From contig NW_026570335.1 in NCBI RefSeq assembly GCF_019649055.1, positions 540,002 through 604,001 of the forward strand: 64,000 nucleotides of DNA. Reading direction: 5' to 3'. Shown piece by piece: positions 1 to 64,000 of the stretch (position 1 is the stretch's first letter; every line of letters starts with the position of its first letter). Source of the stretch: Paramacrobiotus metropolitanus (Eukaryota > Tardigrada > Eutardigrada > Parachela > Macrobiotidae). The notes beneath the pieces are model-generated. The model was not told the DNA's origin, ran no database searches, and saw only the letters and a program-made list of their open reading frames with translations. The translations under genes were made by a program, and so were the position numbers.

Positions 1-350
1 GTTTTCCAATATTTATTTCTCAAATGATTCGATTTATTGTATAGCAATTTTCAATAGCTTCGAAATTCCAAATGCGTACATTAATAAAAAAAAACTAAAA
101 ATTTTCCCAATAATTAACAGAGATGTTCTACTTTGTTTTAGTTATTGGATATTTGAGTTTCAGCTTAAAAGACATTTGCTGGTATAACTGTGAAATACAC
201 CCCTGCTGATTAATAACGATACCAACTTAAGTATATTTCACTGTCAACAATTTTTTCATCGACATGTTCATAACAATAAAATGAACAAACTGGCTGACTT
301 ATGATATTATACTATTCAGGAAAACTTTTCGAAATAATCGTGATACGTAC

Positions 351-939
351 TTTGTTTGGGCTGTTTGATGTGCGGGCACTCCTCATAGCCGGGTCCCTGC
401 GCGAAGGTCACCCCGTCGGGACAGCAGCCATGATAACTGTTTGCGCAGTCACTCTCCGGACAGCCTTCGCGTTCCGCGCCCAACGCCACCGTCTGCCCGC
501 CCGCGCAACACCCGAACTCAGTGTGCGCACACTCTCCCTGCGTAACGGCCGGTTTACTGCTCATCGGCTTACGCCCGGCATGGTCCGGTCCGCGGGCCTG
601 CATTTTCCCGTCCGGACAGCACCCGAACTCGGATCCTTCACACATTCCGCTGCCGAGCCCTCCACGGCGACCTCGTAGCTGGCCCTCCTGGTTCGCGCCA
701 CTGGCTGCCGTGGTGTTGTCCGAACAACAGCCGAACTGGGAGGCGGCGCAGTCGGTGTCGGTGGCGCTCAGTCCGTCCGCGCCGGCCCCGTCGGCGGTGT
801 CGTTGGTGCGCAGCATGGGTTGGGAGCAGAGTTTGGCCTTGCGGCCGGTGGGCGCCATGGCCAGGTCCTCGCCCAGCGTCCGCGTGTCGTTGTCCGCCGG
901 GGTCATCTCCGTCGTCACCATGTCCGTCTCGTCTAGGTC
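351..939 (-). pseudogene. papilin cassette exon copy (cassettes 2-5)
   Basis: This exon matches the main exon at 27684-28263. It starts after an acceptor ending ACCCAG and ends at a GTACGT donor. Four papilin cassettes with the EFGCC / HGCCPDG pattern are recognisable. A 4-bp and a 2-bp insertion (about 676-684 and just below) shift the frame between the first and second cassette, then restore it. One cassette cysteine has become Arg (DHAGRK against DHAGCK). The exon reads open throughout despite these changes. Confidence 0.85.
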
Positions 940-1586
940 CTGGGTTAAAAACGCCGACGCTCCCGATGTATTCGATTTACCACACATCCACGATAAAAAA
1001 GAAATACTGTTTAATCATTTTTACACTAGCTAAACTAATTTTTACTGTTTTTACACCAGTGCTCGCTTTTCTTGTTGTTGTCCAATACAGAATATCATAT
1101 TTATTATGGTGGCGTGTTAAACGGCATAAACGATGGGAATGTTATTTACGGACGGTGTGAATTTATTCAGAAAACTTTCCGGTAAAAAAACGACCTTTGA
1201 TCGATGATTCGGTACATCAAATAACGCCCGGTAAAACAACGAATTTCGTATTAGAGTGGTTCAAATTTTAATTCGAGTTATTCCATTACTTCAGTTCCTA
1301 GTCCTACTTGAGTAACCATAAGGCGCAAAGACCATAAGGCGCAAAGTAATTACGCAAAACAATATGTAACAATTTTTGTCTCCTCCCACCGTTTCGACGT
1401 TCTGGCTGGCATATAAACTTTCGATTTTTAGTTCAAAACAGATCGCGTTGTGCGATTTTTCCTTGCTCAGTTCTAATACGAGTACTACTTTACTTATTGT
1501 TTAAAATCGAGTGTTTCACTTAGAAAAATTACTTGATTTTATTCTAAAATATTTTTATATTACTGCTAAGATAAAATGAAAACTGT

Positions 1587-1652
1587 TATAATATAATAAT
1601 AATATATAATAATATAATAATATATATAATAATATAATATAATATAATATAT
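1587..1652. repeat. AT-rich microsatellite, (TAATA)n-like
   Basis: About 65 bp of degenerate TAATA / ATAATA units lie in the decayed intron between two papilin-derived exons. A shorter version sits at the equivalent place near 4330-4372. This supports a shared origin of the two flanking segments (1150-1990 and 3940-4690). Confidence 0.8.
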
Positions 1653-1722
1653 TAAGGAATAATTCATAATAAAATGGTCTACTGAAATAAAATCCCCGCA
1701 AATGGGTCACAGCGTGCCTTAC

Positions 1723-1987
1723 CAAACTGTCGGTGGTGTCGGTGGCGTTCGTATCCGTCGCGTTTTAGGTCGAGCGTCCCGTTGTTGTCCATGGGGAACA
1801 TGGGGACGGATTTCAAGCGGCGTTGTCGCGGCTTACCTCCGGTTGAATCCACACCGTTGGCCGTGGCATTGCAGCCCGCCCCGTAGGGTCCCTCGACCAC
1901 GGGGGAATTGTCCGGACAGCAGCCGAACTCCGTCTCCGCACTCGCCACCCCGCGCTGCTTCGATCCGCCGCCACATTTTTGGGTGCA
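1723..1987 (-). pseudogene. mosaic exon: start of TSP1-7 fused to cassette 1
   Basis: After a TTTTTAG acceptor the exon begins with the first ten or so codons of the TSP1-7 exon (CTQKCGGGSK, main copy 24792 onward). It then continues directly as the middle of the first cassette exon (AETEFGCCPDN, main copy 26876-27153) and ends at a GTAAGG donor. The join is in frame and has removed the rest of TSP1-7 and the whole intervening intron. A +1 shift near the 3' end (DLKRDGYER where the main gene has DLNGTDTNG) breaks the cassette tail. Confidence 0.85.
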
Positions 1988-3073
1988 CTAAAAATCGTAG
2001 TAAAAAAAAACGAAAAATATAGAAGCAGGAGGAAGTATACCACAAAAAAATAAACATACTAGAGAAATGCACTTCGGCGTGCATTGACAGACCGGAGCGA
2101 GTTCTAAGCGCAACTGGCGCTACTTTGGCGGTATAGCTTCGCATTAGGTATAGTGCGTAATGGGATAACGGAGTAAGTACATCGTAAAAAAATTGGCATG
2201 CAAACCCATCCTGCAATGCGACCTTTTTCTCGTAATGCTGACTTCTAAATTTATTGGAAACTGCACTTAACTAAAAAGGTTCGTCTCAAAATAAATATTC
2301 ACGAAGCATACACTTTATAAAGTACTGTAAATTTTCATGGGTTATTCATCTGCATAATGCGACTTCGGCGAAAGAGGAATGGACGAGCTATAGTTCCGGC
2401 AAATTCAGCAGTTTAGTTAGTTAGAAATGCCGAATTATGGAATGATGAACAAAGTGATATGCAACCTTTAAAGTATTGTAAAACTTTAAAGATAACTTTA
2501 TCGTTTCAAAACAAATTTTAAAGAGGCTGTTGAAGCTACGAGGATACAAGTGCAATTATGGGATTTCACCTTCGAAGGGTTTTTTGTACCTACGCTAGAC
2601 GGTTAGTCTACATAAAATTCGGTAAACAGAATGTTCATTAACTGCACAATACTTTCGCCATGGCTTTTATGTTGAAATTACATATTACATAAAAATGTTC
2701 CAAAATTTGGAATCACGCATAATTATATAAATGATTAATCGTGCTTCCGCAAAGCTTAAAATTAATATATATTTTACCAATGTACCAAAAATATAAAAAC
2801 GTAAAAAATAAAAAGCTAATAAAATAAATTCAAAAATCGTAAAAATTTTTAAACTGTTCAAAGAACGTACCAAAATGGGAATTTCGCAAAGGTAAAAAGA
2901 TGCAAATTAAAATTTAAAAATCAAAATTTACAGAAATTAAATGCAAATTAAGATTATAGAGAATGCAAACTAAAATTTGCAAATTAAAATTCAAAGAAAT
3001 GCAAATCAAAATTTACAGATGAAATTCTGGTGTAAATTTAGACAGTCAAAATTAGCATCGTGCATGCTCTTAC

Positions 3074-3308
3074 AATGCGAGACAGGGATCGACACTGCAC
3101 TGCCGACTGGCCTGCGGCTTGACCAGCGCGTCGCATAATTCGTCGTCCACCGGTTCGTAGTCGCTGGTGCGGACACACACCACCGGCCGACTCTGTCGTC
3201 CGCCGCCGCAGCTGGAGCTGCAGGGCCCGTAGGAGCGGGCCAGCCAGGCGAAACTCAGCGGGCGCACGTCCTTGGCGCTGTTGGGGATGATCAGGAATTC
3301 TGCGTACG
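3074..3308 (-). pseudogene. mosaic exon: spacer start fused to TSP1-2
   Basis: The exon starts at a TGTATAG acceptor with the first codons of the ADAMTS spacer exon (YAEFLIIP, main copy 19995). It jumps in frame to the interior of the TSP1-2 exon (SAKDVRPLSFAWLARSYG, main copy 21049 onward) and keeps the GTAAG donor. The rest of the spacer and about 1 kb including the intron are deleted at the junction. The TSP1 part is intact with all its cysteines, and is closer to the main gene than the TSP1-2 copy at 8526-8788. Confidence 0.85.
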
Positions 3309-3383
3309 CTATACAAAAGCAACTATTTCGTGCTATAACCGAGAGAAATCCCAAACAGATAGTGAATAACGAGGAAAGCCTAC

Positions 3384-3565
3384 AGGATTCGGGTACATCG
3401 CTGTCATCGTACGTACAGTCCCTCCACGAACTAACGTCAGGATCCATCATTGAAACGAGGTGGCAGGGAAGGAAGACGAACGTCCACCCTCCACAGGGGC
3501 TTCCGGTTCGTAGGGCGGTGGTGTGGGTTCTGGATGGTGATAGATGCATATGGGTGGTTATTCTC
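3384..3565 (-). pseudogene. displaced papilin linker exon plus cysteine-rich-region tail
   Basis: Positions 3482-3565 match the Pro-rich linker exon that lies between WAP and Ig1 in the main gene (34287-34364), including its TTTTAG acceptor and its donor position. The first glutamine codon is TAA here and a 6-bp insertion is present. Just downstream on this strand, about 3384-3425, is the tail of the cysteine-rich exon (DDSDVPES). In the main gene the linker comes about 14 kb after that exon, so the order is scrambled. Confidence 0.75.
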
Positions 3566-4416
3566 CTAAAACAAACCAGAATTTAAATTAATGTGTTTAA
3601 ACCGAGAGATCCTTGATAATGATACGCAAATAATCGGCATTTCACTGTGGTAAATTTTGTATTAACTTGCAAAGGTCATTAATTTAATCCTTAATAATTT
3701 AGCTAGTAAACACGGCGTCAATAATTTCGTAATTATTATACCTTCATAAACTCAGATAACCAATACGCCTGACGTTTTACTGGCTTTTTAATTTTTTTAA
3801 CTTTTCAGTTTCCGTGCAATATTGTTTGATTTTAAGCAATTTTTAACTGTATTTTTCTGCGCGGTATGTAATGGACAAGCTGCTATGGAGATTCCAGTTC
3901 ATTTTATTACTGTAATTTCCAGTTACATTTCCACGGACGGTGTGAATTTATTCAAAAAAGTGTTCCGGTAAAAACGGCGTACAGTATAATCGGTGATTCG
4001 GTACCTCAAATAAATTCCCAGACGTCCCAGACATCAGACCGGTAGAGCATCGAATTTCGTGGTACAGTGGTTCAAAACCCGATTGTATTCTGCCATTAAT
4101 TTAATACCTACTCGTCTACTCGAGTAACGATTAATCGGGTGGTATTTACGAAAACAACATGTAAACTTTTTGTCCACTCCCATTACTTTTTAACTTTTAC
4201 TTCAAAATAAATTGACATCTTGCGGTTTTTCCCTGTTATCTCTAGAAATAATTTTTCTTCTAATGCCGATACCTGGTCTGATTACTAGTGTTTATTTAAA
4301 ATATTTATATATTACCACTGAAACAAAAAAATAATAATATAATAATAAGTAAAAATAGAATAATAATATTACCTACTGAAATAAAATCCCCGCAAACCGG
4401 ATGCAGTGTGCCTTAC

Positions 4417-4692
4417 CAAGCTGCCGGTGATGTCGGTGGCGTTCGCAATCATCCCGCGCTGAGATCCAGCGTCCCGCTGTTGTCCATGGGGAACATGGGG
4501 ACGGACTTCAAGCGGCGTTGTCGCGGTTTACTTCCGATGGAGTCGGCGCCGTCCCGTGGCGTTGCAGCCGGCCCGGTAGGGTCCCTCGGCCACGGTGGAG
4601 TTGTCCGGACAACACCCGAACTCCGTCTCCGCACACGCCACCCCGCCGTCCTTCTGGGCCGCTCCCGCGCCGGTTGTTGAACCGAGAAATCC
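4417..4692 (-). pseudogene. papilin first-cassette exon copy
   Basis: This is homologous to main exon 26876-27153. The codons for the GVACAETEFGCCPDN region and the basic PRQRRLKSVPMFPMD tail are recognisable, with a GTAAGG donor after the last codon. The 5' edge is altered, with a CTAG acceptor two bases inside the original boundary. It is the second copy of this exon in the inverted tract. Both copies share flanking intron sequence (about 1150-1680 and 3940-4390), which indicates a local tandem duplication. Confidence 0.8.
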
Positions 4693-5452
4693 CTAGATAA
4701 TGATAATTCAAATCATATCACCGAAAAAAGTAACAACCATCCAAACAGAAAATGTACAACTGCGGACATTGCTCCATAAGTAAGAATTCATCACAGTGAT
4801 TAGCCACTGTTAAAATTAATCAACGAATAACATCTATAATCTATGGTCATATGGCCAGCGTTTGGTTAATGCAGTACAGCGTGACAAAATTAAAAAAAAA
4901 ACGGTAATTGTTACGGATGACAACCCATTGAACTTCATTCGACAACATAACATGTGGAAATAATTTACGATTTAACGACGATAATTGTCAGGCCTGCCGC
5001 TCACCACGACGTATACTCGTTCAAAAATAAGGAATTTCGTAGTGAAATGGCTGAGTGACCCTGAATTCGATAAAATTGTTTGTTAAAAATCGTAACAAAA
5101 GAGCAAGCGCGTCCAAGCATTCAAATTTTAAAATGAAAATAGTATTTTTAACCCAAAACATCCCCTGAAACTCTTAATAAACTGACAAGAAAAAATTTTC
5201 AAACTTGAAAATAAAATATTGATGTGGAAAAGAAATTGCTTTCTCCCGTTCCGTTGTTTCCGCATAGCGATTGAAGCAGGTACAACTTTCATTACCTGTT
5301 ACTGCGCGTTACAGAAAATTACTATAGATATGTTTTAATTATTCGAAAACACTACAGTACTTATCATCAGGTCATATCATTTAGGAAACGGTACGCTCGA
5401 TATACGAATATTTCGGGAAAAACCACATCGTCATTTTTAGACGTCCGCTGGC

Positions 5453-5594
5453 CTTTATCACAGGGATCGGTATTGCTATCCTCGGAGTCAGTCGACTTCT
5501 CCTCTTTATCGCAGCTGGACGAATCCAACACGCTGTCGTTCTTCAGACAGATAATGTACCGCCGCTTCGAGCCGTCGCCGCATTTTTGCGTGCA
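5453..5594 (-). pseudogene. papilin TSP1-7 exon copy
   Basis: The exon begins after TTTTTAG and encodes CTQKCGDGSKRRYIICLKND, aligning end to end with main exon 24792-24933. One conserved cysteine has become Ser (EDSNTDPC against EDCNTEPC). The donor GT has become GC (AAAG|GCCAG). The reading frame is open. Confidence 0.85.
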
Positions 5595-5981
5595 CTAAAA
5601 ACCGTAAGAAAATAGAAAATTATGACAATAAAAATATAAAAACAGACAAAAGTAATAATAGAAAATAAACAGAACAAAAACTGAAAATATTTATAAAATC
5701 ATTAATCAGATATATAACACAGGAATAAAACATTCGCAAATATACAAAAATTATAAAAACAGAAATATCAAAACTGAAAAAAGCAACAGAAAATCAGCAT
5801 TAACAGAAAATCAGCAGAAAAAAAAACAGAATAAAAAATAATTCAAAAGAAGAAATATAAAACAGAAATGAAACACGGGGAAATTATATAAAAGCAGAAA
5901 AATTACAAGAAAATACATCAATAAAATAAATGTAAAACCACTGCCGCTTATTTATTAAAGTAGGAGCAAAACCACACGCAC

Positions 5982-6177
5982 CGGCATCAAGGGCCCGCTG
6001 AACCACCGGCCGTCGCAGGTAAAGTTCTCCTTGCAATTCTGCTTCCCCTCCAGCTTCCTCCCGGCCTCGCACAGATCCGTCGCCACGCGGACCACCTGCG
6101 AGGCGTTGCGGTTGTCCACCGTGCCGCAGAAGACTTCGCGCGTCTGCACACCTTCACCGCAAATGGCCGATCGAACA
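5982..6177 (-). pseudogene. papilin TSP1-6 exon copy with 4-bp insertion
   Basis: This aligns with main exon 24337-24528, with splice sites GGCAG and GTGCGT retained. It is exactly 4 bp longer: an extra ATCG follows the first TTCG and throws the rest out of frame from the acceptor. The remainder (GEGVQTREVFCGTVDNRNAS) is well preserved. Confidence 0.85.
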
Positions 6178-6778
6178 CTGCCAACACACAGCAAAATCAA
6201 ATCAAATCAGCCAGTTCTCTGATTATAAATACGCGTGTATAGTAAATTTTTACAGGTCTGAAACGCAGTGAGGTCACCGAAATGCAATTCAGCTGACAAC
6301 TATAATAATCTAAAACGTATTCCACATTTTTTTCCAGGAACAAATTCCATTTTATTTCTACAATTCCGAACCGCCATGCAATATACAGAGATCTCTCTAT
6401 CGTTAGTAGCAGTTAATCTTTTTACGCAAGTTCAATTCACGCTTAAACCCATTTTATTGCAAAGTTTAAATTCCGCTGGATTATGGTTGCAAGTACAGCC
6501 TCAAGAATTGATATGGACCAAAGGTCACATATCAACGCCCACGCACTATAACACCTTCCTATGCCAAATGAAGGCCGAAATGCGGATAATGTTCATCAGA
6601 AAATTAATCAAAACGCCGGCAATATCATATTGCAGTAAATGACTCTTGCCAAATATGAAAACGAATTCGAAAATTAACGCAATAATAAAAACATTGCCAC
6701 AAAACATACAAATAGAAACGGGGAAGCCTCAAAATTGTCATATAAAAATCGGAACACCAACTAACAATTAGTACCTAC

Positions 6779-6949
6779 TTTGCTCCGTTCCGTGAAAAAC
6801 CACATGGCATCGCAGGGCGGCGCATTATCGCAGGCATCGGACAGTTCCGGTTCCTCCGCCGACGCGCACATGGACAACGGGTAGACGGTGCCGTTCTCGG
6901 AGGTGCACACGGCGCGACGCGTCCGGCTGCGCTGACCGCATGTATTACA
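6779..6949 (-). pseudogene. papilin TSP1-5 exon copy (intact exon)
   Basis: At 171 bp this is the same length as main exon 23632-23802. The splice sites are intact (CCACAG acceptor, GTAGGT donor), as is the frame (CNTCGQRSRTRRAVCTSENG). It is the best-preserved exon of the inverted copy. Its upstream neighbour should be TSP1-4, but none is visible in 6950-7788, which is AT-rich and without a gene. Confidence 0.85.
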
Positions 6950-7788
6950 CTGTGGCAGTAATAAAACACAAATAATCAAAATAAAAAAACTCTGAAAAAT
7001 AATAAAAAATTAACAACCAATAAAACACGAATAATACAGTATAGGTAAAGATCCAAACAAAATCAATAAAAACTCAAAGTAATGTTGGAAAATATTCAAA
7101 CAGTAAAAAACGAATAATGCAGGTGAAGACCCAAAACAACGTTAACTTAATAAAAATTCAAAATAATGTTGGAAAATAACCAAATTGCGTAATGAGGAAA
7201 CAGAATGATAACACAACACAAACACAGTTATATTAATTTCAATTAATATTTCATTTTATCAGCATATTAATTCTGCAACTGCCACAATGATCCGCCATAT
7301 GCGTAGACCATTTTCTTAATATCGGTCAAGCTCCTTACATACGTACATACGTACTATGATGCGAATTTTTTTTTACCGTATTTCTATTTATTTCAACCAT
7401 ATTGCGTATTATACAAATTATAGCAACTTGATAAAAAAATTATGATGCAAATTATAGCAACTTGATAAAAAGAAGTGTAAATTAACAAATACCCATACAT
7501 ACAATTTATTTTTGGTTCTCATAAGATTATTCATTGTTAACTGTCAAAACAGGAAATTTTTTATAAGGACAAAAACACGTAAAATTCGATTTCGGAAAAC
7601 GATTCGATTCTCCATCCGCATAAATTGTTACACCAGATTTTTACTGAGCAATACGATTCACCGAATAATTCAGTGCAAATCCGTTACACTACGTTCCATC
7701 GATAAAACCCATAAAATCAATCCGATCTCTCTTCAGAACTGGCATTAGTCGCAAGATAATTAAAGGGAAATTCCGGATAAGCGCTAAC

Positions 7789-7992
7789 CGGTGACCACCC
7801 GCCGACCTTCCAATAGGACACTTGAACTGGTCGCAATTCCTCGCCACTTCCAGTTCAGAATGACCGGCCTTGCACTGGGCGTCCGGCACCACGGTGGTGT
7901 AGTCGCCCACAACCTGCACGCAGACGACGCTGCGGTACTGCGTGCCGCCGCCGCACGAGGCGCTGCACGCCTCCCACTCGCCCACCTTCCAA
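7789..7992 (-). pseudogene. papilin TSP1-3 exon copy with 1-bp deletion
   Basis: This aligns with main exon 21831-22039 and starts with WKVGEWEACSASCGGGTQYR. It lacks the CAAG duplication that breaks the main exon, so it shows the likely ancestral reading (QCKAGHSE). A 1-bp deletion after FKCP changes the tail. The acceptor TTGCAG and donor GTTAGC are present. Confidence 0.85.
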
Positions 7993-8525
7993 CTGCAAGC
8001 CAACGAAATAATGTTCAGGAATAAAAAGCCAATTTATTCTGCAATTTGTTTTAATTTTTTCCAGTATTTTCACAACATGAAACATTATTTTTGTCGAAAT
8101 TACTTTTAAAAAAATAAAACAAAAAATTTTCGAATATCCTCATATGGTCATGCACTACCTCCCTTCCCTAAATTTCAAAATTACTTAATTCTAAAAACTG
8201 CGTAAAAGCTGAGTATAAATTCTATAATTAAAACCACGCACTGAACTGCTCATAATATTTTCACCATGATTTTTTGCTAAACGTATTCCATGATCTGGCT
8301 TTTTCTTCAAATCTCGTATTATTGGTTTAAATGACACGAAAAAATCCATACAAATCCGGATTTAGTCGTGTTTCCACAGAATTTAAAATGAATGATTTTT
8401 AAAAACAACAGCATATAAAAATACCAAAAAGTTACGCAAAGATAAATCAATGCCAATTACATAACACAAAAAATTCTGTCGCAAAGCCAGGCAGTTTATA
8501 AAATCAGCATCGTGCATGCTCTTAC

Positions 8526-8788
8526 AATGCGGGACACGGATCGACACTGCACTGCCGACTGGCCTGCGGCTTGACCAGCGCATCGCATAATTCGTCTTCC
8601 ACCGGTTCGTAGTCGATGGTGCGGCACACACCACCGGCCGACTCTGCCGGCCGCCGCCGCAGCTGGAGCTGCAGGGTCCGTAGGAACGCGCCAGCCAGGC
8701 GATCGAAACTCAGCGGGCGCACGTCATTGGCGCCGCTGGGCGCGTAGAATTCGTACAACACACCGGGGTTGGCTTCCTGATGCAGCAT
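8526..8788 (-). pseudogene. papilin TSP1-2 exon copy with compensating indels
   Basis: This aligns with main exon 20990-21249, starting LHQEANPGVLYEFYAP after a TGTGTAG acceptor and ending at GTAAG. A 4-bp insertion (about 8700-8704, again ATCG after TTCG) and a later 1-bp deletion leave the ORF open. The core of the TSP1 repeat is read in the wrong frame, which destroys its cysteine pattern. Confidence 0.85.
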
Positions 8789-9288
8789 CTACACAAAAAA
8801 AACCTGGATTTTCATTGCCGGATACTTTCTCAAGACTTTCACTGCAATGTTCACAAGACTTCGTTTTTCGCTAAATATTTTGCACAATTTAGTGGAATTT
8901 TCAACAGAAAATTGCATATCCGAGTGAAATACCTAGGTCGCGCACCGTATCCAAAATAATCCTGCCAACTTCAAATGCTTCCTTATAAAATGGAAACAGG
9001 AAACGGAGGAAAAAATTCTCACATTCGATTAAATTTTTAATCTGCACGATAACAGATGCGTAACTTCCGATTTCAACAAACTCGTACTAACGCCCGTGCA
9101 CTACGTTACATCTCTAACTGCAGTCTTCGGTTATATTCAGACTGAAAAAAACTACTTAACACAGTTACACAAGCCAGGATCCTCACATACAAGCTACAAC
9201 CGAAAACTTAACAAATATATATATATAGTGTTAATAGTAACAGATATTTTATTTTGCAAAGTCTCGCAGAACATTTTGCGTGCCCATT

Positions 9289-9560
9289 TGCAATGGCCAA
9301 CCGGTTCGGTGGTGGGTCCGCCGTCCGCGGGCCGTGAGAAATTCGGCCGGGGGAAACATGGGGCTCTCACAATAGTAAGTGAAGAGGGTACCCGCGGGCC
9401 GCAATGAGCATCTGGCATTTGCCGCTCTCCACCTTGAAGTCCCCGTTCAAAACGTGCTCGCCGCTGATGTTGCGCATGGCCAGGTAGTTCTCCGAGGGAC
9501 GCCGCTCGCGGATCTGATTGTTGGTCGACCCGCTGCGGATGATCAGGAATTCCGCGTACG
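9289..9560 (-). pseudogene. ADAMTS-spacer exon copy
   Basis: This aligns with main exon 19995-20251 (YAEFLII..GSTN, ERRPSENYLAMRN, GDFKVESGK). It has a 7-bp insertion and a 6-bp insertion in its second half, and the donor GT is lost (ATTGCAAATG where the main gene has ATTGCGGTAGG). The copy cannot encode a normal spacer. Confidence 0.85.
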
Positions 9561-9633
9561 CTACAGATACATCCTTATTACGGCCGTAAAGTTAGAGAAA
9601 TCCTCGAGAAAGAGCAGCATCGACAAAGCGTAC

Positions 9634-9769
9634 AGGATTCGGGAACATCGCTGTCGTCGTACAATCCCTCCATGAACTTGCAGGACGATGCATCGTCGCC
9701 ACAGGGCGACAGTTGTCCTCTTGCAGCAGGGATCCCAGTCTTTCAAAAAAGCTTATCGCAGCCAACAGA
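9634..9769 (-). pseudogene. ADAMTS cysteine-rich tail exon copy
   Basis: This aligns with main exon 19799-19925 (CDKRLGSLLQEDKCRMCGGD region). About 10 bp are inserted after the AAGC of the fourth codon block, and 1 bp is deleted in the CRMCGG segment. The acceptor TCGTAG and donor GTACGC remain. Intron sequence just upstream (9770-9850) matches the main intron before 19799. This is the 5'-most recognisable exon of the inverted copy. Confidence 0.8.
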
Positions 9770-9770
9770 C

Positions 9771-11149
9771 TACGAAATTCAGGAGCTGATTAGTGATTAA
9801 TCACTGACAAGTTCATTATTTGGAAAGTCAAAGAAAGACTCGCAATTACTTGCTGACTGCCGCAGAATGCTAAACCTAAACCGAAACCAAAGCACCGAAA
9901 CCCAAACCCAAACCGAAACACAAGTCCCTGCATCGCTGACGCTGTTGCCTAATATTAAGTACATAAACGTCGGTGACGCAAGGATGAGGGATTCCAGCAT
10001 GGGCAAATTCACAGTCGGATAAAAACCACCAATTTAGGCAGCCAACAGTTAGAATTCAAAACCTTTTCAATAATGCATTTTAGATGATGATGATGATTTT
10101 CAATGATGTATTTAATTGAAAAGACAAAGTCTCAAGACAACCGAGTACAAGAAAGAATCACCAAAGAAATCTTAGAAATGAGAAAATCTATTAAAAGCTT
10201 ACTTAAATGTCAGTCAATCATAAATGAGCTGAAAATTCAGTTCAAAGGATTCGAACAGACAGTTGTCGACAGACAAACCACCGCACACAGTGGTAGACGC
10301 TGCGACAGGCTCAGTTGCATTAATGCGTACGGCGGTTTCGTGTTACCGCCATAATATTAAGTAATTATTCGATTCCGTAGTATAGACTGCAGAGTACAGA
10401 GTTAACAGACTGTATAATTTCGCCGTGGTCTCAAATCTTAACGAAAGTACGCTTGTCTATCATCAACGTGGGCATCCAAGAATCATTACGACACATTTCC
10501 CGCGCACCCTGACGGCCGTGTTGTCGTCAAGGCAGGCGGTGCCGTCGATGGCCTAGGGAGCAATGCTGCCGCTTAAGCTTCCTTTTGTCAGGCCGGCGGC
10601 CCGGCATCGCAGCTCACTCGCATTTGTTGCCTCAATTGATGACACCCACCAATCAACGAGGATCAGATGCGATAGCCGCTTTGTTTGGGTGGACTACTGT
10701 TTACACCATAATACTCGTATCCGACTACGTAGAAACTTTCGCCGTTCTTTTTGCAGTTACTCGCAATTCACATGTCACTTTCATAAATTGCTGATATCGT
10801 TTTTGCTTCGATTATTTGCTTGCTGGTGCATTTGTCGACAGGGTCAGTCGGTATGCTGCGCATGAGTACGTACTGTTCGTGGTAGATATAGCATACAACA
10901 GTTACTTCAGACAAATTTGTTCTGAAAAATAATGGAAATTAAATTAATTGCGGTATCAGTAATAAACGTGCAAGCCATCGGTGCTGTTATTACAAATAAA
11001 CCAGCAGATTTTATTTATAATCATAACGAATAAAATTTATTTAAAGTATACACAGGTAAAAGTACGGTAATTAAGGAGGCAAATATCTACACTCCAAGTA
11101 ATATTTTATAATCAGACTGGGCAAATTAGTATTACGGCATGCTAGTATA
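9771..11149. other. spacer without a recognised gene
   Basis: The first 80 bp are duplicated papilin intron. Positions 9871-9920 are a short tract of C-rich hexamers (AAACCC/AAACCG-type), telomere-like in composition but too short and irregular to call. A short ORF at 10103-10354 could form a charged helix but has no homology I recognise. The rest shows nothing I can support. Confidence 0.5.
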
Positions 11150-11289
11150 TCGAGATGTGCAGGCGCGGACGAAATCCCCGTTGGGCAGGGTCTGCACGGT
11201 GCAGGCGGCGTACGCGCAGGCAAAAGGGTCGTTCTCGTAGCCGTACGGGCACTGGATCGAGCAGCTGCGGGCCGGACATCCCACGCCAA
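11150..11289 (-). pseudogene. papilin antistasin-like exon fragment
   Basis: On the minus strand the sequence encodes GVGCPAR.C.IQCPYGYENDP and then jumps in frame to CAYAACTVQTLPNGDFV. The segment containing CPTCRC and CRDMQCP of main exon 33347-33532 is deleted. The donor GT is lost (CGATATAC against CGATGTAAG), and the acceptor is degraded. Confidence 0.75.
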
Positions 11290-12450
11290 ATGCAGAACAC
11301 GGTACGCCGGTACGGTACAGATTTCCTTACATGTACAGCTACTAGCCCAACTCTATTCAAATATCAATCGGGAAATCCGGAATCATATTTATCCTTCTTT
11401 ATTCGGCTAGGGCAGTCTCCGTACAGTATACAGACAGTTGCACCCATACACTGGCCATGGATTGATGCGCATCGTAGTGTAACGGCATCATCACAGCCTA
11501 CGTTACGTCAGCCATTTTGTAAACTACTGCTACATTATCCAGAATTCCAGATATCACCCAAGTGCAGTAAATATTGCTTAAGCATAAGTTTTTTTAATTC
11601 TTGTAAACAATAAGATAATAAGAAAAGTTGCCAAACCAACATTACGACGTACATCGTGAGGTACAGGTGCCGACAAATACTGTATGGATAAATGCTCTTA
11701 TTTGCTACTACATTTTGTGTTATCATATAATATTCATATTTACACTAAATCTCCTTAAGTATTTTTGCCGATTCGGTTATCATTACGAACGCTCGTACAG
11801 CGAACTGAGCGAAACACTCTCCACAGTCCCTACATGATACATCAACCGGCTGAGCCAGAAGAATACTCTATATTTCCTGTTGTACATAATATATTCTTCG
11901 TTTTGCGGACTGCGCTTAGCACACATGAATGTGCATCGTATTCGTAGTGCAACGGCAACGTACCCTCGGAATCTACTTCTATGACAGCAAATTGTGTAAA
12001 CTGCTACAGGATTATCCAGATCTGTTTGTATGTACAGTATGCAAATGTCTTAAACTGGTGTATTAATTACGCAAACTTTTTTTCGTAGTCTTGTATAATT
12101 TTCCAGCAGACACGGCAACAGTTTAATAAACGCCAATATACCACTGCAATGTTTCTGTTGCTTTGTGTGATTCTGAGGAATTTTTGTTCGGGCTTATTTA
12201 ATATTCTCATACCGCAACTCATTTCCTTCTCATATTTTCAAGTCCCTGGAATTTCAGGTCTTAATAATTTTTCGGAGGGAAAGCGGAACTTCCCGCTCTA
12301 CGGAGCCTCGGGTCAAGGCCAGTGCTCCGAGTAGCCGGGGAAGCGGAACAGTCAGCCACCACCCTAGCACGGCCAGTCACCGGCGCATCCATCTCTTCAA
12401 CGCTTTTTTCCCCATGCGCGGCAATTTTATTTGAGAAGACTGACACTTAC

Positions 12451-12541
12451 ATTGTGCGCAGAAGCCTGCGCAATGTTCCAGCGTGTGGAAATGGTTCTGG
12501 TTACCTCCGCATCCCGTGTACGAGACGGATAAACACTTTCC
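12451..12541 (-). pseudogene. papilin Kunitz-7 exon fragment
   Basis: The minus strand carries the second half of the Kunitz-7 exon (main copy 32787-32951), ending CAGGFCAQ-like before an intact GTAAGTGT donor. Upstream sequence to about 12720 matches the main intron 32415-32786, including the segment with GGCAAAAGT and the dispersed GTAGTGCAATGG motif. The 5' half of the exon is too diverged to read. Confidence 0.65.
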
Positions 12542-12855
12542 AACAAATAATTATATTATACACCGGTAAATAATACTGCCACTGAAAATAATACTAATAA
12601 TACAGAGTAATGACAATACTAGCAGCGACTTTTGCCGGTTACTGCACAACTGCAGGGAGAAGTTTTGTGGCGCGATGTAGTGCAATGGCAATACATGATT
12701 ATGATGAATACAGCACCTAAAGGTCGAAATATTGAAAACTATGGCGTTATTAGTCAAAAAATTTAATGGATTCGAAGCTTTTTTGGTGTTCCTGAGTACA
12801 AACTCAACAGAAGAATTCGGGGAAAAAATTTTACGTCATTTAATGGTAAGTACTG

Positions 12856-13018
12856 CTCAGTAGGCGGGGAAATTGCGTGGGCACAGCTGAGTAGGCACTC
12901 TTCCGCCGACGGGAAGCGGTTGGCGTTGTCCTGGCAGCCGCCGTACCGGAAAAGCAGACAGGCGCGTTCGTACTGTACTTGCCGAAATACCCCGGTACGG
13001 ACCCACCACCTTCGGTAA
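12856..13018 (-). pseudogene. papilin Kunitz-6 exon fragment
   Basis: The minus strand aligns with main exon 32142-32414: PKVVGP, then YERACL and YGGCQDNANRFPSAEEC, then CAHAISPP. About 20 bp are missing where the main copy encodes CRGLLNVYYFD, so the reactive-loop cysteine is gone and the frame is broken. With 12451-12541 and 11150-11289 it keeps the Kunitz-6, Kunitz-7, antistasin order, so these three are remains of one inverted 3' copy. Confidence 0.75.
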
Positions 13019-15980
13019 TGCACAAAATTATCCGTTGCCGGTTACTGGAGTGTTCGGACATAAGGCGCCGTTCAAATATTACGTAACGGCCAAGGGTCGG
13101 GGGGTGGTCCGAGGCAAGGCTGGAGAGGTTGCTCAGTGACCGCTCTCCACATCTGATCTACCACCCGCGGCGGCAGCGCGACGGATACACTGTCATAACT
13201 CTACACACGGCGGTTTTGTGTACTTAATCGTCAAATCTCATAAAGTGGAAGTATCAAATGCTGCATACAGTACATGCAGCCCATTCGGTAATTTTTGCCT
13301 CCCACCAGTGTGACTGTATTCGGCGCACAAACCGACGCGCTTGTTATAAAACGCTTGTGTTCTCGTACGTACAAACTGTCGCGCTTGTAGTCTCGTACGC
13401 CGAATAATACGGATTAATACTGCAGTATATATTATTAAATTTTTATCTTTTCACTATGATACTGGTTTCAGTTAAGCTTACGAACCCTTCAGACCGGCAA
13501 CAGCGGGCGACCTTCGTACTACCTCGCCATGTAACGGTGTGCCGGTACGGTGCGGTGCACTGCACATTTCCATAATACGAAGCTGTACGCATGACGCACA
13601 ACGTATGTAAACGGGAGAACTTCCTCTTTGGGGAAAACTGTGTTCAGCCGATGCAGTGTACACAAGCGCTCCGCTCGTTGCAGTATTGTACTTAAAATAT
13701 GTATCTGCACTACCGCTGTCACCGCGGAGAAGGTGCGGCCACGCCAAGTGGAATGCCGAAGTGGACGATGAGCCCGGGCGATAAGGGCTGTGAAATCAGA
13801 CAGCATTTCCGTTCCCACGGTGGCACCGGTAACCAGTAGCCTAGCTAACCGCCTAATCTGCCTCTTGCCATCGCTGTTAGGTAAGCCGCGACTATTTTTC
13901 ACGCTTGCCGGTGATAAAGTTTGACTGACTACCGTGCATGACAGATGGCCGCTACGCATTCATACTAATACATTAATGAAAAACATCGATTACAGTTTTC
14001 TCCTGAAGCATGATAAATTTTCAGAACAGAAAAAGTAAAGATGCGTCTATCTGTAATTGTTTAAATATTGACCTTTGAGCAAGCAAATGAAACGCATGCC
14101 ACAAACTCAAAAAAAAATTCCAGTATTTAATAGTAGATCACCAAGAGCTGTCAATCAGTTACTATCGCAATACTGCAGATAAAAAATCCTGGTTATTTGA
14201 AATTCGCAGTATTAAGCATAACGTATCATCATAATAGAAAATACCAGGTGCCAGCGCAACACCGGGTACCCTTGCATAAAAATGGCTAAAAATTCGTAAT
14301 TTTTTTTAAAAGCCCAGTCATGGAAAAAACTAGCACAAGCTGCACCCATCCGTTGTCGCTCCGCATCAACATGCCGGTGACAAGAAGGATGGAAGAAAAA
14401 TTACGCGGTCAGATAAGAGCCAGTTTCTTGTGTGAAATCGTAGGCACAACCCGGTGTGTAGTTACCGTCGACGGAGTGTAGCACAATCCGTTCAGCTGCA
14501 GCTATCTGCTCCTATCAACCAATGGGCAACCAGACGGAGCAAAGTCCCGCTAGAAATGCCACCAGGCTGTCATGCCAGCTCACTGGCCGGTTCTCCCTCT
14601 CTGCTCTATCGAGCGCGCTTCTCGCAGCAGCTGTGGCGTGGTGTCTGTTAATTTGCCGATAATGGACCAGGCGAGCTAGTGTTATTTAGCGCATTTATCA
14701 ATTACTGTATCCGAAATAGAAAAAAACTACCTGCGCTATGGCCAATGGTTAGACGAGGTGGTGGATCGGATTGAACTGATTTATTTTTTTTGGCCTCAGT
14801 TGTGTGATTGCCGTTGGGCGGAGCGCCGCGGCAACGGAGCCGGTCTGGCTGGATTTAACGGATTATTAGCCTCCTTTGTTTTTTAATCATGCAGCTAAGG
14901 TAAGCTTTTATTGTCAGGAATATCATCGTTCAATGGTTGAAAATTTAACATATTTCAGTGTTTCCGCACTGGATATAATTAGATGCACTTTGCTGCAATA
15001 TTACTGTATATTACAATATATACGAAAAATTCGCTAGCTGCATTAGCAGCCTCTGGAGAGCTTGTGAACTTTTCTAAGCTGATCAAGAGAAAAGGCAGAT
15101 ATTGATTACAAACATATTTATTAGAACAACATTTTTCTTAGTAGTGGAACAGACTTTCTTATCGCGGATCTTTTACCTGTGCAGCTGCAGAAAATTATTT
15201 TTATTGCCGACCAGTTAATGCGGCGAAATTGGGTAGCGGGTGGTGATTTGCAAAGTTCTGCTTGTACTAACAGTGTCTGTAATGCGGGACAATCGAGGTA
15301 CATTAATTTATCTGCAATAAATTTTAATACCGGATGATCATTTTATCGCAGAATTGTTTGAGAAATAATGAATTTTTCCTGATTAACAGCCTTTTTTTGA
15401 CATTGCGGTTAAATACTGCATAGGTCAACTACGTACGACTTCGAAAAAGATCGAAATCGGCATCGATTTTGTTTTTTTATTTGAAATTTATTACACCGTA
15501 CTTTTGAAATAAAACAGTCACATAGTAGCAGCATGTCGGCAAACTCGAGTTTACAGACATTTATCGCGCTAAACTAATGACTTATCGCTGTCGATCGAGG
15601 TGCCGAGCAAAAAGCGCGGGTTTTCCTTTGTCGGCAACCGAACTACATTTTGCACTTAGTACTTACTGTAGGTAATTCCAGTCAATTTGGCCTACTTTTC
15701 GGGTCGCTGGTTATACTGTATAAACACGATATCGATATCGGATCACTAGTTTTTTTTCTGGAAGAAGCACTATATTGTCCGTTATCAAAATATGCTGCCT
15801 GATGTTTGCTAAAAAACATTTCCAGGTTTTGCTTACGTCTCCTTCCGTCATGCTGTATATTTCTTATCCTGCACAGCGCCGCAGTATTATGTGTAAGCAC
15901 AGCCTGATTTGTTCTCTCTGGAATTCTACGGTTAATTAAATCAAAATAACGGATTGTGTTCTTTCTGGCGCAATACACAG
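13019..15980. other. centre of the head-to-head arrangement; papilin 5' end unresolved
   Basis: No papilin coding sequence is visible between the inverted fragments and the first recognisable forward exon. A candidate first exon is ATG CAG CTA AG at 14889-14899 followed by a good GTAAGC donor, and CCAAT motifs occur near 14517 and 14741. No obvious signal-peptide exon links it in phase to 15981. An open minus frame at 13519-13959 has no features I recognise. The promoter of the main gene should lie here, but I cannot place it. Confidence 0.4.
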
Positions 15981-18900
15981 AGTATTCGCCTAAAGAAAAC
16001 AGATGAGCCAAGTGCTTTTTATTTGGACCCGGTGGGCATCGAGAGTGGACCGTGGAGTGAGTGGGGCACACGCAGTCAGTGCTCCAAACTGTGTGATGGT
16101 GGAATAGCGTATGAACAGCGCACCTGCCGGAATAAGAAGGGGTAATTTGAGCATGATCAGTAATTAACAGCTAATTTGGTAGGCTATTAGCTTCAATGAT
16201 CTTTCAGTGTGCTAGTCTCCTTATCTACTACAATAAAATTTTTTCTTGCAATCGCCATACGTTGTGTTAATTTTTCGTATAACGTAAATTTATTACGTAA
16301 ATATCTCAGTTAAATTTTCGTGCTTAAAGAATCAAAGCGGGGACTGTTTTTTCGACAGTGCATTAAACTTTCATACTGATTTAGCGAAGAAATAAATTAA
16401 TTATTTTTTGTCAGTTTTTTTAAATTTAATGAGTGGTTGATAAAATCAGTTTGTGCATAAGCCGATACCGGTGCTGGTTTTTTTCCGGCAAGTGATTGTA
16501 CTTCGCTCTTTCTCTACTTATGATCTGCACGAAGTATTTCTGCGGTATTTGTAAAATACTGTAAAATTAATAAGCTGCTATTTTTATTCTTGCTAGTGCG
16601 GCGAATAACGAGTGTGTCGGGCCGCGCAAGCGGTATTTCATGTGCAATACGGAAGCCTGCCCGGAAAATACCCCGGACTTCCGTACGGAGCAGTGCTCGA
16701 AATTCGACGACACCCCGTATCAAGGCCAGAAGTACAAATGGATTCCTTACAAGAAAGGTTGGCCGCTTTTCTGCTTGATATTTATTTCTGAATGAGCAGA
16801 ATGGAATGTTACGCATCTCTGGCACTTTTATCAGAAGATGGCTAGATTTTCCCGGCAGCTATGCCATTGTGTGCAAGGAGAGCGTAAACAGAGCGGCTAT
16901 CGCAGCTGATCATCGCTGATTGGCCGGTGTCTTCAATTGGGTGCTTTTACACTGTGTACACAGTAATTCCCTGATCTAGGTAGCAACAAATGCGAGCTGT
17001 TATGCCGGCCTGAGAACGGAAGCTTCTACGTGAGCTTTGCTCCGCAAGTCATCGACGGCACCGCCTGCCATGACGACAACACGGCCGTCTGTGTGCGCGG
17101 GAAATGTGTCGTAAGTTCATTCATGATTTCTCAATCTTCGTGGTGGGAGACTACTTGTACTACACCTCGATGGAATTATTTACGTACTTAGGCCTCGTCC
17201 CCAATCTGTAGCGCATCGCGTTAAGATACAGCACCGTAGCTAGCTTCGCTGCAGTACAGAAATGGGACACCTTTTGGTGCGCGCCACCAAGGTACAGTAC
17301 AGGCTGCGCATATCGAAACGGAACTCGCTATCGGTTTCCTGTATCGAATCTTCAGCTTTGGCCCCGTATCGCCTTATTTGCGTCCCATCGCTCCGATCGC
17401 ATATCGGACTGCTTACCAGTTTTCATGTGTGTTCTCGGTGAAAAATTCGAAGTTTGTTTGAGGAATTTCGATTCTTGGGTTGATTGTTTATGCCATCGTT
17501 CTAATTAGTTCCAAGTCTGAATTGTGAAATGTTTGTTTCCTGGATTGAACATTTTTGTTTGCCATCATAGTCCGTAGACTCCGTACTCCGCAGTTAGTGA
17601 TGCACTGATGAGACAGATCAGCTGCACCATTCGCGCATGGCTAACTTACAGAGGGTTATTCAGCCAAGTGTGGTCAGCGCATTAAAAAAATTCCTATAAT
17701 TCAGCCGTAGCGCAGAGTCAGATTCTAATAATTGTTCTATTATGACAAATTTGTTTTGATGCTTTTTGCAAATTTTTGTGACAATCGAGCTTAAACAGCC
17801 CGCAATATTAGCTACTGACCTAAAGACTCCGACTCTAAACCTTTGACCAGGCAAAATTTGGCTTTCGATGATCTGGCCTTAAAAGGATCGTCTGCTTTTC
17901 AAATCTGGATGGTTTTAATTGTAAAAACGACGATCCGAATATTTTTCATAACAAAAACGATTCCATATTCTTGCGCGTTCTTGCGGTAGGACGGTTGGAA
18001 AAAACGCGAAAACAGAAGACACTCGCAGGAGCCATGCTCATTGTGCGAATTCTTACTCACGGAGCTATAGCTATCCTTTCGTTCCTCCACAAACTAAAGT
18101 TGTAACGCAGGTCTTTCTTCACCATTTACAATGTTCATTGGTCGAAAAAGACGCTCCGCGGATTAAGCCTGGCAGAGAGGAAGAAGTCATCCAGAACCAG
18201 AAATGTGCTCCCGGAGCACTGCTGAGAAAAACAAGGATGTTGCTTCCTGATCGAAAAAACTAGCAATTCCATCTGAAAAGGATTGTTCGAAACCCTGACA
18301 GGTTTTCAATGGATTATGGCGAAAACCCAAATTTTAAATTAATTTTGAGTAAAGGAATCCATTTCCTATAGCTGAACTGGTCAACTGTTGCCAACATGGG
18401 GGATAAACTTAATTTTTCTGGGCTGCAGGATAGCGAAATCTTGGCTCGGTTGAATTCAGAATATGATTAAATGTTGTGGCTATCTGATACAATTTTTAAA
18501 AAAGTAAAATGAGCCTGCAACGGCTAAGCAGAAATTTTCCAAAAAGTGACCACACTTGGCTGAATAACCCTCTGTACAAAACATACGGATAACAATTCGC
18601 AAAATCAAATCTTCTTTTCCGAGTCTCGCTTTTTTCTCCTATTCACTATTATGTGGTAATGAATGGAAATTCAGTTTTGTGTTCGATAGTACACTCGGCA
18701 TGAAAATTGTTTTCTCCACTCTCCTTCTTTGAAGCTAATAATTCTGCATGATGTTATTATCTAATAAGATTGAAGAGCTGGAATAAGTGGAATTTTTATT
18801 GTTTTAATTTTAAGAAGATCACATTTCGTATGGGCATTTAACTGAGATTTTAAAATGAACAGAAAAACGATGTGGAGCGAAAGCATCGTTCGTTTTCATT

Positions 18901-20251
18901 AGACATAATAATAAGCATAACTCTCGAGAAAGATATCGTCACTCAATATTCAAAAATTCTCACTCATCTGCAAAAAGATACCAGGGAAAGCCACCTCTGG
19001 AGGTGGCTTCGCGTACCTATCGTTTTTCTTTGTATTTCAGGATATAAAAGCGCGTAAAATTTTGGCTGATATGAGACGCGGGGTTAGTACGGGTTTTGAG
19101 ATACGGTTCGCAGGGTACTGTATCAGAGAGTTGTGTATACGGGACGCATTAGGATACGGAGCATACCCCCGTCCCGAATTTTTTCACGGGTAACGAGGTA
19201 CGCGAAGCGAAAACCGACATACCGTATCGCGCATCTCCTATTCTGGGACGGTGGTGTCCTGTACCGTAACGAGATTCGCTACAGATTCGGGACGAGGCCT
19301 TACTTCCTTATAATACTCCAGAATCCAGATATTATGGCGCGTTAATGCAGGAAACCGCCGTACGCACAGCTATGCATTTGGGCCTGTCGCAATGTTTAAC
19401 CGCCGTGAGCGGTAGTTTGTCTGTTCACAGCTGTCTTTCAGTGCTTCGAACCTTTTCGAAATTTTCGATTTATTTGGCTGTTTACTGTAGACAGTTTAGT
19501 GTTTCGAACCTTTGCTGCTGTTTTCGGTTTTCTATCGTAAAAACGTAAACTGATCGTTGGCATAATGACTTTTAGAAATAATTATTCGCAAAAAAGGTGT
19601 TTTTAAGTCGTGAAAATTTGTTGCTGCAAAAAATGCTGCTGGTTTTTAGCGATTGTGAGTTTGACTGCGTCTGCTTGCGGTTCGGTTGATTCATGTCGAA
19701 ACATGACTGGCATTATTCCAGCAGATCATTGCGAGTCTTTCTTTGATTTTCTATTAATATGAACTGATTAGTGATTAACCCACTCTTGAATTTTGTAGTC
19801 TGTTGGCTGTGATAAGCGTCTGGGATCCCTGTTGCAAGAGGACAAATGTCGTATGTGCGGCGGCGATGCATCCTCCTGCAAGTTCGTGGAGGGCCTGTAC
19901 GACGACAGCGACGTACCCGAATCCTGTACGCTCTCTTTACTGATCTTTGCCAGAGAATTCTCGTGATTCTGATTTCATGATCATGTATCTGTAGCGTACG
20001 CGGAATTCCTGATCATCCCCAGCGGGTCGACCAACATCCAGATCCGCGAGCGCCGTCCCTCGGAGAACTACCTGGCCATGCGCAACGTCAGCGGCGAGTA
20101 CATCTTCAACGGGGACTTCAAGGTGGAGAGCGGCAAACGCCAGATGCGCATCGCGGGTACCCTCTTCACCTATTACCGCGAGAGCCCCATGTACCCCCCG
20201 GCCGAACTGCTCACGGCGCGCGGACCCACCACCGAGCCGGTGGCCATTGCG
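15981..20251 (+). CDS. papilin exons: TSP1-1, ADAMTS cysteine-rich region and spacer
   Basis: The five exons are 15981-16141, 16597-16757, 16980-17110, 19799-19925 and 19995-20251. The first carries the canonical TSP1 opening GPWSEWGTRSQCSKLCDGG. The second and third carry the ADAMTS cysteine-rich pattern (CVGPRKRYFMCNTEACPE, FRTEQCSKFDD, CELLCRPENGSFYVSF, DGTACHDD, VCVRGKC). The fourth has VGCDKRLGS and CRMCGGD. The fifth is the spacer (EFLIIPSGSTNIQIRER, NYLAMRNVSGEYIFNGDF). There is no protease domain, as expected of papilin and ADAMTS-like proteins. The 2.7-kb intron 17111-19798 holds a Tc1/mariner-like element. Confidence 0.9.
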
Positions 20252-23200
20252 GTAGGCGGGCGATTTCGGGAAGCATAGTTAATATAACAATGCAGTGTAG
20301 CTGTTCGCTAAAACGTTAATTTATTGTTGTTGTAGCGGGTAATGTTAGTCCCACGAACGGTGCATTTTGAACATTTCGCAGTTTTTTCTTACTTGTTTTA
20401 TCGGAGTGATGAGCGAAATGCAAAATAACCCCAGATAGAAATAAATTGACAGAAATAAATATTTTAATTTAATATTAAAATATGTTATCGTAAAATATTT
20501 CGTTGTTAACATCTGCTACGATTTTCGTTGGTACAGAACGATACTTACTGGTTTGAGTTTTACTTTTACTGTTTTACATGATTTCCATCCGGTATTACTA
20601 TAGTTTGTATAACCATAGATGAAACGTAGTGTACCGGCTTTCGATTGTATTGGAAGATCAGGCGCTTTAAAAACATGTCAAATTTCAAAACCTAATTGTA
20701 AGTTAAATTGCATGTGTCGGTAAATTTTTTTCAGTTTCGCGTATAAGGAAGCATGCGAAGTTAGCTCGATTATTTCGGATACGTACGATGTATGAGCTAT
20801 GACGATCTGCGTATTTTGTGTGATTTTATCCGGAAAATGTTTGTAAAACTTTTGCACATTTCAGTACAGTTTTCCGGTGAAAATCACAGTAAATTATGCA
20901 AAAAACGGGTGAAAAAGGGAATTTCGTAAGCCTTCCAGTAAAGTCGCAAAAGAGACCGGAAAGCAATATTTTCGTGGGTTTTTTTGTAGATGTTGCATCA
21001 GGAAGCCAACCCGGGTGTTTTATACGAATTCTACGCGCCCAATAGCGCCAAGGACGTGCGCCCGCTGAGCTTCGCTTGGTTGGCGCGCTCCTACGGACCC
21101 TGTAGCTCCAGTTGCGGCGGCGGACGACAGAGTCGGCCGGTGGTGTGCGTCCGCACCAGCGACTACGAACCGGTGGACGATGAATTATGCGATGCGCTAG
21201 TCAAGCCTCAGGCCAGTCGGCAGTGCAATGTCGATCCCTGTCCCGCATTGTAAGAGCATGCACGATAATAATTTTGACTGTCTAATTTTTTTCCTGATTT
21301 TTTTCTGGAATTTTTATTTGCGTCCTTTTTTTGCGAAATCCCCATTTTTGTACATTCTGTATAGAAAAGGCCGATTTTTGAATTTATTCCATTTAAGTTT
21401 CGCGGAATTAAGCACGATTGATGCGTGATTCCTCTAAGTTTTGAAATATTTTTATGTAATAATTTTAACCTAAAAGCGCGGCGGAAGTGTTGTGTGCAGT
21501 TTAATGCACATTTTGATGACCAGATTTGATGTAGACTATCACAACTTCTTCGTCTAACATGGCTTTTCACTTTGCTACAATCACCCGCTTTCAGTGCTTA
21601 ACTTGTGCAATTGTTTTTTAAATTGACTGGATTCGGAATTTGAAGAAGCGATTTGGAGCGTAATATATTATCAGGATATTGAAAAATAAAGTAAAACTAA
21701 CCTATAGGACATTTTCGAAACAAAAATAAACTACGGCAAGAATATTGTTTAAAAAACTGGAAAAAAAAGAGGATAAAGTTTGATTGGCTCTTGGTTGGAC
21801 CATTAGTGTACTTATAAGTGGCGTTTGCAGTTGGAAGGTGGGCGAGTGGGAGGCGTGCAGCGCTTCGTGCGGCGGCGGCACGCAGTACCGCAGCGTCGTC
21901 TGCGTGCAGGTCGTCGGCGACTACACCACCGTGGTGCCCGATGCCCAGTGCAAGCAAGGCTGGCCATTCCAAACCGGAAGTGGCCAGGAATTGCAACCAG
22001 TTCAAGTGTCCCGACTGGATGGTCGGCGAGTGGTCACCGGTAAGCGCTTCTCGGGAATTTGCCTTTATAATCTTGCGTCTATTGCCAGTTTTCAAGGGAA
22101 ATCGGATTGAGTTTTGCTTGTTCTTGACTGAACGTAGTGTAATGGAATGCGCTAAAGAATACGAAATTTCTCAAAGGCGATTCTTAAATCATTTGTTAAA
22201 TATTCATTACGTCGAATTGGCCTGGTTTTGGAATTCATATCAAATCTGGAATTAATGTTTTTATCGTTTTTTTAAAAGAATAAGCCTGTTTTTGACAGTT
22301 ACTTAACAATAAAAATTTTCATGAAACCAAAAATCACATTTTATGCGGATATTTGGTAACCTCAGTTTCTTTTTTATAGTTAGGTTTACAGGAAAATAAT
22401 TCAGTACATGACGAAAAACTTTCACTTGCATTCTCAAACACATTTTCTTTCGGTTTATGACATTTGTAATGAGAAGAGATTTGATGGACTGCGTTTAGCG
22501 CGCAACATCCGGTTCGGGAGTTATGGTTGTCAGAGTTCCAAAATTTAATGCATTGGTAAAAAAGTCTCGTTATGGACTGATCTCCATCAAATTTTGCAGG
22601 TAAATGCATCCATGAAGATCGTTTTTACACCGATCCAGACTTCCATGATTTTTTTCAAATTTTAAAATGAATTTTAAAATTTTTGAAATTCATTTTAAAA
22701 TTTGAAAAACATGCGAGTACAGTGGATCGGTGTAAAAACGTTCTTCGTGGTTATGTGCATTTACGTGCAAAATTTGAGGAAGATCGGTCCATAACGAGAC
22801 TTTTGGTACACCTGAATGCATTTAAACTTTTTGGAATTTTCTAACAGCCGTAACTCCCGAACCGGATGTTGCGCGCACAAACGGTTTTCACGCCAGTGTA
22901 TACAAATCTTGTGGCTACAGAATGTCATAAACCGAAAGAAAAATGTGTTTGGGAGTGCGCGAAAGTGAAAGTTTTCGTGCACGTACACGAATTTGGCACC
23001 ATGTACCGGGCCACTTCCCTTAAATAGGATGCGGAAAAAAGGGTCTAGATGTAATATATTCCGGGTTATTGTGGCAGTGCTATAAGGCACAGATCCAACG
23101 GAAATAAGAATGAAAATTAATATATGTCACTGTGTGCTTGTGATGGGATGATCTGGTTGCTCGTTGCAGTGCTCGGCCATCTGCGGACCGGGCTTCCAGA

Positions 23201-26200
23201 TCCGCACCGTCGAGTGCAAATCCCGCAATCCCAAAGATAAGACCGAGCATCTCTCCGATGCGGCCTGCAACGTTCTGAAGAAACCAACCAAAACCCAGGA
23301 GTGCTTGTTGGCGCCGTGCGAAGGCCTGGAATGGGCCGTTTCCGACTGGACCGGGGTACCTTGGGAATTTTAAGCATTTGTTTCGAGTTTTTATTGAATT
23401 TTTATTATTATTATTATTATTTCTTTATTTTTAAGCATTTTTCGGAATTTTTATTAATTTTCTTGGACATTATTTTTATTATTTGTCTTTCATTTATATG
23501 TTTAATTTTTAAAACTATTTTTTATTTTTTTGTTTTTCTTATTTGTTAAGTTTTCAACATATTTTTGGGATTTTTATGTTTTATTTTTTTGGGTTTTTAT
23601 TTTTAATAATCGTATTTCATTATTTCCACAGTGTAATACATGCGGTCAGCGCAGCCGGACCCGTCGTGCCGTGTGCACCTCCGAGAACGGCACCGTCTAC
23701 CCGTCGTCCATGTGCGCGTCGGCCAAGAAACCGGAACTGTCGGATGCCTGCGCCAATGCGCCGCCCTGCGATGCCATGTGGTTCTCCACCGAATGGAGCA
23801 AAGTACGTGTGAATTGCCGGTTTTATTTTTAATTTTAACGAATAATTGTACGCTTTCCAGTTTCTCCAGTTTGTGCTTTTCCTGGTAATGTGCTTATGTT
23901 GCGTCAGTTTTAATTGTCGTTTTAAAGTTTAACCGATTATTTTTTTCGATAGACCTTTGGCGTTTTGATTATTATACATTTGCAGTGAATACTTTCGGAA
24001 TTTTGGTTTTTTTGAATTAGTAAGGGCTTATTATCGATGATTACGATACAACGTAAGTTAATGAGTGGAGGTTAACTTTTGTTTATCATGCGGAGATTTT
24101 GTAGTGCACTGGCTTTTGGGGATTTATATTACGGTTCGGAATATACCAACACAGTCCCACAGAACTTACGATATGTTGCAGTAATTATTTGAATTTACTG
24201 GTTTTTTATAATGGGAACTACAACTTTCAGCTACAAAATAGGTGCGTTTTTGTTACCAAAATTTTCGCTTATTTTTTGTTTACTGAGAACCGGTCAGATT
24301 CAGTAGGATAAAATAAGTTTTGCTGTGCTTTGATAGTGTTCGGCGAGTTGCGGTGAAGGTGTGCAGACGCGCGAAGTCTTCTGCGGGACTGTCGACAACC
24401 GTAACGCCTCGCAGGTGGTCCGCGTGGCGACGGATCTGTGCGATGCCGGGAAGAAGCTGGAGGAGAAGCAGAACTGCAAGGAGAACTTCACCTGCGACGG
24501 CCAGTGGTTCAGCGGGCCCTGGATGCCGGTGCGTACTGCGGATTTACCCTATCCTAATCTACTAATTATTTTGCAGCGGTTTTGTAGTTTTTATTGATGT
24601 GTCTTTTCTTGTAATTTTTCTATTGTAGTATACTTTTCCGGTGTTTTATTTCTGTTTTATTTTCTGTTTTTAAAAATACTTTTTATTTTTTTGTGTTTTT
24701 GTGTTTTGTTATCTTTTTTTTGTTGTTACATATATTTATATTTGCTTTGTTATATATTTTCATAATTTTTCAGTTTCTTTACTATTTTTAGTGTACGCAA
24801 AAATGCGGCGGCGGATCGAAGCGGAGGTACATTATCTGCCTGAAGAACGACAGCGTGGTGGACTCGTCCAGCTGCGATAAAGAAGAGAAGCCGACAGACT
24901 CCGAGGATTGCAACACGGAGCCCTGTGATAAAGGTTAGCGTGCGCAAAACAGTGGTGCATTTTTTTATTACATGAATATGTGAATTTGTTGTACAAAGCA
25001 GTTTCGTGATTTAGTTCTGACATTGTCATGACCATAATTAATTTCATTGTTGATTATTTTGAAATATTTGTCCTGTATGGCGCAGTAAATGGTAAAACAA
25101 TTTATGATACACGTACAGTATTTAGGTATCTGTACAGCAACCAGGATGTAAAAACGCTGGAATTGGAGAAAATGATTTACTTTCAGAATTATTATTATAT
25201 GTAGTTTTAAGATTGAAAATATTTTATTTGAAATTATTATCAAAAAATGTTTTCAGTTAAAAATATTGTTTGCGTTTTAAAACTTGAAAACTGCACTCTC
25301 TTGCTCTCTTGTTATGATTTTATACAGCCTGGCCACGCCAAGTTCGGACACTTTTCCCCGAAAATTACCACAAGTCACCCGTCTAGAAGTAAAACCGTAT
25401 TACATTTTTGTATGAGCATCGTATGTGTCCAGCAACTTTTGCATGTAAAGGTTTTATGCTGAAAGCATGTCCAGAATTACAGTGAGATCGAAACTGGAAC
25501 GGACCAGCTTCAAAATGCGACTCGACCCATCTATTCTAGGATGCAGCTCCCATTTCACAAATCGTTTAAAAATTCCACACCTTTCCTAGTCCAGCCTAAT
25601 TAATTTCATGGTGTTGGCTAACCAATTCTCTTCCAGACGGCGTCTAGCACAGCCCGATTTTTACCAAGACTACATGACCTTTGCAGCCTTCCTGCGGGCA
25701 TCTAAAAAATGTGGGATGACCTTTTTCGGGCGCTCGCCGTACAGCCGTGAGCGGTCGGAGATGTCTAATCTTGATGAAATCTTGTTTACAGATGACTATT
25801 CCTCTAATCTAAGTTTTTCATTCGCACAAAAAACCCGATGCGTTTCTTACCAACGAATTATGATATCAGTTATAACATTTTTTATTTAGCGCTTTATTAG
25901 ATTTTTCTTCCCGTTGTCCGGCACTTGTAGCTTCCTTCCTGTATGATAGATGGCTGTCAATTCATTATAATTTTGTTGCTGGACCCTTGTTTCATCCACG
26001 GAAATGGTCAGATTCAAATCTTTCACATTTGTGCGCTAGGCAACCGCGTTCTTCGGCAGGTGTGTTATAACACACAAGTCTATGGGAGACGAAATTAAGT
26101 TGGGGTCACCTCAAGGGCTGATCGCGCAGGGCTGAGTTGCTGAACCGTAAAGAACACCTTTTGAGCAGTTATACAGTTTTTAAAAAAATTCACTGAAAAA

Positions 26201-29200
26201 TTCCGTTTCGTGAAGTTTCTAGAGGGGCAGTTATAAGCACCCTAAAAACGACCACTGCCCCGCCCACTTCATCACCGCCCACCTGCTTAGCGATATGTCA
26301 GAAGATTCCAGTTTTGGTATCATTAAATCCGCAATAAAAAGTTACACTAGAAAAGTGTTAAAAAGAGAAACCAAATGACGAAGAAAGGTATTTTTGAATT
26401 TAATTTATGCAACTGTCCGAACTTGGCGTGGCCAGGCTGTAGAAACAAATTCATATGATTGGGCTTGAGTTGAATTTATTCCCTAATCTACGGCATTTCA
26501 TATTTTTCAAGGAGTGTACGTCGTCTTACGTCTGACAATTATCGTCGTAAATCATTAATTTCTTTACAAACCACATGTAATGTTTTTATGATAATTTTTC
26601 CTAAATCTTATTAAAAATTGTAATGGATTGTCATCCGTAATAATAACCATTTTTACTTAACTAACCTTTTCGCATGATAAATTGCAATTACTTTACTGTA
26701 TTTACCCAAATGCTAACAGTGACCGTAGATATTCTTCGCTGATTAATTTTAACAGTGACTAGTCATTGTGGTAAATTCTTATTTATAAAGTAGTGTCACT
26801 GCTCTTGTACTTTTTTCCGTGTTAATGGTTGTCACTTTTTTTAAGTGATATATCTTTAATTATTTATGATTACAGAGGGATTCCTCGGTTCGACGACCGG
26901 CGCGGGGGCGGCCCAGAAGGACGCCGGGGTGGCATGTGCGGAGACAGAGTTCGGGTGTTGTCCGGACAATTCCACCGTGGCCGAGGGTCCCTACGGGGCC
27001 GGCTGCAACGCCACGGCGGACGGCGCGGACTCCACCGGAAGTAAGCCGCGACAACGCCGCTTGAAATCCGTCCCCATGTTCCCCATGGACAACAACGGGA
27101 CGCTGGACCTCAACGGGACGGACACGAACGGCACCGATACCACCGATAGCTTGGTATGGCTTATAATTTAAAATTATAATTAGAATAATTAGAGTAACTT
27201 ATTTATATTTTAAAAATTATTGTTATAATTATCTGGAATCTTTATACTGCATTCAAAACGGTGGGAGCCTGGGAGGGGACAAAAAGTTTTATTTATTTAC
27301 GTTGTAATTAACTGGCCATTTTATAATATACGGCTTCAAATTTCCGCAGCAGGCTGGAGAATTTTTTGCCGCTGTACCACGACATCCGTTGATTGACGGG
27401 GCGTATACAGTATCTGATAGGCTTGGGAACTGACTGCTTTGACGTACTGTACCTTACGCAATCTTTTTACCTGAATTTTTTGAATGCACCTAATTCAAAA
27501 TAATAGTTACGCTTACGTCGCTTGTGCTGTGAACTGCAACCATACTATGGAACTGCTTTGTCAAACTACAGCGATAAAAACATGAGAACGTTTAAATAAT
27601 ATAACGGAGCATTATTTCTGTTTATGATTAAATTTGTGTGTCCTCCATCGAAAAAATTGGGAGCATCGGCATTTTTGATGCAGGACCTCGACGAAACCGA
27701 CATGGTGACGACGGAGAGTACCCCGGCGGACAACGACACCCTGACGCTGGGCGAAGACCTGGCCATGGCGCCCACCGGCCGCAAAACCAAACTCCGTTCC
27801 CAACCGATGCTGCGCACCAACGACACCGCCGACGGGGCCGGCGCGGACGGATTGAACGCCACAGACACCGACTGCGCCACCTCCCAGTTCGGCTGTTGTT
27901 CGGACAACACCACAGCGGCCAGTGGAGCGAACCAGGAGGGCTGCGAGGACGCCGTGGAGGGCTCGGCGGCTGAATGTGAGGGATCCGAGTTTGGGTGTTG
28001 TCCGGATGGGAAAGTGCCAGCCCGCGGCCCGGACCATGCCGGATGCAAGCAGAAGAGCGAACCGGCCGTTGTGCAGGGAGAGTGTGCGCAGACGGAGTTC
28101 GGGTGTTGCGCGGACGGGCAGACGATGGCGCTGGGCGCGGAACGCGAAGGCTGTCCAGAGAGTGACTGCGCCAACAGCTATCACGGCTGCTGTCCCGACG
28201 GGGTGACCTTCGCGCAGGGTCCCGGTTATGAGGAGTGCCCGCACACCAAACAGCCCAAACAGAGTACGTGCCGCGCTGACTTATCCGATTTAAGTAAATA
28301 ACTGTACGTCGATTTTCTCATATTTCGGTCACATTAAGTGTACGGTTTCTTATTTTGGTCATCGGTCACCTACACCACCCCCATGTGGCGCGGTACCTGA
28401 ATAGCTGCTGATCGCACAACGTGCTTTTTAATTTGTTCTCACTGGTAAATTTACTTCTGATCATCGCAACGTATTTGAAATTGTTGGAGTTTGAAATTTC
28501 TGAAATTTGTAAACGTGGAAGAGCGGTTCTTTTGCAGTGCACCCGGTCTAATTCCTGCTCTTCCTTTTTTTTATGGAAATGTTTCAGAGTTTATGTTTCG
28601 ACATTCGCGAACAACGTTTTTCTAAGAAACTATTCATTTCTGGTCATTTTATTTACTAATATTTTAACACCAGGTGATCGAAGTATGAGGAAAACCGGAG
28701 TATACCAATTACTACGATTCTTGTCGAGTTTTTTTATTATTATGATTTTGTTGGGAAAAACAGATTGAAAAATTGCGGACAGTAATGGTTTTTATCAAGA
28801 AAAATTATGTTGGTTTTTTTTCCTAAATTCACTGAACAGAGTTCTGATCAGTAAATTTGGGAATTTATCAGTTTAATTTATCAGTAATGCCGAACAGACA
28901 GTCTTTCAGGAATAAATTGAAGTAATTCTGTAAATGGAAAGTTAATAGAAACATGCATTTCGGGTTTGAATGTACGGTTAAAAATTTGATAATCATTTTT
29001 GTTTCCGATCTTTTAGCAATACGTTTGCGATTCTACAGTTACCGTTTTGTACGGCGCCACACTACTACAATTTTATTCACTAATATTAAATGAGAACTCT
29101 GACTTAGTTGTTTGTATCAGCAGCTTTGTAATCGAAAAATGCGTTCACTCCGAAAGGAACAATCTTCTGCCAACCAAAAACGCAATGCATAATCTGAAAA

Positions 29201-32200
29201 TCGTTTAAGAAAATTGACTCAGAACATCGTTGCGATGAAGCTTACCGGTAAATGCTTGAAAGTGTGAATATTTGTTAATTCTGCTGTGTTTTGTTGGATT
29301 ACCGCAGACTGTGAAATCTACTCGGAACAAGGCTCGTGCCGCAATTACAGCATCAAATGGCATTATGACTTCGAATATGGTGACTGTACGCGCTTCTGGT
29401 ACGGCGGATGCGAAGGCAACGACAACCGCGTAAGCCGCAACAAAAAAACTTGCTGTGAACGTTGTTTAAGCGCCGCGTTTCTTTGAATTTTTCTGCTTTT
29501 GAATTTAAGTAAAAAAATTTAATTTAACGTTTAAAACTTAAACTTTTCTTTTGATTTAATGATTTAAAATTTCAAAGTGTAAGTAGTAATTATCTGTATT
29601 TTAAAAAGCGGGTTTTTAGTCTTGTTCTTGATTTTCATGTAAGCGCTTATTGAAATTGCATCGACTTTTTTATCGCGGCTGTATATGCAGAATTAGCGAT
29701 TAAACGTAGTGTAATGGATGTCTCAGCCAACATATGCAGCAGCTTCGAATGGGATTCAGTGGTTAAAACGATCAAGTTTTCTTTACGAATTTTTCAAATG
29801 TGGAATTAAGATTTTGGTTCTGTTCAAGAATAGCCCGCTTTTGGCGTTCGCTCAACAAGAATGTCCAACAGATCCGAAGAACCCAAATAAGTCTCCAGAA
29901 AAGAAATTACTTATTTTCTGGAAATACATATAACAAAATTAATTTTATTTTCTGGAATGTTTTAATTAAAAACTTTTTTGTTTAAAAAAAATTAATAATC
30001 CTAATGTTTTGTTCAGTTCGATTCGGAGCCGGAATGCCAGGCGGAGTGCATCCGTCCCGCCGGGGCGGCGGTGTGCAACCTGCCGAAGGTGCACGGGCCC
30101 TGCGACCAGAATCTGCGGATGTGGTACTACGACAAGTACGTCCGCGAATGCCTGCCCTTCCACTACGGTGGCTGTCTGGGCAACGAGAACCGCTTCGAGA
30201 GCCGCGAGGACTGCAACGAACGCTGCGTCGAGACGGCCATTCCCGGTAACTGAACGCGATCGTTCCCGCTGATTGCCGGGAAACCTGCTTAATGCAATGA
30301 AACTGCAACCAGTGCATATTGTTTGCCGTGTGTAGATGTGTGCCAGCAGCCGATGCGGCAAGGCAAAGGCCCCGGACAGATTGTGCGATGGTACTTCGAT
30401 AAGGCCAGCGGTCGATGCAATCAGTTCTTCTACAGCGGAAGTGGCGGTAATGGCAACAGGTGAGCGATTTTGGCACGCACGGTTACGTTCCTTTAGGCAC
30501 GGGTTATATTCCCTACTGAAAATAAAATTGGATTTTTTCTCCCCTTAAGGATTGCAGTTGTATTGCAATTTTGTTATATCAAATTTACCGCCTTTTATAT
30601 TCCCAATTTTATTTACAAAATTTCCGATAGTTATATTGATTATTTTGATGTGATTCTGCTATTTTAAAGTTATGGAACTCGAAGATTTTGGATTAAATCG
30701 ATTAATTAACTCGATTTTCTAAATACTGTTACCCCAAGTATGGCTGCATTACCGTTGTTTTTCTAGATTCGTTTCGGACGACCAGTGTCTTAAAAAGTGT
30801 GGTGCCGGCGAAACCCCGCGACCAGGTAAATATTTCGATTATTACAATGTTATTGTAAATGTCTTGGACAATTTTTAGTTTATTGTTTTTAATCTCAAAA
30901 CTATTATTATATGTATCACTACTCTACTATTTATGACTGCTTTTTAGTCTACATATGGTAGCTGTTTGAAGTGACAATTGCAAATAATTGTGAATAATAA
31001 GAAATAAGTGTTAATAACTGTAAATAAAAATAAATACTCCTGGTATTGCGGTGTGGTTAGCCAGTGTCGCTTTGCAGCGGACATCTGCACGTTGGAGAAG
31101 GCGGAGGGCGACTGCAAGGAGTACTACCCCCGCTACTACTTCGACCGCAACTCGCAGCGCTGCGAACAGTTCATCTACACGGGCTGCCAGGGCAACGAGA
31201 ACCGCTTCGAGCGGCTGGAGGAGTGCCAGCAGGTCTGTCTGCGCTACCTGCCCTCCCCGCCCGAGGGCGAGTACCCCACCGAGGCCCCGCCCACCGTCAA
31301 TCCCGCCGTCCAGCACTGCTTCCTGCCCAGCGACCGCGGCACGTGCGAGCGCAGTCTGCCGCGCTGGCACTACGACAGCACCGACGGCGTCTGCAAGCGC
31401 TTCTTGTTCTCCGGATGCGGCGGCAATAACAACAACTTCGAGACGCAACTGCACTGCCTCAACGACTGCGGCAACGCTCAAGGTAAGGCGACTTTTTACG
31501 AAAAATACAGCAAAGTATTAATTATCCTGCGACTAGTAAATAGTAATTATCAGTTTTTACTGTATTAACATTGTTGTTCAAAGTTAAGAAATTAAATCGT
31601 GCAAAGTCAAAATTAAAATTGAATTTATAATATTCTCCGTTCTGTGATATTGCAGCGGTGCAGAGTGCCTTCCAGCAGTATCTTGAACGACTTATGATAA
31701 ATCACACGGAGTTTAATATTTTTTTGATATGGTTTGCTTTATATAATTTTATACTATGCTATAATTATTATTTCGGTCGTTTATTTTACTGCATTTTTAA
31801 GATTTATTTACTGAAAAATATAGTGGAATGCGTATAGTCTCTGAAAAATATAGTCTCAAGAGCGTAGACGCTACTTCAGTTTTAAATGGATTGTAACTAA
31901 TGGGAAATTTTGCGATCGGCCATATCACAGTGCCATCATACTACAATGATCCATGCAGTGTACACAGCTCCATGTAACAGTAACGCGCGCTAACGAATGA
32001 ACAGCTGTTTGCGTCGCTGCGAAACCACAGAACAGAGAACATTGTTATATATTAGCCGAAATATGAGCAATATTTTGAATATCAGTGGCAAAAGAAAATG
32101 CTCCATGAACTGCATTGGCAGTTTTCTTATTGTTTCAACAGATAAATGCGAGCTGCCGAAGGTGGTGGGTCCGTGTCGCGGGCTGCTGAACGTGTATTAC

Positions 32201-35200
32201 TTCGACAAGTACGAGCGCGCCTGTCTGCCCTTCCAGTACGGCGGCTGCCAGGGCAACGCCAACCGCTTCCCGTCGGCGGAAGAGTGCCAGCAGAGTTGTG
32301 CCCACGTCATTTCTCCGCCCACTCCGCCACCCGTCGACGAGAACGTCCACACTATTCCGCCGGAATATCCCGCGCAGACATACCCCACGGCGCCCGGCCA
32401 GAATCCCTATCTCGGTAAGAACCGGGAATATTCCTGTTGTTTTAAGTATGAATGCGTTGCTTTCTTCCACAGTACTTACCAAGATATAAGGTAAAATTTT
32501 TCCCCGATTCTTTCTGTTGATTTTATATTCTGAAATACCAAAAAAACTTTGGTTTTATTAATTGCCGTAACATTTAATATTTCAACCTTTAGCTTCTGTA
32601 GTTTCACTTTCACCGTAACCATTTATTGCCACTGTACTACATCATCCCATAAAACTTCTCCCGTGCAGTTGGGCAGAACCGGCAAAAGTTGCTTTTAGTA
32701 CTGTCGGTATTGCTAGTATAATTTTCAGTGACAGTATTATTTGTCCGCATGGTAATTGTGTGTTCTTGTTTTTGTGTGTTGAACAGCCATCTGCAGTATG
32801 CCGGTGGATGCGGGAGCGTGCGATGAGCGGCAGGCGCGTTATTACTACGATATTTCTCAAGGCAAATGCTTGTCGTTTACTTACACGGGATGCGGCGGTA
32901 ACCAGAATCATTTCCACACACTGGAACAGTGCGAAGGCTTCTGTGCACAATGTAAGTGTTGATTTATTTGAAAGAAGCTAGAGCTTTGCGTAGAAAATGC
33001 TGAAGGGTGCGTTCTTGCTTCGAAAAATAGTACAACGCTAAAACTATGAATAGTCACAAAATTCTTTATGAGTAAAAACTATATTTTTTTAGTACTTAAT
33101 ATGCACCTTATCTGTGTAAAGCCGAAATAGTCTACAAAAGCGCTGCCAGTCAGTAGTGAGCTGGGTCACGTGCGTTGCCATTGCACTACGATGCCCATCA
33201 GAACGTGCGGAGTGCTTCAGTAATGTAGTCTGTGCTGAAACTGGGAATAAAGTGGGATAATATATTTCCGGCTTGGTCGCTTGATGCATGGAGGTCATTT
33301 CGCTGTAGTCTGTAGTAATGACAATCTGTAATCGTCTCGGTTGTAGTCGGTGTGGGATGTCCGGCGCGGACGTGCGACATCCAGTGCCCGTACGGCTACG
33401 AGAACGACCCCAGCTCCTGCCCCACTTGTCGCTGCGTGGAGCCCTGTCGCGACATGCAGTGCCCAGCGTATGCCGCCTGCACTGTCCAGACCCTGCCTAA
33501 TGGGGAATTCGTCGGCACCTGCACATCACGATGTAAGTACGCCGTCAGATTCGTCTGCGAAGTTTTTCGCACGAGTAAATTTTTCTTAAGTGTATTTTCT
33601 GAATTAATTAGCACATTCATTTATATATTTGCATAATATCTGAGTAAAATTTTTATTTGTCTAATATTTAAGTAAAATTTATTCGCCAAATATTTATGTA
33701 GTATTTGAGAAGAAAATGTTACAATGCGAAACACTTGTGATGTAGTTGAGTGAAATTTATATGGGAAAACTATTTCGTTGATATCTGCGTGACATATATT
33801 TGTGAACAGGATTATTTCCAGATTTATAGAAATTTTTGATGGGTTATTTAATAAGTAGTTGGTTGTCTTGTTTGTAGTGGAGAAAGCCGGCACCTGTCCG
33901 TCCCTGGAGGATATCCCGCCAGGTTCGTGCGATCGGGCATGCGGAACGGATAACGAGTGTCATGGACAACAGAAGTGCTGTAATAACGGCTGTGGTACGA
34001 CATGCATGACGCCTGTCGAACTCGGTAAGAGATTTTCCGGCAGACAGCCCCGAAATTGAAAAATTACTAAAAATTAATCAAATAAGGTGGATACTTCAAG
34101 GCCGTTAGGGAGCTAACAAACGTATTAATTATTCCAAATAATGACGATATATTATTGATTTGGTACAAGTTTGTACTACAAAATTTGTACAAAAATTTGC
34201 CACCGTTAATGGTCGATCATTTTTCACAAAATTACCTCTGAGGACTCATTTTAAACAACATAATTCAAAATCTGGTTGGTTTTTAGGAGAACAACCACCC
34301 GTCTATCCCTATCCAGAACCCACTCCGCCGCCTTACGAGCCGGAACCCCCCGTGGAGGGTGGACGTGCGTCATTTTTCCCTATCATATCCTTTTATTTTT
34401 CCCAACGTTTGTGTTGGTTGCAGCGTATCCAGCTTTCATTTCCGCGGGTCCGCATGAGCTGCGCGCCGAACCCGGTCAACCGTTGGACCTGCCTTGTCAC
34501 GCGCGCGGCAATCCCGAGCCGCAGGTCACGTGGCAGCACAACAACGCCACTTTGCGGCTGGACGATCATCACTTCCAGCAGCGCGGCTCCGATCTGCATA
34601 TTGAGGAGGTGCGACTGGACGACTCCGGCGACTACATCTGCTTCGCCAACAACGGCCTCGGACCCAGCGCGCAGCATCTTATACGCTTGCATGTCGAATG
34701 TACATAGTGCAGGGGCTTTTCAAAATCTTTTTTTGACACTTCGAGTCTGTGCAATATTAATTGGTGATTTTAAAAGGTTGGAGAAGTAAAATATTTTTTT
34801 GATAAACATGTTTTTTAATAAAGAAATTTTAATTAAAATAGGCAGATTGAAAAGTGGCTAGCACCTGCAGAAACGTATGGATTAATTTAAATCACAAAGC
34901 ATTATTGTTTTATTTTTGCAGGTTTAAAAATGTGAATAAATACGCCGTTATTTGTTTGTAGTTTGATTGGATGCTAAATATTTAATAATAATAAACTGGT
35001 TGTGTTTTGTAGCTGTGCTGAAGATCGACGGGTCGGACACGATGGTCAGCACCCGCGTCGGCGATCGCGCCATCCTCAAATGCTCCGCCCACGGCGTCCC
35101 GCAGCCCCGCATCAGCTGGAGCAAAGGTAATGTCGCGATGACAGCGATTTTAAACGGTCATAAAGAAACCCAATGATCTTCTATAAACGGCATAAAAAAT

Positions 35201-37146
35201 GCAACAATGAATTGTGAGTAAAAATAAATTAAAATTCATAATTAAATTCAGAAAGAGTACTGTGGGCTGAATTTAAGTCTAGCCTGGCAAGACAATTGAT
35301 TTCTTTACTCTCTCGTTTCTTCTTTCTCTCGATTGTACATTTACTCGTATTTTCATCGAATTAAGTTCGCATTAATTAACTGTAGAGAGTAATCTGACTT
35401 ACGCCGGCATTTTTACGACAATTTTTTCGCTAAACATTTATACGAATAAAATCAATGTAGGACTATAATAACTGTTCGCTACAGGTGGAGAACCGGTGGG
35501 ACGGGATTCGCCTAAATTCCGTCAGATGGGCGACGATTCGTTGGTGATCGAGAACGTCCAGTACGACGACCAGAGCGTGTACATCTGCACGGCCGACAAC
35601 GGGGTGCACGCGCCGGCCATCAAGAACGTCGTCCTCAGGGTGCACGGTAAGCACTCGGATTGTCGTGTCGTTAGGATAAAAAAAAGATCAAAATATTGAT
35701 TATTTCTGCGCGTACCGCGCGCATTCAGTGCAGATATGCGAGTTAGATGTCTGCAGCTATAAGCTATTTATAAAATTAAAAATAACTATTTTAATAATTT
35801 TTTTATAATTTTTAGTTTGTTTATTGATGTTTATAATTTAATTTATTTATATTTATTTTCAGTTTAATTTATTGATATATTGTACTGTTTGACGTGAGGT
35901 CATTTTTACTATTAAGCGCAATTTTAAATTTATTTTGTGATTATTGGTGCGGGTATTTCTTGGTAATGTTTTTAATTATCAGTGTGATTTTTGGTTGATT
36001 GGTTGTATCTTCCTCTTGCAGAGGAGATCAAAGCGCAGATCATCGCCTCGTCGTCTAACTTCGCCTCCGGCTCGCAGCTGCGACTGGAGTGCCGGGCTAG
36101 CGGCTATCCGCAGCCGCGCGTCCGGTGGTACCTGAACGCGCACGAGATCATCTCCGACGGCGACCGCTCGCAGGTCTTCACCAACGGGACGCTCCTCATT
36201 AAACGCGCCCGTGCCTCAGACGCCGGCGTGTACCAGTGCCAGGCCAGCAACGAGCAGAGCAGCAGCTCAGATTCCCTCCGCGTCTTCATAACAGGTAAAA
36301 ACCGAGAGAATTCCTCACTAAAGACAGTTTTTTCCGTACCGCTTGCCACTCACAATATTTTTATTCAGTTGTACAATATTTACCGTATTGTAGGACTTTT
36401 TTATATTTTTATATGACTTTCTTTTTGGTGTTTTTTATTTAAGTAATTATGTCCGTTCCCTCTGATCAGTGATTATTATTAATTCTATTTTCACTATCAT
36501 AGATTATGTTCTTAACTGGTTTCTTAACACAGATTATATTCTTCAGATTTTAATATTTGTGTAGTTTTATGAGCCCTGATTCTGCCGTTATTTGGTATAG
36601 ACCGTATAGCAGATCCTAATTTAACTACGATTTGCACCGTGAACGTTGACTGTGCTCTGCTTATGCGGTATTTATCGCAGTATGCAGCGCGTAAACGTAG
36701 TGAAACGGTTTCTAAGCGTTGGACAGTAAGTGTGGATCCGTGATTAATATGATCACAATTATGTAAATTATTAATTAACGGTCTTATGTCGCTACAGAAA
36801 TTCTGTACCATTTTTTAATGCTGCTGTGGATAAAGTTGTATTAGAAACCTAAAACCAGTGCAAAGTATAATATGCATTGAATAGTTTTAAAATTAAAAGG
36901 TCTGCTTTTCACGGAGTTTTTACCAATTAAAAATCGTTTTCTTCTGGCGCAGGCGCTCCGCTGACGCAGGAGTGCACGGACAACGAGTACTACGCCAACT
37001 GCAAACTGATCGTGGTGGCGGAGTTGTGCAACAACGAGTATTACGCCAAATTCTGCTGCAAATCCTGCACGGAATCCGGCCAGATCCGACCCAACGGCTA
37101 CCGGCGCAGACGGAAGCGTTCGCTGCGACCGGCGCATTTCCTCTGA
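15981..37146 (+). CDS. papilin-like extracellular matrix protein (main copy, 28 exons)
   Basis: Papilins are secreted basement-membrane glycoproteins combining an ADAMTS-like N-terminal region with Kunitz inhibitor, Ig and PLAC domains. Some act as inhibitors of ADAMTS procollagen proteinases. I joined 28 exons with GT-AG splice sites in consistent phase, giving about 1885 residues from the first recognisable exon to TGA at 37144. Approximate residues: TSP1-1 17-80; cysteine-rich and spacer 81-279; TSP1-2 to 7 280-664; five cassettes 665-950; seven Kunitz 951-1330 and 1355-1409; antistasin-like 1410-1471; WAP 1472-1520; Pro-rich linker 1521-1546; three Ig 1547-1821; PLAC 1822-1885. The start codon and signal peptide are not located. 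From the first Kunitz exon onward most introns are phase 1. The one defect is a CAAG tandem duplication at 21951-21958 inside TSP1-3, which shifts the frame, so this allele may encode a truncated protein unless it is an assembly error. Confidence 0.9.
17649..18574. mobile_element. Tc1/mariner-like non-autonomous DNA transposon (926 bp)
   Basis: The ends are perfect inverted repeats of at least 27 bp, beginning CAGAGGGTTATTCAGCC, and each end is flanked by TA, the target duplication of the Tc1/mariner superfamily. It lies in the papilin intron 17111-19798. No intact transposase ORF is present, so it is probably a deletion derivative. Confidence 0.85.
20990..24933 (+). CDS. papilin exons: TSP1 repeats 2-7
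   Basis: The exons are 20990-21249, 21831-22039, 23170-23355, 23632-23802, 24337-24528 and 24792-24933. Most repeats straddle an intron: the W..GEW/DW start lies at the end of one exon and the CS.(S/I)CG.G core starts the next. Cores seen are CSSSCGGGRQSR, CSASCGGGTQYR, CSAICGPGFQIR, CNTCGQRSRTRR, CSASCGEGVQTR and CTQKCGGGSKRR. Exon 21831-22039 contains the CAAGCAAG duplication. Removing one unit restores both the conserved NCNQFKCPDWMVGEWSP tail and the phase into the next exon. The intron 22040-23169 holds a long fold-back repeat. Confidence 0.9.
22395..22990. repeat. fold-back (long inverted repeat) in a papilin intron
   Basis: The two arms, roughly 22395-22680 and 22685-22990, are imperfect reverse complements and meet at a tight centre with TTTTAAAATTT-type palindromes near 22682. 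Matching landmarks include the segments with CGGTTTATGAC / GTCATAAACCG and GTCTCGTTATGGAC / GTCCATAACGAGAC. It sits in the intron between TSP1-3 and TSP1-4. Transcribed, it would form a hairpin with arms near 290 nt. It could be a fold-back transposon or an inverted duplication of one. Confidence 0.8.
25325..26439. mobile_element. Tc1/mariner-like non-autonomous DNA transposon (1115 bp)
   Basis: Terminal inverted repeats of 26 bp start CAGCCTGGCCACGCC, with TA on both sides. The element lies in the intron between the TSP1-7 exon and the first cassette exon. The internal ORF at 25608-25889 has no transposase motif I recognise. Confidence 0.85.
26876..28263 (+). CDS. papilin exons: five papilin cassettes
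   Basis: The exons are 26876-27153 and 27684-28263. The cassette signature, a Cys followed by EFGCCPDG.T.A.GP...GC, appears once in the first exon and four times in the second (SQFGCCSDN, SEFGCCPDG, TEFGCCADG, YHGCCPDG). The first exon ends in a basic, then Asn/Thr-rich tail with NGT glycosylation sites; NATDTD in the second is another. The preceding 1.9-kb intron contains a Tc1/mariner-like element. These cassettes are specific to invertebrate papilins, which is what makes the family call firm. Confidence 0.9.
29308..32951 (+). CDS. papilin exons: seven Kunitz inhibitor domains
   Basis: The exons are 29308-29429, 30017-30245, 30336-30459, 30767-30825, 31078-31482, 32142-32414 and 32787-32951. 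Domains 1 and 3 are split by an intron just before the conserved Phe (GNDNR|F, GNGNR|F). By position after the second Cys, P1 residues are R (K1), D (K2), K (K4), E (K5), R (K6) and D (K7). K1, K4 and K6 could therefore inhibit trypsin-like proteases, while the acidic ones probably cannot. K3 lacks both the second and fourth cysteines (GKGPGQIVRW, YSGSGGNGN), so one disulfide is lost as a pair. The K6 exon ends in a Pro/Thr linker. Confidence 0.92.
33347..34364 (+). CDS. papilin exons: antistasin-like, WAP and Pro-rich linker
   Basis: Exon 33347-33532 has the antistasin pattern CPARTCDIQCPYGYEND, then CPTCRC, followed by a second cysteine segment (CRDMQCPAYAACTVQ). Exon 33878-34024 is a WAP four-disulfide core with all eight cysteines (CPSLEDIPPGSC, CGTDNECHGQQKCC, CGTTC). 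Exon 34287-34364 is a short Pro/Glu-rich linker. All three begin and end in phase 1, so each can be skipped or duplicated without a frameshift. Antistasin-like and WAP modules are protease-inhibitor folds, which extends the Kunitz theme. Confidence 0.88.
34424..36294 (+). CDS. papilin exons: three immunoglobulin domains
   Basis: Ig1 is one exon (34424-34699: PCHARGNPEPQVTW, DSGDYICFANN). Ig2 is split over 35013-35126 (LKCSAHGVPQPRISW) and 35485-35646 (DQSVYICTADNGVHAPA). Ig3 is 36022-36294 (LECRASGYPQPRVRWYLN, DAGVYQCQASNEQ). Each has the Cys, Trp and DxGxYxC landmarks of I-set/C2-type Ig domains. The phases are 1-1 throughout. Confidence 0.92.
36953..37146 (+). CDS. papilin last exon: PLAC domain and stop
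   Basis: The exon follows a TGGCGCAG acceptor. It encodes a six-cysteine PLAC domain (QECTDNEYYANC, AELCNNEYYAKFCCKSC) followed by a basic tail (RRRRKRS) that could be a proprotein-convertase site, and ends in TGA. PLAC closes papilins and several ADAMTS proteins. The 3' UTR resembles that of the second copy at 51134-51320. Confidence 0.92.
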
Positions 37147-37378
37147 AGAACAACTTAAAGAAATGGTTGCCAGCATGTTTAGCGACAGACGGTGTTCTTG
37201 ACTATTTATTGACCATCCCCCGCATGGCATTTACGTGGAGACTTCCGCATTGATCGATGTTTTTTGTTTCTTTTCTCCACAACATTTTCCCGCATTTCTC
37301 CCTGCATTTGTATTTGCTTTTTATCGTTCTGCTTGGTGTGCTGCGTTTGTAGGTTTTTATCCGAGTGTTTTATCGATA

Positions 37379-37384
37379 AATAAA
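37379..37384 (+). promoter_or_regulatory. polyadenylation signal, main papilin
   Basis: AATAAA lies 233 bp after the papilin stop codon. A second AATAAA at about 37587 is an alternative. The intervening sequence is the probable 3' UTR. Confidence 0.5.
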
Positions 37385-38820
37385 TCAATGAAATAACCAA
37401 TGAATCAATGAATCAAGAGGATCGAGTCACAAACCGGCGAGATAAGAAGCCATGAGTTTTTAATTTTAAGGCAGAATATTTCATTAGCAATTCAAAGGGG
37501 TAATGCCGCTTCTGTTACTGGTACGGTTGAGAATGTTGATTTCTTCAACCGAAACTGATTCTTGATATTGTTATCGCGTTGTTGGAAATAAAGTAATTAG
37601 AGCCATTTAAAAAAAAATGAAATAAATACGCGACGGAAATTCCCTTTTATCAAAATTAAAGGTATTTCTAATTTTGCTAGCATAACGGGTAACAACAGCA
37701 GGCAGACTTTTCGTCGGAAGCGAAGCACAGGTTTATAACTGCTTTCAGTGGTTTTCGTGTGAACAAAGCATAATAAGAGAAATTATTCTTTGATGCAGAG
37801 TAATGATCTTGCCATAGTAAGATCTAATGGCTGTTGCTAATGTATTTCTTCCTTTATTGTGAAAGTTTCCAGAGAGACGACGAAGGTAATCGTTAGAGAA
37901 ACACAACCATGCTTTAAGAAGCTGCATGCAGAACTAACCGGGGCACATGTTCCGGGGACAAATTCAAAAAAAATTTTTTGAGTAGCTAGAGTGTTATCCT
38001 GGTTTGCTTGAAAAACAGTTTTATCTGCAAAGGCTCAAAGGGCGTAGCCAAACAGCATATTAAAATAATTTCATAGCACTACGTACAGAGTACTAACGAG
38101 TTCGGAATACTATTGTTTTACCGTGCATTGAAGCAGTACTCTTGCAGACTTTTTCCGTACTAACGAAATTTTGCGGGTTGTTCTTCCGTTCGTACGAGAA
38201 GACGTGCTAATAAATTAGGCCTGCGATCTTCCAGTTGCGGTGGCATTGACGCTGTTGCCAAATCGTACATTTTCAAATTTGGTATCGGCTGATTTGGGAG
38301 CACATTCATATCAGCATTAATTTTCTTGTTTACGGTTTAGCTATTATGTACTTTAAAATTTTTCACAGGGAGAAATAACAAATTGGCTGGAATGGGATGG
38401 GTAGGGAGTTTCAACTACTGCAGCGCCCGCTAAATCGAAATAAAACTGTTACAGGAAAGCCGGCACGATACATCACTATCGGATATATTAAGTATTGGCT
38501 ATCCACGCCTTTAAAACCTTTGTAGATGAAATTGTTTTTTCAAGTTTTTAAGACGTATGAAATATCTGTAAGGTAGTATCTACGTTCCTACAAAAAATCA
38601 TAACACACTGAATTTACCCGGAAAATGTGCCCGTATTAGTACTGTATAGTGTGTGAGTGAAGACAGGAAATTTGATAACAATGAACTGGAGCTCACTGCT
38701 GCATGCCGAGATCTAACGCAGTAGCCGCGAAATTGCTTGGCGAACATGTGGGGGTCATGGGGAAGAAGCTCTATTCAGGACTTTCAGGAAGATCAACATC
38801 GCTAGCGCGCAATTGCCGCT
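37385..38820. other. intergenic, nothing recognised
   Basis: AT-rich sequence follows the papilin 3' UTR. Short ORFs are present but have no domain, signal peptide or splice pattern that I can support. Confidence 0.5.
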
Positions 38821-39700
38821 TTGCGACGGTTTCTTCTGTACATTGAAACGGTGCTCTTAAAGCATCTGAACTGGAATTGTTTATACAGCGCTTCAAGAGC
38901 AAACGACTGCTCAGGTTGGAAAAGGATGCGAGGTCACGAAGCAGCTAAGATTACGATTACCAGAATCGAGAAACACCAGTTTACTGTGCGTCCAGATCGC
39001 AGGCCTAATTTATTAGAACGTCGTCCCGTACGACCGGAAGAAGAAACAAAACTGAAATCAAGTTTAGAAATAGAAGGGGCAGCTTCCCGATGCTACACTC
39101 ATGGCAAGAACAGGTACTCACACATGGTGAACCGCTTAGACAACATTCATCCGCTTTAATATTCTGGGATGGGTTGGATGCGGCACTTCCGAAACGCTGA
39201 TAGACCAGCAGATCCTTTGGCGACTTTGGAAAGCTCTAACCGGAGATGCTCCATTGCAGATACTGTAATAGCTAATAGATAACATAACATAACACCGAAC
39301 GCCAACTTCAACGTACCTTACGATACACTGCAATGGGAACGCCACGTATCCGATGCCATTCAGCAACACCTCGAAGCCAACAACCATTAGATTCAACCAT
39401 TCCGCATCTCCAGCCTCTTACTCGTCATTTCTAACATGCTAATAATAATTCAGATCTTTTCTGATTACTTAACTTCCAACCGCCGTTTTACTCCTTCTTT
39501 AAAACATATGTAATTGCCCGCTTGTCATATTACAGAACCATGTGTTTTTATCAACATTTATAGCTATTACGACTTATGCCCAATCTCCACTTTGCTGATT
39601 TATATTCTCTCTGTTGCTGCCCTATTATTTTGTGAGCAAACTTACTAACAATCTGTGTGACTAATTTGTCGCCTAGAACAACATTAAAGTTAAGTTAAGT
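38821..39700 (+). mobile_element. decayed retroelement-like remnant
   Basis: A 112-codon ORF (38821-39159) with a LERRPVRPEEETKLK stretch breaks at a stop. In-frame-looking coding resumes nearby, near 39300-39390 (NFNVPYDTLQWERHVSD, ending in a stop). The segment ends at about 39680-39700 in repeated GTTAA units, a tail type typical of non-LTR elements. I recognise no RT or endonuclease motif, so the class is uncertain and it could be a degraded host gene. Confidence 0.35.
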
Positions 39701-40530
39701 TAAGATATGCTACAGATACGTGCAGCGCAGTCGACTGATCCGCATCCTCGTCGCGGGAGGAACTTTCAACTGGAGCGTGGCCACTGGTCACCGACGGCCT
39801 ACAAGACCTGCAGCGGGAGAAGATGTCGCGAATTACCGGCATTTGCCCGTAAAACTGCACAAGCGGATGAGGAAGACGGATAATGGATTGAGCATTGTAC
39901 CTAGTTAAAACTTGGTTCAGCGTGTCAGGGCGTTGTCAGCGCTGTGCACTATTTGGTTTTCAGTATAGCGATATTTTGAAACTTGTTAACCTTCTTCAGT
40001 CACGGGTCTGGCAAATTAAGAGCATATGTGTCTAAGCTTTTTCCAGTTGTTAAGATGCAAGTTTTAACTTATCGCTCAACGATCATCTGTAATTCTTCAG
40101 AAAGAGTGTGAGCGTACTCGTTGGAGGATAAAGGAGAGCGTATGGTCAGTACGGAAATGCATTTGGCGCAGGTAAAAGACAGCTAATGGAAACTAGCTGA
40201 TGCGTGTTAGAATAACAGTACTTCGCACAAGGTTGTTTAATAGGCGTATATTTATTCACTAATGCAAGGATTTTTAGAAGTACAAGCCGGTCCGGATGAT
40301 GAGCATGATACAATACGAGGACGAGCTTAGTACATGTGATAGACAAAAAAACTAGCGAGAGAATCTGATAACCATGCCCGGCCCGTGCAACACGGGCAAC
40401 CACCCAGGTTTGGCAGTGCTGGTAAACACATCACATTTAATACAAATAATCACCCCAGTAATACCGCACACTTTATTTCTTTACAGTAAAACTTTGACTT
40501 TGTAGAACCACATGTGAAATTTCAGAGGAC

Positions 40531-41094
40531 TCACTTTTTACCCATTCTGAAAGATTTTTTAATTTTAGTCGGAGTATTTGTCACTTCGCTAAGTCCGCTA
40601 CGAGTGTTTCTTTTTCGCATATTTTTCTGCAGCAGTTTTTCTGCTTCCCGTTGCTCGAGCGCTGCGATTACTTTACTGTCCGTCGCAATAAGCCCTGCTT
40701 CGGCGCGCAGACGAGAATTTTTAAGTTTTCTCTTTTTCTGGGGATGAGCGCTCATGAAATTATGGTGCCAATCTGCAGCCACTTTGTCAGCTGCAACCGA
40801 TGGAAGAAAACCTTCTGCTTTAGAGATTGTGAGCGCCATAATCTCTTCTATCTGTCCTTCTTTCGCTGCAGCGTACTGTGACAGGTTCCCCGTTCTACAA
40901 GCCTTCAGCGCCAAGGCCATACGATCATCGTACGCTGCTGGTAAAGGCACGTCGCTGGCAGGTTCCTCCACACAATTCTTACTCAACGGTAGGCCCGAAA
41001 CAACGCTGATACTCGCGCAAGAAATCTCCATCGCAGGTGCAGAAAACAAACTGGCAGGTAGCCGTACGTCGGTGATATTCTCATCGTAGTACAT
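40531..41094 (-). CDS. 187-aa ORF inside the inverted-repeat element
   Basis: This is an open frame from ATG, with an acidic/neutral N-terminal half and a Lys/Arg-rich C-terminal half (PQKKRKLKNSRLRAEAG, KLLQKNMRKRNTRSGL) likely to be helical and nucleic-acid binding. I see no DDE triad or zinc-finger motif. Its position between the arms suggests it is the C-terminal piece of a transposase or another transposon protein, but I do not recognise the family. Confidence 0.5.
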   Translation of the reverse strand: MYYDENITDVRLPASLFSAPAMEISCASISVVSGLPLSKNCVEEPASDVPLPAAYDDRMALALKACRTGNLSQYAAAKEGQIEEIMALTISKAEGFLPSVAADKVAADWHHNFMSAHPQKKRKLKNSRLRAEAGLIATDSKVIAALEQREAEKLLQKNMRKRNTRSGLSEVTNTPTKIKKSFRMGKK

Positions 41095-41436
41095 CTCGCC
41101 AGCTGAATCTTTATATTTAGATGGTAATTTTATAACATTATTATCAAGGGCTTGGTTAATTAATGTCGGTCACTGGTTACTGGAAATTTTGCGGAGAACC
41201 AATTATAAACAAAGTTATAAAACCAAAACAAAACTCGCATTTAAATTTTAGTACGTGTGTGCGTTACAGTAAATAGCAGGCCGTGTTCACCTAACGGCTG
41301 CGTGACGGCGCGCTGCTACCGCCAGCCTAAGGTGGCTGACAGTGTTGCACAGCACGCAAATGGTTATCAGATTCTCTCGCTAGTTTTTTTGTCTATCACA
41401 TGTACTAAGCTCGTCCTCGTACAGCGAAAAGTGTAA

Positions 41437-41570
41437 CCCGAGTAAAACAGCTTGTAGGAAAAACGTTAAGTAGTTTAACGTGTAACTACCGCTAGGTGAA
41501 CGGATGTGTGTCAATTTTAGCCGTCTACTAACGTTTAGCTAATGTTTTTTTGCAAGTTGTTTTACTCGGG
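41437..41570. mobile_element. MITE, PIF/Harbinger-like (134 bp)
   Basis: The termini are imperfect inverted repeats starting CCCGAGTAAAACAGCTTG and ending CAAGTTGTTTTACTCGGG. They are flanked by TAA on both sides, the 3-bp TWA duplication of PIF/Harbinger elements. It is inserted into the right arm of the larger inverted-repeat element, so it is the younger insertion. Confidence 0.75.
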
Positions 41571-42260
41571 TAAATTACTGTAATGGGTAACGGCGAAACG
41601 TAGTCCAGTGGTCATCGTGTTAAACGCTAACAGCGCGCTCAATATTATACATCACCTGTACCTTTACGTATCATCATCCGGACCGGCTTGCACAAGAACA
41701 CACTCGGAGCAATACTGAATAATACAGATACTGCGGGAAATTCTTTTCAGCTTTTTCCAGTCGCTGTAAGCGGCGGTGGTAAGCCATGATCATAATATGC
41801 TTACATGTGCTTAGAGCTGTACAGTAGCGCTTGGAGTGATTTTTGTGAGTATCTGTACAGACTGCAGAGTAGAACAGAATAAAGTTTAGAATCGATACCG
41901 AACATTTGACGTAAATGTACCCGCTCTGCATGCCTTATTTTAACACGAACCAGTACTCTGTAGTTCACACTTGACATTTGCGATCTCTGTACAAGCGTAC
42001 AAGGAGATAGCAATCCACAGCGGAACTAATGCAGCATTTTTTCGGCTAAACGCTCGCCAAAGTGAACCGACAGCATTTTTAATGCGCTAAGAAAATTATC
42101 AGCTCGTCAATCATTTGATGCGCGATTAAAGGAGTGCGCAGAATGTATCATCAAACCTGGTGTTGTTTGTAAAGGCTCCACGATAACAGTGCGCAAGCCA
42201 TAGCGTACGTGCCGTACATCCTTCATGTGTTTTTAAGACGTTCGTAGTAATTCTTCAGTG

Positions 42261-44379
42261 ATGTTCCTTACAGTATTATGGTTTTCTATTCTCCTTCCGA
42301 TAGCGCATGGAAGTAACGTCTCGGTGCCTACAGGTAAATTTCTCTATTTAGCTGCCTAAAGTTTCAGTAAAATCACTAAAATTGCAAAATTCAAACAACG
42401 TTGAGAGGGATGCCTCTAGAATCTTGAGTACTTGACTGAGCTTTATTTCTAATCTCTCGAAGACTGGAGAAACTTGTTCGACGAGAGGATTTTGGAGACT
42501 GCAGAACTGCAGAGAAACGGCAGCAAGTTTTATCCCGACGACATTATTGGGGATAGTGACGATGTTGATGGGCAACACAGTCAACACGCCGCAATCAAAA
42601 GAACCGGTCTGCTTTTGGAGCATAACTACTGGCCAAATAACGGGAAGAACATACCATTTGAAATACGTAGCTTTGGTAAGTTGCAGTTTCGTTGAATTTC
42701 TTGGGATCATGTGATGTTTTTTCCACAAGCGGACTTTCGTGTACGGTGTATCTCCTAGGTGAAAATGAGCGGCGTCGGATACAGCAAGCGTTGCGTTTTA
42801 TAGAAAGCCGAACCTCGCATTGTATAACGTTTAAATATCGTGCGAACACTGCAAATGAATCGGCGTATATTGCATTCATGCCCGGGAGAGAAGGGTAAGG
42901 CATTAAAGAAACGGTGCTGCATCGGATAAAGATAAAACCGCAAATGTTCCATCATGATGCCAATATATTAAAGTAAATAACTGTAGCCTGTATACCGGAA
43001 GCTTGCTGTGCCTTCGGTCGCTTGATGGCTGATTTCTTAATCATTGCTGCCCGGACCCTTTTACTTATTGACGAAATTACGTATACAACATAAAAATCTT
43101 TCTAACAAATAGCATTAGTTTTATACGTACTGCAAGTCTACAAGCATATGCAAAAGACCGAGGTCAAAGTAGCAAAACGGACGGAGGAGTGAACACCGCA
43201 AACGACAGCGGTACAAACATGCAGTACAGCAGCAACAACTACTCATAGCAGGCGGTTCGCCGCAGGACTGTTGTTTTTGTACACTATAGATCTAGAAGCT
43301 TCAGAAAGACCCATAATAGGTTTCAGATACACTGAACACCACTCACACTAATTGCCGGTCGGCAGCAGTGTCAGAATTTTATTGTTTACAAAAAAAAGTG
43401 TTAGAAAATATACAAACTGCGTATTTAAAGTGGACTTTATATAAGCGGTAGCACATTCTACCCGTTTTCATAGCGTTACCACCTATTATGAAATCCACTA
43501 AGGTCTAAGGGTACTCAACTACATGTAATTATCCTTTACGAACGGCTCGATAAGTTATAAATGTCCTTTCAGTGCCCTTACAGTGTACAACTGTACATTA
43601 CTGGTTGGTCATCTATCAATTTAACGCTACGGTAAATACACAGGATATGTCGAGCAGACGTCGGAAGGGTACCGGGATTTGTTACCAGAGTGCAACTGAG
43701 CGCTGATTGCTTAAGCTCAATGGGAATTATTCTACACGAAATCCTCCACGCTCTGGGTATGTTCCACGAGCAGAACCGTCCAGACAGGGACGATCACATT
43801 GAGATCTTCACCGCACACATCGCCCCGAAAATGCAGCACAGTTTTGAGATCTTACCTAACATGTCTGTCCACGGGACCAAATACGATATCGAGTCGATCA
43901 TGCACTACGGACCCCTGGATTTCGCGCTGTCCTCTGCACACCCGACCATGCTGCCCAAGCGGCACGCACCACGCATGGGCCAGCGCCGGACTTTAACCCA
44001 CCTGGATGTGGTCAAATTGCAGAACGCGTACAGATGTGATTGGCCAGAGCCGGGCGATGAACACACAGTGCAACGCTATTCTCCCACCAGTTCTATTTCG
44101 ACGACCACAGAAGCTTCTTTAAAAGCCAATATGAGCAGCACAACCTCGGAATTGCTTGTTACTGATACTTTACAAAGCAATAAACATATTTCCGTTCACG
44201 TAAACGAGACGGTCACTGTTTCAAGGAACTCTTCGAGGAGTACTAGAGTATCGACAAAATTTACGACTGCGAAATATGATGTGAATGCCACAACTTCAAC
44301 GACGAAGGCTGTAATTCCCTTACATGCAACTACAGGGGAATTTATTGCCACGACAGCCAAAAGCAGCTACGATAATCCG
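42261..44379 (+). CDS. astacin-family zinc metalloprotease (secreted)
   Basis: The five exons 42261-42333, 42463-42675, 42759-42894, 43584-43631 and 43689-44379 join in phase to exactly 387 codons. The first encodes a signal peptide (MFLTVLWFSILLPIAHG). A propeptide carries an IIGD motif, the astacin aspartate-switch region, and a basic start to the mature enzyme (IKRTGLLLEHNYWP). The zinc-binding signature HEILHALGMFHE and the Met-turn SIMHYGP are intact. First and last family cysteines are present (SHCITF, NAYRCDW). The usual Cys before WS is Gly here (TGWSS), so one disulfide may be missing. A Ser/Thr-rich tail follows. The 57-bp intron 43632-43688 is short but needed for frame. The last exon ends at a strong GTAAGT donor; reading on stops at 44430. 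The downstream papilin half-copy is in matching phase. Confidence 0.85.
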
Positions 44380-44715
44380 GTAAGTTTATTAACAGCTACA
44401 TGGTCAGTTACAGCGGCTAAATGGCTTTAATGTAGCGCTAATTTTGGACTCTTAAGCCCTTTAATTTGCGGCTTATGGTCAGCAAGAAGCTTATGAGCAT
44501 ACAGCATACTACATACTAGTACGCAGTGAATTTGGTAATACTTTATTGGAATTCAGGAATCGTTTATAACTTGAGATCGAGCGTCTTTTCCTTATTTCCC
44601 GATACACCAAGGTTTTAGACTAATGCGATTATGCTAAAAATACTAAAACCGCTTGGCGGTAAAGTGAAATGGCGGCACATGCATAGTAGGCCGACGCGAA
44701 CTTCATTAAACACAG

Positions 44716-45295
44716 TACCTGCCCTACCGCGAGTATTCAACGGAAGCCCCGCCCCCCGCGAATCCCGCCGTGGCGCACTGCTTCCTACCCAGTGATCCCG
44801 GAACATGTGAGCCCAGTCTGCCGCGCTGGCATTACGACAGCACGGATGGGGTATGCAAGCGATTCTTCTTCTCCGGATGTGGCGGGAATAAGAACAATTT
44901 CGAGACACAGCTGCACTGCCTCTTCCACTGCGGCAAAGCTCAAGGTAAGGAGGTTACAGTGCGCTCTATATGCATTAGCGGTAATTTTACGTACTGGACT
45001 GTTGCTTTTTGCTTAGATAAATGCAAGTTACCGAAGGTGGTGGGTCCATGTCGCGGCCTGCTGAACGTGTACTCGTATTACTTCGACAAGTACAAGCGCG
45101 CCTGCCTGCCCTTCGAGTACGGCGGCTGCCAGGGCAACGCCAACCGCTTCCCGTCGGCGGAAGAGTGCCAGAAGATCTGCGCCCACGTCATTTCCCCGCC
45201 CACTCCGCCGTCCGTCGACGAGAACGTCCACACCATTCCGCCGGAATATCCCGCGCAGACCTATCCCACCGCGCCCAGACAGAATCCCTATCTCG
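44716..45295 (+). CDS. half-copy exons: Kunitz-5 and Kunitz-6
   Basis: Exon 44716-44944 begins inside the Pro-rich sequence before Kunitz-5 (YLPYREYSTEAPPPANPAV), then has HCFLPSDPGTCEPSLPRW, so P1 is Glu as in the main copy. Exon 45017-45295 is Kunitz-6 (KLPKVVGPCRGLLNVY, P1 Arg) with a two-residue insertion (YSYYFDKY) and the same Pro-rich tail. Confidence 0.85.
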
Positions 45296-48200
45296 GTAAG
45301 AAACGGGAATTGTATCTGCTGCACTAAGTGTAATTGCGTTTTGTTCGACTCTGAACAAACTTACCATTACCCGATCCTAAGGACTAATTTCAAACGATCC
45401 CTAAAGGATCGTCAGGTACTGAACTTTAGAACCGCAGTCGAGCCAAAGAGGAGCGACTGTATATTGAAAAATTTCTGGATGGAGAGTGGAGCTCTATGAT
45501 TGGGCGATCGTGTTACGAGCACAAAGGGATACAGATTTCGAGCACCTAGCGACTCGTTCTACGGTTTACCGATACTGGTCAGTCGAGTCAAAAGAGAGTC
45601 TTTTTCGATGAAAGAAGTATGCTATGGGAATCAGCCGCAGCTCATTTGGGGAGCAAGTCACACTCGTAAATGGATCGGAAGTAGCGGATTCACTTTTATC
45701 AGTTATGCACCCAGCTTGAAATATTAAATTTTATTAATTTCGCCTAAAATGTTAATTATTAGGTGACAGCGGAAGCAACTGATACGAAGTCGTAACAAGT
45801 GCAAAATTACTAAAAAACCAAGAATCAATTACTAACTTCACCAGTCAGTTAAAGACAACCGCGTCATATACAAGTAATATAACTATAGAACTTATAAAAA
45901 TGAATCCAAATACAACTAAACAACATGCAGTAATAAAAAAGGCATTTTTATCAACAAAACTACCGGTATCTTTCCTGCTTTTATTTTGGCGGTCGTTTCC
46001 GGTAGTCGGCTGTGTTCGGCAGCGCGCGATTTCGCGGTTCTTCCACTAGCTCAAGGCTCTGGTGGTTGTACCTCAGTGTCCTATCGTCGCGAAGTCAGCA
46101 GTGCGGACACAAGCTAAAAATATAAAATTTAAACCGAATCGATCAGAGCCTCAGTTGACAGATTTTATTTACGGGATGGAATCAGAGTAAAGCTGGATAC
46201 CTTTAATTTCATAGCGCCAACAAAGACTTTGCCAAACATGCGCAGCAATTTCGCATCCGTTGCTTTTGATCAGAAAATTTCCGTTTAATTGACTTTCAAA
46301 TTTTTCTGCGAACTCGCATCTGCAAAAACAAATGTTTCATATAATTAATATGTTTGCGCGCTTTGAAATCTCACATTTTGTTTTAAAGACTTGCATGAAT
46401 TTCGACAAAATTAAGATGATAACTAATATTAACTATAAATATGTATTGCAGCATAAAATTCAATAAACCTCATCTAATTTTTAATAATTCGATTATAATT
46501 TTATAATACAAAATACCAGACTAATTTACTTTGAACTTACAATAAAAAGTTATTGGTATACATTTTAGTTATTTGGTCGTAAATTTAGGCTGTAAAATCA
46601 ATAGACTTAGTGGTCCAACATACCTTCATTTGTTCTGGTTTCACTGTTCCTTAATGCAACTGCCCCTGCAGTTGCACAGTAGCGAAATCGCCTAGTCGGG
46701 ATGGAGGGGTAGAAGTAGAAGTCCAGCGACGAATGTTAAGAGTAGCACGTCTGAGGTTAAGCAGGGCAGTCACACTGTCACAGGCTGGACGTTTTCAGGA
46801 CACGCTTTCCTTCTTTAAAAGTAAGCTTATCTTCTACAGTAACTTATCCCGAAATAATTTTCGAAATGCGAACTCGCACGCAACTGATGGGCAAAATATA
46901 GCTGGGTTGGAAGGAAAAGGAAAAGGGGATAAAGTTCTTTGAGTTTTTTGAACCAACAAACTCAAGTGAACGTTGGCTTGAAAAAAGTTTTTTTCAAAAA
47001 ACTGAAAGCATGAATCTGCAGGCTGTTCAGTCAGACTGCAGATTCAGCCAACACGCTGCATCACAGCAAGCTCCATGCCGCCATCTTGTGTACGCATTTG
47101 ACGATGGCCATTGGACACACAGCGAAGAACACGCCTTCTCTTTATTAACATACGGTAAATGTACGTACGCTGTTAATGGGCAGTGGGCACTTTAGCCCCA
47201 GCTGCGGTATGCCGAGCACAAGTCGCTCGACTCGCCAGCTCTCAAGGCAACCGCAACTAACTGCCTTTAGACCGGGTTAGGCAACGTACAATTTCCAGTT
47301 GATTCTGTACTCTGTAGCTTGTAATGCCAAAGAAGTTTCTCTTTTATTACAGTAATTTATTTTTGACTCTGATAATGTCATAGGTATGCCGCGTACTTTC
47401 TCAACCTTAAAAGTCTGCTCCTATGTTGCCATTGCACTAGATCAACCAACAGAACTTCTCCGCTTGAGCGGTGCAGTAAATAGGCCAACTGGCTAAAACA
47501 CTTAGTTCTTGGTCTGCCATTGCCAATAATTATTATGAGCGATTTCATCAGATTGTAAATATGCAGTCGCCATTCAGGGAAGCGCAGTATTATTTGTCAC
47601 TATCTGTTGTTTATTTGTTCATGTTCTTTGTGTTGAACATCAACAGCCATCTGCAGTATGCCGGCGGATGCGGGAGCGTGCGACGAGCGACAGGCGCGTT
47701 ATTACTACGACATTTCCCAAGGCAAATGCCTGTCCTTCACATACACGGGATGCGGCGGTAACCAGAATCATTTCCACACACTGGAACAGTGCGAAGGCTT
47801 CTGCGCACAATGTAAGTGTCAACCTTATCAAATAAATTTGCCGTGTTCGGGAAAACAAATATTGAAGAGCTTCCTTTCGCTCCGAAGCAGAATCAGAAGA
47901 GGCTGAAATAGCAGTGAGTGGTTAGGATGTGAAAATATATATGTGATATGACCGCAGACAGCTTCTTCCGAACGAAAAGAATGCTGTTGTAAATTAAGCA
48001 TAGGAAGAGTATAATTAAATGCCATATTTGTGTAATTCAACCATTGCTGTCTCTGTTGGACCATCACAAGAACTATGAAAAAATTTGTCCTACTTGCATG
48101 CTATCTGACTGATAGCGATAGTGTACAAAGTTGCTGAAAGCATCCATATGGTCATGACGTTGCCGTTGTACTACGATGCACCTCATCGAATGTTGGGTTT

Positions 48201-51133
48201 AACTGACTTCAGCCTGTACCGTAACTGGAAAAAAAGAGGGATAATAGTATTATTCCGGGTTTGTCGGGTGATAATTCAAAAGCGTTTCGCTAGAAGTTGT
48301 AGCAAAATCTGTACCGTACGTTGCAGTCGGCGTGGGATGTCCGGCGCGTACCTGCGACATCCAGTGCCCGTACGGCTACGAGAACGACCCCAGCTCCTGC
48401 CCCACCTGTCGCTGCGTGGAGCCCTGCCGCGACATGCAGTGCCCGGCGTATGCCGCCTGCACTGTCCAGACCCTGCCTAATGGGGAATTCGTCGGCACCT
48501 GCACATCACGATGTACGCCGTAAAATTCATCTGCGAAGGTTTTCGCACGAGTACGGTAGATTTATTCTTAAGTATATGCTTAATGTATTTGCACATTCAT
48601 TTATATATTTGCATAATATCTGAGTAAAATTTTTATTTGTCTAATATTTAAGTAAAATTTATTCGCCAAATATTTGTGTAGTATTTGAGAAAAAAAATTT
48701 ACAATGCGAAATACTTGTGATGTATTTGAGTAAAATTGATATGGTAAAACTATTTCAGTAATATCTGCGTGACGTACATTTGTGAACAGGATTATTTCCA
48801 GATTATAGAATTATTTGATGGGTATTTAATAAGTGGTTGGTTGTCTTGTTTGCAGTGGAGAAAGCCGGCACCTGTCCGTCCCTGGAGGATATCCCGCCGG
48901 GCTCGTGCGATCGAGCATGCGGTACGGATAACGAGTGTCATGGCCAGCAGAAGTGCTGTAATAATGGCTGCGGTACGACTTGCATGACGCCCGTTGAACG
49001 CGGTACGGCATTTTTGGGAAAAAAGTTTTGAATTTATACAAAAACAAGATCAATTAATTACATTAGAACTAATTTGTTTCTAAGCAGTTTGCCTAGTGAA
49101 TATTGCACAGAGCCGGAATAAACAATAATACACGCAAATAAAAAAAAAATAACTAAGGGAGCCCAGCAAAACACACCAAGCCATAAAAAGTATTTAAATT
49201 AATGACCTTTTGCAAATTAGTACTTCATTTGCCACAATTATAAATGTCGAATACTTTCAAAAAATATATACCATGTATTAGAAGAACAACCACCCATCGG
49301 TCATTATCCCGAACCCACCCCGCCACCCTACGAGCCGGAATCCCCCGTGGAGGGTGGACGTGAGTCACCCTTCTATAGATCTTTTTATTTTTCGGAAAAC
49401 GTTATTAATTTAAGTTAATTTCAATCATAATTCCGGTATGAGTTAATTATTTGCGATTTGGTTACCCGGAAATGCTTGATTGTGAATGGTTGTGCTGCAG
49501 CTGTACTGACGATTGACGGGTCGGGCACGATGGTCAGCACCCGTGTCGGTGATCGGGCCATCCTGAAATGGTTCATTACGCCGATCAGAGCGTGTACGTC
49601 TGCACCGCCGACAACGGGGTGCACGCACCGGCCATCAAAAACGTCGTCCTCAGGGTGCACGGTAGAGATTCGGAATTCCATTTGTCTCGTTGATTGATGA
49701 ACGACCGATACACTTCACAGCAGTAGAATTGATAATTGCTATTCCATTTTATTCATCATCATTGTTATGAATTTTAAGTCCTTTTTCTACAGATATGGGG
49801 TGTACCACTGTGTACGCAATAACCAGCAAACTCTTTATACTGTAAATAGAATGTTACAGTACCAGAAGTACTTAATCAAAATAATACACTGTTTACTGGT
49901 TATGATGGTTTATTCTGATGCTGTTATTAGTATTAACTAATGAATATTGTTCCAGTTCATAGTTTTTGAATGGACGTTATAATGTACTATTATTCCTACG
50001 TTTACAAGAATAAAAATAAAATTAACAGAACTGTAATTGTGATAATATTATTGTTGATCGTCATTTTAGAGGAGATCAAAGCGCAGATCATCGCCTCGTC
50101 GTCCAAATTCGCTTCCGGCTCGCAGCTGCGGCTAGAGTGTCGGGCCAGCGGCTATCCCCAACCTCGTGTCCGTTGGTACCTGAACGCCCACGAGATCATC
50201 TCCGACGGCGACCGTTCGCAGGTCTTCACCAACGGGACGCTCCTCATTAAACGCGCCCGTGCCTCAGACGCCGGCGTGTACCAGTGCCAGGCCAGCAACG
50301 AGCAGAGCAGCAGCTCAGATTCCCTCCGCGTCTTCATAACAGGTACACCGGCGAAATCCCTCGCTCCTGACAATTTTCCAATTAATCATGTTTTCTGTTT
50401 ACTGGGTGTTAACAGTATTTTTATTCAGTTGCTTTCCCTCAAGTAATTTTCCTTTTTTTATTGTTTCTTTTTTTGTGTTGTTTGTTTCACCTTTAATTTT
50501 ATTATTACTTATTACTGAATATTATTATCAGATTTTATTACCACCCGCCATTTTATTGAAGGTTAGCACATGCTGTTTGGATGAGTTTGTTTTTGATATT
50601 TTTATGGGCGTTTTCAATCATTTTTCTGGTACAATTCGGTTATCGCAGCTTAATAATTTCACTGGGTTTCCGCCGCGCGCGTCATGCAGAAGTTGACCGT
50701 ATCAGTATATCGTTATGTTCGCGTATAAACGTAGTACAGATCGAACGGCGTGTAAGATTCTGACCAAAAATTATAATAAAAAAAGTAAACTTATATGTTT
50801 TATTAATGCTGCTGTTGACAAAAAATACCGATAAACTATCAGAGAAAAATATACGCCAGGTATGCCAAAAATTAAATTCTATTTTTCACGAAGTTTTGCA
50901 ACAATAAACTGCTTTAAACTCGCGCAGGCGCTTCAATGACGCAGGAATGCACGGACAACGAGTACTACGCCAACTGCAGATTGATCGTCGTTGCGAAGCT
51001 GTGCACTACTAGTGAATATTACGCCAAATTCTGCTGCAAATCCTGCACGGAAGCCGGCCAAATGCTGCCCAACGACTACCGGCGCAGACGGAAGCGCTCC
51101 CTGCGGCCGACGAAAAACATCTCCATAATTTAA
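44716..51133 (+). CDS. second papilin 3' half (Kunitz-5 to PLAC), probably fused to the astacin gene
   Basis: Forward exons 44716-44944, 45017-45295, 47647-47811, 48327-48512, 48856-49002, 49282-49359, 49501-49661, 50070-50342 and 50928-51133 match the main gene from mid-exon Kunitz-5 to the stop. The Ig1 exon is absent and the Ig2 exon is damaged. There is no signal peptide or N-terminal half of its own. The first exon starts at a new acceptor (ACACAG) in phase 0, exactly matching the astacin donor at 44380. Leaving out the damaged Ig2 exon keeps all phases consistent and gives 520 residues to TAA at 51131, or about 907 with the astacin part. The alternative is an untranscribed partial duplicate. 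Preservation of splice sites and frame in eight of nine exons favours function. Confidence 0.75.
45296..47646. other. enlarged intron of the half-copy, no gene seen
   Basis: The matching intron of the main gene is 372 bp, whereas this one is 2351 bp. The two edges resemble the main intron and the middle (about 45400-47400) does not, which indicates an insertion or rearrangement. I saw no clear terminal repeats or transposase in it. Confidence 0.5.
47647..49359 (+). CDS. half-copy exons: Kunitz-7, antistasin-like, WAP, linker
   Basis: Exons 47647-47811, 48327-48512, 48856-49002 and 49282-49359 have exactly the main-copy lengths (165, 186, 147 and 78 bp), with splice sites and frames intact and few amino-acid changes (MPADAGACDERQARYYYD; CPARTCDIQCPYG; CPSLEDIPPGSCDRACG). 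The strong conservation shows that this duplication is younger than the inverted one. Confidence 0.88.
49501..49661 (+). pseudogene. half-copy Ig2 exon: two exons fused by deletion, frame lost
   Basis: The exon begins as Ig2 part one (LTIDGSGTMVSTRVGDRAIL) and passes directly into Ig2 part two around ADQSVY. It has lost the end of the first exon, the intron and the start of the second, 115 exon bases in all. The join is out of frame and the exon no longer has phase 1-1 length. Skipping it would keep the transcript in frame. Confidence 0.8.
50070..51133 (+). CDS. half-copy exons: Ig3 and PLAC with stop
   Basis: Exon 50070-50342 is almost identical to the main Ig3 at protein level (LECRASGYPQPRVRWYLN). 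Exon 50928-51133 is the PLAC domain (QECTDNEYYANC, FCCKSCTEAGQ) with the basic RRRRKRS motif and a different C-terminus (TKNISII). Both frames are intact. Homology with the main locus continues into the 3' UTR to about 51320. Confidence 0.88.
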
Positions 51134-52139
51134 TTTCCTAGATTGGCTACCCTCTGACGGTGTCTGATTTGATCTGTGCATTGACTGACCAACCCTCTCA
51201 TGACGTTTACGTGGACGGTCCCCGTATGATTTCTTTCACCACGAATAATTTTGCGCATCTCCTTCCTAGTTACAGTGCTTCGTCGTTTGGTGCGTGCTGA
51301 GTTTGCAATCTTGTTTTACTTGAGTATCGGTAAATACGTGCGAGGCTGCGGCGCAACTTCCTAAACGTTCATGGATAAGAAAAAATGTAATGATGGTTGT
51401 AATATTAACAAGTTATTAAAAAATAGCAAAGATATTTTGTGATACATTCAATATTCGGTTTAATTTTCTCTAACTGCTAAGTCCATAATACGAGTAACAG
51501 GCCTTAAACACAGCGATGACAGCGTTAATCTTACAATAAAATACTTAAACCAAGACGTAGTTTTGAACATCAGATATTACTTAGACAAAGAAATATCAAC
51601 AATTCAGGCACTCCAAACAGCGCAACAAAATTCACGCAACGGACACTTTACAAACAAGACTGTTGAGAACAATAACCTTAACCATAATAATCCAGATTAT
51701 GTATGCTTTATTAATTTTGCTTAAGTACATGCTGAGATAAGTTAATTCAAAGTCAATTTTCTTGTTCACCTCGCTGAAGTTCAAACTGCAAGTAAACGGT
51801 TAAAGAAATAATAATAAATACCAAAAATATGTGTGTGTTTTCTGCGCTAAATACATGACCTACACAGTAGAATTCATTTCATTGGATAATTACCGGCATT
51901 GGCCATCAGGGTCGCTCGGGCATCCCCACCGCCCATCTCACAATTCTGGAAATATAATTCCGGAAACTGTCCTCCAAACACATTTGTTCCGTTCGTCTCT
52001 TGGCTGCCTAAACAACACACAACCACAAACTATGTCCATAAAACAACTCGAAGAAACTATACTACCGAAAAACAAACCGTAAAATATTTATTCATAAATA
52101 ACCATAGAAATTAAATTTGTGAATCGATTGCGCACAGCA
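51134..52139. other. intergenic between two converging genes
   Basis: The first 190 bp is papilin-like 3' UTR, with a candidate AATAAA near 51535. The rest is AT-rich. TTTATT at about 52087 is a candidate polyadenylation signal for the minus-strand BTB gene. No further gene is visible. Confidence 0.5.
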
Positions 52140-55100
52140 TCAACGAAAAACATTAGCATCATGGCTTGGGCACCACCCAGTATATTGCACTGGCTTACCC
52201 TCGGGATTTTTAGCTGTCCAAAAGGTCACCGATCGCAGATTGACAGTGCCAGCGGCGTCGGCACAATGGAAGCTTTTTTCGCCAAACCAGCAATTGGTTA
52301 AACCTTGCGCCTGCTATATTACACACAGTCAAACCGGTTTTTCCTTACATCATTTCAGAAACGGTCCGGGAGAAAAGCACAAAACACGGCATATGCAGAT
52401 ACGGTTTACTCAATCGCGTGATACGAGCAGATGAACCAAAAATTCTAAGATGACATTTTGGTATATAAGTTTTCCATATGCCGCACTTTGTTCATAATAA
52501 AAGGTCACCGATAAATTTCAAAATTTCGAACATCGGTGTTTATAAATACATATTGCTTTATAAATAAAAATATAAATACAGGGAAAAATATCGGAACAAA
52601 ATTATTGCTATATAAATAAACGCTTTTGTACAACAGATTACCGATAATTTCGCGAATAGGACGTAATTGGCATCCGGCTCGATGTACACCGGTTCGGCTA
52701 ACTGCAGCCGGATGATCACCGGTTCCGTCCGACTGCCCATTCCCTCCAGCCGAAATGTTTGTTCATACACCGTCTTCACGATGATTTTTGGTGATTCATT
52801 CCGCGTCGGCGGTGACGGTGGCTGCTGGTCTAACCGAGCACCGCCTCGTTCCCAATGGTCGCCGCGACCATCCCCATCTCGTCCGCCACGTTCTTCATCA
52901 TCCCGACCACGATCCCGATGACGTCTGCTGCGCCCGGGGCCCCAAAAGCGACCCGGTGGAATGGGCTGCGATACATTGGTGGGCGGTGGGGGAGCAATTT
53001 GCTCCGTTTGTTTGAAGAGCTTAAAGGTCAGCGCCCCGTGGTAAGGTGTATCCATTCCTGAACCGTAGTAACCGACCGCCACGAGTTGTACACGGGCGTC
53101 GCGTGGAACACTGAATCTGTAGAATTTATTCAGAATCCATCAAAGCACTTTACTAAAAACTCAGCTAATATTAAAATCAGAAACTATAATATAATAAACA
53201 AATATAATAAATACTAAAATATATTAAATAATACCTACATTATCGACCGAAGCGAAGCGTAGTTCCTCTATGTTCAAAAAAACAGGAATTTTGTCGGTCA
53301 CGTCAGTCATGTCGGTCACGCATTAACAAATTTAAATAAAAAATGGAAGAACACAACAAAAAATAATAAACAAAAAAGATAAAATATTTTTTAAGTATAC
53401 AACAAATGTATTTTTAAAACAGTTTGTTAAACTTGGTTTCCCGCTTCGCTTCGGTCTTTTAGCGCAAGCAAACAGCGGTGCGCTTTCCTAGTATAAAAAA
53501 TATTGAGTCATTCTAACAGAAATCTGTTTTCGAGCTTCTACCGTATATTTTGACGTCGCGTAAAATACTGAATGTGCGACCATCTATTGCTGTAATATTA
53601 AGTGATATAAAAATAATGGAATGGCCACATAATAAACAGAATTATGCTTGGAAAATTTAATAAAGGATTACAGTACTTATTAACGGAAAATTAGCTAGTT
53701 GGATGGCACACGATTGTGGATAAATACGTATGTTGTCGTGCTCTTACCCGACAAAATCCGGTTTGGTTGGAAAAGTACAACGAGACACCTTTTCACCACC
53801 GAACCGTCGCACCCGTCCCGCGATACTGATGCCAACACGAGGCGTGGTGATAAAGCGTTCCGGCAGACTGGAATGGCCGAAATGATGCTGCACGAGCTGG
53901 TTGATCTCGTCGCTGGATAGCCAACCGGCCTAATAATCAATCAAAACCAAATGTCAGTTATCATAGCACAGGATTTGCACTGATAAAAATTTAATAACGT
54001 TGACCTTTATCGTATACACATTTTCTTAAGCTTTACATAAATATATAGATGACAGCACTTTGATTTTAAATAATAAAAGAGAAAATTATTATTCTCAGAA
54101 TAATAATTTATGTCTAATAAATAAAGCTGACCTTTATAAAATATTATAAACCGAATCACAAATATTATAAACCGAATCTTTTATACGTATTTCAATGACA
54201 ATAACAAATTTTTAATTACGCAACACATTTGGAATTTTTATAGTACTAATTTTTGCATAATAATTGACGGTGACCTTTTCCTGCAGACTGCGCATACCTT
54301 TGCCGGGCCCAACGCCAGATCCTGCAACGAGAGCAGCGGATAGCGCACCAGGTAAACTGCCTCTTGCAGTACTGCCCGCATATTCTCGCCCGTGAGCTCC
54401 AGATTCTGGCGCATACACTGCTCTTGTCCCCAGCTGCAGAGAAAATCATATTTACTGCAGATTACAGATCTTTCGCGTGCCCAGTCGGCGTTCGAGTATT
54501 TACCGTTCCACCGCAGCGAAGATATCTTTTCCGGCGCCGCAAGGGTGTCACGCGCCAACAACATGCACAACAGATCGTGCTCCAGATCCAGAAACAGCGG
54601 CGAGCGCAGAACGGCGGCGGCATAACGGTCAATGTCTTTGGCATAGGTCATGGCCAAATCGACATCACCGTAAGACTGAAACTATAACATCAATCTCTTT
54701 ATTAATAAATCTTGTTGTACTATAAAAAATTCTGATCGTCTCTCTACATTTAACTGGTAACCTTTTAATACGAGTAATTGTAAAAAGTATTGTGATGACC
54801 ACAGTTGTTCTCACCTGCGTGAGCCAGCGGAGACAGTTTTCTGCGGTAACGTTGTTCTTCAGGTAGGCGTCGCATTCGGCTTGCAGCAGCGGCAGATCGT
54901 ACTTTTTTGCGGCATACATCGTCCCGATCACTGTCTCCCCGTTCACGCTCACTTTGTCCGTGTACAGATATCTACAGAATAATTATAACAAAATAATTAC
55001 TTTTTGCACAAATCCTTCTAAAATAATTGCTGGTAATCGCTTAAACAGATTGTTGTTTGCAGTTAAGCTTGTATTTTATCCAGCAGTACAATAAGCGGAG

Positions 55101-57929
55101 ATCGCGGCACAACCCTTGGGTGTTCACAAAAATACGGAAATAATCGGACAGTCTGTCACACTCTATCCAGTAACCCTACACGATTTCCAATAAAAATGAT
55201 TATCGATATTCTCAATAAAGCTTTCAATCGGAGAATAGTTTGCTGACTACTGCTTGTTTGCCGGATGTGGAGAAAATTAACGGCAGTACGGAAGTCCTAT
55301 TGTGGTTGAATAAAACCTGGGAAACTATAAATGTTACGATCAAAATGCGAAAATCATAAAAAATTTTTAAAAAAGCCGCACACACAGTCAACACCCGCGT
55401 CCGAACTCCGTGTACGCACCGGCCAACACTCGTGTTTTCCCGTGCACACAGCATCGGCCTTAATAATATGGCAACCAGTCATCGTGCTTCAACCTTCATA
55501 TGGAAAGCAATGACTGGTTGAGTACTGTAGTTGGACGCCAGCGATAACCTCGATACACAGTCAATAAAATGCACTTATAACATAAGTGAAGCTGACGATT
55601 TACGACGCTTTGACCTTTGTTGCAACAGCGGACAACCAAACAAGAAAAACAGCAGGACGCCTGTTCGTAAGAGTCTTACGGTAAGACTCCGTTACGTTTT
55701 ATGATTCAGCTCTCCAGTTGTTTCAGGCTGGGTTTTTTATCGTTTCGTGCGATGCAGCTTTAACGGCGCTAAAACTAAGAGCCAGTTGGCAGTGCGCCCG
55801 ACCGAAAGAATTCTTAATTTCTTCTCTTTTGCCAAATGAACCGTTTTGTCTATCGTGCGCCTCTACTAACGGCCAGTTTTAAGCTGATCCTGTTTAGGTA
55901 AGTTTAGGCCGCAATTACCGAGCGTCGCGGTTATCGCCGGTTTTATTGCTAAGGAACCGAGCAGTGGGTCGACAAACGATTCGATCGCATCGCACGGGCT
56001 CATTTGATTTTTGTTGCGATAGCTACGCAGCCTACGCAGCGAAACCTGAAACCTCGACAGCAATGTTATAACACGAGCGTGTCCAAGAACTGAGCTTTCA
56101 TCATCTATGGTTAGTTGGTTACTGTTCATTGTTATTATTAATTTTGACCTTTCTACATAACAATTTGCTTGAAAAATGCTCGAATAAAGTGCAATGCTCA
56201 CTGCTGCCGCAGTTTTTCAAATATACAGAAAGTTAATAATTATTAATAAATAAACTGTTAACGAAATAAACTCTCCAGTAGCCAGAAAATGCACTTTACA
56301 GATATACTGTACAACGTTGAAAGCTTTACGGGAAAATTTCGCCGACGCAAGGAAAATCCGAATGCATTAGCAATTGGATATCAATCTGTCTCTTCACAGA
56401 CGTACAGTAGGCACCGTGATGGTACAATTTAAAACGACAACCTTCCTAGCTAGAAAAAAAAACAGGAAAAACTTTCACCCCAACAAAACGCAGAGGTTTC
56501 AAAAGTGCGTAATGAAACCTGTAATTACGTAAAGTATGGAATACGGTACTGAACTGATATGCCTCTATTGTATAATATGTCAAAAATTACTGAACATACC
56601 GCAGTACGTTTCGGAAGGCCTGCGGATCGAGATCGTCTACCCGCAATGGAATATCCTGCTGGTTGTTAGACTGGGTCAGAAGATCCTTGAAGACGTTGCT
56701 CCCGAATGACAGGATGCATCTGGACAACGCCATTTTATCAATAAATATGCGGTTAGAAGCCCAAAAGTAAACAATATTGAACTACGCACAAGTAAAATAA
56801 CATCAGCAAAATTAAGAAAAATTATTGGGCAGTAAATTTGTAGGTACGAGGCAAGTAAATGAAAATGAAACGAGGTACAGTCGTAGTTTTAATTATAAGC
56901 GTTTACGGTATTTTTAATGTAAATACTCATTGCCATTTATTCTGCACAGTGAAAAATTACTTCAATTTTTTTACTCTGAAACTGATTTCTTTATTAATAT
57001 AGGAACTTGCCTGTGGGCAGGAATTTTTTCGGCACTCTCCTCGGTGAGCCCGACAAGGAACACGACATCCGCCAGTACACCGGTCTCTACGGCGTACGCC
57101 AATCGGTCCGCCACACATGTTGCCTTCTTTATCCAGTTATCTTCCACTGGTTCGTCGTGGTGCTCTTCACTGCATGACGGCTGGCTTTTAGGGGATGGGA
57201 CCTCGTTCTCGGGGGTTGTCTGGACAAAATCAGCATTCGAAGGATTTAATAACGGAATAAAACTGTATAAGTACTGCAAAAGGTCACTCCCGATTCAAAA
57301 ATCAGCGCGCAGTGTAAAATCCCGACGACGACTTAATTTCACTTCACGCGTAAGGAGAAAACGGTTTTCCCACGCTTTTTCGTGTGAGAACTATTCAACA
57401 AAAATAATAAAAAGCCCAGATTTGTCCTGTTATCAAGAACTACAAGTGTATTACAAAATGCAAGCTGCGCAGTGCGCACACCTAGCTTCAACATCGAGAA
57501 AAAATTTGACCGAGTTTAAAGTTTCAAAAGCACGCGTATATCTGCTCCGTGACCACTCAACAGACACAATCGTCATTAATGATTAATAATTAATATGATA
57601 AATTCCTTGAAAACTGGTAGATACTAAGTCTTCTTTATGGCTTCCGGCATTGGATAGCATTCCTGTACTCCATCTTACTTATAATATTATAGTCAAAACA
57701 AAATTTAAAAAACAAACAAAATTCCCGAATGCTTCGATAACTGCAAATTGCAATGATGAATTATACACTGCCTAGCAGCACGCAGGTGTGCGAGCACTTC
57801 TAGGTTCTTCCGATCTGTGCACCTTATTATCAGCACGACTAAAATTGAAATGGCCTTCGCAGATTAGCCGATTTATGATACATGTTGTCATCATACCTCA
57901 TAAGATTCGGGTGAATCAGGCCCATCCAT
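52140..57929 (-). CDS. BTB-BACK-PHR domain protein (BTBD1/2/3/6-like)
   Basis: Eight minus-strand exons join in phase to 592 codons plus stop: 57929-~57897, 57273-57011, 56719-56600, 54971-54815, 54675-54298, 53929-53748, 53116-52642 and 52310-52140. The BTB domain is at about residues 50-165 (VLADVVFLVG, PAHRCILSFGSNVFKDLL, RYLYTDKVSVNGETV). It is followed by BACK (MYAAKKYDLPLL, ENCLRWLTQ) and a C-terminal PHR domain (VQLVAVGYYGSGMDTPYHG, IRLQLAEPVYIEPDANYV). Family members serve as substrate adaptors for Cullin-3 ubiquitin ligases. The PHR domain is interrupted at about residues 417-485 by a Pro-rich, then Arg/Asp/Gly-rich insert (RSRRHRDRGRDDEERGG). The second exon ends in a GC donor (CACAG|GCAAGT), which gives the canonical AHRCIL join. 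The first exon (MDGPDSPESYE) rests on a good start context and phase; the last rests on phase and an in-frame stop. Confidence 0.88.
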
Positions 57930-59834
57930 GGTCGTATCGATATCAATGTGAATGAACCCTCAACAAAAAATTAATATACTGAACAACAATAAACGATTAT
58001 AAACCCTTTGAATTTACTGCGCTGACGGCAGTAGTAATAGCGCTGGATATCAATTTCTAGAATTCGAAATACTGTAAGTACAATACTCTCAGGCTATTAA
58101 ACGTTTTAGCCGTGCAACTGCGGAGTGGTGCGTAGCGGTGCGGATTCGAAATTTCAAAATGACGATGACGGCTAATAAGTACTACAGATACGAGTGCAAA
58201 AACTACGGTACATTAAATTGTCAGTAGCGCAGGATGCGGTAATTTTCTTAACTTCCAGGAGATGCAGTTGCCTATTTAAACATGACAAATAATTTTCGCT
58301 GGCTTTCTGCACCTCGTGCTAAATTTTTTGAATATTTTATCTCGATAGTTAGCTTACATATTTAAATAGCTGGCAATAAATAAACAACATTTCAATGTAC
58401 TGTAAATACGCTGCATACCGGTAATTATATACAGAATAATTTTTTTTGCTAAAAAGAATTCATCCATTGCAGTTAGTATAAAAAAGGGTAATTGTTTACT
58501 GAAATTATGAATCGCTGCGGTAATGTACATGTGCGTTGGACGTACTCATAATTATCTTACAAACTGGAACCGTCAACAGGTTATTGATATTTCGCCCACG
58601 TTCTGTAAGAACAAGGATGTACAAGTGAAACCAACGGAGATGACGCAGACTTATCAGGTGTTGAATACCTGACGGTTTATTTGCAACAATGAAATTATGA
58701 CTTTATTACTGTAGCCCTGTTTCTACAGTTTGCGGGATTTACTTGAAGTATACTCGTATGTCTAAACTCTAAAGCAAATCGTCTGCCAAATAAGTATGCA
58801 GTACAAGCGCATCCTCCCACCGTCAAGCGCATCCTCCCACCGCCGTCAAGCAGTGATCAAGCAGCGGCGATTCAACTGCTATCAAATGAACCATTACCAT
58901 TACCAGTTTCCGGCTAGCACTGGAATTTTATGATGGACTTTTGGAGCGCTTACATAACGTTTGTGCGTACTGCATCGTCGTTTAAGTTTATGTTACACCA
59001 TGGTTCGCAAATTGTTAACTTACTGACATAGTACCAGTACATACTAGCAGTACTTACTAAAAAATGTGCGAAAAACCCAGTAAATGTTTTCGATATGAAG
59101 TTCTTAACAAGACTTCTGTACAGTAGCAGAAAATCAGTTCGATGCCTTCGCAATGCATTTTAACTAATGGTAAGAAACAAATACTTTCAAACATAATTGT
59201 GCGATTAGTTGTGTCACTTGTGTGTATTTCAAAGTCTCGTAACCTTAACTTACTATTTAGCCCACCGTATTCCTTCATGTAAAATGTTAGTATCAAACTT
59301 TCTTTGTTGCTCTTACGACTGTTGCAGATCATGTAAACAGTATAACGAACAAAAAGTTTCCAAAACCGGTTAAAATGTATTTAATAAGACTCCCTCGCAA
59401 AAGACAACATGAATAGTTAATGAAAGATAGCGATATTTTCGCTAGTCACAAACACTGGATTTACTCAAAATAAAACATCGAATAGCCATTTGCCGACCAA
59501 CTGTGCATTCTACGATACTTGTTTGAATCCCAGTCACATAGCGCATCAAACACCGTGCAGCCGTAAAAGTTGTAAATCTTTACCGGAAAGCGCATTATAG
59601 CGGCTGCCATAAACCATCCGCGGTGGCACCCACAAGGTTGGGCCACCAGGATCCCGGCTGGGCGCGGGAGCAGGCGTACCGTACAGTTTTCCGGGCAGGT
59701 TTCCTTCGCACCTCTCTGTAAATATAATTTTCGCGACGAGCGGTACCAGTTCCAGATACAGGACTGTCGCGCGCCGCTTCTCTTGTATAATTTGTAGCTG
59801 TTAAATTATCTGGTCGGTCGGCCGCGTAGCCGTC
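57930..59834. other. intergenic, nothing recognised
   Basis: AT-rich sequence with a short tandem repeat near 58808-58848 (AAGCGCATCCTCCCACCG twice). It should contain the divergent promoters of the BTB gene and the receptor-like gene. A minus-strand ORF at 59595-60023 is GC-rich but overlaps the receptor's first exon and has no domain. Confidence 0.45.
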
Positions 59835-59987
59835 ATGACCTTTTTCGCTCCCGCTCGTCGTATCGTACTCAGTGCGGCACTGGTCAGTGCGCATGTACTG
59901 ATTCTCGCTGTCGATTGGATAGACTTTTTCGTCAACGGTACCGCGGACTATCCAAGTGCCTGTGCGCGACTCAAGTATAATCCTGTC

Positions 59988-61781
59988 ACCGTGTCCAGAG
60001 AAGCTGTGCTGAATATTGCCCACACATACTTCCCGGAATACAGTGCATTCCTTCAGTCAGTATACGGATATCATTCGTCCCTGTTCCTAGAAGAATACAT
60101 TTTATCTTCTGAATCGGGTGTGCAGCAGGGAGATCCTTTGGGGCCTTTATTATTCTGCCTTGTCCTCCACATGTTAGTCATTACTTTAACCACTGAGCTG
60201 AATGCCTGGTTTCTGGATGACGGGACTTTAGGCGGTTCGCCTGCTAGCGTGTTGGACAATTTTGAGCGGATTGTAGCACAAGCAAATTCCATTGGGCTAG
60301 AAATTAACATCGCTAAGTGTGAACTTTTCGTATGTGGAGGATCGGAAAGCGCTCAACAAGAAGTGATTGCAGACTTCATTGTTAGACACCCTCAACTTCG
60401 CGTCTTATCAGACTCCACTTTCACACTGCTCGGAGCTCCCGTACTTGATGACGCTATCGGTCCAGCACTCACTGAAAAAGCTGCAACGCTAACCACAGTG
60501 TGCGAACGACTGCAACTCCTGCCACGTCATCATGCCTTGTACCTCCTGAAACACTGTCTTGGCGCGCCAAAAGTAATCTACATGCTGAGATGTTGCAACG
60601 CATGGAGGTATCCCCAGAAACTTTATGAAATTGATGAAAAGTTGCGGTTTTGTTTCCAGTCTTTGTGTAACGTCAAAACTACCCACGACGATTACCCTTG
60701 TTGGCGACAGGCTACTCTTCCCGTTTGTCGAGGCGGTATTGGCATACGTCGGTCGGAGGAATTAGCACTCCCAGCCTTTCTGGCTTCGATTCACTCCGTT
60801 ACCGATTTGATGTCTTTAATGCTTCCTGGCCATGCGGCTGTTGATCTTACAGATGCCCAGGACCTGTGGAAGAAGAACGCTTGTCTACCTGATCTGCCCG
60901 AAGCCAACTTCCGCAAGCAGCAGAAAGTATGGGATTTGCCACTGTGTAACGTATCCTTGTCTACGCTGCTGGAAGTTTACCGCAACGATGAAGTTAATAG
61001 AGCCCGCCTTCTTGCCCAGTCAAAACCAGAAGCCGGCATCTGGTTGAACGCATTGCCCTCGGCTCATATCGGCAATCTCTTGGACGACGACACTCTCAAA
61101 ATCTCAGTGGGCCTGCGTTTGGGAGTCGCGATATGCGAACCACACGATTGTTTAAAATGCCATAAGCATGTCGATAAATACGGCCACCACGGCCTGTCCT
61201 GTGCATTCTCTGCTGGTAGACACCCACGACATGGCGCTCTGAACAGTATCGTATGCCGTTCTTTCGTTTCAGCTGGGATCCCAGCTAAGTTGGAGCCTCG
61301 CGGCACGTCACATACTTCGGATCGACGCCCCCGATGGCTGCACAACCTTTGCTTGGCAGAGAGGGATGTGTCTTGCATGGGATGTCACTTGTGTGGACAC
61401 CGTCGCGCCTTCCCACGTTAAAGCTACAGCGGCTAACGCAGGCGCAGCTGCGTTGGAAGCGGAGGAAAAGAAGACGGGGCTGTATGCATACTTGGCCGGC
61501 AGGTATATTTTTGCTCCGATAGCGTTTGAAACAATGGGCCCTTGGGGACCGGCTGCTATCGCCATTATCAAAGAACTGGGCAGACGATTGGAGCAGCATA
61601 CAGGAGAAAAACGTTCCCATGAATATTTACGTCAAAGATTGTCGCTGGAGATTCAACGAGGAAATGCGGCCTCAGTTTTGGGCACAATGGAAGGAGCGGA
61701 AAAGTTTAATGAAGTTTTTATGTTGTAAAAACTGATGTTTTTTAATTATTGATTAAGATGTTGTACCACAGGTGAATAAAG
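59988..61781 (+). mobile_element. 5'-truncated non-LTR retrotransposon (RT 3' part)
   Basis: The insert is bounded by TAATCCTGTC at 59978-59987 and again at 61782-61791, a 10-bp target-site duplication. It starts inside a reverse-transcriptase domain and retains SSESGVQQGDPLGPLLFCL and the catalytic FLDDG. A long C-terminal region follows, with CLKCHKHVDKYGHHGLSC, GRHPRHGALN and AGIPAKLEPRG. A run of five C near 61329 shifts the frame by one; the reading continues in another frame (FAWQRGMCLAWDVTCVDTV to QRLSLEIQRGNAASVLGTM) to a stop at 61728. The tail ends in AATAAAG. The truncation is typical of target-primed reverse transcription. The copy is inactive. Confidence 0.85.
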
Positions 61782-62308
61782 TAATCCTGTCTTATTTGTC
61801 GTTACCACGACCTTCTCCGAGATGACCACGACAATCGCTTTGGCGCATTTGCTGGTGTTTCTTTACTTTTATGGGAAGCAGCGGTCACTGTACCGGATAT
61901 TACACTTTAATGCCGGTAGCGATCTCCCCTCCACCGTTCCACGTGGCCGTCACGGCGGGCGGAGGCTGCTGCTGGCGTTGGGTCCGACCGGCGTCCTGCT
62001 GGCCGTCATGCTGATGCTGGCCGTCCGGCCCGTCGTGGCCAATATCTACACTGCCACCACGGTGCGGTACGCTTATGTCACGCTACCCAAGGTGCTGATG
62101 GAGGCGTGGTATGCGGTGATGTTGGCCATGAACTCCGCCATCGTCACTGTCAGCTTTATCGCCATAACGACCATCGTCTGCAATTTCAACCGGGCCGCGC
62201 AAGAGATCCTCGATGGGCTGAACAGCTTGTCCCCGCGTCTTTCCCTCTTATCTGTCGCGGAATTATTACCTCTGGTCAGCCAGTTTGAAATGCAACTGGA
62301 AACATTAG

Positions 62309-62930
62309 GTAGGTAATTCGGTTCTCTGTGCGCTTCGAATAATTCGATTTTTTGTGTTCGGCATTGAAATAAAAAAAATTTGAAAAGGTTTAAAATTAAT
62401 TAAAAACTTATTTCAAAATATACTTGTTTATAATAAAATGATAATTCAATTCTTTTGAAAATGACAAATTGGTAAGCATGTTTTGAATAATACGAAATTA
62501 TTAACGATGAATTACGGAAGAAACTATTAATAAGAAATCCATAAATTAAATTTGTAAATCAACGATAATTATTGATTGAAAAATGATGAATCAATTCTTT
62601 TGAAGATGATAAATCGGTAAACACGTTTCGACTATTACGAAATTATTAATGATAAATTACAGCAGAAATTATTAAGGATAAATTAATCTGTATGGCTGAA
62701 AGAAAATCGATTCAGCGAAAACAAATGTATATAATGTATATATATATCTTGGTAGAGGTATTGCTTTAACGCCATATTTACCAGAAATTTGTCGTACAAA
62801 TATTATGAAAAACCATAAAATTAATGACCTTTGAAATCTCTGATTGCATGTTTTTGCTTCGATTTGAGTTACACTCCGAAACATTTCAACAACGCATTGA
62901 AACTGCTTTCTACTTGATCCCTTACGTTAG
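62309..62930. other. intron of the receptor-like gene
   Basis: AT-rich 622-bp intron between the donor GTAGGT and the acceptor ACGTTAG. It contains an imperfect internal duplication (a block with TTCTTTTGAA(A/G)ATGA and ACGAAATTATTAA.GAT at about 62449-62510 and about 62593-62655). No gene is seen. Confidence 0.5.
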
Positions 62931-63146
62931 GCGGCATCCATGAAGACATGGAGACATCGGTCGGACTGCCGTTGCTTCTGATCAGCGCGTCGACCTTCTA
63001 TTCACTAACCTCCGGTAGCCCAAATGATGGTGGAGACGGACACTCCGCGTCATCCATTATTTTGGGCCTATTTCGGTGCGCATAATTTATTGCACTTGAG
63101 CATGATGATTACCCTTATCGTACTGGTGGACCGAGCGACAAACAAG

Positions 63147-63553
63147 GTATTTTCCTGCCCATGAAGGTTAATTTTTTAGATCATACCTAATTGCCGTACG
63201 TCGGAATGAAGATGTAATCGAGTTCTGTCGTAGAAATCTCTAAATAATGCAGTGTAGGACTAAAAGTTTAAAACGAGCTCGAAGTTAGTGCCGGCGATTC
63301 TTGCGCACTGGCGCTTTTTTTGCACATTAACTGTTAATTTTTCAACCGCGAACCAATTGGCCAATTTTCATGATCAGCTATTTAAGATAAAAAGTGCGGT
63401 GTACATTTACATAATATTTGGTAATTTTTATTCATAATACTTTACGCTTGTTTGAAACGTTCGAACCGCGTGAAACCAAGAAATTGCTGATTAGTACCGT
63501 AATACGCTAACCCAGTTGTTACAATAAAAAAAATTATAAGAGCCACGCCCCTT
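63147..63553. other. downstream region without a recognised gene
   Basis: After the donor at 63147 I looked for the terminal transmembrane exon expected of a gustatory receptor and did not find it. It may be lost or lie beyond the window. Confidence 0.4.
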
Positions 63554-63796
63554 TCAGCAGCTGCCATCATCCTCGGCCCATCCCACGCCGCGATCATGAG
63601 AACCTGATCCATTATCGTAGGCCATGTGGCGGGCGGAGTTCAGGGTGGGACGGGGGTACTGATAGTAGGCCGGATGCGGTTGGTCGTACAGCCAATTGGC
63701 GTCATCTTCGCCGTAGTAATTGCCCATTACGCCTGCGTTATGGACAATAACTGTCACGCACACGGCTAATAATGCTGTCCACAGAAACCTAGTCAT
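63554..63796 (-). CDS. small secreted peptide precursor, 80 aa
   Basis: The ORF begins with a clear signal peptide (MTRFLWTALLAVCVTVIV, cleavage likely after VMG). A mature part rich in Tyr, Asp, Asn and Pro follows (NYYGEDDANWLYDQPHP, YYQYPRP), ending ..EDDGSC and a TGA stop. There is a single cysteine at the very end. It could be a small matrix or cuticle-type protein, a peptide precursor, or the first exon of a larger gene. I recognise no family. Confidence 0.55.
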   Translation of the reverse strand: MTRFLWTALLAVCVTVIVHNAGVMGNYYGEDDANWLYDQPHPAYYQYPRPTLNSARHMAYDNGSGSHDRGVGWAEDDGSC

Positions 63797-64000
63797 GGCT
63801 TATAATGTCTAGTGATACCGATAAATGACAGAACGTCACTGCCAACACTGAAACACTGAAATCGTGGAACACTGGAAATTATTGACCTTTACAATCTCTT
63901 ATCGTACAGCGCGTGCGCTACAAGTCTGACTGCAAGAATGATTATGATTTTATCGTAATTCGAGTTTCAACACACTAACAGCAAAATCAAAAAAAAAAAA
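63797..64000. other. window end, no gene seen
   Basis: This should hold the 5' UTR and promoter of the small secreted ORF. The window finishes in an A run. Confidence 0.4.

Follow-up and report, generated by a model that had tools for sequence, protein, structure and literature searches.

Does a predicted astacin metalloprotease gene of the tardigrade Paramacrobiotus metropolitanus run, across a splice, into a duplicated 3′ part of the adjoining papilin gene, or do the two lie side by side as separate things? We addressed this in a window of 64,000 nucleotides (C115:540002-604001), taken from a 169.8-Mb assembly of 533 contigs; all features described are on the forward strand unless stated otherwise. 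A sequence-only reading had proposed the chimera, and each of its coordinates was reproduced exactly. With a damaged exon for the domain Ig2 skipped, an open frame of 906 codons runs through four astacin exons, all intact (42261-44379), and eight exons of papilin type (44716-51133). To this model Pfam assigns Astacin, three Kunitz domains, Antistasin, WAP, one Ig domain and PLAC; Ig3 and PLAC belong to it only when Ig2 is skipped. Astacin is the sole catalytic match, with no M12B reprolysin-type domain in the model, and Pfam finds neither TSP1 repeats nor an ADAMTS spacer, although the main papilin gene has both. The earlier statement that all later exons except Ig2 keep frame to a stop holds for the eight exons that complete the 906 codons, with the refinement that the Ig1 exon is missing from the duplicate and Ig2 is frame-shifted.

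The astacin exons and their paralogues

The astacin part is preceded by a putative promoter and 5′ untranslated flank (42000..42260) that is common to a paralogue on contig C85; blastn similarity to this paralogue (L023) starts at ~42000 and extends across exons 1 through 3 at 68%. Exon 1 (42261..42333) encodes a stretch judged by eye to be signal-peptide-like (MFLTVLWFSILLPIAHG); exon 2 (42463..42675), homologous to exon 2 of L023, encodes the propeptide; the catalytic domain begins in exon 3 (42759..42894); and exon 4 (43644..44379; 736 nt) carries the zinc site, the Met-turn SIMHY and a Ser/Thr-rich tail and ends in phase 0. The Pfam match to Astacin has an E value of 1.8e-44 and 152 bits against a cut-off of 22.5, and both marks of family M12A are present: the HExxHxxGxxHE zinc site (HEILHALGMFHE) and the SxMHY Met-turn. 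Inspection of the translation by eye gives a hydrophobic N terminus and an IIGD motif, candidates for the signal peptide and the propeptide aspartate switch, respectively. Compared with L023 the dN/dS ratio is 0.12 (dS about 1.07), indicating that the astacin is constrained. Read unspliced past 44379, the frame continues for 16 more codons to a TAA (44428-44430).

The nearest astacin relatives are L023 and a second paralogue on C85, L024. Exon 4 of L024 measures 739 nt against 736 nt here (exon-4 dS 1.67) and has the same GTAAGT donor, also in phase 0; the chance of an in-phase GTAAGT at the end of exon 4 is ~0.002. In L024, exon 4 is followed by exons for LDLa and Ig and then an LRR-like domain, and in a further gene on contig C55 (L026) astacin and LRR lie within a single open frame. 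L024 may be a degenerate gene, since its ATG is seemingly lost and the reading frame shifts where exon 2 starts; exon 4 is undamaged. Within the window we found no remnants of LDLa, Ig or LRR exons of the astacin, which would be a sign of insertion inside the astacin gene. The tails of L024 and L026, together with the lack of such remnants, indicate that a C-terminal extension is normal in this astacin lineage and that the C115 copy is truncated, the front part of a longer gene that has lost its tail here.

Coding constraint on the papilin duplicate

The duplicate stems from the main papilin gene, namely from its 3′ part (31061..37146, copied from 31245). As a whole the main gene is a papilin: upstream of this part it has an ADAMTS spacer and TSP1 repeats, and these are followed by Kunitz, antistasin and WAP modules, three Ig domains and PLAC. 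The duplicate begins with an exon for a linker and Kunitz 1 (44716..44944; main counterpart from 31245), left-truncated at the duplication edge. Exons follow for Kunitz 2 (45017..45295), Kunitz 3 (47647..47811, with the duplicate's first in-frame Met), an antistasin-like domain (48327..48512; a 4-nt deletion has turned its donor from GTAAGT to GTACGC), WAP (48856..49002), a linker (49282..49359), Ig3 (50070..50342) and, in the last exon, PLAC and the stop (50928..51133), with WAP, Ig3 and PLAC assigned by Pfam. The damaged Ig2 exon (49501..49661) has a net coding deletion of 115 nt, which shifts the frame. Around and just past the stop, duplicate and main gene are ~65% similar.

Neither the Kunitz 1 exon nor that for Kunitz 2 contains an in-frame ATG, and a TAA (44707-44709) shuts the frame just upstream. 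Because these two exons are nonetheless constrained (ratios of 0.14 and 0.15, respectively), predicted translation of the duplicate must enter by splicing, from a phase-0 donor to meet 44716; the astacin donor is phase 0. The duplicate might instead be expressed but spliced to another upstream exon, or receive its start by trans-splicing, since 44716 could take any phase-0 donor and the first exons require an outside start. We regard this as very improbable: the ATGs in 44431-44715 yield no convincing phase-0 first exon, the first in-frame Met comes only in the third exon, so that a plain spliced leader cannot rescue Kunitz 1 and 2, and the strongest donor, in phase, already sits on the nearest upstream coding exon.

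Across 507 codons the duplicate differs from the main gene with dN 0.041 and dS 0.348 (ratio 0.118). When the changes were polarized via the other papilin copies, 17 silent and 2 replacement changes fell on the main branch and 31 silent and 20 replacement changes on the duplicate branch, giving the latter a ratio of ~0.23. Measured against the 2.75 replacements expected for each silent change under neutrality, full neutrality is rejected for the duplicate branch (P = 3e-7), which is relaxed relative to the main branch (P = 0.023). Replacements concentrate in Kunitz 2 and PLAC, with one each in Kunitz 3, WAP and Ig3 and none in the antistasin domain; the eight exons have no stops or frameshifts, and their net indels come in threes. 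A low dN/dS alone was rejected as proof that a gene is alive: three further copies of papilin on the contig (L021, L022 and one on the minus strand of the window at 11-13 kb), used as controls, have ratios of 0.17 to 0.27 but carry frameshifts and stops and are pseudogenes. Since dead copies also score low, the ratio speaks for past rather than present coding, and it is freedom from lesions that sets the duplicate apart. Judged from its sequence, the duplicate is conserved as a protein.

These pseudogenes with low dN/dS, the loss of Ig1 and the frame-shifting deletion in Ig2 lend weight to the alternative of two separate things: an astacin gene ending at the TAA at 44428-44430, and a headless papilin fragment, perhaps a full-length copy minus its 5′ half, that was coding until recently and is now dead. 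Death in the last 2 to 5% of the branch fits, as neutral decay over that time would often give one lesion (P 0.67 to 0.21). Death at least 10% of the branch ago fits poorly, with ~6 lesions expected at 10% against the one seen in Ig2 (P = 0.019), and the surplus of amino-acid changes would require 10 to 38% of neutral time. The lesion rate of the L021 pseudogene predicts ~13 lesions. Further, no 5′ papilin half could be traced in 37.2-44.7 kb, and the exon-4 donor has been kept, though a stand-alone astacin has no need for it. We consider this alternative unlikely, if a serious one.

Splice signals at the proposed junction and the Ig2 exon

The proposed junction intron (44380..44715) connects two sites that the sequence-only reading had already singled out. 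The astacin exon indeed ends at 44379 in phase 0 with a strong GTAAGT donor, and the left edge of the duplicate falls at 44716, right after ACACAG, where the main-gene counterpart (31245) lies in the middle of a continuous exon. No other donor scored as high as this one (11.8), which ranks among the top 0.03% of the GTs in the window. The acceptor (-2.2) is unremarkable: ~64% of AGs score higher, and on a matrix built from a small set of 26 acceptors it falls below all 26 of them, the exon-4 acceptor of the same gene scoring -0.6. That the junction is in phase adds little evidence, as other in-phase AGs would also be tolerated by the linker. The weak acceptor speaks for the alternative of two separate things, as does an ATTAAA at 44705, which could terminate an astacin transcript; AATAAA is absent between the astacin and the duplicate and occurs downstream of the duplicate at 51535. 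Homology of the junction intron to the C85 introns was considered and rejected, the similarity being no higher than for shuffled sequence.

Misassembly could also have brought the astacin and papilin fragments together. The contig ends 12 to 22 kb from the locus, several papilin copies lie in the region, and a search of the assembly turned up neither an allele nor a further copy of the junction. Against this, a dS of about 0.35 between duplicate and main gene argues that no read was collapsed or re-used, the sequence at the junction is unique, with a single 100% match, and the assembly was built with Canu (PMC11191345). An artefact of this kind seems to us extremely improbable.

If Ig2 is included, the frame meets a stop in the exon that follows, which would truncate the protein before Ig3 and PLAC. 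The exon has a good acceptor (7.8), a poor old donor (2.9) and a good new internal donor at 49593 (7.2); rescue via the internal donor was rejected, as the join makes a TAG immediately. Because both the full exon and the 49593 donor give stops, the full product needs Ig2 to be skipped, and the good acceptor and internal donor make inclusion with a truncated protein plausible. The Ig2 remnants (dN 0.056, dS 0.407) have few replacements, so the damage is probably recent.

Taken as a whole, the evidence points to a chimeric gene in which the astacin and the papilin 3′ part are probably read as one fused transcript. A full product through PLAC is conceivable, yet we would not count on it; support is stronger for the astacin-Kunitz-antistasin-WAP part than for the stretch through Ig and PLAC. 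The original proposal gains independent backing from the inherited donor, the constraint on start-less papilin exons and the loss of the native downstream astacin exons, whereas use of the weak 44716 acceptor, skipping of Ig2 and the transcript itself stay putative. In the chimeric gene, a multi-exon astacin gene would supply the 5′ fragment, comprising promoter region, signal peptide, propeptide, catalytic domain, Ser/Thr-rich tail and phase-0 donor; the 3′ fragment of the neighboring papilin would come after it, joined by splicing from 44379 to 44716. The product would be a secreted, propeptide-controlled zinc protease, which the Kunitz, antistasin and WAP inhibitor modules may tether to matrix or cuticle; with Ig2 skipped, the Ig and PLAC domains could add to this tethering. 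Since the duplicate (dS about 0.35) is younger than the astacin copy (dS about 1.07 to L023), an astacin was probably already present when the 3′ half of papilin was copied to a site beside it. No second astacin or matching spacer, as a simple tandem duplication would leave, was found.

Comparison with papilins, astacins and ADAMTS proteases

If transcribed as one gene, the locus would show the assembly of a new multidomain extracellular protease, with donor and recipient genes both surviving and their ages measurable, and would unite a protease with protease inhibitors of three kinds in a single chain. Its expression in anhydrobiosis would be of interest because desiccation is reported to induce the papilin of another tardigrade (PMC12167791). 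In the parts of the literature searched (astacin with Kunitz or papilin; tardigrade astacins), no astacin-Kunitz-WAP-Ig-PLAC protein was found.

The Kunitz, antistasin-like, WAP, Ig and PLAC modules of the putative chimera derive from the adjoining papilin gene, papilin being known from Drosophila and from Hypsibius exemplaris (BV898_05466), whose published papilin peptides closely resemble CEIYSEQGSCRNYSIK and AEPGQPLDLPCHARGNPEPQVTWQHNNATLR of the main gene (PMC12167791). Unlike papilin, the chimera lacks TSP1, ADAMTS spacer, Ig1 and a working Ig2, and it has a protease, which papilin does not. Shuffled modules are also common to papilin and GASP/WFIKKN (PMC3427181). With the astacins (M12A), including the tardigrade astacin-LDLa-Ig-LRR (C85) and astacin-LRR (C55) genes, it shares the catalytic domain, exon structure and exon-4 donor, but papilin 3′ exons stand in place of the native LDLa/Ig/LRR tail. 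As in other chimeric genes made by partial gene duplication or exon shuffling, the 5′ part of one gene, with its promoter, would be combined with the 3′ part of another; the breakpoint, however, falls within an exon and the junction has phase 0, whereas the other modules here are joined by phase-1 introns.

ADAMTS proteases (M12B) combine a metzincin catalytic domain with papilin-type ancillary modules, including PLAC. The chimera is alike in principle, a metzincin with papilin-type modules including PLAC, and, if it is one gene, would test whether this plan can arise twice. The furthest-reaching interpretation, which we offer only tentatively, is of a functional, lineage-specific secreted protease in which papilin's modules for inhibition and matrix binding, through PLAC (Ig2 skipped), have been added to an astacin catalytic domain, so that the ADAMTS layout was re-invented convergently from another metzincin family. 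By its catalytic domain the product is an astacin, neither a papilin nor an ADAMTS; with an M12A catalytic domain and neither TSP1 nor spacer, its likeness to ADAMTS would be convergent.

Papilin copies on the contig

Contig C115 carries a single intact papilin among decayed ones. At least three additional partial copies, with frameshifts, stops or exons missing, lie at C115:504000-513999 (L021), at C115:530002-540001 (L022) and, on the minus strand, at window positions 11145-12975. The papilin 5' part is itself present twice in the window, on opposite strands (345-10597, minus, matching 17004-28269, plus).

The main papilin gene and its headless 3' duplicate are nearly identical over two tracts (33592-33824 versus 48572-48804; 36170-36297 versus 50218-50345); this near-identity, which extends to intron sequence, suggests that the two have recently undergone gene conversion.

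Astacins with LRR-like tails

Two tardigrade astacins carry a C-terminal LRR-like domain (L024:3448-5910, on C85; L026:7041-8303, minus strand, on C55), one of which (L024) has LDLa and Ig exons between protease and LRR.

Repeats in the window

A foldback (self-complementary) stretch occupies 22398-22993, and part of it is found again on C85 (L023, ~7968-8385). Upstream of the astacin gene, a 91-base inverted pair (40314-40404 and 41331-41421; 90% identity, ~1.1 kb apart) resembles the ends of a DNA transposon.
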